Assembly: GCA_020152595.1 (NCBI GenBank)
Contig: JAIGNY010001671.1
Span: 908,599-972,598 of the forward strand
Direction of reading: 5' to 3'
Source: Chiridota heheva
Lineage: Eukaryota > Echinodermata > Holothuroidea > Apodida > Chiridotidae
Length of the DNA: 64,000 bases
Part shown: in pieces, positions 1-64,000 of the stretch
Position numbering within the stretch: the stretch's first letter is position 1
Layout: every line of letters starts with the position of its first letter
Translations under genes and position numbers: made by a program
Notes under the pieces: generated by a model
Database searches by the model: none
What the model saw: the letters and a program-made list of their open reading frames with translations, nothing else
What the model was told of the DNA's origin: nothing

Positions 1-279
1 ATATGATACAGCTGATCGCTTTGTTTTTAGTCCAGCAGTGTGCAGTTACTATGCAATCTGATGACCTCAGGTCACGAATCCAACCAAGTGAATAGCGTTA
101 GAGATAGCTGACTATATTTAGGTTAATTAGTTCGATTAATTCCAAAAAGGCTGACAATTTTGTAAAACAATGAAACACTCATCTACTTGGCTTGATGACA
201 TGGATACTCCATACAATATACAATTGTGATGCAACAATTCATCATTTTGAATAAACCAGCAACCAGCATAGGTACTCAC

Positions 280-405
280 CAGGTCAGATGTACATAGTAT
301 GGAAGGCTGTTGTACAGATAAGGGAAAGCGATCTTGTACTCTGTGCGGATCTGCTGACGTATGATGATTTTGTTCACATCATTAAACTCGTTCCAATCTT
401 CATCA
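280..405 (-). CDS. PRPF8: PRPF8 coding exon 6 (last exon in window)
   Basis: Translated on the minus strand this exon reads [17 protein letters not shown] and on through [13 protein letters not shown] to VHLTW. It continues directly from the previous exon in the Prp8 N-terminal domain. The acceptor is TTTACAG before 405 and the donor is GTGAGT after 280. The exon is 126 nt, enters in phase 2 and leaves in phase 2. The junction codon with exon 5 becomes CAT (His) where I recall Gln in the human protein, a mild change. The next expected Prp8 block was not seen in 1-279, so the remaining gene lies beyond the left edge. It is too short to stand out as an ORF and was found by following the protein. 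I am very sure of the identity. Confidence 0.95.
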
Positions 406-500
406 CTGTAAATGAAAAGTGTAAAATTACCAATCATTTGAATTCTTACACAATTTACAAGCCATCAACTACAAATATTAGGGTTGTGTGATGCGCTTAC

Positions 501-1615
501 ATGTCTCAATGGTATATAAGCCTGACTTTACATTTGATGTCTCAATGGTATAAAAGCCTAACTTCACAATTGATGTCTAAATGGTATAAAAGCCTAACTT
601 CACATTTGATGTCTAAATGGTATAAAAGCCTGACTTCACATTTGATGTCTAAATGGTATAAAAGCCAGACTTCACATTTGATGTCTAAATGATATAAAAG
701 CCTGACTTCACATTTGATGTCTAAATGGTATAAAAGCCTGACTTCACATTTGATGTCTTAATGGTATAAAAGCCTGACTTCACATTTGATGTCTCAATGG
801 TATAAAAGCCTGACTTCACATTTGATGGCTAAATGGTATAAAAGCCAGACTTCACATTTGATGTCTAAATGATATAAAAGCCTGACTTCACATTTGATGT
901 CTAAATGATATAAAAGCCTGACTTCACATTTGATGTCTAAATGGTATAAAAGCCAGACTTCACATTTGATGTCTAAATGATATAAAAGCCTGACTTCACA
1001 TTTGATGTCTAAATGGTATAAAAGCCTGACTTCACATTTGATGTCTTAATGGTATAAAAGCCTGACTTCACATTTGATGTCTCAATGGTATAAAAGCCTG
1101 ACTTCACATTTGATGGCTAAATGGTATAAAAGCCAGACTTCACATTTGATGTCTAAATGATATAAAAGCCTGACTTCACATTTGATGTCTAAATGATATA
1201 AAAGCCTGACTTCACATTTGATGTCTAAATGGTATAAAAGCCAGACTTCACATTTGATGTCTCAATGGTATAAAAGCCTGACTTCACATTTGATGTCTAA
1301 ATGGTTTAAAAGCCTGACTTCACATTTGATGTCTAAATGGTATAAAAGCCTGACTTCACATTTGATGTCTAAATGGTATAAAAGCCTGACTTCACATTTG
1401 ATGTCTAAATGGTTTAAAAGCCTGACTTCACATTTGATGTCTAAATGGTATAAAAGCCAGACTTCACATTTGATGTCTCAATGGTATAAAAGCCTGAATT
1501 CACATTTGATGTCTAAATGGTATAAAAGCCTGACTTCACATTTGATGTCTAAAATGTATAAAACCTGACTTTACATTTGATGTCTAAATGGTATAAAAGC
1601 CTGACTTCACATTTG
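501..1615. repeat. 36-bp minisatellite, about 31 copies, TATAAAAG in most units
   Basis: A tandem array inside PRPF8 intron 5. The unit is 36 bp, so plus-strand reading frames run through several units as a 12-residue repeat (MSKWYKSLTSHL-like). Many units have TGA or TAA from ATGG>ATGA or CTAA>TTAA changes, so it is not a gene. Most units contain GGTATAAAAG, a canonical TATA-box string, on the strand opposite to PRPF8. Variant units recur every 8 units: the TCTTAATGG variant is at about 757 and 1,045, exactly 288 bp apart. That shows expansion by blocks. Confidence 0.95.
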
Positions 1616-2139
1616 TTTACACATACATATCACATGCTACATTTACAGTCAAACATTGCACCTATTATGTACAATCCTACATGGAAATGAAAACAAAACA
1701 GTATTTCTTCAAAAAAATTGTTTTGATTTTAAATCTGTTCAAACATTTAAGCTGTAATTCTATCGGCTGATTTTGATTCCATTTGATCAATTTTCTAGAG
1801 TTTGATTTTATTCCTGCAACTCAATTTCAGAAAGCATAATTTTATTCCTGCAATCCTATTCCTACACCAGTTGCCTCATCTTGCAAGGCAATAAATGTAC
1901 TTGGTGCTCCATACCCAAGTTTGAAAATAAGACCATCATTGATGAATGCTCTGACATAATTTGTCGACCTCAAGTAAGTTTTATGTAACACATGTGTGAG
2001 GTTCTTGTGAGAGTGATGCATGATTCTGGTTGTTTAAATCACTTTCTGAATGGGTCTTTTGATTTGACAATGACATCATCAAATCTTTGATTAGGTAAGT
2101 TGTTAGATTGGGTATTTTACATTCTATTTTCAACAGCTA
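1616..2139. other. Intron 5 sequence without recognised feature
   Basis: AT-rich intronic DNA between the minisatellite and the SINE. I see no exon, RNA gene or inverted repeat here. Confidence 0.5.
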
Positions 2140-2275
2140 AAGTTATATGGAAATGCCAACAGCTGTTTGATAAACCAGTTGTGAAGCACTGGTGAATGAA
2201 GACCGACAGGGAAAAGAACCCGAGATCTCTAGCTTGCCACATGTGCTGATGGTATGACCACGGAGGTTTCTAGTC
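2140..2275 (-). mobile_element. tRNA-derived SINE fragment (copy 1)
   Basis: The minus strand shows a tRNA-like head (GTGGCAAGCTAGAGATC, then a degraded GGGTTC B-box region). It is followed by the core CCAGTGCTTCACAACTGG and TTTATCAAA. The same order occurs at 11,648-11,765, where the B box is clearer. The core resembles the widespread invertebrate SINE core with CAACTGGT-TATCAAA as I remember it. It lies in intron 5 of PRPF8 in sense orientation. Family assignment is inferred. Confidence 0.6.
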
Positions 2276-2525
2276 TTCTTTGGATTAGAACAATAACGTA
2301 CGCTAATATTTTAACTGTTATAAGACCAAAAAGCTACAACTTTCTGTAGATAGATAGAATACTGTACTATATAAGAATTCTTGCTCACATAAAAATGAAC
2401 ACATCAATTAAACCATACATCAAAATTTATCTTCCTAAAACTGTTTAAAAAATGGCTAGACTGTGTGTCTATCATGTCCTATGTGATGCATGGCTTGAAA
2501 AAGTGAGTTGATGATTGCTTAAAAT

Positions 2526-2675
2526 ATTTGTACCAGTATAAATCCAGGTTATATGATCATGAAGATGAAGACCACCAACCAACGATGCAAGTGACTGGTG
2601 TGTTTAGTCTAGCATTGAGTTCGAGCAGGACACCAGCTGGAGGGTGCAGCTGGCCTGTAGATACCATACAATGCA
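2526..2675 (-). ncRNA. H/ACA box snoRNA candidate, PRPF8 intron 5 copy
   Basis: The RNA read on the minus strand starts at a GCAUUG/CAAUGC basal stem. It has an apical GCCAGCUG/CAGCUGGU hairpin, then the hinge AGACUA (fits ANANNA). A second hairpin follows, closed by ACCAGU/ACUGGU with an upper GGUC/GACC stem, then ACA and three nucleotides (AAU). That is the H/ACA snoRNA plan, where the RNA guides pseudouridylation with dyskerin, NHP2, NOP10 and GAR1. The copy lies in the sense direction in intron 5, the usual one-per-intron arrangement for intron-processed snoRNAs. It is 150 nt, like the three other copies in this gene. Here the apical 5' stem has one G.U wobble. Conservation between copies drops at the predicted ends. 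A SINE is the main alternative, but no copy is seen outside PRPF8. Confidence 0.75.
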
Positions 2676-2971
2676 TTTATGGGCCATAAAAGATATTCTT
2701 ATGCAAGAAGATAAAGAAAGATGCACTATAAACCAACAACCTATCACTTTTTGTTATTTTGAAATTTTCAACAATGCCTCAGAGACCAATCAGATGACTA
2801 TGCAAAGGAAGGAAAACTCTTCTTCCATAAAAATGAATAAAATTCAAGGAGAAAATTATGCACACTAAACAATCACATTTTATTTCATTACTATTTTTAT
2901 CTTTTTGTTTCTGTCACAAGGAGTTTTCTTATACATTCAGAATAATTTTATAACAGAGCTAGTGAACTTAC

Positions 2972-3184
2972 TGCAAGTTTGCATCCCTGACTAAAGGCTC
3001 AAACTTGGGTCCACCAGGTATGGCCATGTTGAGTGCTTTAGATGTGAAGAACGACTTGAGATCAAACAGATAGAAGTAGTTGTCATCCACTAAGTCTGTC
3101 AGCAGCTGGTTGCCCAGACGATACAGAGTTGACATAATGGGGACGGAAAGATTCCACTTCTTGTAGCTGGTCCCATTCACAAAT
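2972..3184 (-). CDS. PRPF8: PRPF8 coding exon 5
   Basis: Encodes the stretch from [11 protein letters not shown] through [17 protein letters not shown] and [16 protein letters not shown] of the Prp8 N-terminal domain, nearly identical to the human protein as I recall it. The acceptor is TTCCAG before 3,184 and the donor is GTAAGT after 2,972. The exon is 213 nt, with a phase 2 entry (AA|A, Lys) and phase 2 exit (CA|). Prp8 is the scaffold of the U5 snRNP and of the spliceosome's catalytic core in the nucleus. The first Met of the longest ORF here is internal: the codon before it is Val and comes from the exon. Confidence 0.97.
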
Positions 3185-3446
3185 CTGGAATAAAATGATC
3201 AATAAAAAGGTTACTGTACTTAAATAGTTTTTGTCAAAACACATTTCATTATACGCAATTTAATCATGCACTTGGCAATGTATTTCGACAAATCATTACT
3301 TTATAGTGGTGGGCAGCATGTGGAATTCTTTCACACACTTACAATCAAAACCAAATTCCCAATGTTGAAATAATTAAAAACATGCACCTGTGTATTTAAA
3401 AAAATGTAAAAAATGAACAACAAAAACCACTAATATCTGTCAATAT

Positions 3447-3998
3447 TAGTGATGTCACGACGTATTGATTATCGTGGAGAAAAATATCGCGATACTTTTC
3501 AAGAAACTGACTCACGACACAAATTATTAATATCACTAACGTTATATGATCATGGAGTTACAATGCATGATATGATAAACGCAAAAAAAATGATTTGCAG
3601 ATCTAGCAGACAACAGGATCGCGTGACTATTACGTCCATCACGCATGTGGTTGGTAATTCAGCCAACGTGACCATGAATCATAGAAGTGAGAGCCTGAGT
3701 GGCACATTCTGGACCAATTTTCCGTTCTTTTTGCCAACTTACACCAGTGCGTGCCAGTATGTAGAGACGGAGCATGATTTTTATTTAGTTGTTTTTATGT
3801 TTCATGATTATTTTGCACATTGACTTTTAGACTTAGTACCGTAACGTCAGAATTGTAACGTACAAAGTAGCCTAGCCTAGTTGCATGAAAATTTTTTAGT
3901 TAAGTATTAGTTTTTGGTATCGCGATATGTCGCGAGAGGCATATTTCATGTCGTGATAAAAGAGATATCGCGATAATCAATATGTCATAACAGCACTA
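3447..3998. mobile_element. hAT-like non-autonomous DNA transposon (MITE)
   Basis: A 552-bp element in intron 4 of PRPF8, bounded by terminal inverted repeats that start TAGTGATGTCACGACG on the left and, reverse-complemented, TAGTGCTGTTATGACA on the right. Both then continue ATTGATTATCG and further TATCGCGATA strings. It is flanked by a perfect 8-bp direct repeat GTCAATAT at 3,439-3,446 and 3,999-4,006. An 8-bp target duplication with TAGTG ends fits hAT elements. The 124-codon plus-strand ORF inside begins in the left repeat and resembles no transposase I know, so I do not call it a gene. Confidence 0.85.
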
Positions 3999-4006
3999 GT
4001 CAATAT

Positions 4007-4655
4007 GTTATCATTTCACTATGTTCACACCTAGAAATAAAGGAGCTTTTGTTCGCGAGTTAGGGTCCTCTTTTTTTTACATGGGGAATTTTGAAATAAC
4101 ACAGGTCTAAGTTTTTAATACTCATGTCGTTGAAAATTTACAAAGGTATTCTATAAGAAATAATGATGATTAATTTGAATATTTGTATCAAATATTTTCA
4201 TTAACATGAAACATGTTTTCAAATAACGAACTCTTATTAAAAAAAAGGGCACTCTACATTAGCTTCTAATCCTGAACTGCCACTCAAACTTTACAAGAGA
4301 GCCAACTGTCAATTGCTGAAAGGCTATCACCCAATAAAATTTGTGGAAGACTGAAGATTCCTCTTGAATGGCATGTACCAGTTCATAATCATATCTGCAT
4401 GTAAATTAACTGATGGTAAACCTCCTATTTAGATATCTATAATACTTTTACAGTATACATAATTTGATTGTCCATTTCTTTTTAAATACATGCAAAGTTA
4501 CAACTATCTATGGATACACAGAATACTATACAACAAGAATGAATGCAGAAGTTCTGGCATACATACACACATATTTCTTCTTGAAAAACCAAAATGTTGA
4601 GTCGTATGTGATGCAAGGTTTGGAAAATTGACTTGATAATTGTTACAAATTTTCA
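4007..4655. other. Intron 4 sequence without recognised feature
   Basis: AT-rich intronic DNA between the hAT-like element and the second snoRNA copy. The last ~60 bp before 4,656 resemble the flanks of the other snoRNA copies. Otherwise I see nothing. Confidence 0.5.
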
Positions 4656-4805
4656 ATTTGTGCCAGTATAAATCCAGGTCATATGGTCATGAAGATGAAG
4701 ACCACCAACCAACGATGCAAGTGACTGGTGTGTTTAGTCTAGCATTGAGTTCGAGCAGGACACCAGCTGGAGGGTGCAGTTGGTCTGTAGATACCATACA
4801 ATGCA
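4656..4805 (-). ncRNA. H/ACA box snoRNA candidate, PRPF8 intron 4 copy
   Basis: Same 150-nt plan as the intron 5 copy. The basal stem is GCAUUG/CAAUGC, the hinge AGACUA, and the 3' hairpin has GGUC/GACC. The ACA box is followed by AAU. Two stem differences weaken this copy. The apical 5' stem reads ACCAACUG against CAGCUGGU (one A-C mismatch), and the outer pair of the 3' basal stem is A-C (ACUGGC instead of ACUGGU). Both pocket strands are unchanged. It sits alone in the sense strand of intron 4. It may be the least constrained of the four copies. Confidence 0.68.
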
Positions 4806-4854
4806 TTTATTGGTCATTGAAGAGATATATATTGTGCACTAATAAAGGATTACT

Positions 4855-5350
4855 TTAGGGGTCAAGCAAGTCCATTTTATATGAGAGAGGACTTAAACAG
4901 AAATGTGAAAAAGCATTCAAAAATCTTATTCCGTTAAGAAGAAGATATCATTTGTGTAGAAAGGACTAAATACAGATTAGTTGTAACATCACAGCCTCAA
5001 ATTCTACAAAGTTTTTAGGTATTCTATCATATTTTGTCCTGCAATTTTGTGGCTTGAAAACCATTGGATACGTCAGGAGAGGAGTCAAACAGAATCTTGT
5101 AATGCTAAATATAATTTACCACCAGAAGAAACTTCAAGGCAAAATAATTCAAACAGTAAAAAAGTTCAATCAATTTTCTTTAAAATACATTAACAATTGT
5201 TAATAATGTGAGGATAAGTGCGCCAACCTTCCATAGTAGACTTACTACACCAGTGTAAAGGAGTAAGATATTGAAGTAATTTCTTCACCATTTTGTTTCT
5301 TTTCAAGTCCTCTTTCATATAAAATAACCTTGCTTGACTGCTGAAATAAT
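4855..5350. mobile_element. Foldback (long inverted repeat) element, copy A
   Basis: Begins near TCAAGCAAGTCCATTTTATATG and ends near CATATAAAATAACCTTGCTTGA, which are inverted complements. Inside are the family marks ATCTTATTCCGTTAAG, TGTGTAGAAAGGACT and CTATCATATTTTGTCCTGC. The same family occurs at about 32,090-32,660 and 35,325-35,905. It lies in PRPF8 intron 4, immediately next to the snoRNA copy. No coding capacity is seen. Confidence 0.75.
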
Positions 5351-5567
5351 CATTCCACCAAGAACCTATCCCTTATATTTTTAATATTATGAAATTCACA
5401 AAATTGCCTCAAGAAGCAGTGACAAAGCAATAATTACGAAAAATCACTCTTTCATAAGAAATTAAATAACGAAACTATGCACACTAAATAAGACAAAAAT
5501 GTATTTCATTATTAATATCCATCACCTACACGAAGGGTGTGCTCAAATATGAAACCAATCATCTTAC

Positions 5568-5783
5568 TTTGATTCAGAAAGTGGTTTATGGTCATAGAAC
5601 CACTCAAAAACTGGCCCGTCCTCTTCTTCTTCCAGCTCCATCTGAATAGGCTCCAAGGGCTCCACATCAAGCACATTGTCGGCATAATCCAGAGGAGGCT
5701 CTTCATCATCAAATGGAGGGTACCGCATACGCTTGAAGTGACGCCGATCTCGCTTCTCCCTCCTCATCATGATCCACATGGTG
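5568..5783 (-). CDS. PRPF8: PRPF8 coding exon 4
   Basis: Encodes [20 protein letters not shown], then [21 protein letters not shown] and the acidic [11 protein letters not shown] region of the Prp8 N-terminal domain. This is among the most conserved blocks of the protein. The acceptor is TTTTAG before 5,783 and the donor GTAAGA after 5,568. Length is 216 nt, with entry GG|C (Gly) and exit AA| (phase 2). It joins exon 5 in frame through an AAA Lys codon. The acidic insert ([10 protein letters not shown]) differs from the human sequence only modestly. Confidence 0.97.
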
Positions 5784-5945
5784 CTAAAAGCAAGATACAA
5801 ATAACTTATTACAAATGCACAAGCATATATGCACATTTTTTCTTCAAAATACTACTGTGTATGGGCCCAAATTATGTGAATATTAAGTTCTAGATTTTAG
5901 TCCTAGATGCAAAGCTTGGCAAATTGACATGCTTATTGTTGAAAA

Positions 5946-6095
5946 GTTTGTACCAGTATAAATCCAGGTTATATGGTCATAGAGTTGAAGACCACCAACC
6001 AACGATGCAAGTGACTGGTGTGTTTAGTCTAGCATTGAGTTCGAGCAGGACACCAGCTGGAGGGAGCAGCTGGTCTGTAGATACCATACAATGCA
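5946..6095 (-). ncRNA. H/ACA box snoRNA candidate, PRPF8 intron 3 copy
   Basis: A 150-nt copy with perfect ACCAGCUG/CAGCUGGU and GCAUUG/CAAUGC stems, hinge AGACUA, 3' stems ACCAGU/ACUGGU and GGUC/GACC, and ACA followed by AAC. Relative to the intron 4 and 5 copies, the 3' hairpin loop changes from UUCAUCUUCAU to UUCAACUCUAU. The 5' loop changes from CACCCUC to CUCCCUC. No predicted pair is broken. About 130 bp of flank on the 5' side of the RNA is shared with the intron 1 copy, so these two are the most recent duplicates. It is sense-oriented in intron 3. Confidence 0.77.
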
Positions 6096-6299
6096 AATTT
6101 TAGTGTTCATAAAAGAGCTTCATTATGTGTGGGAAGGTTAAGAATTAGTCACTCAAAATTGACCAATACTTTAACATTTTAAAATTCTGGCTTAGCAAAA
6201 ATATTATTTCAGTCAATTCCCAAGCTCGTGTTAATGAAGCATTTGACATCATTCTCTTCGAGACAAGCCCGGCCCAGCCGATCATTTTTGACAACTTGT

Positions 6300-7740
6300 A
6301 AACACCTCCGCCAAAGAAGATGGACGGAAATTATGTTCTAATTACCTCTGCCAACAAAGTTGGATGGAGGTTATGTTTTCGCCTCAGTTTGTTCGTTTGT
6401 CATCAAATATCCCAATAACTGATAGTTGGATTTTGATTAAATTTGGTGTGTGGTTTTGTTACTGCTTACAAAGAAGTAGAACTGTGAACGTTTAGGAATT
6501 TTAGTAAATGTGTACATGCCAAAAAAAGCGAGCGTGTATCATTTCATACGATTAGAGCAGTAATTTTCGGAAGTACACCAAAATGGTTACAATTTATGAT
6601 GCTAAGTAAAAAAAATTGCGCAACCAGTATGGCAAAAGTATTTACTCCATTCCCGAAATATATGCTGGGATTTTGCTTTCCAAATCGTAAAAAGTTCACT
6701 TCTACAGTGAATCAACATTTTTATGGAAAATGTGCTTGAAAATTCAGTTTAGAAAGAACAGGAAACTTTCCTTCCATGTCATTTAATCTCAACAGCATAA
6801 CTTGGCTTGCACTGTGAAAATCTTGCATACTATGATACCTCGCCGTAAAACATTTCAGAACTATGCCACCACCCCAGAAGTACTGCTCATATCAGTCATC
6901 TGGAAAAACGGTCGTCATCTTTGCTAAGCATGCAGAATTACAGCTCTGTTAAATCCTGTTTATTTTGCAATATTTTTTCTTTCTTGCAAAATTTTTAAAC
7001 TCATCAGGTAATATTTACATGTAAATGCACTGATTGTCAAGTATTTTGACCGTGTGTTTTTTTTGGTTGATTTACCAGCTTGTAAAACGGGTCTTGATTG
7101 AGTGGGATAAAGTCTTATGTTATGGCCTATTGTTACTTTCACTGTTTACTGCTGCACATTCGCGGTGCATATCACAAGTTACTCAGATTTCGGCAAAATC
7201 AAAATGCAAAATATCTCCATTCATAGTCCAGTACTGTACATTTGTAATTCTCGAATTTAAAAAGAAATATGCCAATCGGGTTTACACTGTTTGTAAAGTA
7301 ATTGATTGGAATTTTGTCAGCCAAATGTATGTGTGATTTGCATCATAAAGATATTGATTTTCAATGGCAAGACTTTATGAAAAACGATTACTTGCAATTC
7401 AATAATTAGTCAAAGTTTACTGCATTTGCGAACATTTAGAATGTACACGCTAAATGGTCACAGCTCTAGGAAGAAGTGATTAAAATTTGGGACTTATTGG
7501 AACAAGGGAGAGTAGAAATGGAGGGGTGGGGACATTTTAAGGCAAGATTTATCAAGACTTAGTTGAAACTTTCCATTGGAATGTGCTAAACAAAAAGCTC
7601 ATGCCATGAAAGAACAGCCATACTATCAATTTTCTGGGCTTAAAGAAAATCAAATAAGTGGTCTCTAGTATCAAAAAATCAAAACAATTGCTTTCTGCCA
7701 TGAATAAAAATGATGGAATGTAAATCTAACCCGAATACAG
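6300..7740. repeat. Interspersed repeat, split by an insertion
   Basis: 6,300-6,476 (GGAGGTTATGTTTTCGCCTC, GGTGTGTGGTTTTGTTACTG) and 7,469-7,740 (GAAGAAGTGATTAAAATTTG onwards) are two parts of one repeat. An inverted, uninterrupted copy is at about 25,705-26,050. The family reads like one common in marine invertebrate genomes. It lies in PRPF8 intron 3. Confidence 0.75.
6477..7468. mobile_element. 992-bp hAT-like element nested in the interspersed repeat
   Basis: The left end is TAGAACTGTGAACGTTTAG. The right end, reverse-complemented, is TAGAGCTGTGACCATTTAG, so the termini are inverted repeats. Flanks are CAAAGAAG (6,469-6,476) and GGAAGAAG (7,469-7,476), an aged 8-bp target duplication. 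The uninterrupted paralogue at about 25,960 reads through this site with a single GGAAGAAG, acting as an empty site. The ~100-residue ORFs inside on both strands resemble nothing I know. Confidence 0.75.
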
Positions 7741-7744
7741 CTCA

Positions 7745-8400
7745 AACAAAACAATGAATGCTTAGCCTGAAAACAATGATCACAAGCGATGATCATGAAG
7801 TGTTTAGAAGAGATTGTTTGGGGTTATTACTTGGTGGGTCGAGGCTTCCTGAGGTAGATTGTATTCCAGTAAGGAGTGAGCCGGGAAGGATGGGGGAGGC
7901 GCTCAACAAAGTGCTATAATTCTAGTTTTATTCTGGAATAGGTATCTTAACTACAGTGGTGCCGTAAAATGAAATTCATTCCAACAGGGTTGTTTTTGAA
8001 GGAGTTCTAGATTTGTTATTGTCTTAATATTGGAAAAAAAAGAACTTTAGATTTGTTGTTTGTTCATTAGGTAATTTTGTCCCCAAAGAGAGTAAATTGA
8101 TTTGTAGGAATTAAAAAAAAAAAGGTTACACCTTCCGTGCTCCTGACTGGTTTGGCAGATTTTAAAATTTAAGTGAGGTTTATTCAGAAAGATTATAAGA
8201 TGCCCCACATTTTTATATCAAAAACAGTTTGTTGCGAAAATGTTCAGGGGGAGTTCAAGCAGATCCAAAAGCGTACATTTCTCCCAAAACTGTTGTCTTT
8301 CATCGCTTCCGAGGAGTCTAGTGTGGACCTATAGTGTTACTTCACAGGTAGTGGACATATACCATACCTTAAATGGTAATTTAAGTACAAATGCAAATGC
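7745..8400. other. Intron 3 sequence without clear feature
   Basis: AT-rich intronic DNA. A ~30-bp string CCGTGCTCCTGACTGGTTTG at 8,135 recurs at about 9,517 in the same orientation, bracketing the LINE fragment that follows. An open frame (8,240 onwards) leads into that fragment. Confidence 0.4.
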
Positions 8401-8995
8401 ATTTTTCATTGATATGAAAGCTCTGAAATTAAAAGATCTCATCAATTATGATATAAGACTGCCTAGATTATGTTTAAAGCCAACATTTTTTTATTACCTT
8501 CAAATTTGCAAAAATTATTTACTGAAAAATGGGGATATCTGGGGACACGTCAAAGGGACAATTTCCAACAAGTTTATGTGCGAACTACATTGAAAAGCTA
8601 TGTGTGTTTCAGTTCATGGTGTTAAAATATGGAATCTGCTAAATTTGGAAATTAAACAGTATAAAAGTATATATATATTTAAGAGAAGATTTAAATTTTA
8701 AAAATTACTGTAATCTTACTGAATTTCATACATGTATCGTTATTGGATAGGTTTATGTGTACAACACATTTATTGCTCTGTTAAGTATTTGAATGTATTA
8801 TTTTAAGAGGGGGGAGAATCACATAAGTTCAATTTTAAACTTCTTCTCTCTCCTTTTCCATTAATTTTGGTTTAAATTGCAAATGTCCATAACACTTGTA
8901 TTCATTTTGTTTACTATTTGTATATCGTATATTATTTAAGGTTTTGATGTACTGAGATGCATGATGGAAATAAATTACAACAAACAAACGAACAA
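8400..8995 (+). pseudogene. 3' end of a non-LTR retrotransposon (RT C-terminus and tail)
   Basis: The translation contains LKLKDLINYDIRL and, after a frame change, RQRDNFQQVYVRTTLKS and GVKIWNLLNLEIK. These are typical of the C-terminal tail of reverse transcriptases of CR1/jockey-like non-LTR elements (the 'R..L..HG...WN.L' block). A short untranslated region ends with AAATAAATTACAACAAACAAACGAAC-type sequence, a simple-repeat tail as such elements often have. It is a 5'-truncated, frameshifted copy in intron 3 of PRPF8, in antisense. Confidence 0.7.
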
Positions 8996-11647
<2,652 letters not shown>

Positions 11648-11765
11648 AGTTAAAGTTTAATGTCCACGGTCATTTAATAAACCAGTTGTGAAGCACTGGT
11701 TAATGAAAATCCACCAGGGATTCAACCTGGGATTTCTAGTTTGCCAGGCTGATGCTATGGAATGC
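11648..11765 (-). mobile_element. tRNA-derived SINE (copy 2)
   Basis: On the minus strand: AGCATCAGCCTGGCAAACTAG, then GGTTGAATCCC (B-box-like, plus-strand 11,717-11,727), then CCAGTGCTTCACAACTGG and TTTATTAAATGACC. Order and words match the copy at 2,140-2,275. A pol III promoter-like head joined to a shared core indicates a SINE. Sense orientation, PRPF8 intron 2. Confidence 0.65.
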
Positions 11766-11869
11766 TAGAATCACCTAAGTCTTCAACTCCAGGAAACACA
11801 TATCCATTTACCTTAGATATTCCAAAAGTTATGCACTACGAATCTTAGAAGAAACTCTGATGCACTTAC

Positions 11870-12039
11870 CCCAAGATAGACTCTCTTATCGTGCCTGAAT
11901 TTTCTGTTTGTCATGTCACCATGGTCACGGATAATCTTACGGACATGCTCTGGTGGCATGTCCTCTTTCGTTGCATCCACAAAGCCAAACTTCCTCTTCT
12001 CAGCATATCGTTTGGATTGAAGTTGCTGCCATTTTCGTG
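11870..12039 (-). CDS. PRPF8: PRPF8 coding exon 2
   Basis: Encodes [40 protein letters not shown] and [16 protein letters not shown], the start of the conserved Prp8 region. The acceptor is TTTTCTTTTAG before 12,039 and the donor GGGGTAAGTG after 11,870. Entry is phase 1 (G|CA, Ala), matching exon 1. As written it is 170 nt and ends on a full codon, whereas exon 3 needs 169 nt. The GGGG run at the donor is the suspect. Everything else matches the family at near identity. Confidence 0.96.
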
Positions 12040-12349
12040 CTAAAAGAAAACAAAATATCTCCATTGATTATCTACTTTCTTATTATTATTCTCAAAACAC
12101 TAAACCACTGTAAATCAATCTTTTTGATTTGCTGCTACTAATAATGCACACACAGGTATTGAGGCAAAACTTCTTTCACGAAAAAATTGAAATATCAAAT
12201 GTAATTCACAGAAACGTTTAGCTACAACCAGAGCCATAAAAATATACATAACTGAGTTTGCAGTTCACTTAAATATGAAAAGCTATCACTTTCTTTGATG
12301 AGATAGTATATACAAATACTAAAATGTGACATGAAATACATGCACAGAA

Positions 12350-12690
12350 CTAACATAGAAATCAAGGCATATAGTAGAAATCAAGATATATAGTAGAAAT
12401 CAAGGCATATAGTAGAAATCAAGGCATATAGTAGAAATCAAGGCATATAGTAGAAATCAAGGCAAATATTAGAAATCAAGGCATATAGTAGAAATTAAGG
12501 CATATATTAGAAATCAAGGCAAATATTAGAAATCAAGGCATATGTTAGAAATCAAGGCATATATTAAAAAGCAAGGCATGTAGTAGAAATCAAGGCATAT
12601 ATTATAAATCAAGGCAAATAGTAGAAATCAAGGCATATATTAGAAATCAAAGCATATAGTAGAAATCAAGGCATATATTAAATATCCAGG
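12350..12690. repeat. 19-bp minisatellite, about 17 copies
   Basis: Tandem units of the type AGTAGAAATCAAGGCATAT in PRPF8 intron 1, with sequence drift (AGT/ATT, GCATAT/GCAAAT). It ends about 115 bp from the intron 1 snoRNA copy. No coding or structural role is evident. Confidence 0.95.
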
Positions 12691-12804
12691 CACTTATAAA
12701 AATATGCATATTTTACTTTAAAATACTGTATTGGACTTTGCTCCATGAGTATTGAGTCCTATGTAATACAAAGCTTTGAAATAATGACCTGCTTATTGTT
12801 GAAA

Positions 12805-12954
12805 AAATGTACCAGTATAAATCCAGGTCAAATGGTCAAAAAGTTGAAGACCACCAACCAACGATGCAAGTGACTGGTGAGTTTAGTCTAGCATTGAGTT
12901 CGAGCAGGACACCAGCTGGAGGGAGCAGCTGGTCTGTAGATACCATACAATGCA
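12805..12954 (-). ncRNA. H/ACA box snoRNA candidate, PRPF8 intron 1 copy
   Basis: The fourth 150-nt copy, sense-oriented between exons 1 and 2. Stems GCAUUG/CAAUGC, ACCAGCUG/CAGCUGGU, ACCAGU/ACUGGU and GGUC/GACC are all present, the hinge is AGACUA and the ACA box is followed by UUU. The 3' loop is UUCAACUUUUU and the next internal loop changes CAUAU to CAUUU. A hinge base changes outside the H box. Both guide pockets are unchanged. That differences sit in loops and hinge while stems and boxes stay is the best evidence in the window for RNA-level constraint. Confidence 0.77.
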
Positions 12955-13505
12955 AATTTTAGTGTTCATAAAAGAGCTTCATTATGTGTGGAAAGGTTAA
13001 GAATTAGTTACTCAAAATTACCCTATTTCTTAGCATTTTAAAATTCTGAGCTAACAGGCTTATCAGAAATATGATTTAAAAATGTACAGAAGAAAGTTGA
13101 GAGGACGATGTTAGCCAAAGTGTTAATTCTGGACAATGTTAGCCATAAGTGTTCTTTCTTACTAAAGTTACAGACACATATCCTACAAAAAGTCACTAAA
13201 GTATCTTTTGCACACATCAATACATTTATTTCAATTTTTGGTTTTCATTTCTCTTGTTGTTTATTCATTTCTCTGTAAGTGGGTAAAATTTACACTTCAA
13301 TAATCAACTCGTTCAACCAAATGCTTATGCCGAGGGCATACCCTTTTGTCCTCGTGATCAAAATCCATAAAGTAGTGTTACAAAAAACAAAATCCTTAAA
13401 AATTGTCCTGAAAGTTTTCTTAAGACAAAACATTCCTCTTATTAAACAATCGAAGACAAAAGAAATTAAATCAGATCAGATTTTTAAAATATTCCCAAGT
13501 GTTAC

Positions 13506-13707
13506 CTTTTTCCTGAAGTTTTTCTTCTGACATGAAATGTGGCTTGCTGGGTCGTGGTGGTGGTTGGTGTTGGTGCTGAGGAGGCGGAATCTGTTGCATT
13601 TGGGCTGGATGATGTGCCATGTAAGGCTGCCCATATCCAGCAATGGGCATGCCTATGATGTAGCCTGGTGGCATCGCCATGGTAAAAGAACCAAGGCTTC
13701 AAACTTC
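13506..13707 (-). CDS. PRPF8: PRPF8 first coding exon
   Basis: The exon runs from an acceptor (CTCTTATTGTAG before 13,707) to a donor (GTAAC after 13,506). Translation starts at 13,680 in a good context (ACCATGG), with an in-frame TGA 18 bases upstream within the exon. The first ~45 residues are a low-complexity Pro/Gln/His/Gly/Tyr tail (MAMPPGYIIGMPIAGYGQPY onwards), as is usual and poorly conserved at the Prp8 N-terminus. PHFMSEEKLQEK follows, joining RKWQQLQ in exon 2 through an Ala codon. Prp8 holds the U5 snRNP together and cradles the catalytic RNA of the spliceosome. An acceptor upstream of the ATG implies at least one non-coding 5' exon further right. Confidence 0.95.
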
Positions 13708-14579
13708 CTACAATAAGAGCAAAATATTTTTATCCTTATAGCTTTGTACACAGAAATTCTTCATTCACATTGACATTTTTGAAGACTACAAAGGCCTTCA
13801 AAATGAGATTATTGTTGTTGTTGTTGCTATCATTAAACATTTGATAAAGTGCTATCATCTGTAAAAGGAACCACATTCAGCTGCGCTGCACAATAATAAC
13901 AAATATAACCATAAAAGAGTGAAAATTAAATAAAAGATAAGTAGTTAAAAAACTAAATTTAAAAAAATTACACCTAAAATGTAAAATGATGTAAAACAAA
14001 TTATAAAGCAGTACAAGATAAAAATGAAAAAAAATACCAACTATAGAACAAAATTTGCAGGACACAGATACAAGTAAAAACTTAAAAGCAGTCAGATAAA
14101 AATAAGACACTCTGAACAAAAAAGTTTTAAGGTACTTTCTTAAAAGTCTGAATAGAAGCACAATTAACCTTTCTGGGTTTAATGATTGACAGGTTGTTTT
14201 AACCAATTACTGCACGAATTTGGCTTGCAACAAAATTTGTGTAACTAAGTGGGTGCAAACATCCTACGCGGTACAGTACAGCTAGCTAGGGCGCAGCGCT
14301 GATGTAGTCAATACAACTTACTGTACAAAACAAATTTTTGCACACACAGACTGAATGACGGTAAAATGGTGAACAAAAATTGTGCTTACGGAACTAAAAT
14401 TTTGTTTATCCTATTTGCTAAAACTCTAAAAATCCGGAGAAGTGCTAAAAATGAATCAAAAATGCGGCAGGCTACGCAAACATCTAAACTAAATGTCAAC
14501 GCATTGGTAATGCACAATTGCGGATTTTAGGTTTGTTTGCCCCACATAGTTACCGCGTTGCTATGGTGGGCGTGGCCTA
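13708..14579. other. PRPF8 5' region, no clear feature
   Basis: Probably the intron between a non-coding first exon and the start-codon exon. It holds a (GTT)n-like stretch near 13,812 and A-rich sequence to about 14,150. A CA|GTAAGT string on the minus strand near 14,320 could be a donor, but nothing else supports an exon there. Confidence 0.35.
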
Positions 14580-15010
14580 TTTGGAAACCTGGAAAGGTTG
14601 ATTACGGATATCGAGGGTAGGAAGTTCCAAATAAAGGGGCCAGAATAAGCAAAAGATCTATCAAAGGAAAGTTTTATTTTTATGAAATGGGACAATAAGT
14701 GTGGGTGCCATGTTCACTGAGGAAGCAAAATGAAGGACAGGTGGATGGCGCTAAACCATGCAAACAACTGAAAACAAGATCAGCAATTTTTTAATTAATA
14801 TGAAATTTCATAGGAAGCCAATGTAACGATTTGCAGAGCATTTGTAGAACTATCAAATTTATCATAACCAGGTACAAGTTTAGCAGCAGCATTCTGGACA
14901 CATTGTAAACAAGCTAAATCACAATCAGGTAAGCCGAAATAAAGGAAGTTTGTACAATCCAAGTGACTTTAACACAACAAGAAGTTTACAAGTGCCTAAT
15001 GATAAATATT
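14580..15010 (-). pseudogene. Non-LTR retrotransposon RT fragment
   Basis: The minus-strand translation reads YFGLPDCDLACLQCVQNAAA then KLVPGYDKFDSSTNALQI. This is the thumb/C-terminal RT block of CR1-type elements ('LYGLP...L..VQN.AAR.V'). Further on a shifted frame gives SGPFIWNFLPS, the usual '.P..WN.LP' end block. It is a 5'-truncated, frameshifted relic of roughly 430 bp. Confidence 0.75.
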
Positions 15011-15396
15011 TCCTGATGGAACAAATATTCTTAAGATTGTAAATGGCAACTTTAACTTTCTGTGTTACATTTTTTAGAGAGATGTTTGTCCAGCCATACA
15101 CTAATAATTTCCAGAATTTCTATTCAGTTTTTAATAACAAAATCACTTCAATTCAGCTATCTTTATCATCCATAACCAGGGATTATGTAGATTTCAAGGA
15201 AGAAGAAAAATCAACAAAATATTAGGTTTTCTATCCTCAAAATCTAAATACCAATTTCTGGGGCAGAGAATTGGGGTGAAAACTAACGGAGAGAAAATGT
15301 AGTTATTATACACATCCAGGCATCTCTCAGTTTGGTTGACATTGGGAATGCTGTACGAGAGTTATTATAGCCACTGTGCAGTTCCTATGTTTTTGA

Positions 15397-16060
15397 GAAT
15401 TCACACGGTGTAGAAAATTGATGATTGAAAAATAATTTACTTTTTGGATATACTTATACCAATTAGTTTAATGATACACTTTTCCAAAAACCTTTTCTTA
15501 AATATACCTATTTGGCACAATGACGAGATAAAAGTTCTCTGATTCATACTTTGGTGGCCATCTTGCCTAGTCACTGCATGTTTGTTTTCAACTACATGTA
15601 TTCAAACCTCCCCAAATAAAATTTAGGATGTTCCACAAAACTGCGACCCGATTTTTCGCTGATAATTTTTTTGTTAACAAAATTTAAATAGTTTTTAGTC
15701 AGTAAACTGTGTGCAAAAAAAAACATTTAGAAATGTTTAGATTACATGTATATAATAGTACTTTGTAAGAATTATTTTCATTTTTCTCCTTATAAATCTT
15801 AAACATATTACCCCTGCTAAAATGTAATAGCCCTGATAGCAATGTTTTGAACTTTGACCAAGCTTTGGAAAGCTCGTCAGTTGAATTTTACGCGAAGAAA
15901 AATTATCCAATGAATACTTTAATAAAACTATTTAAATCACCGTAAAAATAGTATTTGAAGACAAGGATGGGCTTCAAATATCATGAATAAGCATTGTTGG
16001 CAAAAAAAAGGGTAAAATGGTTTCGTTTACTTCAAACTGAGATTTTCCTATTTTAACAGT
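15397..16060. repeat. ~660-bp dispersed repeat, copy 1
   Basis: From AATTCACACGGTGTAGAAAA to about AACTGAGATTTTCCTATTTT. The same sequence, diverged, is at 22,527-23,190 in the same orientation, with matching landmarks (GGATGTTCCAC, TTTTTCGCTG, GACATGGATGGGCTTCAAAT). No coding capacity is seen. Probably a non-autonomous element. Confidence 0.8.
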
Positions 16061-16623
16061 GTTTCATACAGCACAGCAGGTCAGACTGCATAGTTTGAAA
16101 AGAGTGGCAGGGTGCGCAAAGAAAATTTTGGACTCAAACAATAAAGCTTGCATGGTTTTGCCCTGACATGAAACCAGTCGGTTTCCAAAAAAAAAAAAAA
16201 ACGGTTTAAACTGGAAAACTGGTTTTTCACCCGTAATGTAAACAAGCTTTGAACATAAAAGTGTACTATTATATGATAGCAGCTAACAATGTTTGTATCA
16301 CAAAATTTTCTGTAAATAATGTTGAAAATGATAACGGAGGCATTGTAAATCAAATGTATTAATAAATTTTAATGTTGTTTGCGTGTAAAGTGATTTTATA
16401 ACCCCATTTGCCCCTTAAATGATGCCAATATTACCCATTTGTCAGTCTAGGTCTGAAATTTCCCGATGTCCCAAGCCAGTCATGCAAAAAAGTTATGAAA
16501 AAGGCTGTGCCACCTAAATGCTCTTATTTGCTCACAATTTTTATTCATAGTGATTTCAATTTTCTTTTATATAAAAAAGAAAAGAAATATGTAGTATAGT
16601 TGTAAAACATGCTTTTTACGCTC

Positions 16624-16958
16624 GATTGGCGCTCATGTCCTCTTGAAGGATTTTTGCTGACTTAACTGATTCAGATTCAGATGTACACCTGCTATGAACT
16701 CTAAAATGATATTTGGAATATATGTTACTTTTAAGTTTTGATGTATATTTGGCTCGTTAGTGAAATTGCTAATTTAATTACCTGATAACTTCTTAATGAA
16801 TCATTTTATTTTGTTGCAATTTCATGATTGATTACAATGGGGTACAGTCTTTAACCTCTTAAAATTGCAAGTTAATGGGGTAATGCATTCTGAAGTTACA
16901 GATTTGAATCTGAATCGGTCAAGTCAGCAAAAATCCTTCAATAGGACATGAATGCCAA
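16624..16958. mobile_element. MITE with ~50-bp terminal inverted repeats
   Basis: The left end TTGGCGCTCATGTCCTCTTG and what follows (AAGGATTTTTGCTGACTTAA) recurs inverted at the right end as TTGGCATTCATGTCCTATTG and AAGGATTTTTGCTGACTTGA. The centre is ~230 bp of AT-rich DNA. I could not identify a convincing target duplication. Confidence 0.7.
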
Positions 16959-17419
16959 CTTTGAAACAGTTGAGACGTAAAAGTATGAGTGAGGGAAAAA
17001 AAAAAAAATATTTAAAAAGTTAGTTAGCGGTGGGGATAATACAAGTGTTAGTAAGTTTAGCTTTGAAACAGTTGAGACTTGGTGCATGTACAATGTCTGT
17101 ACACGTAGTTTAAAGCATTCCAATCCTTTAGTGTGTGAGGGAAAAAAAGAGTGTTTATATACATTCTTTTTAGCATAGGGAACCTGGAAATTAGGGTCAT
17201 GATTCAAAGTTCGTCTTGTATTAGTTTTAACTTGAAATAATAGGTGGGGATAAGTTCATCTTTATTGATGGCGGCAAGATTGTTATTGTGTTTTTTATAT
17301 AGCATATGTAGCGTTAGGGTGTTGTATCTTCTTGTTTTCAGCAGGGGCCAATCCCCTAATTTATGAAGCATGTTTTTACACTAGATTTATAAGAGTAGTC
17401 TGCCATACAAAACCTGGCT

Positions 17420-18157
17420 GCTCTCCTTTAAATAGATTCAAGTTTATCCACATCGCACTGGTGATGGGGGTCCCAGACTGCTGATGCGTACTCAAGTACT
17501 GGCCTGACTAGAGCTTTATAAGCAGTGGATTTAACGTCGGTGGGACAGTTTGAGAGGTTACGTTTTGATAGGCCAAGTACAGAGTTAGCTTTTTTGGTTA
17601 TGTTGTGTATATCCCATCTAAGTTTATTATCAATTTCAACACCTAGGTATGGGTGGGAGTTAACATGTTTTAGTGGCTGGTTGCATAAGGTATAAACAGG
17701 TGATTTAAAGCATTTCTTGGAGGAAATTGACAAGAAGTAGCATTTAGAGGTTGAAATTTATTTGCTATTTGTTTTGCCATTGTTCAAGTTTGTTAAGATC
17801 ATCTTGGAGGATTTGTTGGTCAGATGGGTTATCAATTGTTCCGTACACAAGGCAGTCATCAGCAAACAGTCTAACTGTGCTGTTTATATTATCAGGGATG
17901 ACATTTACATATAAAAGGAAAAGTAATGGACCCAAGACAGTACCTTGTGGTACACCGGATAAAACTTGTTTAGAATCAGAGATTTCACCATCACAGACAA
18001 CACACTGGATGCGGTTGTTAAGGAATGATGCAAACCAGGCCAGGAGATTTCCATCAATGCCATAGGCGGAAAGTTTGGATAACAGGCGCTGGTGTGACTC
18101 TTTATCAAAGGTTTAGGAGAAGTCAAGGATAGCCATAGAGACGTTACTGTTTTGGTC
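17420..18157 (-). pseudogene. CR1/jockey-like reverse transcriptase fragment
   Basis: Minus-strand blocks in order are SNVSMAILDFS (RT motif A region), SKQVLSGVPQGTVLGPLLFL (motif B), VRLFADDCLVYG (catalytic FADD motif C), then LGVEIDNKLRWDIH (motif E region) and KALVRPVLEYASAVWDPH (thumb). There are in-frame stops and at least one frameshift, so it is dead. The upstream side stops abruptly at 18,157 against the (CAAA)n tail of the next element. The N-terminal part and endonuclease are missing. Confidence 0.88.
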
Positions 18158-20275
18158 AATTTTGTTTGTTTGTTTGTTTGTTTGATGAGGTCTTAACGGC
18201 ACCACGACAATGAAGGTCAAATTGTGCCTGAGAGGTCAGATCATTTTAGAGGTAGGAAGGAAAGAGACCAGGGGGAGATGAGAGAAATTCAAGAACAAAA
18301 GCCAGAAAGCTGTGATCGAGAGGAGATGCATGGGTAAAACAAAAACAAAGTAGAGAGGGGTGGAAAAGGAGAATTAAATATGGTTGTAGAGGGATGCATG
18401 CTGAAGAAAGGAGATTATTTTATCCGGAGGATTTTTCTGGAAGAACTCAGCAATTGAGTTGTGGGGAGCGAGGGAAGCTCTGGAAAGGTTGTACAGGGGG
18501 CAAGCAAGGAGAACGTGTTGGATTGTGAGGATGCAGTGGCAATTGTTACAGAGGGGTTGGGGGGAACCAATAAGGAGGTGGGAGTGAGTAAGGTGGGTGT
18601 GACCAATTCTAAGACAGGTAATATGAACGTTGTCGATACGAGAAAGGTTGTTGATGGTGGATTTGATCGGGATTGTGGGCTGGATGACATGGAGTTTGTT
18701 ATCAATTTGGGAGTTCCATAAGGTTTGCCAGCGGTCACGAACAAGGGAAGCGATAAGCGGTTTGATGTCAGAGAGGGTTTTGGGGAAAAAGGGAAGGGAG
18801 GAGGTTAAGGGCAAGCTTAGCGGCTGTATCAGCCCTGTCATTGCCAGGGATGCCAACATGGCTGGGTATCCAGAAGAAAAGAACACTTTTCCTGCAGAGG
18901 GTGGGAGAAAAGAGTTTCCGGAGGAGGAGGTGGCAGGTGAGGTTATCCCATTTAAGATTGAGTAATGAAGTAAGAACAACCTTTGAGTCAGAGAAAATGG
19001 CAAAGTGACTAAGAGGAGAGTACTCAATAAAGTTGAGGGCGAGAAGAATGGCCTTAGCCTCAGCTGAAAAGATGGATGAGTAGTCAGGAAGTCTGCTACT
19101 GAAGGTGATGTCTTGGATGATGGCAGCAGCAGCTGTCTTGTTGCCTTCCTTGGAGCCATCAGTATAGATGGAGGTGTAATTTGAGTTGGTCTTTGATTTG
19201 GTTGTGGAGATTGATGAAGAGGTTAGGGCGAGTTTGAGTTTTGTTATAAGTGGAGAGGTCTAGGTGGACAGAAGGAAAAGGGGTGGCCCAAGGAGGAAAA
19301 GTGGGCCAGGAGTAGGTGCCGAGAGTGGCGAGGTTGATGCCAAGATGGAAGAGGTCTGATTTAATGCGTAAGCTGAAGGGAGGGTATAGGGTTTTAGTCC
19401 TATCAAAGAGGGAGGAGAAATTGGGGTACCTAATGAGGTTGTAAACAGGGTTCTGGGTGTTGGTGAGGACTCTAAAAGCATAGGAGAGGCTAAGCTTTTT
19501 ACATCTAAGTAGAAAGGGGGGTTCGTTGGCTTCAACATGAAGGCTAGTGATTGGGGAGGTCCTGTAGGCTCCTAGACAAAGCCTGAGGGCTTCATTTTGG
19601 ATGGTGTTAATGTGGTTGAGGTATGAGTTGTGAGCGACACAGTAAACAATATTGCCATAGTCAAGCTTGGCACGAATGGTGAGCCTGAAAATTTTGAGGA
19701 GAGCATAGCGGTTCGCTCCCCAAGTGGTGTTGGAGAGCAGTCTGAGGAGGTTGAGGGAGCTATTGCATTTTAGTTTCAGGTTGGTGATGTGTGGCTTGTA
19801 GGTGAGCTTGGGGTCTAGAGTTAGACCAAGGAACTTTGTGTTTTCAACTTTAGGGATGCGATTCCCATTGAGCACAAAGTTTGGGTTGGGGTGGAGGTTG
19901 TTGAAATGACAAAAGTGCATGCAGACTGTCTTGTCTTTGAAGAATTTAAAATCGTTATTGTTGCTCCAGACTTGCAGCTGGTTGAGGCTGGTTTGGAGCC
20001 TATTTTCAACAATAGAAAAGCTAGGGGAGGAGTAGAAGATGGTGAAGTCATCCACGTAGAGGGTACGTTTGATGCTGGGGCCAAGGTTATTTGCGATGTC
20101 AATAATGCTCAGGTTGAAAAAGTGGGGGAGAGGATGCTGCTTTGGGGGACACCCTCTTCTAGGGGGTACGGGTTAGAGAGGGTGTGGCCAATACAAACTT
20201 GGAACTGCCTGGGTGAGAGGAAGTTTTGAATAAAGATGGGGAGGGGGCCTCTGAAACCGATAAGAGATATCATCT
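18158..20275 (-). pseudogene. Non-LTR retrotransposon relic with RT and RNase H domains
   Basis: A 5'-truncated element on the minus strand. From 20,240 leftwards it shows EEGVPQSSILSPTFF (RT motif B), LYVDDFTIFYSS (motif C with YVDD), KFLGLTLDPKLTYKPHI and KLDYGNIVYCVAH (thumb). In a second frame comes an RNase H domain with YTDGSKEG, SAEAKAILLAL, FSDSKVV and WIPSHVGIPGNDRADTAAK. In a third frame a C-terminal CNNCHC...H...C zinc-finger-like end follows. RT plus RNase H is typical of I-clade-like non-LTR elements. At least two frameshifts separate the domains. The 3' end at about 18,160 carries a (CAAA)n tail. Plus-strand ORFs here are shadows. Confidence 0.9.
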
Positions 20276-20289
20276 ATTGTTAAGAGGAG

Positions 20290-20400
20290 TTGTGTTTGTT
20301 TCAGTCGATCTTTTTGCGTGGAAGCCATGTTGTAAATCAGTTAACATATAATTGAAAATGCAGTTTTCACTTATTTAGGCCAATAAGTCAAGAGGTGACC
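20290..20400. repeat. ~110-bp dispersed repeat
   Basis: TTGTGTTTGTTTCAGTCGAT through GCAGTTTTCACTTATTTAGG recurs at about 26,397-26,510 in the same orientation, with some changes. It belongs to the same interspersed family found near 6.3 and 25.7 kb. Confidence 0.7.
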
Positions 20401-21239
20401 TGTGTAATTAATGTGTATTTTTTCAATATTTGAACATGTATAAAAATTAAAAAATATAATTCATGTTGGTAAAGTTCATTTTATGTGGGAGAAAGTTGCC
20501 CATTCTGATAGATAGACAAGCTTACGCATGTTCTGAATGACCAAACGAAAGTGCAGGCCTTTTCAAAAAAGCTTCTATTTTTTTGCCGTCGTGGCAACAA
20601 TCGTGCATATCATTAAAATTCGCTGGATTCCATTAACCAATTTTTTTTACTTTTTTTTTATAAACATTTTAAGAGCTCTTTCCAACCATGCAAGTATATT
20701 GCCTAAGCCATAAAGGTCCTATGTAAAAAAAAAAAAATTCACTGTGCTACCCTTATTCTAATGTAAATTATTCACCTGCATCAATTAAGACATTACTCAC
20801 AAATTTCGCTAAGACTGTTGTAAGGAAACTTCAATGCAATTTTCCACTTCTATGGCTAAGCCCGAGTCCTATCCGGAATTTTTGTTGAAAGCACGCCGAC
20901 AAGTTTACTAATGCAGAACCTAATGTTAAATATCTCATACATTACAATACGATAGGCTACTTATAAGAGAAGTTAAAATTGGATTTAGTGAAGAAACACA
21001 GAACAAGACGTAGAAAAAATTTTCAAGCATCGAAATATCATTAAATAGCAAATACATATACTATCTTACAAACCTCAATACAAATAACAAGGCATTAATC
21101 CTGACTTTCTGACAACAGTAACACTCGACTTTTCGTTCATAAATCGTCTGATCGTTACACAAGGAAGAAATTAATAGCGCCCCTTTGGTTTAATAATTGA
21201 TTGATCAAATCAGAGTTCAATAAATCTGTTATGCGTTCG
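20401..21239. other. Intergenic sequence, nothing recognised
   Basis: AT-rich DNA with homopolymer runs between the LINE relic and the possible promoter zone. Confidence 0.4.
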
Positions 21240-22140
21240 AGGGCAATCTATGACGTCACAATATGAAATTTTGCCTGCTCGACGACAATGTATACACAAA
21301 CTCACGTAGGCTGCACACCATACCAACATCAATAACACAGTGAATTAGGCTAATTTAAAGTGCACTGTAACCTAGTTCTGAGTTGTAAGCTGTATTGAAA
21401 TTGAAGTGCAAGCTAGGCCTGGAAAAATTCCATTGCCTTTCTGTGCTGTAACGTTTGAAAGAGAAACAGAAGCAGCTACTCTTGCCAAACATTGAACTTC
21501 TGAGGTACGTATGTAGTGCAAGATTTTGTATGATGGCTAAATAACAGGCAATTTATTTTGTTAATAATTTTGACTTGAGTTTTAAGAATTCTGTTGAGTG
21601 TTGTGTTATGTAACGTTAGGCCTAGGCCTAAGTTAATGTGTTATGCCCCCAAATGCTTTAAATCTGAGGGCTTTTAGTTTTACTTACAGAGTTAAATTCA
21701 TGTTAAACTTATTATTTGGCAGTGCCAGATAATATGTGTACAGCCTTTCTCAATAAAATGACAACCTTTCTCCATTGATTGATACCCCCCCTCCCCAAAT
21801 CCCAATCCCATTTCATGGACCGCCTCCCCCTAATCCCAATCCCAGTTCACGAAACAACCCACCCCTCCCCCCCCCCCCCTCCAACCCCGAACTAGTCTGC
21901 ATTCCGTACACTAAGAGTAAGAGTAAAACACGAAGATCTGAAACTTACTTCTTGAGACTTAAGATGGCGTGCGGGCGGCTGCGGGAAAAGTAGATGGCTT
22001 ACAAAATTACAAAATGTACTAGGCCTATAATAAGTTTGGAACAATCACAATTAAAGACACTTTTAACTAGATTACCTTAGACGAATGTTGCAATGGCAGC
22101 CGTTATGGAAGAGGTGACGTAGGGAGAGCGCAATGCTTAA
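21240..22140. promoter_or_regulatory. Candidate promoter zone for PRPF8 and/or the CCDC92-like gene
   Basis: This is the only stretch between the two divergent genes with promoter-like marks. A full palindromic CRE, TGACGTCA, lies at 21,251-21,258. A plausible first-exon end on the plus strand lies at 21,504 (CTGAG|GTACGT). AAGATGGCG at 21,961-21,969 is a YY1-like housekeeping-promoter motif. On the minus strand, TACGTCAC and GGCTGCCAT are followed by a possible donor near 22,080 (CTAAG|GTAATC). A C-rich run is at 21,785-21,890. Both genes have an acceptor just upstream of their start codon, so non-coding first exons are expected. The assignment is speculative. Confidence 0.3.
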
Positions 22141-22526
22141 ATGTTTATATCTTTGCTGTATTTATATATAGCTTTGTGTATTCCTATATCATTGACTTTA
22201 TATAAATTATAAATAGAATACCGTCAAGAGCTAATGCATATTCATTAGTTGTACTGTTGTTGCAAATCATGTTATTTTAAAAGTAAAAAGCAAGTTTTGT
22301 CACTGCGGAAAGTATTGTAGAAGCAAAATACTAAACAAGACTTAAGCTTATTGTGGTAACTCGCTGCATGGATCTCTTGACTGTCTTGAAAGCATGAAAG
22401 CAAAGGCCTCGTTGTACCTTCGGCGTAGTTATTATAAACAGTATATCCCTTAGTACGGGTTGACATTGAGATTGCAGTACAAGGGTTGTTATAGATTAAA
22501 TACAATTCCTTTGGGTTTTTTTAATT

Positions 22527-23190
22527 CACACGTTGTAGAAAATTAATGATTAAAAACTGACTTCCTTTTTGGATGTTCTTATATCAATTAGTCTAAGTAA
22601 TAATCTTTTCCAAAAAACTTTTTAAAACCTTTACCTATCTAGCACCACGACTTTATCCGAGATTTATATTATGGTTGCCATTTTCTTGATCACCGCACAT
22701 TTGTGATAATTATTCAACATCCGCAATTAAGTTTTAGGATGTTCCACTAAAGCTGCAGGTTGATTTTTCGCTGCCAACATTTTTTTTGTTCATATAACTT
22801 TATTGAATAGTTTTGGTAAAAAACACTGTGTGTGAAAAGATATAAATAAAACATCAAGAAATGTTTAGATTATATAATTGTACTTTATAAGTATTATTTT
22901 AACTTTTTCTTCAAATAATTTAAAAACATATTACCTCAGCTAAAATGTTATAGTCCTGATGGCAGTGTTTTGAACTTTGACTGTACTTTGGAGAGCTTGT
23001 CGGATGATTTTTACCGAAAGAAAAGTAGTCCAAAATACTTCAAGAAAAGTAACTAAAATCACCTTAAAAACAGTTTTTGAAGACATGGATGGGCTTCAAA
23101 TATCTATTCTAATCAATGTGGGCGAAAAAAAATATAAAATGGTTTCGTTTTCATAAAGATCTTAAAACTGAGATTTTCCTACACTTTTAA
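22527..23190. repeat. ~660-bp dispersed repeat, copy 2
   Basis: Second copy of the repeat at 15,397-16,060, same orientation. It starts AATTCACACGTTGTAGAAAA and ends near AACTGAGATTTTCCTACACT. The two copies bracket the LINE block and the possible promoter zone. Confidence 0.8.
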
Positions 23191-25038
23191 CACCTTGCTT
23201 AAAACAGTACAGGAGGAAATAGGATTTTGTAGTACCCTCAAATGGCCAGCCATCACCAACGGCAGCATTACTAATACAACATTACTAAATTCAACTTTAA
23301 AAGATGAAATACTTTATTAGGTCAAAAAATTAAACGCATTTTCAAAAAATTTAAAAATCGTTATAACAAATTTAACTTTAAATGAAAAGACTTGTAAAGT
23401 CAAGAAATACGTTTTTTAAAGGATATATCTTGAAATAACAAAATGCATACTTTTTATTTTATGGTAATGTATATTACAAATGGTAAAATGAATGCAGAAA
23501 AATAATGTTAAAATAGTGTTTTGTTTTTTTCTTCCCCTTTTATTTATAACATCAATAATAATTAAAGATTATTGTTCAAGCAGAGATTTTGAGTTTTTTA
23601 TTCTCATATGAAATAATGATTGTATCAGACTTTTATGTCTCCTTAAAATATTCCTACAACTCTAGTTAAGATATAGGTGCTTTCGCTCCTAAAAAACCGA
23701 TGCTTTCCGCCCCTGGTTCACAGGATTTTAAGAGGGAGAAAAAGCACCACTGGAACTGAAAGCCATGAGATTCACTGATGCATGATTAATTATTAATAAT
23801 GTTACTAATTGAATACTAATCCTCCATTGGTAAACTTTTCTCAAACAGACAGATACCAAAGTATGGTCAAAATAAATTTCTGTTATTGTATCTTTAGGTT
23901 TTTATTGATATGTTTGTATTTACAGGTATATCATTTAGGCCCAGAAATGATGAGGTTACATTTAAACCTTGGTTTGCTTGTTTATATTTTATCTCCGACC
24001 TTTATCTTTTTCATTAAAATCAGTTTCATTAAAAGTAAGTTGCAAATTGACCATTTGTAGTTATATGTATTTTAAGACCTTAAATTATGATAATTCATGC
24101 AAATTTATTCAATTTTATACCATCCCAACTAGAAAACATATGAATTTTCATATTTTAACTTGTTTGTTTTCTTATATTAACTTAATTGTTTTGCAATCCT
24201 CCATCAATGTTACTTGAATGGGAGCAGTTGTGATGAAGAGATTTTGAATCTCCATCATACTCTCAGTCAAAATTAAGCAGGAGAAAACAGCCTGATGATT
24301 TACAGTGACTGAAATTTTCGTCATAAATTTAAAGAATTACATTAAAGATTTTCAGCTGTTCTCTCTTTTAAACATGTAGTCTACCTGCCAACTTTTGCAG
24401 TACATGAATACTGTAATTATTTAATTTTGATTAGCCATAATTTAGAAATGGCAGAGGCTTTAGACCTAATGTTAAAGACTGTTCTGTTCAGAATTAAAAG
24501 CTCTTTCCGGTGCACATCTGAGCAGTTTGCTAAATCAAAGTGATATGGTGTGCTATTCACATTTTGTTGTGACAAGCAAAGTTTTCTACATTATAAGTTA
24601 TAAAACACCAATGGCTCTGGTTTTCATGAATGAACCTTATCAATTTTGTTTAAAAAAATTTTTTTTGGGGGGGGGGTAAAGATAAATAATGTCTATATTA
24701 TGACTAGAATCAACAAACATTTTGACATCACAAGATAGTGCTTACAACAAATACATTAATTTGGGAATTTACCCATGTAGACCTTATCAACTTAATGCTA
24801 TTGTCATTCTTTTACCAAATTAAGTTAATATTATAATTCATATTTAGAATCCTCAAACTATGGTCATGATACAGTATAGCTTAAATTCATATATACTTTG
24901 TTGAAAGTGTAAAAATTTCTGCAATTAAAATTTGTTGTACATACTGTACTTGAAACAGATAGTTTTTGCAGTGTCCACCAACATGTGGGAATTCAGTAGC
25001 TGCATTTTTTTCCATCTTATTCTTCATCTTTTTTTCAG
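23191..25038. other. Upstream region/intron of the CCDC92-like gene
   Basis: AT-rich DNA leading to the acceptor at 25,038. CATATGAAATAATGATTGTA plus TCAGACTTTTATGTCTCCTT near 23,600 matches the right end of the foldback element at 31,404-32,011, so a fragment of that family is here. A G-run lies at 24,666. No exon was found. Confidence 0.4.
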
Positions 25039-25231
25039 ATGTGCTAAACAGGATACAAAATGGCTGCCCCAATAGAACTGCAGCTTAGAAATGCCCAAAG
25101 TTCTCTGCTATTTATGCAGCAGGAACATGCAGAGACTTTGCAAGGTTTACATGCAGAGCTTCAGAAATTGCAGAAGAAATGTGCAGAATTGACCTTTGAA
25201 CTTGCCATGAAGAGTGACGTGCTGGATGAAG
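25039..25231 (+). CDS. CCDC92: CCDC92-family protein, first coding exon
   Basis: The start ATG is at 25,060, after the acceptor TTTTTTTCAG (exon from 25,039). The protein begins MAAPIELQLRNAQSSLLFMQ, then QEHAETLQGLHAELQKLQKK and CAELTFELAMKSD. This matches the diagnostic N-terminal CCDC92 block (LLFLQQEHA..LKGLH.EI..LQQ.C.DLT.EL). The strong donor is GAAG|GTGGGT at 25,231. A two-codon upstream frame (ATG TGC TAA) sits at the very start of the exon, 21 bases before the main ATG and in frame. CCDC92 proteins are coiled-coil proteins linked to centrioles and cilia in vertebrates; function here is inferred from the family. Confidence 0.85.
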
Positions 25232-25339
25232 GTGGGTCTTTTTAATTTGTATTGTTCTCTTTCATATTTACTAATAGATTTACATTCTTTTCTTAATAAT
25301 CTACAAATTGTTATTTTGCACATTGCAAGTATAACTAGA

Positions 25340-25620
25340 ATTTTAGCACTCTACAGAGCGCATACCTCCATGCCTGTTCATTCCCCACCGGAATACAATC
25401 TACCTCAGAAATTCTTGACTCACCAACTTATAACCTTAAACAATCTTTTTCTTACTGTTGATCTGTATTGCCATTTACATTTTAGCACTCCGCAGAGTGC
25501 ATACCTCCATGCCTGTTCATTTCCCAGCGGAATACAATCTACCTCAGAAACTCTCACCCATCAACTTATAACCCCAAACAATCTCTTTCTCACTGTTGAT
25601 CTGTATTGCCATTTACATTT
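25340..25620. repeat. 139-bp tandem duplication in the CCDC92-like intron
   Basis: TTTTAGCACTCTACAGAGCG at 25,340 and TTTTAGCACTCCGCAGAGTG at 25,480 begin two copies of a ~139-bp unit. Both contain CATACCTCCATGCCTGTTCA. An ORF runs through both copies but shows no family resemblance. Confidence 0.8.
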
Positions 25621-25704
25621 TAAATACTTCATGAGCATCACTTGTAATTATTGTTTTTAGTTTAATTTATGCTAAGCATTCATTGTTTGAGCTCTATGCA
25701 GGGT

Positions 25705-26260
25705 AGATTCACATTTCATCATTTTCATTCATGGCAGAAACCAATTGTTTTGATTTCTATGATACCAGAAGCCACTTAACTTGATTTTCTTGAGTCCAGA
25801 AAATTGATGGAAGGCTGTTCTTTTATGGCATGATCATTGTTCAGCACATTCCAATGGAAAGTTTTAACCAAGTCTTGATAAATCTTGCCCTAAAAATATC
25901 TCCACCCCTCCAAGTCTACTCTCTCTCTCGCTCTCTTTGTTCCAAGAAGTCCCAAATTGTAATCACTTCTTCCTTAAGCAGTAACAAAACCACACACCAA
26001 CTTTAATCAAAATTCAAGCATCAGTTATTGAGATATCTTGATGACAGACAAACAAACAGAGGCCAAAACATGTCCCACCCCTCCATTTTCACCCTTCCCC
26101 TGTTCCAATATGTCTCAAATTGTAATCACTTCTTTCTTAAGCAGTAACAAAACCACACACCAAATTTATTCAAAATTTAATCATCAGTTATTGAGCTATC
26201 TTGATGACAGACAAACAAAGAGAGGCCAAGACATGTCCCTACCCCCATTTGCATAAAGAC
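25705..26260. repeat. Interspersed repeat, inverted relative to 6.3-7.7 kb
   Basis: 25,705-26,050 is the reverse complement of 7,740-7,469 joined to 6,476-6,390, without the 992-bp insertion. About 180 bp of it (AATTGTAATCACTTCTT to GATGACAGACAAACAAA) is repeated again in tandem up to 26,260. Intronic to the CCDC92-like gene. Confidence 0.8.
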
Positions 26261-26396
26261 TTCTTTTGAGAAGTCAAGCCATAGCCCTAGAGACAACAGA
26301 CAAACTCACCTTTACTCCATTTTTACCCATTTTGGTAAATTTGTTTAGCCAATTTTATCATTTATTGTTAAGATATCTTGATGACAAACAAACAAA

Positions 26397-26510
26397 TTTT
26401 GTGTTTGTTTCAGTCCAATCTTTTTGCACGGTAATAATCCCAGTGATTGTAAATCAGTTCAATCCAGATATTATCAATAAAAATGCAGATTTTCACTTAT
26501 TTAGGGCCAA
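26397..26510. repeat. ~110-bp dispersed repeat, second copy
   Basis: Copy of the sequence at 20,290-20,400: TTGTGTTTGTTTCAGTCCAA to TTTCACTTATTTAGGGCC. Confidence 0.7.
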
Positions 26511-26691
26511 TGTTTTGTCAAATGTTTAATTTGCTCTCAGGTGACCAGAGCTTTGTATCAGTGATTCAATTTCAGTCTCAATTTATTTTTTACAAAACCT
26601 CTTTGTACTGTATGTATTTGTGTGTGTTTTGAAAGAGGTACTGTATGTGCATGTTTTTGTGTACTGTAATGTTTCTGTGTCTGTAACAGCA

Positions 26692-27900
26692 AGCTTGTTA
26701 ACACAATATCTCAAGAATGATACACTGGATTCATCATTCATGTCATATTTGGTACACAGATAGCCCGTGATCTGTAGATGAGCGCTATTGTTTTGGTGGT
26801 GATGTCAAGCATATTAATTAGTAGGCAGGCTTAATGTTAAAATCTTGAAATACTCTTCTTTTAACAAGCACATGTCTGTTTTGTTTCATATTCAGTACAT
26901 TTATGATGTTAGCTAGTGTCTACATGTTTATGATATAAAAAATGTTGAAATTTATCAGTTTGCGTAGTAGGCGGGGCTTAATATGATTTTTTGAAAAGAG
27001 CTTGTTAACATGATATCTCAAGAACGATAAACTGCATTCATGGCATATTTGATACACTGATAGCCCGTGGTCTATAGATGTGCCCTTTTGTTTTTGTGGT
27101 GATGTCGTGCATATCAATAGAATAGGCAGGGCTTAATGTAAAAATCTTCAGATGCTCATATTTTAACAACTACACTTCTGTTTTGATTCATAGTGGTACA
27201 GTATATTTATGTTGTTAGCTAGTATATACATATTCATGGTATAAAACTGTTGAATATTGTTAATGTACATCTTCATGGTGGGCGGGGCTAAATATGGTTT
27301 TGCTGAAAAAGAGCTTGTTAACACAGTAACTCAAGGACAATACATCGGATACAGGACATATTGTTGTACACAGTTTACCCATTGTCTGTTTGTGTGCCCT
27401 ATTGTTTTTGGTTGTAATGTCATGGATATTGCTAAGTGGAAGGGAGGGGGGAGGGGGCTTTATACAAAATAAGACAAATCTTAAAAAAGTGATAAATTTA
27501 TAGCAATCATACAGTACAGTATGTCTGTTTGCATCATACTTGCATGTTATTTTTCAGTTATTGTGTACATGCTTATGTTGTCAACAGGTTATATCTCTAA
27601 TATGCATGCCTCAATGTGAAAATGCTAGAATTTGTTTTTAAACACATCGCACACATGTCATATGTGGCACATTATGGGTGAGTTAGGGTCTGTATATGTG
27701 ACTCATTGGTTTGGTGGCGAAATTATGTAGGTAGGGCTTTATGTACAAATTTTAACACAGTGATAAATGTGCATGTTTTGCATCATATAGGCTAAGTGTT
27801 GTAAACAGGTTTTATTTTATTGATATGCATGGTGGGTATGGCTTAATGAATGTGCTTTTTAGCATATTTCATGATATGCAATGCCAGTTAATATAAAACT
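26692..27900. repeat. ~310-bp tandem repeat, three clear copies and a decayed fourth
   Basis: Units begin AGCTTGTTAACACAATATCT at 26,692, again at 26,999 and again at 27,312. Spacing is 307 and 313 bp. Each holds ...ATTGTTTTGGTGGTGATGTC... and ends near GGCGGGGCTTAATATG. A fourth, weakly similar copy lies near 27,600-27,900. It is in the intron of the CCDC92-like gene. Confidence 0.8.
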
Positions 27901-28905
27901 TGAAACTTCAACCAACAATGAAAGAATCCATCGGAACCACTAAAGTTTAACCTTTTGGGGTTTCTGGTTATAACATTTTTATCGTGAGGTGATATTCTTA
28001 ATTTAAATATCAGGAGACTTTAAATAATTGATATGCAATATAGTGTTTCAAAGAATGGATGAGTGTGGTTGTGTAGTACTGTAAATGTAGTAATCACTTA
28101 TTCATGCAAACCTCACTTATCTGTTGTGATTATCTGAACCATGGTCTGGAGACCATGATTCAGGCCTAAATGAAGTTCTGAAAGTTGGTAGTGGAAACAA
28201 ATTCAATGTAATTCACAAGGTAAATTCATGCATTACAGATAATGTTCATGTACATTCATGTCAAGAGTACTCTGTATGACATTGCACTTATTTCATGACA
28301 GCTTGTTCAAATTCATGCAAAATCTCATTTATGCAAATATTTTGTTTATCCAAACTACAGTACCTTTAGTGCTGACAGATTGAGAAATGTGAGCAAATAT
28401 GTAATTCAAATATCTGTTTGTAAAGATGGGAAAATATTAAGATTGATTTAGAATTGTATGTACAATACAGATTGTACGAAACTACTGTACTGTAAGTTGA
28501 TACAGCATAATAGTATTAGGCTGTTTCTGTATGAATTCGTAGAGAACTTTTATTGAACAAGTTGCTACCCAAACATAGATACTGCATGTAGTGTCCCAGT
28601 CATGTGGGTGAATCTCATCTTGGAACCCCAAACTATTTGCTACTGTGTGTGCTTGTATGCCAAAGTGTCATATACTGAGCATACACATAATGGTACAAAT
28701 ATGACTAAAGTGTCACTGTTATAGCAAGTGAAAATCCATTTTCAAAAGCGTAAACAATCAACAATGATGATCTTTTATCAATTAATGAATTAAATTAAAA
28801 TTCTCATCCTTGAGTTTCTCTATTACAAACTTTGCAGTATAAGAAGCAACAGCCAAGTAGGAAGTGTACAGTAATATTGAAAATTATTTTCTGGTTTCTT
28901 TACAG
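27901..28905. other. CCDC92-like intron, no recognised feature
   Basis: AT-rich intronic DNA ending in the acceptor TTTCTTTACAG at 28,905. I looked for a small exon that would repair the reading phase between the two coding exons and did not find a convincing one. Confidence 0.4.
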
Positions 28906-29680
28906 AGGAATACAAAGAAGAACAAAGAAGTTAGAGGACCAACTCAAGCAATCGGAGGAGGTGACTACTGAATTACAATCTCAATTAGAGAGAAAAGACA
29001 GAAGGATATTGGCTTTAGAGCAACAGCTCAAGGCACAGGAGAAAAAATTTCAAGATGAAATCAAGCAACAAAAGCAAAAAATTTCCTCTCTTTCAAACGA
29101 ACTTGATCAAAGGTCAACAACAATTGCTTATCTTACCACTCAACTTCATCAAATGTCCAGATTGAAACACAAGGAAAGGGAAGCATCCAGCAGGGAGTCC
29201 CACAGGACGGAGAGCCCCCAGCCCCCAAAAGAACCTCCTTCTAGACACAGAAGGAGGCCTGTTAGGACGCCGAGTGTGGACTCTGCTGGCTCTGTAGAAT
29301 ACAGGCGTGTGAATTTTTCCCACTCTCCTGACAGGTTAAATGGAAGCTTCATGTCCTCGCATTCAAAGCCACAGAGCCCTACCTATCATGAACCCATCGA
29401 TGTGTCTGCGTTTGTCGCCAAAGTGGATACCAAAAAAGCGAATGTTAAAATAAAACCAGCGCCCCCTATCTTGCCACCTATTTCCAATTTGCCTCAGGAT
29501 TCTAGCAACGTGTATTCAGCATCGACTATGTCACCTGGACAATATTATACCAGAAAGGGGATGAGGTTCAGTAGGCGAAGGGAAAGTGAGCCTACCGGAG
29601 TGAACTCTCTGGCAGTGAGGACTGTGCACCATACAAACAAAGACATTAATACTGCGCAGTCCAATGGTGATAGCTCCTGA
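28906..29680 (+). CDS. CCDC92: CCDC92-family protein, last coding exon
   Basis: The acceptor is TTTCTTTACAG at 28,905 and the stop TGA ends at 29,680. The frame gives KKLEDQLKQSEEVTTELQSQ, then heptad-rich sequence through ISSLSNELDQRSTTIAYLTT and QLHQ. This matches the CCDC92 coiled-coil block ending LS.ELEQR..TIAYLTSQLH. After that come Ser/Pro/Arg-rich disordered sequence and a conserved-looking APPILPPISN segment, similar to the IPPI segment of vertebrate CCDC92. The frame needs entry after two bases (..|A GGA ATA), but the previous exon's best donor leaves one base. So a small exon, or the weaker donor GGTGG|GTCTTT, must be used. Poly(A) signal AATAAA is at 29,704. Confidence 0.85.
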
Positions 29681-29703
29681 GGATAAGCGCTTTTAAAAAT
29701 AAA

Positions 29704-29709
29704 AATAAA
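29704..29709 (+). terminator. Poly(A) signal candidate of the CCDC92-like gene
   Basis: AATAAA 24 bases after the stop codon. A short 3' UTR would result. Other AATAAA strings occur in this AT-rich DNA, so the choice is tentative. Confidence 0.45.
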
Positions 29710-30384
29710 CTTGTTGAAAATATTTTTTCAAGTTAGAGCTGATAAAAACCTTGAAATTTAAAACCTTGAATTTCTAACCAAAATATGTTTTTTTATGGTT
29801 GGTGGAAAAACACAGTACATTTTCCTGCACGTTTTCATTATTTTTTCTTATCAAGGTTAAAAACTGTATTCTTGTTTTCATATCAAAATGAGCGTGGAAA
29901 TAAATTCTTCCTAATTTACCAATCTCATCAATTTCAATTTTACATTTCTTTGGGGCTGCAAACGAAGTAGAATTTAAAAACTCAACTTCTCCTTTGTGGT
30001 CCTGTCTTGCTAGGGCATTATGTTCGTAGATATGATAAGGCATATTCATTCAAATATTTAGGTAACATTGTGATTTGCTTACAAATATTTTTTTTCATCA
30101 ATAGCAATACCCCAAAGGATGACCAATATTGTGCCTTGATGCATAGATGCTGAAAATGTAAATCTTTGCCAAGGTTCAGTGTTTATATGATTTTGATAAG
30201 TAGTGCTGATTTATTTTCTAAGAGTTTTTTCATCGTAAAACTCATGGTTGCACACTTATTGTGGTCTAAAAGAAATACTGTCAATATTGGTGAAGAAGAA
30301 TGATTTTCTCCCAATATTTCTTCTTTATTAAGTTCCTTGAAAATTAGAAAAGAACTTTAAACCTCTAGTTAAATAATCTTTTTT

Positions 30385-31050
30385 ATTGTGTATGGACTGT
30401 ATGTAACAATCTTACCATTGTGTATGGACTGGATGTAACAATCTTACCATTGTGTATGGACTGGATGTAACAATCTTACCATTGTGTATGGACTGGATGT
30501 AACAATCTTACCATTGTGTATGGACTGAATGTAACAATCTTACCATTGTGTATATACTGGATGTAACAATCTTACCATTGTGTATGGACTAGATGTAACA
30601 ATCTTACCATTGTGTATAAACTGAATGTAACAATCTTACCATTGTCTGAATGTAACAATCTTACCATTAATACCATTGTGTATGGACTGAATGTAACAAT
30701 CTTACCATTGTGTATGGACTGATTGTAACAATCTTACCATTGTGTATAGACTAGATGTAACAATCTTACCATTGTGTATGGACTGATTGTAACAATCTTA
30801 CCATTGTGTATGGACTGGATGTAACAGTCTTACCATTGTGTATGCACTGATCATAACAATCTTACGATTGTGTATGGACTGAATGTAACAATCTTACCAT
30901 TGTGTATGGACTGATTGTAACAATCTTACCATTGTGTATAGACTGGATGTTAACAATCTTACCATTGTGTATGGACTGATTGTAAAAGTCTTACCATTGT
31001 GTATGGACTGGATGTAACAATCTTACCATTGTGTATGGACAATCTTACCA
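30385..31050. repeat. 32-bp minisatellite, about 20 copies
   Basis: Tandem units ATTGTGTATGGACTGGATGT followed by AACAATCTTACC. The period is 32 bp (for example 30,385 to 30,417), with a few shortened units near 30,635-30,680. It lies about 650 bp downstream of the CCDC92-like stop codon. Confidence 0.95.
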
Positions 31051-31403
31051 TTTACATGGATGGAATGTAACGATACAAGATTTTACAGCATTGTTGACTT
31101 TTTCTGCAAGAGTTCTTGACTTTTCCTGTCCAAACTGGACAAGATCTGCTTCACAAAAGGTTTCTGAGGAACTAATTTACTACGGATGCATACCAAACTT
31201 TGAGTCATTCGGTGTACATGTAGGTGCACAACACCTTTTCTCTTTGGCCTAAAAAAATGGTCAAAATATTACATCGTACTATTCAGAAAACATCACAAAA
31301 TATCCCAAATCTATAATGTTCTGGTACAAAAAGGACCTCAAAGTTAACCCTTTCATCATAGGTTTCAATGGAAGCAAATAATGAGCTCCGTGCTACCACA
31401 ACT

Positions 31404-32011
31404 TAAAGGAGACGTAAAGTACGACATAATCCTTATTTCATGTAATAGAATTTGAAATAACAAATGACTGACCAAGTTTCATACCTCCTGAAGCAATTTA
31501 ATACATTTTTTGTAATTATTAAAAACTTTAATACTACTACTTAATATAATAGTACTATGGGAGCTGCCATTTTATTTCAAAACATGCAGATTATGATGTC
31601 ATCAGCCCAGCAGGATGTTGGAATGCTTTGTATTTCTTTATAATCTACCCAAGTTTTCTAGCTTATAAAAGATTGTTTTCCTTTTGTAAGGGTCAAGAAA
31701 TTTTTGTGTTAACATGAAATTATCAAAACATGCTTTAAAACTTTGTCACATCATTTTGGAATAAAAACTGTAATCACATTTATAAAGAAATTCATTATAA
31801 TCCTTATGTCCCTATTGGGAAAATTATGTCATCATGCACAATATTGCAATACGGATTTGAACAAAATGGCAGCCCCTGTGAGTTGATTTCAAAGATGAAT
31901 AATTTGAGATAAGATTAACATTTTGACTTATTGTTTTTGGTATCTGGTTTAGAATGTTATCCTCTATTATATGAAATAATGATTGTATCAGACTTTATGT
32001 CTCCTTTAAGG
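31404..32011. mobile_element. Foldback MITE, ~608 bp
   Basis: The left end CTTAAAGGAGACGTAAAGTA and on (ATAATCCTTATTTCATGTAA) recurs inverted at the right end, as CTTAAAGGAGACATAAAGTC and ATCATTATTTCATATAA. The centre contains no coding sequence. A solo end of the same family lies near 23,600. Confidence 0.8.
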
Positions 32012-32089
32012 TATAGTTCCATGTACAGAAACTGATGGGCATTTATACGTAGTAATTTGTTTGAAAAGATAAAAGTGGAAATAAATTGT

Positions 32090-32660
32090 TTCTTTTTAAA
32101 GAATTAGTTCAGGGATTATGCAAGTCAATCATATATGAAAGAGGACTTCAAAATACACAAAATAGTGAAGAAACCATTCAAAAATCTTATTCCGTTAAGG
32201 AGATATCTAAGTATGAACTTTGTTATTATTTGTGTAGAAACGACTGAAATCAGACTATTTGTGATGTCATAGCCTCAGATTCCTCAGTCTTGATGTATTC
32301 TATCATATTTTGTCCTGCGATTTTGCGGCTTAGGAACCATGGGATATGTCAAAAAAGTAGTAAAATTGAATTAAGGAAGGGTAATTATAATATACCACCT
32401 AAAGAAAGTTTGAGGAAAAATAATGTAAGAATTAAATAAACTTTCTTTAAAAACATAAAATTTTCGAGGAATCTGAGGCTGTGACATCACAACCAGTAGT
32501 CTGATTTCAGTAATTTCTACCGAAATGATACCAAACTTTAAACTTGAATTTCTCCTTAACGGAATAAGATTTTGCAATGCCTTCTTCACCATTTTGTTTC
32601 TTTTGAAGTCCTCTTTCATATAAGATGGACTTGCATGACCACCGAACTAATCCTTTAATA
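32090..32660. mobile_element. Foldback element, copy B (long inverted repeats)
   Basis: The first ~190 bp (from AATTAGTTCAGGGATTATGC; includes AGAGGACTTC, ATCTTATTCCGTTAAGGAGA, TGATGTCATAGCCTCAGATT) recurs inverted in the last ~200 bp. Same family as 4,855-5,350 and 35,325-35,905. The inverted arms make up most of the element. Minus-strand ORF 32,371-32,619 lies in the right arm and is not a gene. Confidence 0.85.
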
Positions 32661-33912
32661 TATGACAGTTCTAAAATATTCCTAGCAAAGTGTCTAAGTA
32701 ATAAGTTTCCCGAACAGTAAGTAATTTGGAAGTTACGAGCAGTTCCATTTTTAGTGGGGAATAGTTTTTCAATTTTCCTCCCTCAAATAACAGTACAGGA
32801 TTCTGTATATTGACTTACACCACAGTTCCATCGTAGCATATTCCTTATATAATGATACTGAGTTCTTATGTACCACTTATCTACAATCCATCCGTACTCA
32901 AAAGTGGTTGATTAAATGACAAATTATTTTGTTCTTAAAATAAAATAAAAAGTTTCACAGAAGCTTTTTTGTTATAGTGCTAGTTTTCGTTTTTTCATGA
33001 AAAAGTTTCAAAATTTTTGCTTATAAAGTAAAACCCGGCATCGTTTATATCTAAATCCTTTGACTTTTGTAAGAAAGGAATCTTTTAGTTTGAGATCATT
33101 GCTAAGATGAGAAAGATTTGAATATACATATTTATCCTCACCTTACAAATGTTATGTTTTTCATCAACTTTTCATTTGAACTTCTAAAGTTGAACAAAGA
33201 TGGGATTAGGGTTCTAAAGCTTCACAAGGCTTTTGTTCTGAATTATGATTTGATGAAACATCAATATGTTTGATGTGCCAAGATACACACTTTAATGTTT
33301 ACCTGCTTGATATCTTTTTGCCAGTTTTAATATTACGAAGTTCTTATTTAGCGCTGTTCAACATGCAATGCATACTCAAAGCCCTCTACAATGATAACTT
33401 TTGAGGCTCAAAGCTGCAGCCAACATACAGCGCTTAAGCCTGTTTGTTCACTTTAACAATAAAGTAAAAGCATCAATGTGGAATATATGATATAGTGTTT
33501 GTTACTAATGCAGATCTCTGAACGGAAGCTTTGAGCAAGTAAATTTCAAACTTTTGAACTTGATCAAGTGTGAAATTCAATATTTAATTTAAATGAATGG
33601 TCTGTTTTAAGTTTACAATTTAACATAAAAAAACACAAACGGTTAGTAATTAGGTCATTTTCAATAAAAATGTAATATTTTGGGAACTTTCATAAAACGT
33701 TTATTTCATGAAAAAATAATTTACTGTGTGAGTATATTATTACACATGACTTGTAATGCTTGTTGCAATTGCAGTCGTGATGCTGTCGCAGTAAAATTAG
33801 TTACTTCAGAAAATTAAAACAAAACCAGTCATAATTTTAGCTTTGTAAGTGTACATAAAATTTCTTAATAAAAGTGAAAAAATTAATTCATGCAGAAATT
33901 TCAATATTTCTT
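32661..33912. other. Intergenic sequence, nothing recognised
   Basis: AT-rich DNA between two foldback elements, without visible gene or repeat. Confidence 0.4.
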
Positions 33913-34731
33913 ATAGGAATATTCCCATGGGTTTTTTTTAATTCTATTTAAAAGAGCATACTTTTAGAGCCAATTTATTACAAAAAACAGGTTGATATAA
34001 TATTCTGTTCACGAGATATAGATTTTTAAAAGAATATTCCCATGGTTTCTTGTATAATTCTATTTGAATGAATATACTTTTAGAGTCAACTTGGTACAGA
34101 AATCAAGTTGATATCATATTCCCTTCAGGAGATATGGATTTTTAAAGGAATATTCCTATGATTTTTTGTATAATTCTATTTAAAAGAACATACTTCTAGA
34201 GCCAATTTGATACAAAAAAAAAGGTTGATATCATATTCCATTCAGGAGACATGGGTTTTAAAGATTTCCCAATTGCATTTTACAGTTTTTGTACAGTATG
34301 ATGAATTTGTGTTTTATGATGTTATAGAAGAAATTCCATTCCAGATATTTATGAATTTCTTTGAATGTTTATTGGTTGTTTCTGTATGATTAGAAACAAT
34401 TTTCCAAAAGTTATTGAAGCAGAGTCTATTTGGCAATAAAATATAAATATAATATGATATAAATACCTAACTTTCATCAATTTTTAGCAGGTTTTACTAA
34501 TAAAACAGATGATAGATTTTAATGAAATACATAAACTTTGTGGGAGAATGTGTTGTTTGATGTAATACTGAGCTTTTTCCTATTCGTTTACTGGTATTTT
34601 TTGTGAACCTTATAAATGGAATATCTCCTGGTAGTAATAACATATCAACATGATTTTTGTATTAAAATGTTTCTAAAATTGTTCTCTTTCTTATGAAAGG
34701 TTAAGAAAAAACATGGGAATATTCCTTTAAT
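33913..34731. mobile_element. MITE with tripled left end
   Basis: Three tandem ~117-bp units begin with AGGAATATTCCCATG (33,915; 34,031; 34,149), each with CATACTTTTAGAGCCAA and a GGTTGATAT block. The element closes at about 34,731 with CATGGGAATATTCCTTTAA, the inverse of the unit start. The inverted ends plus amplified left end suggest one element with internal duplication. Confidence 0.65.
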
Positions 34732-35324
34732 TTTACCAAGGCAATTGATGTTTATCTTGGTTTGTTTTATGCTGACATTAGAGAACTTCCAACATATGTT
34801 CTATTTACCGTACTGGAGGATTTTTCACAAATCTTTCTTTAAACTCAAGAAAACCAGCAGTCTTGTTCAAGACAGGTGGCAGATCAAATAATTGTTTATG
34901 GATGAGTTTCAAATATAAATTATTTGTGTTTGAAAATCTGCAAAAGCTATACATTTTCATGAAATATGAATCATTTTAAGGTAATCATCATCATGTAAGT
35001 GTAAGCTACAGTATTAATTGTTTTCATTGTATCTGATAATTTGACACATTTTCCCAAACATCTCAAAATTTGATATTATATTTTAAATCCCTTTTGAATG
35101 TCACAAGAAGTGCTTTTATTGGTAGGAATTTTTCTGATCCTTATAGTGGTCTTGATGTATGCTTTGTGTCTAGCTTTTAGCATTTTTAAGATTTTAATTG
35201 AGCTGAGACTTATTCAAAATGTGACTTACTTGAATGCCATTTGCTGTTTTTATATCAAATTTCCAAGAACTTCATTCAGCATTTCAAGATGTTAAGTATG
35301 CATTGTTAAAAATGAATAACTAAA

Positions 35325-35905
35325 GCTTTAAAGGATAAGTTCAATGCTCAAGCAAATCTTATATGAACAAGGACCTCAAAAGACAACATAGTGAAGTAAC
35401 CATTTAAAAATCTTATTCCGTTCAGGAGATATCAAAGTTTAAATTTGGTATCATTTGTTTAGAAATGACTAAAATCAGACTAGTTGTGATGTCATAGCCG
35501 CAGATTCCTCAAAGTTGTTATGTATTCTATCATGTTTTGTTGTGTGATTTTTAGGCTTTAAAACCATTGAATATGTCAAAAAAGTAGTAAAACTGAATCT
35601 AGTAAGGGTATTTATAATGTACCACCTGAAGAAAGTTTGAGGAAAAATAATTTAAATAGTAAAAAATTTAAATAAATTTCCTTTAAAATACATTAACAAT
35701 TACTTAGAATGTGAGGATGAGGACAACAACTTTCCATAGTAGACTTACAACACCAATCATTTCTACACGGATAAGACAGAGCTTCAAATTTGAATATCTC
35801 CATAACGGAATAAGATATTTGAATGGTTTCTTCATTTTCTTTCTTTTGAAGTTCTGTTTCATATAAGATGAACATGCTTGACCACTGAACTTATCCGCAT
35901 ATCAA
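35325..35905. mobile_element. Foldback element, copy C
   Basis: Third copy of the family at 4,855 and 32,090: starts AAGGATAAGTTCAATGCTCA, contains ATCTTATTCCGTTCAGGAGA and CTATCATGTTTTGTTGTGTG, and ends GACCACTGAACTTATCC. The interior (AATGTGAGGATGAGGACAAC, TTTCCATAGTAGACTTACAA) matches copy A better than copy B. Confidence 0.8.
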
Positions 35906-37240
35906 GATCTTTTTAGGGTAATCCTGTTAATTCCAGGTATTTATGTTTTATTGATCACTGAAAACTTTTAAAAGCTGATTTGAACAACAGATCAACTCCA
36001 AATTCTAACTGCAGTTGGGGTGCTACATGTAGGCAATTTTTGTTAGGGACATGAGAGGAAGCAGTTCTGTTACAAAAGGAGGGGGAGGGGTGTTGTACAT
36101 CACAAACCAGCTCATTTTAGCCATGCAAATTTTTGTAGGGAAAATCGTTTTCATGGGAAACAATTCCCCTTGGCAAAAATTGTTGTCGCACTTTTCCCTT
36201 TTACCCCATTTCAATAGTGGTTGAAACGAAAGTTTCCTTGGATGATCCTCTTCTTTAGCTTCAACATTGAGATGGAAAAGTGCGGGGGGGAAGGGGGGGG
36301 GGGAGGGGGAGACTGTAAGAACTTGACAACTAATTTTGTTGAAGATTGTAGGCCTGGTATAGTGCTGCCACTAACTAAATGATTGATATTCGTTTTCTGG
36401 GTTTAATATACATTTGATTTAAGAAAAATGATATTCATGAGGCTGAGTATGCAATGGTTAATTATCATTTTAAAAAATTAGAAATTTATGTTCTTCCATT
36501 AATAATCATACTTTCACAGACAACATTAACACACTTGGAAAAGATTTTAAATAAGATTACTAAAATGAATGTTTTAGAGAGATTAGGTCATAAAAATAGA
36601 AACACTGACATTTGTTTTTTTTTTTTTTCTTATTCCCCAAAAAACACCTGGATTACATCATTTACAAAAGCATGAATGATTGTTAATTTCTTCTCCTCAA
36701 AACTCATACAGCGGATCAAGAGAGCTTCATGTTTTTATCATAACTTTACAAAAGTTTATCGGTACCTGACAAAACATGAAATTAGCCATATCAAAAGCAA
36801 GCTTCAAGATTGTGTTTGTTAAGATTTTTTTTTATTAGTGTGGGGTGCACACTACTATTAATTATTTATTGAGGCTATGTTTAGCTAAATGTAAAGCTTT
36901 ATATTATTCAAGTGGTGCTTTGTGCATGTAAATTTTTTCATTCGAGTTATACCGCGATCTTGCTTTATACAAAATTTAAGAGCTCTTTGTTAACAAATAG
37001 CTATTAATGTTGTGAAGTGTTTTCTTCAATTATTGGTCTTTCATACTTTTGAGTCTTGAATTTGACTTTTGACTTTTTTAATTCATTTTTACAACACTTA
37101 TCATGACTTTAATCAGCTTGCTGATTTGAAGGTGAGAACCTTTTTAAATATATTGCATAAATACAAATTTGTGTTTTCTTCTTTGTTTTTGTCTTATTTG
37201 TTCCAATGCGATAGCTTCAGGAACCTATGCAGTCAGAGTG
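35906..37240. other. Intergenic; G-rich run at 36,283-36,312
   Basis: No gene is seen. GCGGGGGGGAAGGGGGGGGG and the following G-rich bases at 36,283-36,312 could form a G-quadruplex on the plus strand. The rest is AT-rich. Confidence 0.5.
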
Positions 37241-37293
37241 GTGTGTGTGTGTGAGTGTGTATGTGTGGGTGTGTGTATGTGTGTGGGTGTGCA
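37240..37293. repeat. (GT)n microsatellite
   Basis: GTGTGTGTGTGAGTGTGTAT and following GT-rich bases. An ORF through it (VCVCECVCVGVCMC) is an artefact of the repeat. Confidence 0.9.
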
Positions 37294-37839
37294 ACTACTT
37301 CCAACCGAGGACGTTCATATGAATACACACTTGACAACCGTGGACACACCTGCAATCGAGGACCATCCTCGGTTCTGTTGGTGAAAATAAATCAGCTGAT
37401 CAGGAACGTATGAACGTGTATTGTAAATAACTACAATTTTGGACAAAATTCCTTGAAACATAGCGGGATTTGAAGGGGATCCCCTTTCCCACTTTTTTTC
37501 TCCAAATTTGTATCTTTTGCGTGGTAATTTATTGTATGTAGCATGAACTTGTTTTCCCAACACTTTCAACTTTTCCCCCTCTTTTAGTAGGCAAATCCCG
37601 CCCATGCCTTGAAACAATCACACAACCCTTTCGCCAGTTCGCTTACAATTACAAACAGTTAATTTTGATATTTGTATTTCAATTTTTCAGTAAACTTGAA
37701 AGGTAGTTCAATTAAAGGTATACTGTATTTGAAATAATCAAAGCAATGTCCCATTTCTATATTTTTCTGACAAAAGAAAAATTATTCCCGACAGCCCCCT
37801 CCCCGTCCCGGTCAAAAAGTCAAAGTTCAGGGAGCTATT

Positions 37840-38340
37840 TAACCTTTTCACTATTTTCCCTATAGTTGTGGAATCGTAAGGGTGACGTGAACATTAATGG
37901 TGTCATACAATAGGGTACAATAAAATATGAAAAACTTCAGAAGTTGTTTCAGTGATTATGGTCAAGAGTTAGTGGTCAAATATGTGATTTTAGGGGTAAT
38001 TATGAACCAATTTGTACATTTTTGTGGCATTTTAAACTTAAAAAATATGAAACCTTTACGAACCCTATGTTTCCGGTAGACTAGGGCCTAAAGGTCACAG
38101 AGCGATTGACCTTTTTCACCATTACCCTTATAGTAATGGAATGTTACGTGTGATGTGAGCATGAATGGTGTCATACATAGGGTACGATAGATGTGAACAA
38201 TTTCAGAAGCTATTTTAGTGATTAGGGTCAAGGGTCAGAGGTCGAATATGTAATTTTAGGGGGTAATTATGTACTGATTCTTACATTTTTGTGCTACTTG
38301 AAATTCGAAAGTGCAAGACTTATACCAACCCTATGTTGTA
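37840..38340. repeat. ~268-bp tandem duplication
   Basis: ACCTTTTCACTATTTTCCCT at 37,841 and CCTTTTTCACCATTACCCTT at 38,109 start two diverged copies. Both contain AATGGTGTCATACA and TAGGGTAC, then a GGTAATTATG block. Confidence 0.75.
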
Positions 38341-39184
38341 CCATGATACCTTTGTACATGAATTTGTGTCCCCTGTAAACTCTGGGGTCAAAGGTCTGCT
38401 TGTACTCCCATGGGCAGTGCGACCCATCAACATGCCCAAAGAAAGATAGCCAAGCCTGTCGCAACATCTGCTTGTACTGGAGCTCGCATGGGCAGTGCAA
38501 TCCATCAAAAGTCACAGAGCTATAGTGGCCCTGTTAGCAATTTCCCCCATTATGCTGTACGCTTGAGGTGGTGAGATCAGCAACTCTGTGGATTGCTTTC
38601 TTGTTAGCATTGTTTTCTTATAAGACAGATTTGTGAAACTTTTTAAGCACCTTGGTTTCATGTGAATTTTTGGAAGGACTGTAAATATTGCTTTTTTCAC
38701 ATTGAAAAATACAAAATAAATAATTATATCATTTCCCATTATTTTACTTCATTTATCCGTTTGCTGTGTATTCCCGCTTTTACTACACGACAGAAAACAA
38801 TACTTTGTATTGATTATGAGTGTTGTTTTTTTGCCACTGAAGCGAATCAAGCATGTTCTCAAAAGGTGGAAGACGTATAGTTTCGTACTTTAAAAAATGT
38901 ATTTGTCTGCATGTCTTAAAAGGAATGCATATAAAGACTAGTAAAAACAAAAAAAATGCTTCACATAAAGTATAATAGTTAACAGATGCATTTGGGGGAG
39001 CATATTGCCCGTTGTTTGAAATTTGGGTATAGCCAAGGGGATGTCGGGGTCTCACAATCCACGCCGCCCCTTCCCACCAAGCCCTTCACTCTAAAAATGG
39101 TAAAGTAAGGTAAGGAAAATAAAGGTCCCCTGCTACACACCTAGTGAAGATTAGTATGTAAAACTAAATGGTTCAAGTGATCAC

Positions 39185-39660
39185 GATTTGGAAAAGTTAC
39201 ATCATGATTCGATGTGGGAGAGGAGTGTTGGTTTGGCAAAAGTTAGAAAGATGGTATTGGTGGGTGTTTCGACAGTCTCTCTAGAGGACAATACGATGGG
39301 CGTTAGTAATGTGTTGGCTAGCAAGTTCCTCAACAAGGTCTTCCGTGGTCAAGTAGGCAAGGTCTCTGGTTCTGATGACGCCTTTGCTGGAGTTCAGGGA
39401 ACGATGGGGGGTGACTGTAACGTCTATACCAGCATTAGCTAGGGTTTTGGTGGTGAGGAGGGTGGTGGCTTGAGTGTCCCTGGTGCGACCTTGGGGAGGG
39501 TACCAACAAGGCCATGGAGCGCCTTGTGTATAAAGAAAGGGGAAACTTTTTTTGCAACTGTCTGGTTTATTAGTGGCCTGCTGGTATGATTCGAATTTTG
39601 AAGACTGGGGCTGATGAATGGTCGATGGAGGTAGCAGGTGGGTCACGGGGAGAGAGTGTC
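39185..39660 (-). pseudogene. Non-LTR retrotransposon ORF1 fragment
   Basis: The minus-strand frame reads TPHRSLNSSKGVIRTRDLAY, then LTTEDLVEELASQHITNAHR. In a continuing frame it gives NTIFLTFAKPTLLSHI. The block 'KGVIR.RDL....EE.LVE.L..Q.VT.A.RI' is typical of ORF1 (RNA-binding, gag-like) proteins of jockey/I-type non-LTR elements, ahead of their CCHC knuckles. The knuckles themselves are missing: the frame stops at the edge. Probably a family relative of the RT/RNase H relic at 18-20 kb, though this cannot be shown here. Confidence 0.75.
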
Positions 39661-39764
39661 AAGGTCAAGGCAGAAGGGTTTTGTCATTATGAAAAAAAAA
39701 CCAAGGGCCGAGAGACCCTTATTCAGATAATATGACTGTACTGTAGCCATACGCATCGGCTGTA

Positions 39765-40680
39765 CACATGGCATCACTTCCTGGATCCCACATGGCATCA
39801 CTTCCTGTATCCCACATGGCATCTCTCCCTATGTCCCCCATGGCATCCCACCTTATTTCCCGCATCAGTGGCTTCCCACCTGACGTCTCACATGACATCC
39901 CACCTTGGATCCCACCATGTTCCACATGGTATCCCTCTCAATGTCCCAATGACTTCCTACTTTATGTCCCACATGGCATCACATCCTGTGTCTATATGGC
40001 TTTCAACCCGATGTCCCATATAGCCTCCTACCCTATGTCACACATGACATCCCAACCTATGTCACACTCTTGTGCTACTCGTGGCATCCCACCCCATGTC
40101 ACACATGACATTCCACCGTTTCACATGGCATCTCACCCCATGTCCCACATGACATCCACCCCATGTCCCACATGACATCCTATAGGCTCCATAAGAAGTC
40201 TCATCCTAACTATCACAGTCCCTGATTGAGCATACTATGTATGAAAGTGTCAGTTCATATACAGTAACAACTTGTATGCAAATGACTTGTTAAATAAGGA
40301 AAAAAGGCGGAGTCAAATAACTATGCCTGATATAGCCCTTGGTGTATAACACACGGTATATATTATATCATATGTTCTGCATGGCATTCCACCCCATGTC
40401 CCGCATGGCATCCCACTCCATGTCCCCATATAAGCTCCATAAGTCTCATCTTAGCTATCATTTCCTGATTGAGCATATACTATGTATGAAAGTGTCAGTT
40501 CATATAACAACTTGTATGCAAATGCTTTGTTAAATAAGGAAAAAAAGCGGGGTCAAATAACTATGCCTGATATAGCCCTTGGTGTATAACACACGGTATA
40601 TATTATATCATATGTTCTGCATGGCCCCATCCATGTCCCACATGGCATCCCTCCCTACTGTATGTCCAAATGCAGTTACA
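39765..40680. repeat. Degenerate CATCCCACATGTCCC-type repeat with a ~245-bp duplication
   Basis: Short words (CACATGGCATCAC, CCATGTCCCACATGGCATCC) repeat irregularly from 39,765. A larger block is duplicated: CTCCATAAGAAGTCTCATCC ... GCCCTTGGTGTATAACACAC ... ATGTTCTGCATGGC at about 40,185-40,385 and again at about 40,432-40,625. The plus-strand ORF with MASLPGSHMA-like repeats is a by-product. Confidence 0.8.
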
Positions 40681-41194
40681 CCACATCACAGTCCCTGACT
40701 CAACATACTAAACAAACAAAATGTCTGGTCAGTTCATATACCGTAGCAACATTATGCAAATGACCACAATAATAAAGGCGGAGTTTAATATTCATGCCTT
40801 ATACAAAAACGCCTAATTATTTTGAAAATTTTAAATCTCCAGTGCTACGAGAGAGATGCTTGAGGATCTCTTAAAAATATTGCAAAATAATATTATTTTA
40901 CAGTTATCTTCTAGGAAAATATTAAATGTTTTGTAGACTTTTTAAGGAAACTAGTCTTTAATCTGTCTTTAGTGTCTCTGAAAAACTATAACATTTTGTG
41001 AGGAAATTGTAAACTTCCATAAGGATATCTGAAGAAACTTAACTTTTTCTGAGGAACTCTGAAGAAACTTTAATATTTTCTGAGAATTCTCAAAAAACTT
41101 TTTTCTGAGGAAATCTCAGGAAAAATTGTGGACGGCCAGGCCAGACGACGAAATCGCCATTACATAGGTTTGCATGCTCACCAAAATGGTCCCG
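40681..41194. other. Intergenic sequence, nothing recognised
   Basis: AT-rich DNA with repeated TTTTCTGAGGAA-like words near 41,040-41,120. Confidence 0.4.
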
Positions 41195-41750
41195 CTTCAG
41201 TTTATGGTTCTTTTATCAAACAGACAGGTTGTTCTTAATTTGTATAAGCAGTTAGTCAGGCCTCACTTGAGTATGCTATTCAGGCTTAGAGTCCCTTTTA
41301 TGAGAAGGCTAAGTTCATTTTTTTAGCACGTTCAGCGAAGAGCCACTAGACTTATTCCCGAAGTAAGGAATCTCTCTTATGAATCTAGGTTGCGAATTCT
41401 TGGTTTGACCATGCTTGAGTTAAAAAGAGTACGTGTCGATATGAATTAGGTTTTTAAGTTCCTATCTGGTAGTGATGCTTCGACTTCCTGTTATTTCTTG
41501 CATGTTTCAGCTAATCCTCATGTGACACGTGGTAACAGTTTGAAGTTGACCAAAGAGTTCTAATGGATAGATATTTGATGTTTTAGCTTTTCATAAAGAT
41601 TTGTTAATGAGTGGAATGCTTTGCCTAAGTGGGTAGTTAGCTTCAATTCTCATAGTTGCCTGAGTGGGTAGTTAGTTCAATTCTCATCACAATTTCAAGG
41701 TCAACATTGATAAGTTCTTTACCAACTCTGGGCGTCTTTTTATTTTTTTG
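41195..41750 (+). pseudogene. Non-LTR retrotransposon RT C-terminal fragment
   Basis: Plus-strand frames give ASLEYAIQA and SPFYEKAKF, then NLSYESRLRIL-like and GLTMLELKRVRVDMN blocks. This is the familiar 'RPHLEYAIQAWSP...L.RVQRRATR.IP..R.L.YE.RL..LGL..LE.RR.R.D' tail of CR1-like reverse transcriptases. Several stops and frame changes make it a relic. Confidence 0.75.
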
Positions 41751-42254
41751 TTGTGGTGGTGGTGATGATGATGTTAGTTTGGGCTTTTCATCGGGTGACT
41801 AATCCTTCTTACCCCCTAAAAATAGAGAAAATCATTTAGAAAAATTGAAAGAAAAAGTTCTGATTTGTGTAAAGCAGACAATGATCATATTTAAGGAAAT
41901 GGGTCCCACAAATTGCATTATTATACAATGGGTCCCAAAATTGTTTATTTGTGATGCTATAGTGAAGGTAACATTCCAAATGTACCTACCAAACATTATG
42001 TGGATCCTCCAATATTCCTGGAGGAAGGATGAATTCAGGGAGTGGAGAAAAAAAGGGAGGGGGGGAGCTAGAAGTCAGTAGAGGATGAACTTAAAGAACA
42101 ATTTGTAGAAAAAGGTCCATGGGGCACGATTGCAACCTACTATGCATAAATTCACTCTCAACAGAACTGGAACTTTGATCAACTAACTCTAAATTGAAAT
42201 AAAACGTTTTTAGGACTTGTTTAGCACACATTAACATGACCTTCACATAAAAAA
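41751..42254. other. Intergenic sequence, nothing recognised
   Basis: Short GGTGGTGATGATGATG stretch near 41,755; otherwise featureless. Confidence 0.4.
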
Positions 42255-42560
42255 ATGTGAAAGCATTAAGTGTGTATACCAAAGCGTGTCAGTTGGGTAG
42301 AGGTGGTAAAAATGTGAAAGCATTAAGTATGTATACCAAAGTGTATCAGTTGAGGTAAAAAAGAAAGCATTGTATGTAAAAATGTAAAATGTGAAAGCAT
42401 TAAGTATGTATACCAAAGCGTATCAGTTGGGTAGAGGTGGTAAAAATGTGAAAGCATTAAGTATGTATGGCAAAGCGTATCAGTTGGGTAGAGGTGGTAA
42501 AAATGTGAAAGCATTAAGTATGTATGGCAAAGTGTATCAGTTGGGTAGAGGTGGTGTGCA
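42255..42560. repeat. 57-bp minisatellite, about 5 copies
   Basis: Units GTGAAAGCATTAAGTATGTA followed by CAAAGCGTATCAGTTGGGTA and GAGGTGGTAAAAAT. The period is 57 bp (42,448 to 42,505), a multiple of three. A plus-strand ORF therefore repeats KALSMYGKAYQLGRGGKNV, but no flanking coding sequence supports a gene. Confidence 0.9.
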
Positions 42561-42769
42561 GTTACTCTGCATAAATACCCAACAACACCATTTGATTATA
42601 ACCCCTGCAGAGCAATTACCACCCCTTGTTTGTGTTTGGATATTGTATCATGTACTATTCGTTCTCTCCATTGTTTAATGTTGTCCAAATTCAAATATTT
42701 CCTCCATGAACAAGTTTGCAAAATGATACCAAGTTTGATTTTTAAACTAAAGTTTTGGGAAATTTTGAC

Positions 42770-42845
42770 CAGTTTGGGAAAATTTTTGGCTAATTTTCGG
42801 AACAATTTGGCCAATTTTCGGAAACGTTTAGCCAATTTTGGAAAA
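42770..42845. repeat. Short GCCAATTTTCGGAA-type direct repeats
   Basis: TTGGCTAATTTTCGGAACAA, TTGGCCAATTTTCGGAAACG and TTAGCCAATTTTGGAAAA follow each other. A small tandem array with no coding role seen. Confidence 0.7.
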
Positions 42846-43264
42846 TTTAACCAAAATATCTTGTCATTTTATCACATTTTGCATTTTTATGTTAATAATT
42901 TTTCAATTTCAGCCCCTAATTGAGAAGAAAGGTGCAGTTTTCCCCTACCCTGCTTCTGGGTGGTAAGCCTCTCCACTATTTGTTTTGTTATTTTCCATTT
43001 TCCCGTTGCACCCTGCATTTACTTATAATTTACAACTTCATTCCATTGCTATAAAGTCTTTGCAATTATTATCATTGGAAGAATGCAGAAAAATAACATC
43101 TACATATATAATCTGTGTGAAATTCAAATATCTATATTTAAGTCACCTTTGATATATTTTTCACAATATGATTATCATCATCACAATCATATTCATAATA
43201 ATAGACTCATTGCATACATACCATTCACAGAATGTTCATGGTGCAATTAACAATTAAAAAATTA

Positions 43265-44455
43265 AAGGGCCTACAAATAATACATAACAATACAAGGGCC
43301 TACAAATAATACATAGTAATACAAGGACCTACAAATAATACATAATAATACAAAGGACCTGCAAATAATACATGGGCCTACAAATAATACATAATAATAC
43401 AAGTTCAACAAATACATAATAATACATAATAATACAGGGCCTACAAATAATACATAATAATACAAGGGCCTACAAATAATACATAATAATACAAGGGCCT
43501 ACAAATAATACATAGTAATACAAGGACCTACAAATAATACATAATAATACAAGGACCTACAAATAATACATAATAATAATACAAGGACTACAAATACAAA
43601 TACAAATACATAATAATACAAGGACCTACAAATAATACATATCAATACAAGGACCTACAAATAATATAATAATAATACAAGGGCCTACAAATAATACATA
43701 ATAATACAAGGACCTACAAATAATAAGACCTACAAATAATAATAATACAAGGGCCTACAAATAATACATAATAATACAAGGGCCTACAAAAACATAATTA
43801 ATACAAGGACCTACAAATAATACATAATAATACAAGGGCCTACAAATAATAATAATACAAGGGCCTACAAATAATACATAATAATACAAGGGCCTACAAA
43901 TAATACAAATAATACAAGGGCCTACAAATACATAATAATACAAGGGCCTACAAATAATACATAATAAAAATAGCCACAAATAATAATACAAGGGCCTACA
44001 AATAATACATAATAATACAAGGGCCAAATAATACATAATAATAAGGGCCTACAAATAACAAATAATACAAGGGCCTACATAATAATACATAATACAAATA
44101 ATAACAAGGGCCTACAAATAATAATAATACAGCCTACATAATAATACAATACATAATAATACAAGGGCCTACAAAAATAATACAAATAATGCATAAAGGG
44201 CCTACAAATAATACATAATAATACAAGGGCCTACAAATAATACAAGGGCCTACAAATAATACATAATAATACAAGGGCCTACAAATAATACATAATAATA
44301 CAAGGGCCTACAAATAATACATAATAATACAAGGGCCTACAAATAATACATAATAATACAAGGGCCTACAAATAATACATAATAATACAAGGGCCTACAA
44401 ATAATACATAATAATACAAGGGCCTACAAATAACACATAATAATACAATCAATGA
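43265..44455. repeat. 29-bp minisatellite, about 40 copies
   Basis: Units ACAAGGGCCTACAAATAATA then CATAATAAT, with GGG/GGA variation and many shortened units in the middle (43,700-44,200). The right end (44,215-44,450) is the most regular, suggesting recent expansion there. Minus-strand ORFs (MYYYVLFVGPCI-like) are by-products. Confidence 0.95.
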
Positions 44456-44759
44456 AAGAAGGTACAAAATAATGTAAAAGCTTTTGTTATTAAATGGAAT
44501 TTTAATCTAGAGAGCTTTTAAGGGGTTCCAAAGGGGGTCGGTTCCAAAGGCGAGGGGCAAAAACAATGAAGGACCTATCCCCAAGAATGCTTTGACTTAT
44601 TTTCAGATAATAAAAGTTGAAAGCTGGACCTTAGATAATGAGAGAGGTATAAATACATAAGTCTGAAATATATTTTGGACTTTTTTTTTTAGTGATTTAT
44701 AAACAGGAGAATTGTATACATAATATGATTTTGTACAGACAGCCAAAGTAAGTTTCTTA

Positions 44760-45283
44760 AGACAAGGTAGAATTAACAACATAATTACCAATATAACTCC
44801 AAAATTTCACATAAAACTTATAATTAACTTACGAACAATTGTATGTGACTTTCTATATTTCTCCAGAGAGGCAAAGTATGCTGTATTCTTTCACCATTAT
44901 TTAAAACAATTAGCTTTAACTCTGATTATGACACCCTCTGCCATTTTATTATGTAAATCTTCTAATTTGCCCTTTGTGTCATTCAAATGCATAAATAAGG
45001 AGTCTCTTACCGAGAGGCACAACTCACCATTGATGCTAATATTCAACTGAATTATCCTATTTGTATGATCAGCGATCAAACCTTTATTTTGCTTCATCTT
45101 ATCTTTAGAATACTTTTGACAATAATGGCACATCTTATACTTCCATTCCCATTGCATCCTAGCATAAGAAAAATCTTTTACTTCATTCCTCCATATTTGT
45201 ATAAGTAGAATCAATTTTGAACATAGCACTTTATCATCACAGAGAGAGTTTCCAGTAAGTACAACCTTTAGTATGCAAGTCAT
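44760..45283 (-). pseudogene. L1/Tx1-like LINE fragment (linker before RT)
   Basis: The minus-strand frame from 45,283 contains IWRNEVKDFSYARMQ, then KGKLEDLHNKMAEGVIIRVK. After a frame change it reads NTAYFASLEKYRKSHT. This follows the L1/Tx1 pattern '..K..IR.FSI.Y.K....L......L...KA.GA.IRSR..W...GE.NTKYF..LEK'. The RT catalytic region itself is not present. It ends 30-40 bp from the start of the LTR at 45,318. Confidence 0.65.
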
Positions 45284-45418
45284 GTGACAAACAATAACTC
45301 AACAGCTGATAGGTCTGTGTTAGGGATTTGCCGTATGATTCTTATACTGTAGCAAATAGATTTGTGTTATGCTACCTTTGGGTATACGGTCGAGGTATTG
45401 TATTGGTACGCATGGATG

Positions 45419-47511
45419 GGCAAGGCTGCCACTCGTAGGGCGATCCCCTACCCTACGGTAGAGGAATTTAGTCAATTGTAGGGGGTAGAGGGGCACCTAC
45501 GGGGAAAACGGCAATACTGTAGGGAGGAGTGGGGGGATTCACAAATTTTCAACAAAATTGATTGAAATAATGTTTTTTTATATGCTAGATAGACAGAAAA
45601 CAACGTCAATATAAATATCAAATTTCCCAACGATTAATACATTTTAAGTATGAAGTCATAGTCGTAAACCAAAGTTCTTAGAATTTCAAGCAAATCTTGT
45701 ATCCCGCACTTCTATATTTCTTGCTAAATATGAAGCTATTGTATCATACCCATACATTCTCAGAATATATTCCCTGCAGATCCCTGCACGCAGCCCCCAA
45801 AGTCTGCAGTAAGAATAGACTTCAGTGATCGGCTTTTGTAGAACAGGTTATGGTTGTAAAGGTGTAAACAGAATGTACATACACCAGCCAAGGAGGAAGA
45901 GACACGTAAAACCAGCAAACTCTTCTTAACCCCATGCCAAAGAGTGTCCCAAAGAAAATATCACTATTTTACTTGTGCAGAAAGGACAGATAAATGGTAA
46001 GAAATAAATATTTTCACGTAGAATGCATGATAGGCATAGAGGAAAAGGGACAGGGGCCCCCACTCTCAAAGCTGGGGCAAACACCCTTCCGCCCCTACTT
46101 TGTGAACCATTTAATCAAGAAAATTGGCAACTTTGAGTAAATCTGCTAATTGTGGTTGGAAACATGCAAAATAACTAAAAGAACCTTTAAAGCCTCGGTC
46201 TGCAAATTTCACTAAAGGTAGGCATTTCTATTTTGTGCTTTTCACATTTTTTTTCACATTCACATCAAATTTTGACATCAACCCAAGGCTAAGCCACCTG
46301 CATGCCAACGCAAGGCATGGAGTGGGCATATGCTGAGGCTGCAGGAGAATTTGACTGAGTATACGTCTCTAGACTTCGAAGGGGCTCGGTGAGCTTGTGA
46401 CTAGCTTTGAAAACAGGAGTAACTTGCCATTCCTCCCACTGCTTGAAGATTGAGTCGGAACTGCCTCTCTACTCAAGCATTATATGAAATATAGTTGAAG
46501 TTTAACAAGTAAAGACCAGCCCGTCAAGCTTTGTTGAGCTTATCATTATTGTATATAATTATTATTATCACGATAATACTTTTTATTTTTCTTCCTTTTT
46601 CCGGACTTGTTATAATTCAACCTGACAAAAATTTCACACGTATTTCATATATGAAATGCACGTGGGAAACGTGCATTTCATATAGGAAACATGTGTGATT
46701 TTGGCCATTTGACATATACAATTTGAAATTTCACACATATTTGAATTATATGTGAAATATGTGAATTTCATTCCATAGGTGATACTTATTTAACTAATTA
46801 TTAATATTTCATATAATTAACTTATATGAAATGCTTTTGTTTCATATGTGAGAAAACAATTTCATATATGAATTTAGCATTTCATATATGAAATTGGGCA
46901 TTTCATATATAAAATACGTGGGTATGCGGAGCATTCCCAGGCATATATTTGAACAGCTTTTATACTTATTGTTTTCGGTAGAATTTTGGCTCATTTCTTA
47001 CCCAAGGTTGAGATAAGAAAGTCATGTAGACTTGTTGAGTTCTTTCTACAGATCATGGCTTGCAGTTTTGCAGACAGATTTTTCTAACACTTCAAACATG
47101 CAGTGGGCAAGAGCCAGCAGTTACAGGCAGTCAGGGTTGAACTTTAACAAAGTGATCATTCCAAAACACATTTAGCCTTGACTTAAAACTGTTAATTGAT
47201 GGGGCACTAACAACATGATCATTCAAAAGTATTGATGATGTGAGAAGTGTCGTGTTGTCCTGCATCTAGCTTTTTTTAATTTCAAAGTTGTTCTCATAAC
47301 TGTTGTAATCCATGAACATTATAGTTTTTAGAGCTTTGTATATGCATTGAATATTTTTGTTTTTATGAGACTGGCAGAACTCGCTCTTCATAATATAATG
47401 TACACAACCTACATTTTTCTTTTGTTGTCATTTTATTCTCCTGGAACAGCTCATCCAATTCTTGTGTGACCACTTCGGCAACATCTGGTCATCATTTTGT
47501 CCATTTCATTT
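45419..47511. mobile_element. ~2.1-kb insertion inside the left LTR
   Basis: Absent from the inverted LTR copy at 58,746-59,213. It contains no recognised ORF. A cluster of ATTTCATATATGAAAT palindromes lies at 46,635-46,930. I did not find clear terminal repeats, so its class is open, and it could be more than one insertion. Confidence 0.55.
46635..46930. repeat. Cluster of CATATATG-centred palindromes
   Basis: ATTTCATATATGAAAT-type words occur at least six times, along with ACGTGGGAAACGT and TATGTGAAATATGTG. Each is nearly self-complementary, so the region could form many small cruciforms or serve as repeated binding sites. Confidence 0.7.
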
Positions 47512-48299
47512 GAAGGTCATAAAAAGAAATAATCAACTGTGTTGTATTTTTGGGTGTGCTAAACAACAAATTGTTTTGTACGATTTGGATTTTAGTTACT
47601 ACAAGATTTGGATATTATTTGGATTAGGCCTACAAAGTTCTAACATTAGGCCTAGGCCTATTTGGATTACAAAGTTATGACACTATTTGGATTACAAAGT
47701 TATGATATCATTTGGATTAGGCCTACAAAGTTTTAACATTAGGCCTAGGCCTATTTGGATTACGAAGTTATGACACAATTTGGATTACAAAGTTATGACA
47801 TCATTTGGATTAGGCCTACGAAGTTATAACATTAGGCAGGCCTATTTGGATTACAAAGTTAGGATTTGGATTACAAAGTTATGACATCATTTGGATTAGG
47901 CCTAACACGAAGTTATAACATTAGGCAGGCCTATTTGGATTACAAAGTTATGACATTATTTAGATTACAAAGTTATGACATCATTTGGAAAGTGGATTAT
48001 AATGTCACTAACGTTACTGTATTTGGATTGCGATATGATTTGGACAGCTTGCTTGCAGATTAATGGAATAATGATCAAACCATCACAACTGAGGCGTGTG
48101 TTTATGTTTAACTACCAGAATTACAGTAGTTGAAGATACAAAACAAGTTTGTGTGAAGTAAGGATAGGCCATAGCCTGGGTCTATATTTCAAACATGTCA
48201 AGTCGAAGTATCGTAAGGTACCAACGAAAGCATGAACAATTTGAAGTGCATATAGTGATCCAGGAACTGTTAGTCGTGGTGTTCGTCTCAATTTGAGGC

Positions 48300-49620
48300 C
48301 AAAGCAACTCAATCCAAACATTGCAAAAGATGTTAAAGCAGAACGTGTGCGTGTTTTGTGCCGTAGTTGAGGGGGGTATGCATCTGATTAAGCGTAAAAT
48401 TAGCAGTTTTATGGAATCGGCCCAAAAGGAGCCCCTTATCATGTCTGAGGTAACAAACAATCTAGAGTATTTTGAAGAAGCTTTTTCTCAATTTGACATG
48501 TCACATAAGGAATCTATAACTGTGGTCACTGCGTTTGAACCAGGCAAGAAAGATTTTTATGAACATCATTATGGTGATATGGAAAATATCCTCATATGAG
48601 CCGGAGGTAAATATCGTTACATGCAAATCAAAGGTCAGTTGATTTAGAAGATAGCGTCTCTCAGGCTTTCAGTTCAAGAGCAGCTTCTGAAGTATCAAGT
48701 GCGTCCAGCGCCATGTGCCAAAGCCGCAGCTAAAAGAGCAGGAATCCAAGCAAAAGCCCTTCTACTTGATCAGCAAGAGGAAACTGAACTTAGACAATTT
48801 GAAATAAGAATGAAATTAAAACCACAAAGGGAACTTACTAGGCTACGAGTTGAAGAAGCCGAGGCAGAGGCTGCATGACGGAGGGCAGAAACTGAACAAC
48901 TTACAATACATGAAGAATTGGAAAAGAAGAACAGAGAACTAAAATAAAGTTAATCTGTCTGAAAATTCAGGCAGAGATAGAGGCAGCAGATGCTGAGGAA
49001 AAAACATTAGTCAGGTATTCCAATGGTAATGAATTAGAAATTGAACTTAAAAAGATGCATGTAAGACAATGTGACTAACATTGGACAGCCTATTCCTTCA
49101 TCAGAAAATAAGCATAATATAACGTGTCTTATAGATAATGTATTAGATGCCCTTGTGCCAAATACTATGTCAACCCCAAGTACTCCCCTGGCTTCAGGAC
49201 TTGTGATGTCAAATACCATGAATCCTAATGTGACTATGTTATGTCATCAAATAGGAAACAGATCGTATTGTAACTAATTCAGATCTTGTAAATCAATAGT
49301 CAAATTGGTGAAATACGAGGCCGCAACATAAAGTCTTAACTAATTCTCCCATAAATGGTCAGATTACAAGGGTACATCGATTTCAGGACTGTCTGCAGGG
49401 TACTGTCAGATATGCCACCAACCTCAAGTGAACAAATCTATACATCTCTACTCAACTCACTGGCATAGTCATGGCCGTCATCAGTTTCATGCAAAGAGTC
49501 ACCAATAGACTTACTTGTTGATCAACAGACTGAGATGCCAAAGGTTTCTAGATCACCGAAGTGGAAAGAAGATCATGGTGGTAAAGTTCCAGGTGTCTAC
49601 GAGGTTTATCCAGCTGGTGC
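48300..49620 (+). pseudogene. BEL/Pao gag-like region, decayed
   Basis: Starting just after the left LTR, plus-strand frames give LIKRKISSFMESAQKEPLIM, VTNNLEYFEEAFSQFDMSH and a Glu/Lys/Ala-rich coiled stretch with QAEIEAADAEEKTLVRY. The order and character match BEL/Pao gag N-termini (helical, then E/K-rich). Stops and frame changes are frequent. The element is dead. Confidence 0.65.
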
Positions 49621-49689
49621 AAGTTGAATAAAGTTAATTCTCAAGATAGAATGGTGAAGATAATAAATAGATTACCTATCTACATACAG

Positions 49690-51260
49690 AATAGATGAAA
49701 ACAGGAAGCTTAAGAGAGGGCATTGACGATTATCCAAGTTTCCAACAGTTTGTGAGGTTCTTAAACAGAGTATCTGGGGAAGCTAAAGATCCAGTTTATG
49801 GCAAAATTGCATCAAACAACAAAGATTGGGGCAATCAATCCAGAACAAAGAAGAAAGGTTCTAGCTTCATTGTTCAAGTTTCTGATGGCAACCAATTCAC
49901 AAAATCAAAACCAATAAATGGATATGAGGCTTCTAACTGGCAAAGAAAACATAAGGAGATGTAGAAATCACAGGGTGAAGGACTGATAAGCTGAAGCAGA
50001 TGAATTCTAAAAGAAGACTTGAAGTTATCAGAGAAAAGAAACTTATGTTACAACTGTCTAGACTACAGCAATAATGGCTACCAGAGGTGTAGGAGATCCA
50101 GCCAGTGTGATCAAGGTTGTAAATCTAAACACTTGAAGGTTCTTTATAAGGCACTCTTAGCAGAACAGTCTTGCTAAGAGAAGAAAAATACTACATCTGA
50201 ACCACATACAGAGGAGGCTAAGAGTTGTGTTTGTGGTCCACCAGCTGAGAAGAAGACTCGGGTGGCACGTACTTCCTATCGTTTCTGTCTATGTGAGAGG
50301 TAGAGATCAAAACGAGTTTATCTGTACCCATGCTTTACTGGACCCTTTAATAGAACCTTCTGTTCCAGAAACCTTATTGAGAAGCTGAAAATCTCTGGTC
50401 AAAAAAACAAATTGAACCTTGAGACCCTTAACAGTGGCTCTGATTTGGAAGTCATGGAGGTCCATCTGTATGTGAAAGCAGCAACAGGCCCCTAAAGGAA
50501 ACGCAAAATTTTGTCACTTCCTAGGGTGTATGCTCTGAGGAAGCTGCCGTCACTGACAAATAGCATACCAAGTCATGGAGATGTTAATGTCTGGACACAT
50601 CTGAAAGACATATCGGTTCCCCATGTGGAAGAAGATGGTGTCACAATCTTGATCGGTTCCAATGCTCTAATGCCTCTTAAGGTGCGACAAGGCCAAAAAA
50701 GAGATCCATATGCTACCAGAACCATACTAGGACGGACAATAAATAGTCCCATTGGAGGAAATACTTATGAGCCAGCAGTCAGCAATTTGATCCACGTGTG
50801 CAAGAATCTTTAAGTTAAGTCTAGAAGCTCCGCTGAAACAGTTCTGGAAACTTGATACTCGTCAAGCATTAGCTAATAGCCAAACTCAAGTCTTGTCAAT
50901 GGATGACAAGAGAGTGCTTAATGTGTGGAACAAGTCCTTAAAGGTAATAGATAAATCATTATCAGATGGACATTCCTTTCAAGGATGAAAAACCTGAGTT
51001 GCTGAACAACAGGAAGTTGGCCGAGAAGAGACTAGAAAGCCTTGGATAAATGTTGAGCAGAAATGCGGAGCTGCACAAGAAGTATACTTTGTTGAACACC
51101 TGATTCATAGAGGCTATGCTGAGAAGGTGCCACAAGAAGAAGAAGAAATCAGTCAGCCAGTATGGTACCTTCCACACAATGGAGTCATAAGTGAGGCTTA
51201 ACCAGACAAGCTCAGTTGTATTTGACTGTGCTTCTGAGTGTGGTGGTATTTCCTTGTCTT
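49690..51260 (+). pseudogene. BEL/Pao gag C-terminus, protease and start of RT, decayed
   Basis: In order: IDDYPSFQQFVRFLNRVSGE and DPVYG (gag); a cysteine-rich remnant; then LPRVYALRKLPSLTNSIPSH, VNVWTHLKDISVPHV and VTILIGSNALMPL, the BEL/Pao aspartic protease C-terminal block (L.GTD..). RT N-terminal words follow: NNRKLAEKRLESLG, RNAELHKKYT, IHRGYAEKVPQEE-like and PVWYLPHNGVISE. The last correspond to the conserved 'WYLPHHPV' start of BEL RT. Several in-frame stops. Similarity ends at about 51,260, before the RT catalytic motifs. Confidence 0.8.
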
Positions 51261-52110
51261 ACAAGTCTTAAAATGGCAGGGTTAGTGTTAGCTAACACAG
51301 CCACATATTTCGTCTTGATTCACTTTGATGTCGTTTTCATTCAGTGAAACATCCAATCCAACATAACAAAAGCTCTCAATCTGCCTTTTTTCCAACCTTG
51401 TACTTGTTGACTATTTTATTAATTACATTCTTATTGAAGGCATGTGATCCATGTGACCACAATTCTAAAACTTCTCATCACAAGGTTAAAAAAGACAATA
51501 ATAATTGACGAATCTAGAACACTGGAATAAAATATAAAAACGAATTCCAAGTTAAACTCACAAGTTATGATGTTTTAAATGATAATAATAATTACCACAA
51601 TAATAATGTTATCAATACAGGTACAACAAAATTCTTATCATCTATCTCTTTCTCTATTTAAAGGTTGCTCTGAAGCTCCTTATTGTTTCTTGGTATAACT
51701 CCTGGTTTGCGGTATTAATTAACAGATTAAGTCTCTGGATAATTCAAATTCCACTTTTTAATCATACTCAAACCCGATACATAGTATACGGCAATATGTG
51801 CCCTTCACTGGTTCCGAGCGCTAAGGCCCACTGATTGGATATAAAGAATGGCTGGCCAGCTTGAAAGTAGAAGCACAACTGAAGACAGCATGAACTTCCC
51901 GTGGTGATTTGTGTCTCCGGCCCTCTGCCAAAATGGTTGAATGGTTAACTGCTACCTATACCCTTAGCCCCAAAAGTACTTCGAGCTCTCTCCTGACACC
52001 AGTCTCCCAACACGATGGCAGTAAGAAGTCGCTTAACTGCTTACGCACCCAGACAGTGTCCAATAATAACTTATAAAACCAACTATTTTATTCACTGCCG
52101 CACACCCTAA
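51261..52110. other. Junction region between the BEL relic and the tandem array
   Basis: No coding similarity recognised. It marks where the left-hand element breaks off and the inverted array starts. Confidence 0.4.
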
Positions 52111-52939
52111 CTTGAAGAAATACAACTGTCTTTAAATACAAACAACCAGCTCTTAAAATATTCTTCCTCGAAGCGACCTCGTGGTGATTTACATGTAGTT
52201 ATAGTTGAGTTGAGTCTCCTTGGACAGGTAAATTTTATGTGGCCACTGACTAATAAAAATGATCTAACGTTAACTTCCTATAATTGGCAAAGAATTTAAA
52301 TTACAAAGGTAACACCTTTGCCTGAGATACCTCGTTATGTAATCAAATTCCGGCAGGCACGTACACGTTATTATTCTCCAGGTATTTTTAGCGCTGTCCG
52401 TTAACAAAAAGTTAAAGTACTAAGAATTTATGCAAAAAACTAAACAGGTGTAACTTTACTTAGTATTGTTAAAGAATTCCTTAAGAAAATTATTGAAAAA
52501 AGCAAACAACTAATTATCCTTAGCCATGATATACCTTGCTATTCCAATGCACAAGTTTTTTAATTCCAGAATCTACCATGACAATCTAGCAAAGAAAAAG
52601 TGATCTACATGCATCTCAAACACTACTTTCAGTTTACCGCATTTGTACTATTTGAAGAGTGCCTTGTCCAGTAGGCCTATTGTCCAGTTGTGACTGCTTG
52701 CAATCTTATTTCATGAGTTTGCTTTTACACTGAATAAGCAGTTATGAGATGCATCATCCAGTCCAAATGCTGTCTAAACTAGCTTCCATAGGACACCAAC
52801 TTCTCTCACATTGGGAGGTGGAATCAGGTACACATCTCTGTTGATCTTTTTTCCTTGCTACAGCCAATAATTGATAGAAAATGGAGATAATCGATGCGCT
52901 ATATTATGTACAAAAAAGCACTTCAAGTCACACCTCTTA

Positions 52940-53600
52940 ACAGAAGTTGGGGCCAATGGACCTGGTGACCTTAACCTGTAGTTCTAATAGGTGCTCTTGG
53001 CTTCGCAGGAGATGATAAACATAGTATCCTTACAATGTGGAGTGAGTGTAGCAAGTTTTGGTGATTAAGAAGATGCTAATGTAGAATCTGAAGTAACCAC
53101 AATATAAGCTGGTTTGATTCCATCTTTGGAAACAAGATTCCTTGTGAACTTGCATATCGATAATGATGCGATGACCACCGCAAGTTGACAGTTCGTATTG
53201 GTGTTCAGGGCCCTTAATGTTCAATTTCTGTGAAAGTTGAGGGTCTCCTAAGCATGCCTTTGACTGATCGTTAAGGACAACATATCCATATGTCCAGGTT
53301 GATGGGTCGCTTTCATGATATATTTTTACCAGTACAATCTGTGCACAGGAACTAGCTGTCGCACAGGTAAATAGCTTAGTGCATTTGATGTTAGCTTCTC
53401 ATGGCTGAGGTGTCTCTGACTGATTGATTTCTTGTCTATTTTGGTTCTTTCTTAGTTTTATTGAAAGATGCAAAGATGGGTGATACGGTCACATTTCTTA
53501 CATTTGAGACTAGTGTCGCAAGGTGATTCTTCCCACAAGCCTAACCTTTTACAAAAGTCTCAAATGTAAGAAATGTGACGGTACAAGCACCAAAATAGAC
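52940..53600 (-). pseudogene. gag zinc-knuckle/protease fragment, array unit 1, left arm
   Basis: The minus-strand translation begins FCKRLGLWEESPC and SLKCKKCDRITHL (knuckle-like Cys/His). It leads after a frame break into the aspartic-protease-like block GYVVLNDQSKACLGDPQLSQ, then IKGPEHQYELSTCGGHRI. The pattern 'Y..LDDQSN..L....LF..L.I.G....Y.LSTC.G' belongs to retropepsins of BEL-like elements in invertebrates and fish. Here the catalytic Asp pair region reads NDQS rather than DDQS. Truncated, with stops. Confidence 0.7.
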
Positions 53601-53905
53601 AAGAAGTCAGTCAGTCAGAGATAAGTCAGCCATAAGAAGCTAACATCAGATGCACAAAGCTTTTTTCACCAGTGCGACAAGCTCATTTCTGTTCAAAGAT
53701 TAAAGTGGTGAAAATATATCATAAAAGGGACCCAACAACCTGGAAATATGGATTTCTTGTCCTCAACGATCAGTCAAAGGGCATGCTTAAGAGACCCCTC
53801 AAATTTTCCAGAAATGGAACATTTATGACCCTGATCACCAATACGAACTATCAAATTTCCGTGGTCATAGCATCGTCTCCAAAGGTAGACAAGCCAACTA
53901 GGTAA
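53545..53905 (+). pseudogene. gag/protease fragment, array unit 1, right arm
   Basis: The mirror copy of the left arm on the plus strand: SLKCKKCDG, then a frame with KIYHKRDPTTWKYGFLVLND. It ends after about 80 codons, where the next unit starts. It is more diverged than the arms in units 2 and 3, with an extra frameshift (GMLKRPLKFSRNGTF). Confidence 0.65.
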
Positions 53906-54753
53906 CTTGAAGAAATACAACTGTCTTTAAATACAAAGACCAGGTCTTAAAACATTCTTCGTCATGGCGACCTCATGGAGATTTAGTTATAATTTGAGCC
54001 CCTATATGTGTCTTCTCGGACAGGTAAATTTTATGTGGCCACTGACTAATAATAATACATTAACTTCCTATAATTGGCAAAGAACTTAAATTACAAAGGT
54101 AACCTTTGCCTAAGATACCTCGTTACATAATCAAATTACGGTAGGCATGTACACGTTATTATTACTAACCAGGTGTAACGTGCTAAAACTCAGTATTGTT
54201 CAAGAATTCTTTAGGAAAATTAATGAAAAAAGCAAACTTATCCCTATCTGTGATATACCCTGCTATTCCTATGCACAAGTTTTTTAATCCCAGAATCTAC
54301 CATGACAATCCAGCAAAGAAAAAGTGATTTACGTGCATCTCAAACACTACTTCCAGTTTACTGCAGTTGTACTATTTGAAGAGTGCCTTGTCCAGTAGGC
54401 CTATTGTCCAGTTGTGACTGCTTGCAATATAATTTCATGAGTTTGCTTTTACACTGAATAAGCAGTTACGGGATGCATCATCCAGTCCAAATGCTGTCTA
54501 AACTAGCTTCCATAGGACACCAACTTCTCTCACATTGGGAGGTGGAATCAGGTACACATCTCTGTTGATCTTTTTTCTTTGCTACAGCCAATAATTGATA
54601 GAAAATGGAGATAATCGATGCGCTATATTATGTACAAAAAAGCACTTCAAGTCACACCTCTTAACAGACGTTTGGGCCAATGGACCTGGCGACCTGAACC
54701 TGTAGTTCTAATAGGTGCTGTTGGCTTCGCAAGAGAAGTTAAACATAGTATCC

Positions 54754-55330
54754 TTACAATGTGGAGTGAGTGTAGCAAGTTTTGGTGATTAAGAAGATGC
54801 TAATGCAGAATCTGAAGTATCCACGATATAAGCTGGTTTGATTCCATCTTTGGAAACAAGATTCCTTGTGAACTTGCATATCGATAATGATGCGATGACC
54901 ACCGCAAGTTGACAGTTCGTATTGGTGTTCAGGGCCCTTAATGTTCAATTTCTGTGAAAGTTGAGGGTCTCCTAAGCATGCCTTTGACTGATCGTTGAGG
55001 ACAACATATCCATATGTCCAGGTTGATGGGTCCCTTTCATGATATATTTTCATCAGTACAATCTGTGTACAGGAACTAGCTGTCGCACAGGTAAATAGCT
55101 TAGTGCATTTGATGTTAGCTTCTCATGGCTGAGGTGTCTCTGACTGATTGATTTCTTGTCTATTTTGGTTCTTTACTTAGTTTTCATTGTAAGCATGAAA
55201 GATGCATGGGTGATACCGTCACATTTCTTACATTTGAGACTTGTGTTGCAAGGTGATTCTTCCCACAAGCCTAACCTTTTACAAAAGTCTCAAATGTAAG
55301 AAATGTGACGGTACAAGCACCAAAATAGAC
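54754..55330 (-). pseudogene. gag/protease fragment, array unit 2, left arm
   Basis: The longest open copy: KIYHERDPSTWTYGYVVLND, QSKACLGDPQLSQKLNIKGP and EHQYELSTCGGHRIIIDMQV in one frame to a stop at 54,754. The knuckle CKKC is upstream near 55,240. Same BEL-like retropepsin block as unit 1. No upstream gag and no RT follow. Confidence 0.7.
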
Positions 55331-55630
55331 AAGAAGTCAATCAGTCAGAGATAACTCAGCCATAAGAAGCTAACATCAGATGCACAAAGCCTTTCACCAG
55401 TGCGACAAGCTCATTTCTGTTCAAAGATTGAACTGGTGAAAATATATCATAAAAGGGACCCAACAACCTGGACATATGGATATCTTGTCCTCAACGATCA
55501 GTCAAAGGCATGCTTAGGAGACCCTCAAATTTTCCAGAAATGGAACATTCATGGCCCTGAACACCAATACGAACTATCAAATTACCGTGGTCATAGCATC
55601 GTCTCCAAAGGTAGACGAGCCAACTAGGTA
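55270..55630 (+). pseudogene. gag/protease fragment, array unit 2, right arm
   Basis: Plus-strand copy with KIYHKRDPTTWTYGYLVLND, QSKACLGDPQIFQKWNIHGP and EHQYELSNYRGHS. It shares the 22-bp inverted stem with the left arm. It ends at the unit boundary near 55,630. Confidence 0.68.
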
Positions 55631-56523
55631 ACTTGAAGAAATACAACTGTCCTTCAAATACAAAGACCAGGTCTTAAAATATTTCTTCGTCATGGCGACC
55701 TCGTGGTGATTTAGTTATAATTTGAGCCCCTAAATGTGTCTTCTCGGACAGGTAAATTTCATGTGGCCACTGACTAATAATAATACCCTAACATTAACTT
55801 CCTATAATTGGCAAAGAATTTAAATTACAAAGGTAACACCTTTGCCTGAGATACCTGTAACATAATCAAATTACGGTAGGCATGTACACGTTATTATTAC
55901 TAACCAGGTGTAACCGTGCTAAAACTCAGTATTGTTCAAGAATTCTTTAGGAAAATTAATGAAAAAAAAGCAAACTTATCCCTATCTGTGATATACCCTG
56001 CTATTCCTATGCACAAGTTTTTAATCCCAGAATCTACCATGACAATCCAGCAAAGAAAAAGTGATTTACGTGCATCTCAAACACTACTTCCAGTTTACGC
56101 AGTTGTACTATTTGAAGAGTTCCTTGTCCAGTAGGCCTATTGTCCAGTTGTGACTGCTCGCAATATAATTTCATAAGTTTGCTTTTACACTGAATAAGCA
56201 GTTACGGGATGCATCATCCAGTCCAAATGCTGTCTAAACTAGCTTCCATAGGACACCAACTTCTCTCACTTTGGGAGGTGGAATCAGGTACACATCTCTG
56301 TTGATTTTTTTCCTTGCTACAGCCAATAATTGATAGAAAATGGAGATAATCGATGCGCTATATTATGTACAAAAACGCACTTCAAGTCACACCTCTTAAC
56401 AGACGTTTGGGCCAATGGACCTGGTGACCTGAACCTGTAGTTCTAATAGGTGCTGTTGGCTTTGCAGGAGAAGTTAAACATAGTATCCTTACAATGTGGA
56501 GTGAGTGTAGCAAGTTTTGGTGA

Positions 56524-57060
56524 TTAAGAAGATGCTAATGCAGAATCTGAAGTATCCGCGATATAAGCTGGTTTGATTCCATCTTTGGAAACAGATTCCT
56601 TGTGAACTTGCATATCGATAATGATGCGATGACCACCGCAAGTTGACAGTTCGTATTGGTGTTCAGGGCCCTTAATGTTCAATTTCTGTGAAAGTTGAGG
56701 GTCTCCTAAGCATGCCTTTGACTGATCGTTGAGGACAACATATCCATATGTCCAGGTTGATGGGTCCCTTTCATGATATATTTTCATCAGTACAATCTGT
56801 GCACAGGAACTAGCTGTCGCACAAGTAAATAGCTTAGTGCATTTGATGTTAGCTTCTCATGGCTGAGGTGTCTCTGACTGATTGATTTCTTGTCTATTTT
56901 GGTTCTTTACTTAGTTTTCATTGATGTGCATGAAAGATGCATGGGTGATACGGTCACATTTCTTACATTTGAGACTAGTGTCGCAAGGTGATTCTTCCCA
57001 CAAGCCTAACCTTTTACAAAAGTCTCAAATGTAAGAAATGTGACGGTACAAGCACCAAAA
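56524..57060 (-). pseudogene. gag/protease fragment, array unit 3, left arm
   Basis: Almost the same as the unit 2 left arm, but one base of an AAACAAG string is missing, giving HKESVSKDGIKPAYIAD in the continuing frame. The same deletion is in unit 4, so units 3 and 4 share a later common ancestor. Confidence 0.7.
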
Positions 57061-57362
57061 TAGACAAGAAGTCAATCAGTCAGAGATAACTCAGCCATAA
57101 GAAGCTAACATCAGATGCACAAAGCCTTTCACCAGTGCGACAAGCTCATTTCTGTTCAAAGATTGAACTGGTGAAAATATATCATAAAAGGGACCCAACA
57201 ACCTGGACATATGGATATCTTGTCCTCAACGATCAGTCAAAGGCATGCTTAGAGACCCTCAAATTTTCCAGAAATGGAACATTCATGGCCCTGAACACCA
57301 ATATAACTATCAAATTACCGTGGTCATAGCATCGTCTCCAAAGGTAGACAAGCCAACTAGGT
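57005..57362 (+). pseudogene. gag/protease fragment, array unit 3, right arm
   Basis: As in unit 2 but with a one-base loss near 57,250 that shifts the frame (CLETLKFSRNG). Ends at the unit boundary. Confidence 0.65.
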
Positions 57363-58259
57363 AACTTGAAGAAATACAACTGTCTTTAAATACAAAGACC
57401 AGGTCTTAAAACATTCTTCGTCATGGCGACCTCGTGGTGATTTAGTTATAATTTGAGCCCCTAAATGTGTCTTCTCGGACAGGTAAATTTTATGTGGCCA
57501 CTGACTAATAATAATACCCTAACATTAACTTCCTATAATTGGCAAAGAATTTAAATTACAAAGGTAACACCTTTGCCTGAGATACCTCGTTACATAATCA
57601 AATTACGGTAGGCATGTACACGTTATTATTACTAACCAGGTGTAACTTCGTGCTAAAACTCAGCATTGTTCAAGAATTCTTTAGGAAAATTAATGAAAAA
57701 AGCAAACTTATCCCTATCTGTGATATACCCTGCTATTCCTATGCACAAGTTTTTGAATCCCAGAATCTACCATGACAATCCAGCAAAGAAAAAGTGATTT
57801 ACGTGCATTTCAAACACTACTTTCAGTTTACTGCACTTGTACTTTTTGAAGAGTGCCTTATCCAGTAGGCCTATTGTCCAGTTGTGACTGCTTGCAATAT
57901 AATTTCATGAGTTTGCTTTTACACTGAATAAGCAGTTACGGGATGCATCATCCAGTCCAAATGCTGTCTAAACTAGCTTCAATAGGACACCAACTTCTCT
58001 CACATTGGGAGGTGGAATCAGGCACACATCTCTGTTGATCTTTTTTCCTTGCTACAGCCAATAATTGATAGAAAATGAAGTTAATCAATGCATTATATTA
58101 TGTACAAAAAAAGCACTTCAAGTCACACCTCTTAACAGACGTTTGGGCCAACGGACCTGACAACCTGAACCTGTAGTTCTAATAGGTGCTGTTGGCTTTG
58201 CAGGAGAAGTTAAACATAGTATCCTTACAATGTGGAGTGAGTGTAGCAAGTTTTGGTGA

Positions 58260-58740
58260 TTAAGAAGATGCTAATGCAGAATCTGAAGTATCCGCGATAT
58301 AAGCTGGTTTGATTCCATCTTTGGAAACAGATTCCTTGTGAACTTGCATATCGATAATGATGCGATGACCACCGCAAGTTGACAGTTGGTATTGGTGTTC
58401 AGGGCCCTTAATGTTCAATTTCTGTGAAAGTTGAGGGTCTCCTAAGCATGCCTTTGACTGATCGTTGAGGATAACATATCCATATGTCCAGGTTGATGGG
58501 TCCCTTTCATGATATATTTTCATCAGTACAATCTGTGTACAGGAACTAGCTGTCGCACAAGTAAATAGCTTAGTGCATTTGATGTTAGCTTCTCATGGCT
58601 GAGGTGTCTCTGACTGATTGATTTCTTGTCTATTTTGGTTCTTTACTGAAAGATGCATGAAAGATGCATGGGTCGGTCACATTTCTTACATTTGAGACTT
58701 GTTTGAAAGATGCAAGGTGATTCTTCCCACAAGCCTAACC
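58260..58740 (-). pseudogene. gag/protease fragment, array unit 4 (left arm only)
   Basis: Same block as unit 3. The unit is cut at 58,740, where the inverted LTR begins. The right arm and the full 22-bp stem partner are missing. So the LTR is joined directly to the gag knuckle region, with the leader and most of gag deleted. Confidence 0.7.
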
Positions 58741-58745
58741 TTTTA

Positions 58746-59213
58746 TGTGATGGATTAATCATAATTCCATTATCCGCAAGCAAGCTGTCCAAATCATATA
58801 ACAATCCAAATACAGTAACGTTAATGACATATTATAATCCACTTTCAGAACTTTGTAATCTAAATAATGTCATAACTTTGTAATCCAAATAGCCTAGCCC
58901 TAGGCCTAATGTTATAACTTTGTACGCCCAATCCAAATAATGTCCACATCTTGTAATAACTAAAATCCAATTCATACATAACAATTTGTGGCTTAAAACG
59001 TCCAAAAACACAACACGGTTGATTATTTTTCTTTCAAACGTAACTACTGATCTGTTCTCACCTACCCAATTTTCAAAAAAACATTCCCTCGTTTCCAATG
59101 CAAGATCATTGCTATGCATCCTGCTCCGACTACCATCTGCGCGTACACATACACCTAAAGTTAGCATAACGCAAATCTATTTCATATAAGAATCATACGG
59201 CAAATCCCTAACA
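58746..59213 (-). mobile_element. LTR of the BEL/Pao element (right copy, inverted, 468 bp)
   Basis: Read on the minus strand it starts TGTTAGGGATTTGCCGTATG at 59,213 and ends CCATCACA at 58,746. It matches the left LTR's first ~100 bp and last part (TAATCAACCGTGTTGTGTTT, GGATTTTAGTTATTACAAGA, GGACAGCTTGCTTGC). It lacks the 2.1-kb insertion. Its orientation is opposite to the left LTR, so the two cannot be the ends of one normal provirus. Confidence 0.78.
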
Positions 59214-59559
59214 TTAACATTGAGACGCCAGAATAAGCATAACTAAACCATTCTGCCATTCATTATCTCTAAAGCAAAAGAATACAGTATTCAGCAATAG
59301 GGACTTTTATCATTGTCTGATTAATCAAATACTGTAGGTAGGCCAGGATCTCTCATGATCATTAAGTAAGTTTAAGTTTTAGTTTCATTGCATTCAAGCA
59401 TTCAAAAGTTGTGCATTAACTATATTGAAAAGTCTGTCTGAACCTTCTGAGGGGGAGTTCTGACATTAGGGGCTAGTCTTGGTTTTGAAAAAAATATGGT
59501 TAGGTTGTGAAGAGACAGAACTTATAGTAAGCTTTATATATACTTGAGTTTTAAGGACA
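59214..59559. other. Spacer, nothing recognised
   Basis: AT-rich DNA between the inverted LTR and the gag-fragment array. Confidence 0.4.
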
Positions 59560-62500
59560 TCAGTGGGTTAATGTCAAAAGTGCAATTCTCTGTACTTTTA
59601 TCATAATTTTTATTACATCCGTATTGATTGCAAGCCAAACTATTACGTTTTCATACACATGTGAAACAATGGATCTTAAACTTAAAGAGATTTTAGAAAT
59701 AGGACCAACTTTAGGACTATCAGGGCAAGACTTCCACACTATATAGATAAGGAAAGAGATAGCAAAAGCAAAACAAAATTGATGTTGATAAAGCAGCACG
59801 TGGTGGATCTTGACCATCAATTAGAAATACAAAGGCATGATAGGGAACTTAATATTGAATTGCAACTAGAACTAGAAAATGTAAAGAAAGAAACACATAG
59901 GGCAGGTGACACTAGTATGAACCAAACACTTGATACTTTTTTAAGGAAAAGCACCCTTAAATTACCTCACTTTGAGGACAAAGAAGATTTAGATGGATAT
60001 CTAAACCATTTCCTAAACTGTAGGCGAATGTGCCCCTAAATTATCTCACTATGAAGACAAAGAAGATTTAGATGCTTATATGAACTGTTTTGAAAGATAT
60101 GTAAAGAACCAACAATGGGATGAAGATGACTGGGTGGTAAATTTAAGCACCCGCCGTTTTAGCACTTTTATTATATTCGTATTAATTGCAAATCAAACTA
60201 TTAAGTTTTCATAAACAAGTGAAACAATTTATCTTCTTGAAAATTTTAGAAATAAGACCGGCTTTAGAACTAAGCAAGATTTTAGAAATAAGACATCGGG
60301 CAGGTGACAATAGCATGAACCAAAAACTGATACTTTAAGGAAAAGGGCAAGACTAAACTATCAGGGCAAGACCTTCCACACTATATAGATAAGGAAAGAG
60401 ATAACCAAAAGCAAAAGAAAATTGATGCTGACAAAGCAGCACGTGATGATCGTGCCTGTCGATTAGAAACACGAAGGCATGATAGAGAACTTCTTGAATT
60501 GCAACCATAACTAAAAAACGCAAAGAAAGAAACACATAGGGCAGGTTAAACTAGTATGAACCAAACACTTGATACTTCTTCAAGGACAACGAAATGTACC
60601 CCTAAATTACCTCACTTTGAGGACAAAGAAGATTTAGATGGATATCTAAACCATTTCCTAAACAAGAGTTGAATGTGCCTCAAAATTATCTCACTATGAA
60701 GACAAAGAAGATTTTGATGCCTATATCAAACGTTTTAAAAGATTTGTAAACAACCAACAATGGGATGAAGATGACGGGACGGTAAATTTAAGAGCCCCTT
60801 TTTTTTTTTATCATTTGTATTATATTCGTATTAATCGCAAGCCAAGCAATTAAATTTTCATACACAAATGAGACAATGGATCTTAAACTTGAAGAAATTT
60901 TAGAAATAAGAATGGCTTGAGGACTATCAGGGCAAGACCTTCCACACTATATAGATAAGGAAAGAGATACTCAAAAGCAAAAGAAAATTGATGCTGATAA
61001 AACAGCACATGATGTTCGTGCCCATCAATTAGAAATACTAAGGCATGATAGAGAACTCATTGAATTGCAACTAGAACTAGAAAATGCAAAGAAAGAAACA
61101 CATATGGCAGGTGACAATAGTATGAACCAAAAACTTGATATTTCTTCAAGACAATGGGAATGTGCCCCAAAATTACCTCACATTGAGGATAAAAAAGATT
61201 TAGATGCTTATCTAAACTGAAAGATTTGTAAAGAACCAACAATGGAATGAAGATGACTGGATGATAAATTTGAACGCCCTCTTATTCATCATTTGTATTT
61301 TATTCATATCAAATGCAAGCCAATTAAGCTATTAAGCTTTCATACACAAGTAAAACAATGGATTTTAAAACTTGAAGAGATTTTAGAAATAGGACAAGCA
61401 ATAGGAATACCAGGGCAAAACCTTTTAAGACTATAAAAATAAGGAAAGAGATAATCAAAAGCAAAACAAAAACAATGCTGACAAAGCAGCACAATATGAT
61501 CATGCCCATCGATTAGATACATGAAGGCATGATAGGAAACTTATTGAAATGCAACTAGAACTAGAAAATGCTTTAGATGCTTATATCAACTGTTTTGAAA
61601 AATTGTAAAGAGCCAACAATGGGATGATGACTGAGTGGTAAATTTAAGCATCCGCCTTTTTAGCACTTTTATTACATTCGTATTAATTGCAAATCAAACT
61701 ATTAAGTTTTCATACACAAGTGTAACAATTGATCTTAAACTTGAAGAGATTTTAGAAATAAGACCAGCTATACGGACTATCAGACAAAGACCTTTCACAC
61801 TGTATAGATAAGAAAAGAGATAATCAAAAACAAAAACAAATTGTTGCTTACAAAGCAGCAGGTGATGATCGTGCCCATCAATTAGAAATATGAAGGCATG
61901 ATAGAGAACTTATTGATTTGTAACTAGAACTAGAAAACACGAAGAAAGAAAGACATACGGCAATTGACACTAGTAGGAACCAAACACTTGATACTTTAAA
62001 AAAAGGGCATGTGCCCCTAAATTACCTCACATTGAGGACGAAGATTTAGATGCTTATATGAGCCATTTGAAAGATACGTAAAAACCAACAATGGGATGAA
62101 GATGACTAAGGCGGTAAATTGAAGCACCCTTTTTTTATATATTATTTTTATTATATTCGTATTAATTGCAAGCAAACTATTAAGAAGTCATACACAAGTG
62201 AGACAGTGGATCTTAATCTTGAAGAAATTTTAGAAATAAGACCAGCTTTAAGACTATCAGGGCAAGACCTTCCACACTATATAGATAAGGAAAGAGATAC
62301 TCAAAAGCAAAACGAAATCGATGCTGATAAAGCAGCACGTAATAATCTTGCCCATCAATTAGAAATACCAAGGCATGATAGAGAACTCATTGAATTGCAA
62401 GTAGAACTAGAAAATGCAAAGAAAGAAACACATATGGCAGCTGAAAATAGTATGAACCAAAAACTTGATATTTCTTCAAGAAAATAGGAATGTGCCCCAA

Positions 62501-63621
62501 AATTACCTCACATTGAGGATAAAAAAGATTCAGATGCTTATCTAAACCGTTTTGAAAGATTTGTAAAAAACCAACAATGGGATGAAGATGACTGGATGAT
62601 AAATTTAAGCACCCTCTTATTCATCATTTGTAATTTCTTCATATTAATTGCAAGCCAATTAAGCTATTAAGTTTTCATACACAAGTAAAACAATGGATCT
62701 TAAAACTTGAAGAGATTTTAGAAATAGGACAAGCAATAGGAATATCAGGGCAAAACCTTTTAAGACTATGAAAATAAGGAAAGAGATGATCAAAAGCAAA
62801 ACAAAAACAATGCTGACAAAGCAGCACAATATGATCATGCCCATCGATTAGATACATGAAGGCATGATAGGAAACTTATTGAAATGCAACTAGAACTAGA
62901 AAATGCTTTAGATGCTTATATCAACTGTTTTGAAAAATTGTAAAGAGCCAACAATGGGATGATGACTGAGTGGTAAATTTAAGCATCCGCCTTTTTAGCA
63001 CTTTTATTACATTCGTATTAATTGCAAATCAAACTATTAAGTTTTCATACACAAGTGTAACAATTGATCTTAAACTTGAAGAGATTTTAGAAATAAGACC
63101 AGCTATACGGACTATCAGACAAAGACCTTTCACACTGTATAGATAAGAAAAGAGATAATCAAAAACAAAAACAAATTGTTGCTTACAAAGCAGCAGGTGA
63201 TGATCGTGCCCATCAATTAGAAATATGAAGGCATGATAGAGAACTTATTGATTTGTAACTAGAACTAGAAAACACGAAGAAAGAAAGACATACGGCAATT
63301 GACACTAGTAGGAACCAAACACTTGATACTTTAAGGAAAGGGCATGTGCCCCAAAATTACCTCACATTGAGGACAAAGATTTAGATGCTTATATGAGCCA
63401 TTTGAAAGATACGTAAAAACCAACAATGGGATGAAGATGACTAAGGCGGTAAATTGAAGCACCCTTTTTTTGATATATTATTTTTATTATATTCGTATTA
63501 ATTGCAAGTAAACTATTAAGAAGTCATACACAAGTGAGACAGTGGATCTTAATCTTGAAGAGATTTTAGAAATAAGACCAGCTTTAAGACTACCAGGGCA
63601 AGACCTTCCACACTATATATA
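59560..63621 (+). repeat. Tandem array of nine gag-start fragments in a ~1.33-kb higher-order repeat
   Basis: Each subunit has the same 5' leader (TTCGTATTAATTGCAA, then TTTTCATACACAAGTG) and a gag start. Starts or mutated starts lie at 59,669, 60,227, 60,876, 61,358, 61,728, 62,206, 62,693, 63,063 and 63,542. The frame reads LEEILEIRPALRLSGQDLPH, YIDKERD, HQLEI.RHDRELIELQLELE and, in several subunits, LPHFEDKEDLDAYL with NQQWDEDDW. This is a Ty3/gypsy-type gag N-terminus (helical, E/K-rich, then 'LP.F....D.D.YL..FE'). Subunits 3-5 recur as 6-8, spaced 1,330-1,335 bp. Most subunits carry stops. Confidence 0.85.
62119..62487 (+). pseudogene. Longest open gag-start fragment in the array
   Basis: The 62,206 subunit reads without a stop from the leader to SMNQKLDISSRK (stop at 62,487): LNLEEILEIRPALRLSGQDL, the HYIDKERD and DADKAARN stretch, RHDRELIELQVELENAKKET. 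The start codon position is GTG instead of ATG. Helical, charge-rich. Belongs to a Ty3/gypsy-like gag; not a host gene. Confidence 0.65.
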
Positions 63622-64000
63622 TAGGTTTTGATTGAGGGCGTCTGATTGGTAAGATGCACGTTTAACATAGTCTCTGATCATTCCACGTTTTTGCAGGGTA
63701 ACAACTGCCCTTTTTCTTGCAAAAATTGACTGTATTATTACATGGATATAGAGGATAGATGTTTGCAAAATGGGAATATCAACAGAGCAATGGAGACATA
63801 AAATTGGACAGTTTTCTTGTGGCTGGTGTGGAAAGTGTAGCCTAAGCTTTCCTCCAAGCTCGTTATTCATACAAACCGTATTACAGGAATCGTCGGTATC
63901 TCCAATGCATTAACTTTGAAGAATACTTTGGTATGTGTCCTTTTGTTATTACTAGCAGGAGATGTTGAACTTAACCCAGGACCCAGAAGTACGAGATCTA
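63622..64000 (+). mobile_element. 5' part of a non-LTR retrotransposon with a 2A-like motif
   Basis: The gag array stops abruptly at about 63,621. Near the window end the plus frame (open from about 63,840) reads SNALTLKNTLVCVLLLLLAG, directly followed by DVELNPGP. DxExNPGP is the 2A ribosome-skipping signature. 2A-like sequences near the N-terminus of ORFs of sea urchin, mollusc and cnidarian non-LTR elements are known, typically after a hydrophobic leucine run as here. The endonuclease/RT would follow beyond the right edge. No ATG in this frame is visible in the short open part. Confidence 0.7.

Follow-up and report, generated by a model that had tools for sequence, protein, structure and literature searches.

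Four SNORA8-like H/ACA snoRNA candidates in introns of PRPF8 in the holothurian Chiridota heheva

Results

We analysed a stretch of 64,000 nucleotides of the Chiridota heheva genome (contig JAIGNY010001671.1, positions 908,599 to 972,598; hereafter the window), in which PRPF8 is encoded on the minus strand. Six of its exons were mapped: the first coding exon (13507–13680), for which the start codon and edge were determined by reading, and coding exons 2 (11870–12040), 3 (10318–10482), 4 (5567–5782), 5 (2971–3183) and 6 (279–404), which were assigned from the exon map together with matches to Prp8 structures, the edges of exons 3 to 6 being approximate. When exons 2–6 were joined, the best match among the Prp8 structures covered all 297 residues given. 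Introns are counted here from the first coding exon, and a possible 5′-UTR intron farther upstream would shift these numbers.

Within these introns lie four related segments of 150 nt each, all on the minus strand: copy 1 in intron 5 (2526–2675; H box 2605–2610, ACA 2529–2531), copy 2 in intron 4 (4656–4805; H box 4735–4740, ACA 4659–4661), copy 3 in intron 3 (5946–6095; H box 6025–6030, ACA 5949–5951) and copy 4 in intron 1 (12805–12954; H box 12884–12889, ACA 12808–12810). The coordinates, lengths, strand and number of four given in an earlier note on this DNA were correct on re-checking, and its placement of one copy in each of introns 5, 4, 3 and 1 was confirmed from the coding-exon map. 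In the six pairwise comparisons the copies were identical at 145, 143, 139, 142, 140 and 142 of 150 positions, and their distance from the 5′ splice site ranged from 295 to 4222 nt. A fifth copy was not found on either strand of the 64 kb, neither by BLASTN with 7-base words (other matches were at most 21 nt long) nor with a model, R1, built from the four copies. Since the bracket string of R1 is one column out of register for much of its length, the latter search rests mainly on sequence. A 20-base core word had 0 matches among viral contigs, a comparison that is uninformative for a eukaryotic sequence.

The stem GCAUUG/CAAUGC, the H box AGACUA (ANANNA) in the hinge at positions 66–71 and the ACA at positions 145–147, followed by three nucleotides up to the predicted segment end, were present in all four copies, as previously noted. 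Two further stems described at that time held in part. Two of the four copies carry the apical stem ACCAGCUG/CAGCUGGU unchanged; copy 1 has a G-U pair there and copy 2 a mismatch. The closing stem ACCAGU/ACUGGU is intact in three, copy 2 being mismatched beside the ACA. The minimum-energy fold took the form hairpin-hinge-hairpin-tail in three copies. The whole-length minimum-energy fold of copy 2, in which pairs 26–40 and 77–144 are broken, was not H/ACA-shaped, and each of its halves alone folded as a hairpin; this copy is possibly weaker or degenerating. Folding energies were mildly below those of shuffled sequences (z of -1.3, -0.4, -1.7 and -1.5) and are not counted as support. In H/ACA RNAs the target uridine lies 14–16 nt from the box, and the spacing was 14 and 15 nt in 4/4 copies.

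Variation among the copies was unevenly distributed. Fifteen of the 150 columns are variable and none of these falls within the 51 columns that were assigned, with the alignment in view, to guide arms and boxes (hypergeometric P 0.0013). Standard pairs made up 98.5% of the 136 H/ACA pair cells, versus 19.9–41.9% when the partners were slid by 1–3 columns, and three variable pairs stay paired via G-U. Two-sided compensatory change was not found among the four copies, most pairs being invariant. Since all covariation measures equalled the column-shuffle values, covariation is uninformative here.

Comparison with the Rfam H/ACA covariance models had been proposed in the earlier note, and for copy 3 it returned SNORA8 and the plant snoR5a/F1/F2 family as the top two. 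Searched alone, copy 3 ranked SNORA8 (ACA8, RF00393) first of 4227 models (25.5 bits, E 0.0054), in a match that spans model positions 1–139 of 139 and exactly 5946–6095 on the sense strand; the plant model (snoF1_F2, RF00482) followed with 18.2 bits (E 0.16, 1–140 of 140). For copy 2 alone, SNORA8 was the sole match (14.6 bits, E 1.7). In a 16 kb search, SNORA8 was also matched by copy 1 (25.8 bits, E 0.48, model 1–139 of 139) and copy 4 (24.2 bits, E 1.1), and copies 1, 3 and 4 matched at their exact 150-nt ends. A default Rfam scan of the window at gathering score reported no family. Since all four copies (14.6–25.8 bits) lie below the SNORA8 gathering score of 38 bits, we file them as SNORA8-like members of the same guide group and not as Rfam-grade members of SNORA8. 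The RNA thus resembles a known family, which had been missed before, and only the host and the copy number look new.

The predicted guide pockets are complementary to 18S rRNA. In copy 3 (minus strand), the left arm of the 5′ pocket, AUGGUAUCU (6079–6087), is complementary to 18S AGAUACCGU over 9 bp with one G-U, and the right arm UCG (6042–6044), which begins 14 nt ahead of the H box, pairs with the CGA just before U1056. The left arm of the 3′ pocket, GCAUCGUU (6001–6008), is complementary to 18S AACGAUGC over 8 bp, and its right arm UGG (5964–5966), which starts 15 nt before the ACA, pairs with the CCA just before U1081; both right arms thus form 3 bp each. In a scan of human RNAs, with 28S represented by a 960-nt part, the best uridine was 18S U1056 for the 5′ pocket and 18S U1081 for the 3′ pocket. 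These predicted sites lie 25 nt apart, and in human 18S rRNA psi1056 is 93% and psi1081 94% modified. Among 3,000 shuffles of the arms, a top 18S match that was as good or better and located at a known pseudouridine occurred 13 times for the 5′ and twice for the 3′ pocket; none equalled both pockets together, and both shuffled tops fell on known pseudouridines at any score in 60. With any scanned target allowed, top scores at least as high as those observed were reached by 41 (5′) and 20 (3′) of 1,000 arm shuffles. The printed SNORA8 consensus, cut by hand in the same register, likewise had U1081 as its best 3′ site, and U1056 came second, not first, for its 5′ pocket. For the 5′ pocket of the snoR5a consensus the best site was U1056. 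U1 snRNA was rejected as a target: its AGAUACCAUG fits the 5′ left arm, but the target position holds no U, and the eight best 5′ sites in the scan included none in U1. Architecture, pattern of variation, two covariance models and guide pockets all support the H/ACA class that the earlier note had proposed, and with it the prediction that the segments are intronic H/ACA snoRNAs.

Homology between the copies extends past the 150-nt ends. The BLASTN alignment was longest, at 327 nt, between copies 3 and 4 and measured 218–238 nt in the other five pairs. A duplicated intron block on the minus strand (5896–6209) around copy 3 is homologous, with 88% identity over 327 aligned nt, to 12752–13077 around copy 4. 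Averaged over bins of 25 columns, identity was 0.91–1.0 in the core, 0.59–0.73 in the ~55–70 nt outside and 0.07–0.48 beyond. Conservation had been thought to stop at the predicted ends; there is a sharp drop at these points, yet homology runs over 218–327 nt. Within the first 60 nt upstream, copies 3 and 4 are identical at 58 positions, and their duplication may therefore be recent. Because the flank null was contaminated by a 36-nt satellite, its values of ~2% were discarded and only the BLAST extents were used.

Discussion

The copies in PRPF8 share with SNORA8 two hairpins, a hinge and an ACA tail, and the 5′ arm AUGGUA.CU and the 3′ arm GCAUC.UUGGUU are common to both. The hosts differ: JOSD3 carries human ACA8, along with other snoRNAs, in its introns, the chicken cognate is found in a different gene that also holds several snoRNAs, and here four copies occupy PRPF8. 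The plant snoF1_F2/snoR5a shares the 5′ pocket guide words UGGUAUCU and CUCGAA, and differs by a 3′ pocket of its own (consensus best at U1174) and by its weaker score. Table 2 of the Neurospora study lists snR31, snoR5 and ACA8 as homologs of Nc ACA5, which guides 18S-psi996; it is through this listing that snR31 and Nc ACA5 are likened to our copies. Nc ACA5 also differs in its length of 187 nt, in being marked IR (which we read as intergenic) and in that its site is assigned to the ACA-box pocket and not to the 5′ pocket. Yeast snR31 guides psi999. The m1acp3psi residue is at 1191 in yeast and at 1248 in human, which is an offset of 57 nt. From this offset, we infer that yeast psi999 corresponds to human 1056, the position that we take to be the 18S target of human SNORA8. 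A direct statement of this target was not found in the literature examined, including 12 of the 15 matching places in PMC8759569. As a whole word, SNORA8 or ACA8 had no match in PMC9941101 or PMC11128715; in PMC6182160 the name is absent and the psi sites are present, and the passages on SNORA8/ACA8 in PMC2832892 give length, northern and conservation data only. In the chicken paper, ACA8 appears together with E2 under a 28S site, and the cognate in chicken is classed as an orphan.

Very probably, these segments encode intronic H/ACA snoRNAs of the SNORA8 (ACA8)/snR31/snoR5 guide group, which multiplied within PRPF8 when blocks of intron were duplicated. Intronic snoRNAs are freed after splicing and debranching, when exonucleases degrade the intron as far as the dyskerin RNP. 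In Chiridota heheva, duplication of intron blocks within PRPF8 would have produced four guide copies, each of which would be expressed with its host, assembled into an RNP and processed out of its debranched intron, with exonucleases halting at the bound dyskerin RNP. Pseudouridylation of 18S rRNA would then be directed to the equivalent of human U1056 (yeast 999) by the 5′ pocket and to that of human U1081 by the 3′ pocket.

Chance insertion of a SINE or another dispersed retroposon into four PRPF8 introns would likewise give a repeated element of ~150 nt, and the window is rich in dispersed repeats, among them a SINE-like pair, in introns 5 and 2. We nevertheless rejected it as the most likely reading and hold it to be very improbable, since all four copies are sense to one gene, one per intron, with none elsewhere in the 64 kb, and since homology into both flanks is expected of DNA block duplication and not of retroposition. 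As to SINE hallmarks, there was no direct repeat of at least 6 nt common to the 25 nt on either side of the copies, the 30 nt past the 3′ end held no A-rich tail, and, with regard to a tRNA- or 7SL-like head, no tRNA gene was found in 1–14000 and no Rfam family at gathering score. Moreover, each of the two guide pockets points to an 18S pseudouridine that is already known. The occupation of four introns of a splicing-factor gene might point to a conserved splicing-control or structural element of PRPF8 other than a snoRNA, but the place within the intron varies by thousands of nucleotides and the full length of the segment is matched by an H/ACA covariance model; we hold this reading, too, to be very improbable.

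We judge it improbable that the segments are H/ACA guides whose main target is an snRNA or 28S, or that have no target, and that the 18S matches arose partly by chance. The 960-nt extent of the 28S scan, the short right arms and the shuffles that scored as high or placed both tops on known pseudouridines speak for it; on the other side, both tops fell on known sites 25 nt apart, the SNORA8 3′ pocket and the snoR5a 5′ pocket gave the same best sites, and the guide group is in print for the equivalent of psi1056. A variant of the preferred interpretation, which it does not exclude, is that only some of the SNORA8-type genes work, the others (copy 2 first) being paralogs in decay whose similarity reflects recent origin or gene conversion. 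With its two broken pairs and 14.6 bits versus 24.2–25.8 for the others, copy 2 fits this variant, as do the nearly identical upstream flanks of copies 3 and 4; neither the guide arms nor the H and ACA boxes differ, however, between any of the four copies, copy 2 included, and we regard this variant as conceivable though doubtful.

In the literature on PRPF8 or Prp8 and snoRNAs, of which subscription papers were mostly outside reach, a PRPF8-hosted snoRNA was not found among the matches listed; in one paper that matched Prp8 and snoRNA terms, PRP8 is a knock-down target. It seems rather unlikely to us that in this lineage PRPF8 acquired a SNORA8-type guide whose dose depends on splicing output, and that this dependence drove its amplification. 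Each PRPF8 pre-mRNA would then yield up to four guides for two neighbouring pseudouridines, the equivalents of 1056 and 1081 in 18S rRNA, which would couple the core spliceosome and small-subunit rRNA modification, and one snoRNA would serve both sites through its two pockets.

A diverged member of this kind of guide group, scoring under the Rfam cut-off, would be omitted from automatic annotation. If the copies are expressed, a guide-RNA group of plants, fungi and animals would gain a further host gene and a case of amplification to four copies within one gene, together with the testable prediction that two neighbouring 18S pseudouridines are guided by one RNA.

Four related segments in the introns of PRPF8

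As the earlier note described, four segments of 150 nt apiece lie on the minus strand (2526..2675, 4656..4805, 5946..6095 and 12805..12954; copies 1–4). Their pairwise identity is 139–145 of 150 nt (six comparisons). A sequence search of the 64-kb window revealed no fifth copy, the other matches being pieces of at most 21 nt. Only these four were recovered in the window by a covariance model built from them, which acted mainly as a sequence search since its brackets were partly out of register.

Translation of six minus-strand exons gave the N-terminal part of PRPF8, and the 297-residue peptide of the joined exons 2–6 matched Prp8 chains, human ones included, over its full length in the best case. 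Counted from the first coding exon, copies 1, 2, 3 and 4 reside in introns 5, 4, 3 and 1, respectively, while intron 2 is without a copy. The distances from the 5' splice site (~295, 761, 4222 and 552 nt for copies 1–4) indicate that the position within the intron is not fixed.

Other repeats were observed as well. Intron 5 contains a 36-nt satellite (501-1615; 31 copies, 94% matches) and intron 1 a 19-nt tandem repeat (12356-12692; 17.7 copies) near copy 4. An element common to introns 5 and 2 (2113-2256 and 11626-11759; 74% alike, same strand), with a B-box-like word on the minus strand of 11626-11759, may by our reading be a tRNA-derived SINE; ARAGORN listed no tRNA at either position. A repeat of intron 4 (4843-5354) has further copies at 32097-32655 and 35329-35896, some inverted. 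Minus-strand ORFs at 17428-20172 look, by reading alone, like fragments of a non-LTR retrotransposon, with stretches similar to reverse transcriptase and RNase H. At 53030-58592 the minus strand has four occurrences of an ORF of 110-122 aa starting EANIKCTKLFTCATASSC, and a partial relative lies on the plus strand (55355-55627).

Architecture and history of the copies

On the sense strand, the first hairpin comprises a lower stem (2-7/59-64) and an apical stem (19-29/37-50), followed by the H box AGACUA in the hinge (66-71), a second hairpin (lower stem 77-82/139-144, apical stem 96-106/118-129) and ACA (145-147) with three further nucleotides. In both hairpins the predicted pseudouridylation pocket lies between lower and apical stems. 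RNA folding returned the H/ACA shape for copies 1, 3 and 4, and not for copy 2 as a whole; folding energies were barely below those of shuffled sequence (z -0.4 to -1.7) and were given no weight.

Among the four copies 15 of 150 columns vary, none of them within the 42 guide-arm and nine box columns (hypergeometric P 0.0013, the boundaries having been chosen while viewing the alignment). The upper hairpins contain ten of the variable columns; the remaining five are one linker, one lower-stem and three tail nucleotides. G-U keeps three variable pairs paired, and 2 of 136 pair cells are broken, both in copy 2. No two-sided pair changes were found among the four copies, and column shuffles equalled the observed values.

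The earlier note had conservation stopping at the predicted ends of the copies. Instead, mean identity is 0.59-0.73 over ~55-70 nt outside the core before falling to 0.07-0.48, and BLASTN aligned copies 3 and 4 over 327 nt and each of the other five pairs over 218-238 nt. This similarity beyond the ends counts against retroposition. In the simplest history, intron blocks would have been duplicated, with outside similarity then lost and the RNA kept.

Family assignment and predicted targets

A default Rfam scan listed no match. Under permissive settings, a 16-kb scan placed SNORA8 (ACA8) on the sense strand of copies 1, 3 and 4 with exact 150-nt ends (E 0.48, 0.58 and 1.1); six other matches in this listing (E 0.83-9.7) are, by our reading, chance. 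Run alone, copy 3 matched SNORA8 with E 0.0054, the sole other match up to E 10 being the plant family snoR5a/F1/F2 (E 0.16), and copy 2 matched SNORA8 only (E 1.7). All scores were under the gathering scores. Table 2 of a Neurospora paper gives the SNORA8 (ACA8) and snoR5 families as homologs of one guide, so that the two best families of copy 3 further support the assignment.

We scanned both pockets against the U's of 18S, 5.8S, a 960-nt part of 28S, U1, U2, U4, U5 and U6, skipping 12-15 nt at RNA ends. With these human sequences, the best sites were 18S U1056 for the 5' pocket (left arm 9 bp, right 3 bp) and 18S U1081 for the 3' pocket (8 and 3 bp). In human 18S rRNA these are 93% and 94% pseudouridine, respectively (Table 1, PMC6182160). 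Arm shuffles gave equally high tops across all targets in 41 (5') and 20 (3') of 1000 cases. Against 18S alone, tops as high and at a known pseudouridine arose in 13 (5'), 2 (3') and, for both together, 0 of 3000; both tops fell on known pseudouridines at any score in 60 of 3000. The 16-base word around U1081, GACCATAAACGATGCC, also occurs in 35 papers containing '18S', where we infer it to be an 18S primer.

With arms cut by hand from the Rfam consensuses, U1081 ranked first for the SNORA8 3' pocket and U1056 first for the snoR5a 5' pocket; the SNORA8 5' pocket ranked U1160 first and U1056 second. Yeast snR31 guides psi999 (PMC8307265), which by the offset between the m1acp3psi sites would correspond to human 1056. 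Against this assignment stand the Neurospora table, which gives the site to the ACA-box pocket, and a chicken paper (PMC2653536), which assigns mammalian ACA8, together with E2, to a site in 28S and terms the chicken cognate an orphan; neither agrees fully with a scheme of 5' U1056 and 3' U1081. The literature consulted on SNORA8/ACA8 yielded no outright statement of human SNORA8's 18S site.

We consider the find sound: PRPF8, for which literature searched for PRPF8/Prp8 with snoRNA yielded no earlier report as a host, carries four copies. Judged by sequence, they form a predicted set of intronic H/ACA snoRNAs that belongs to an already known, ancient guide group and probably acts on 18S rRNA.
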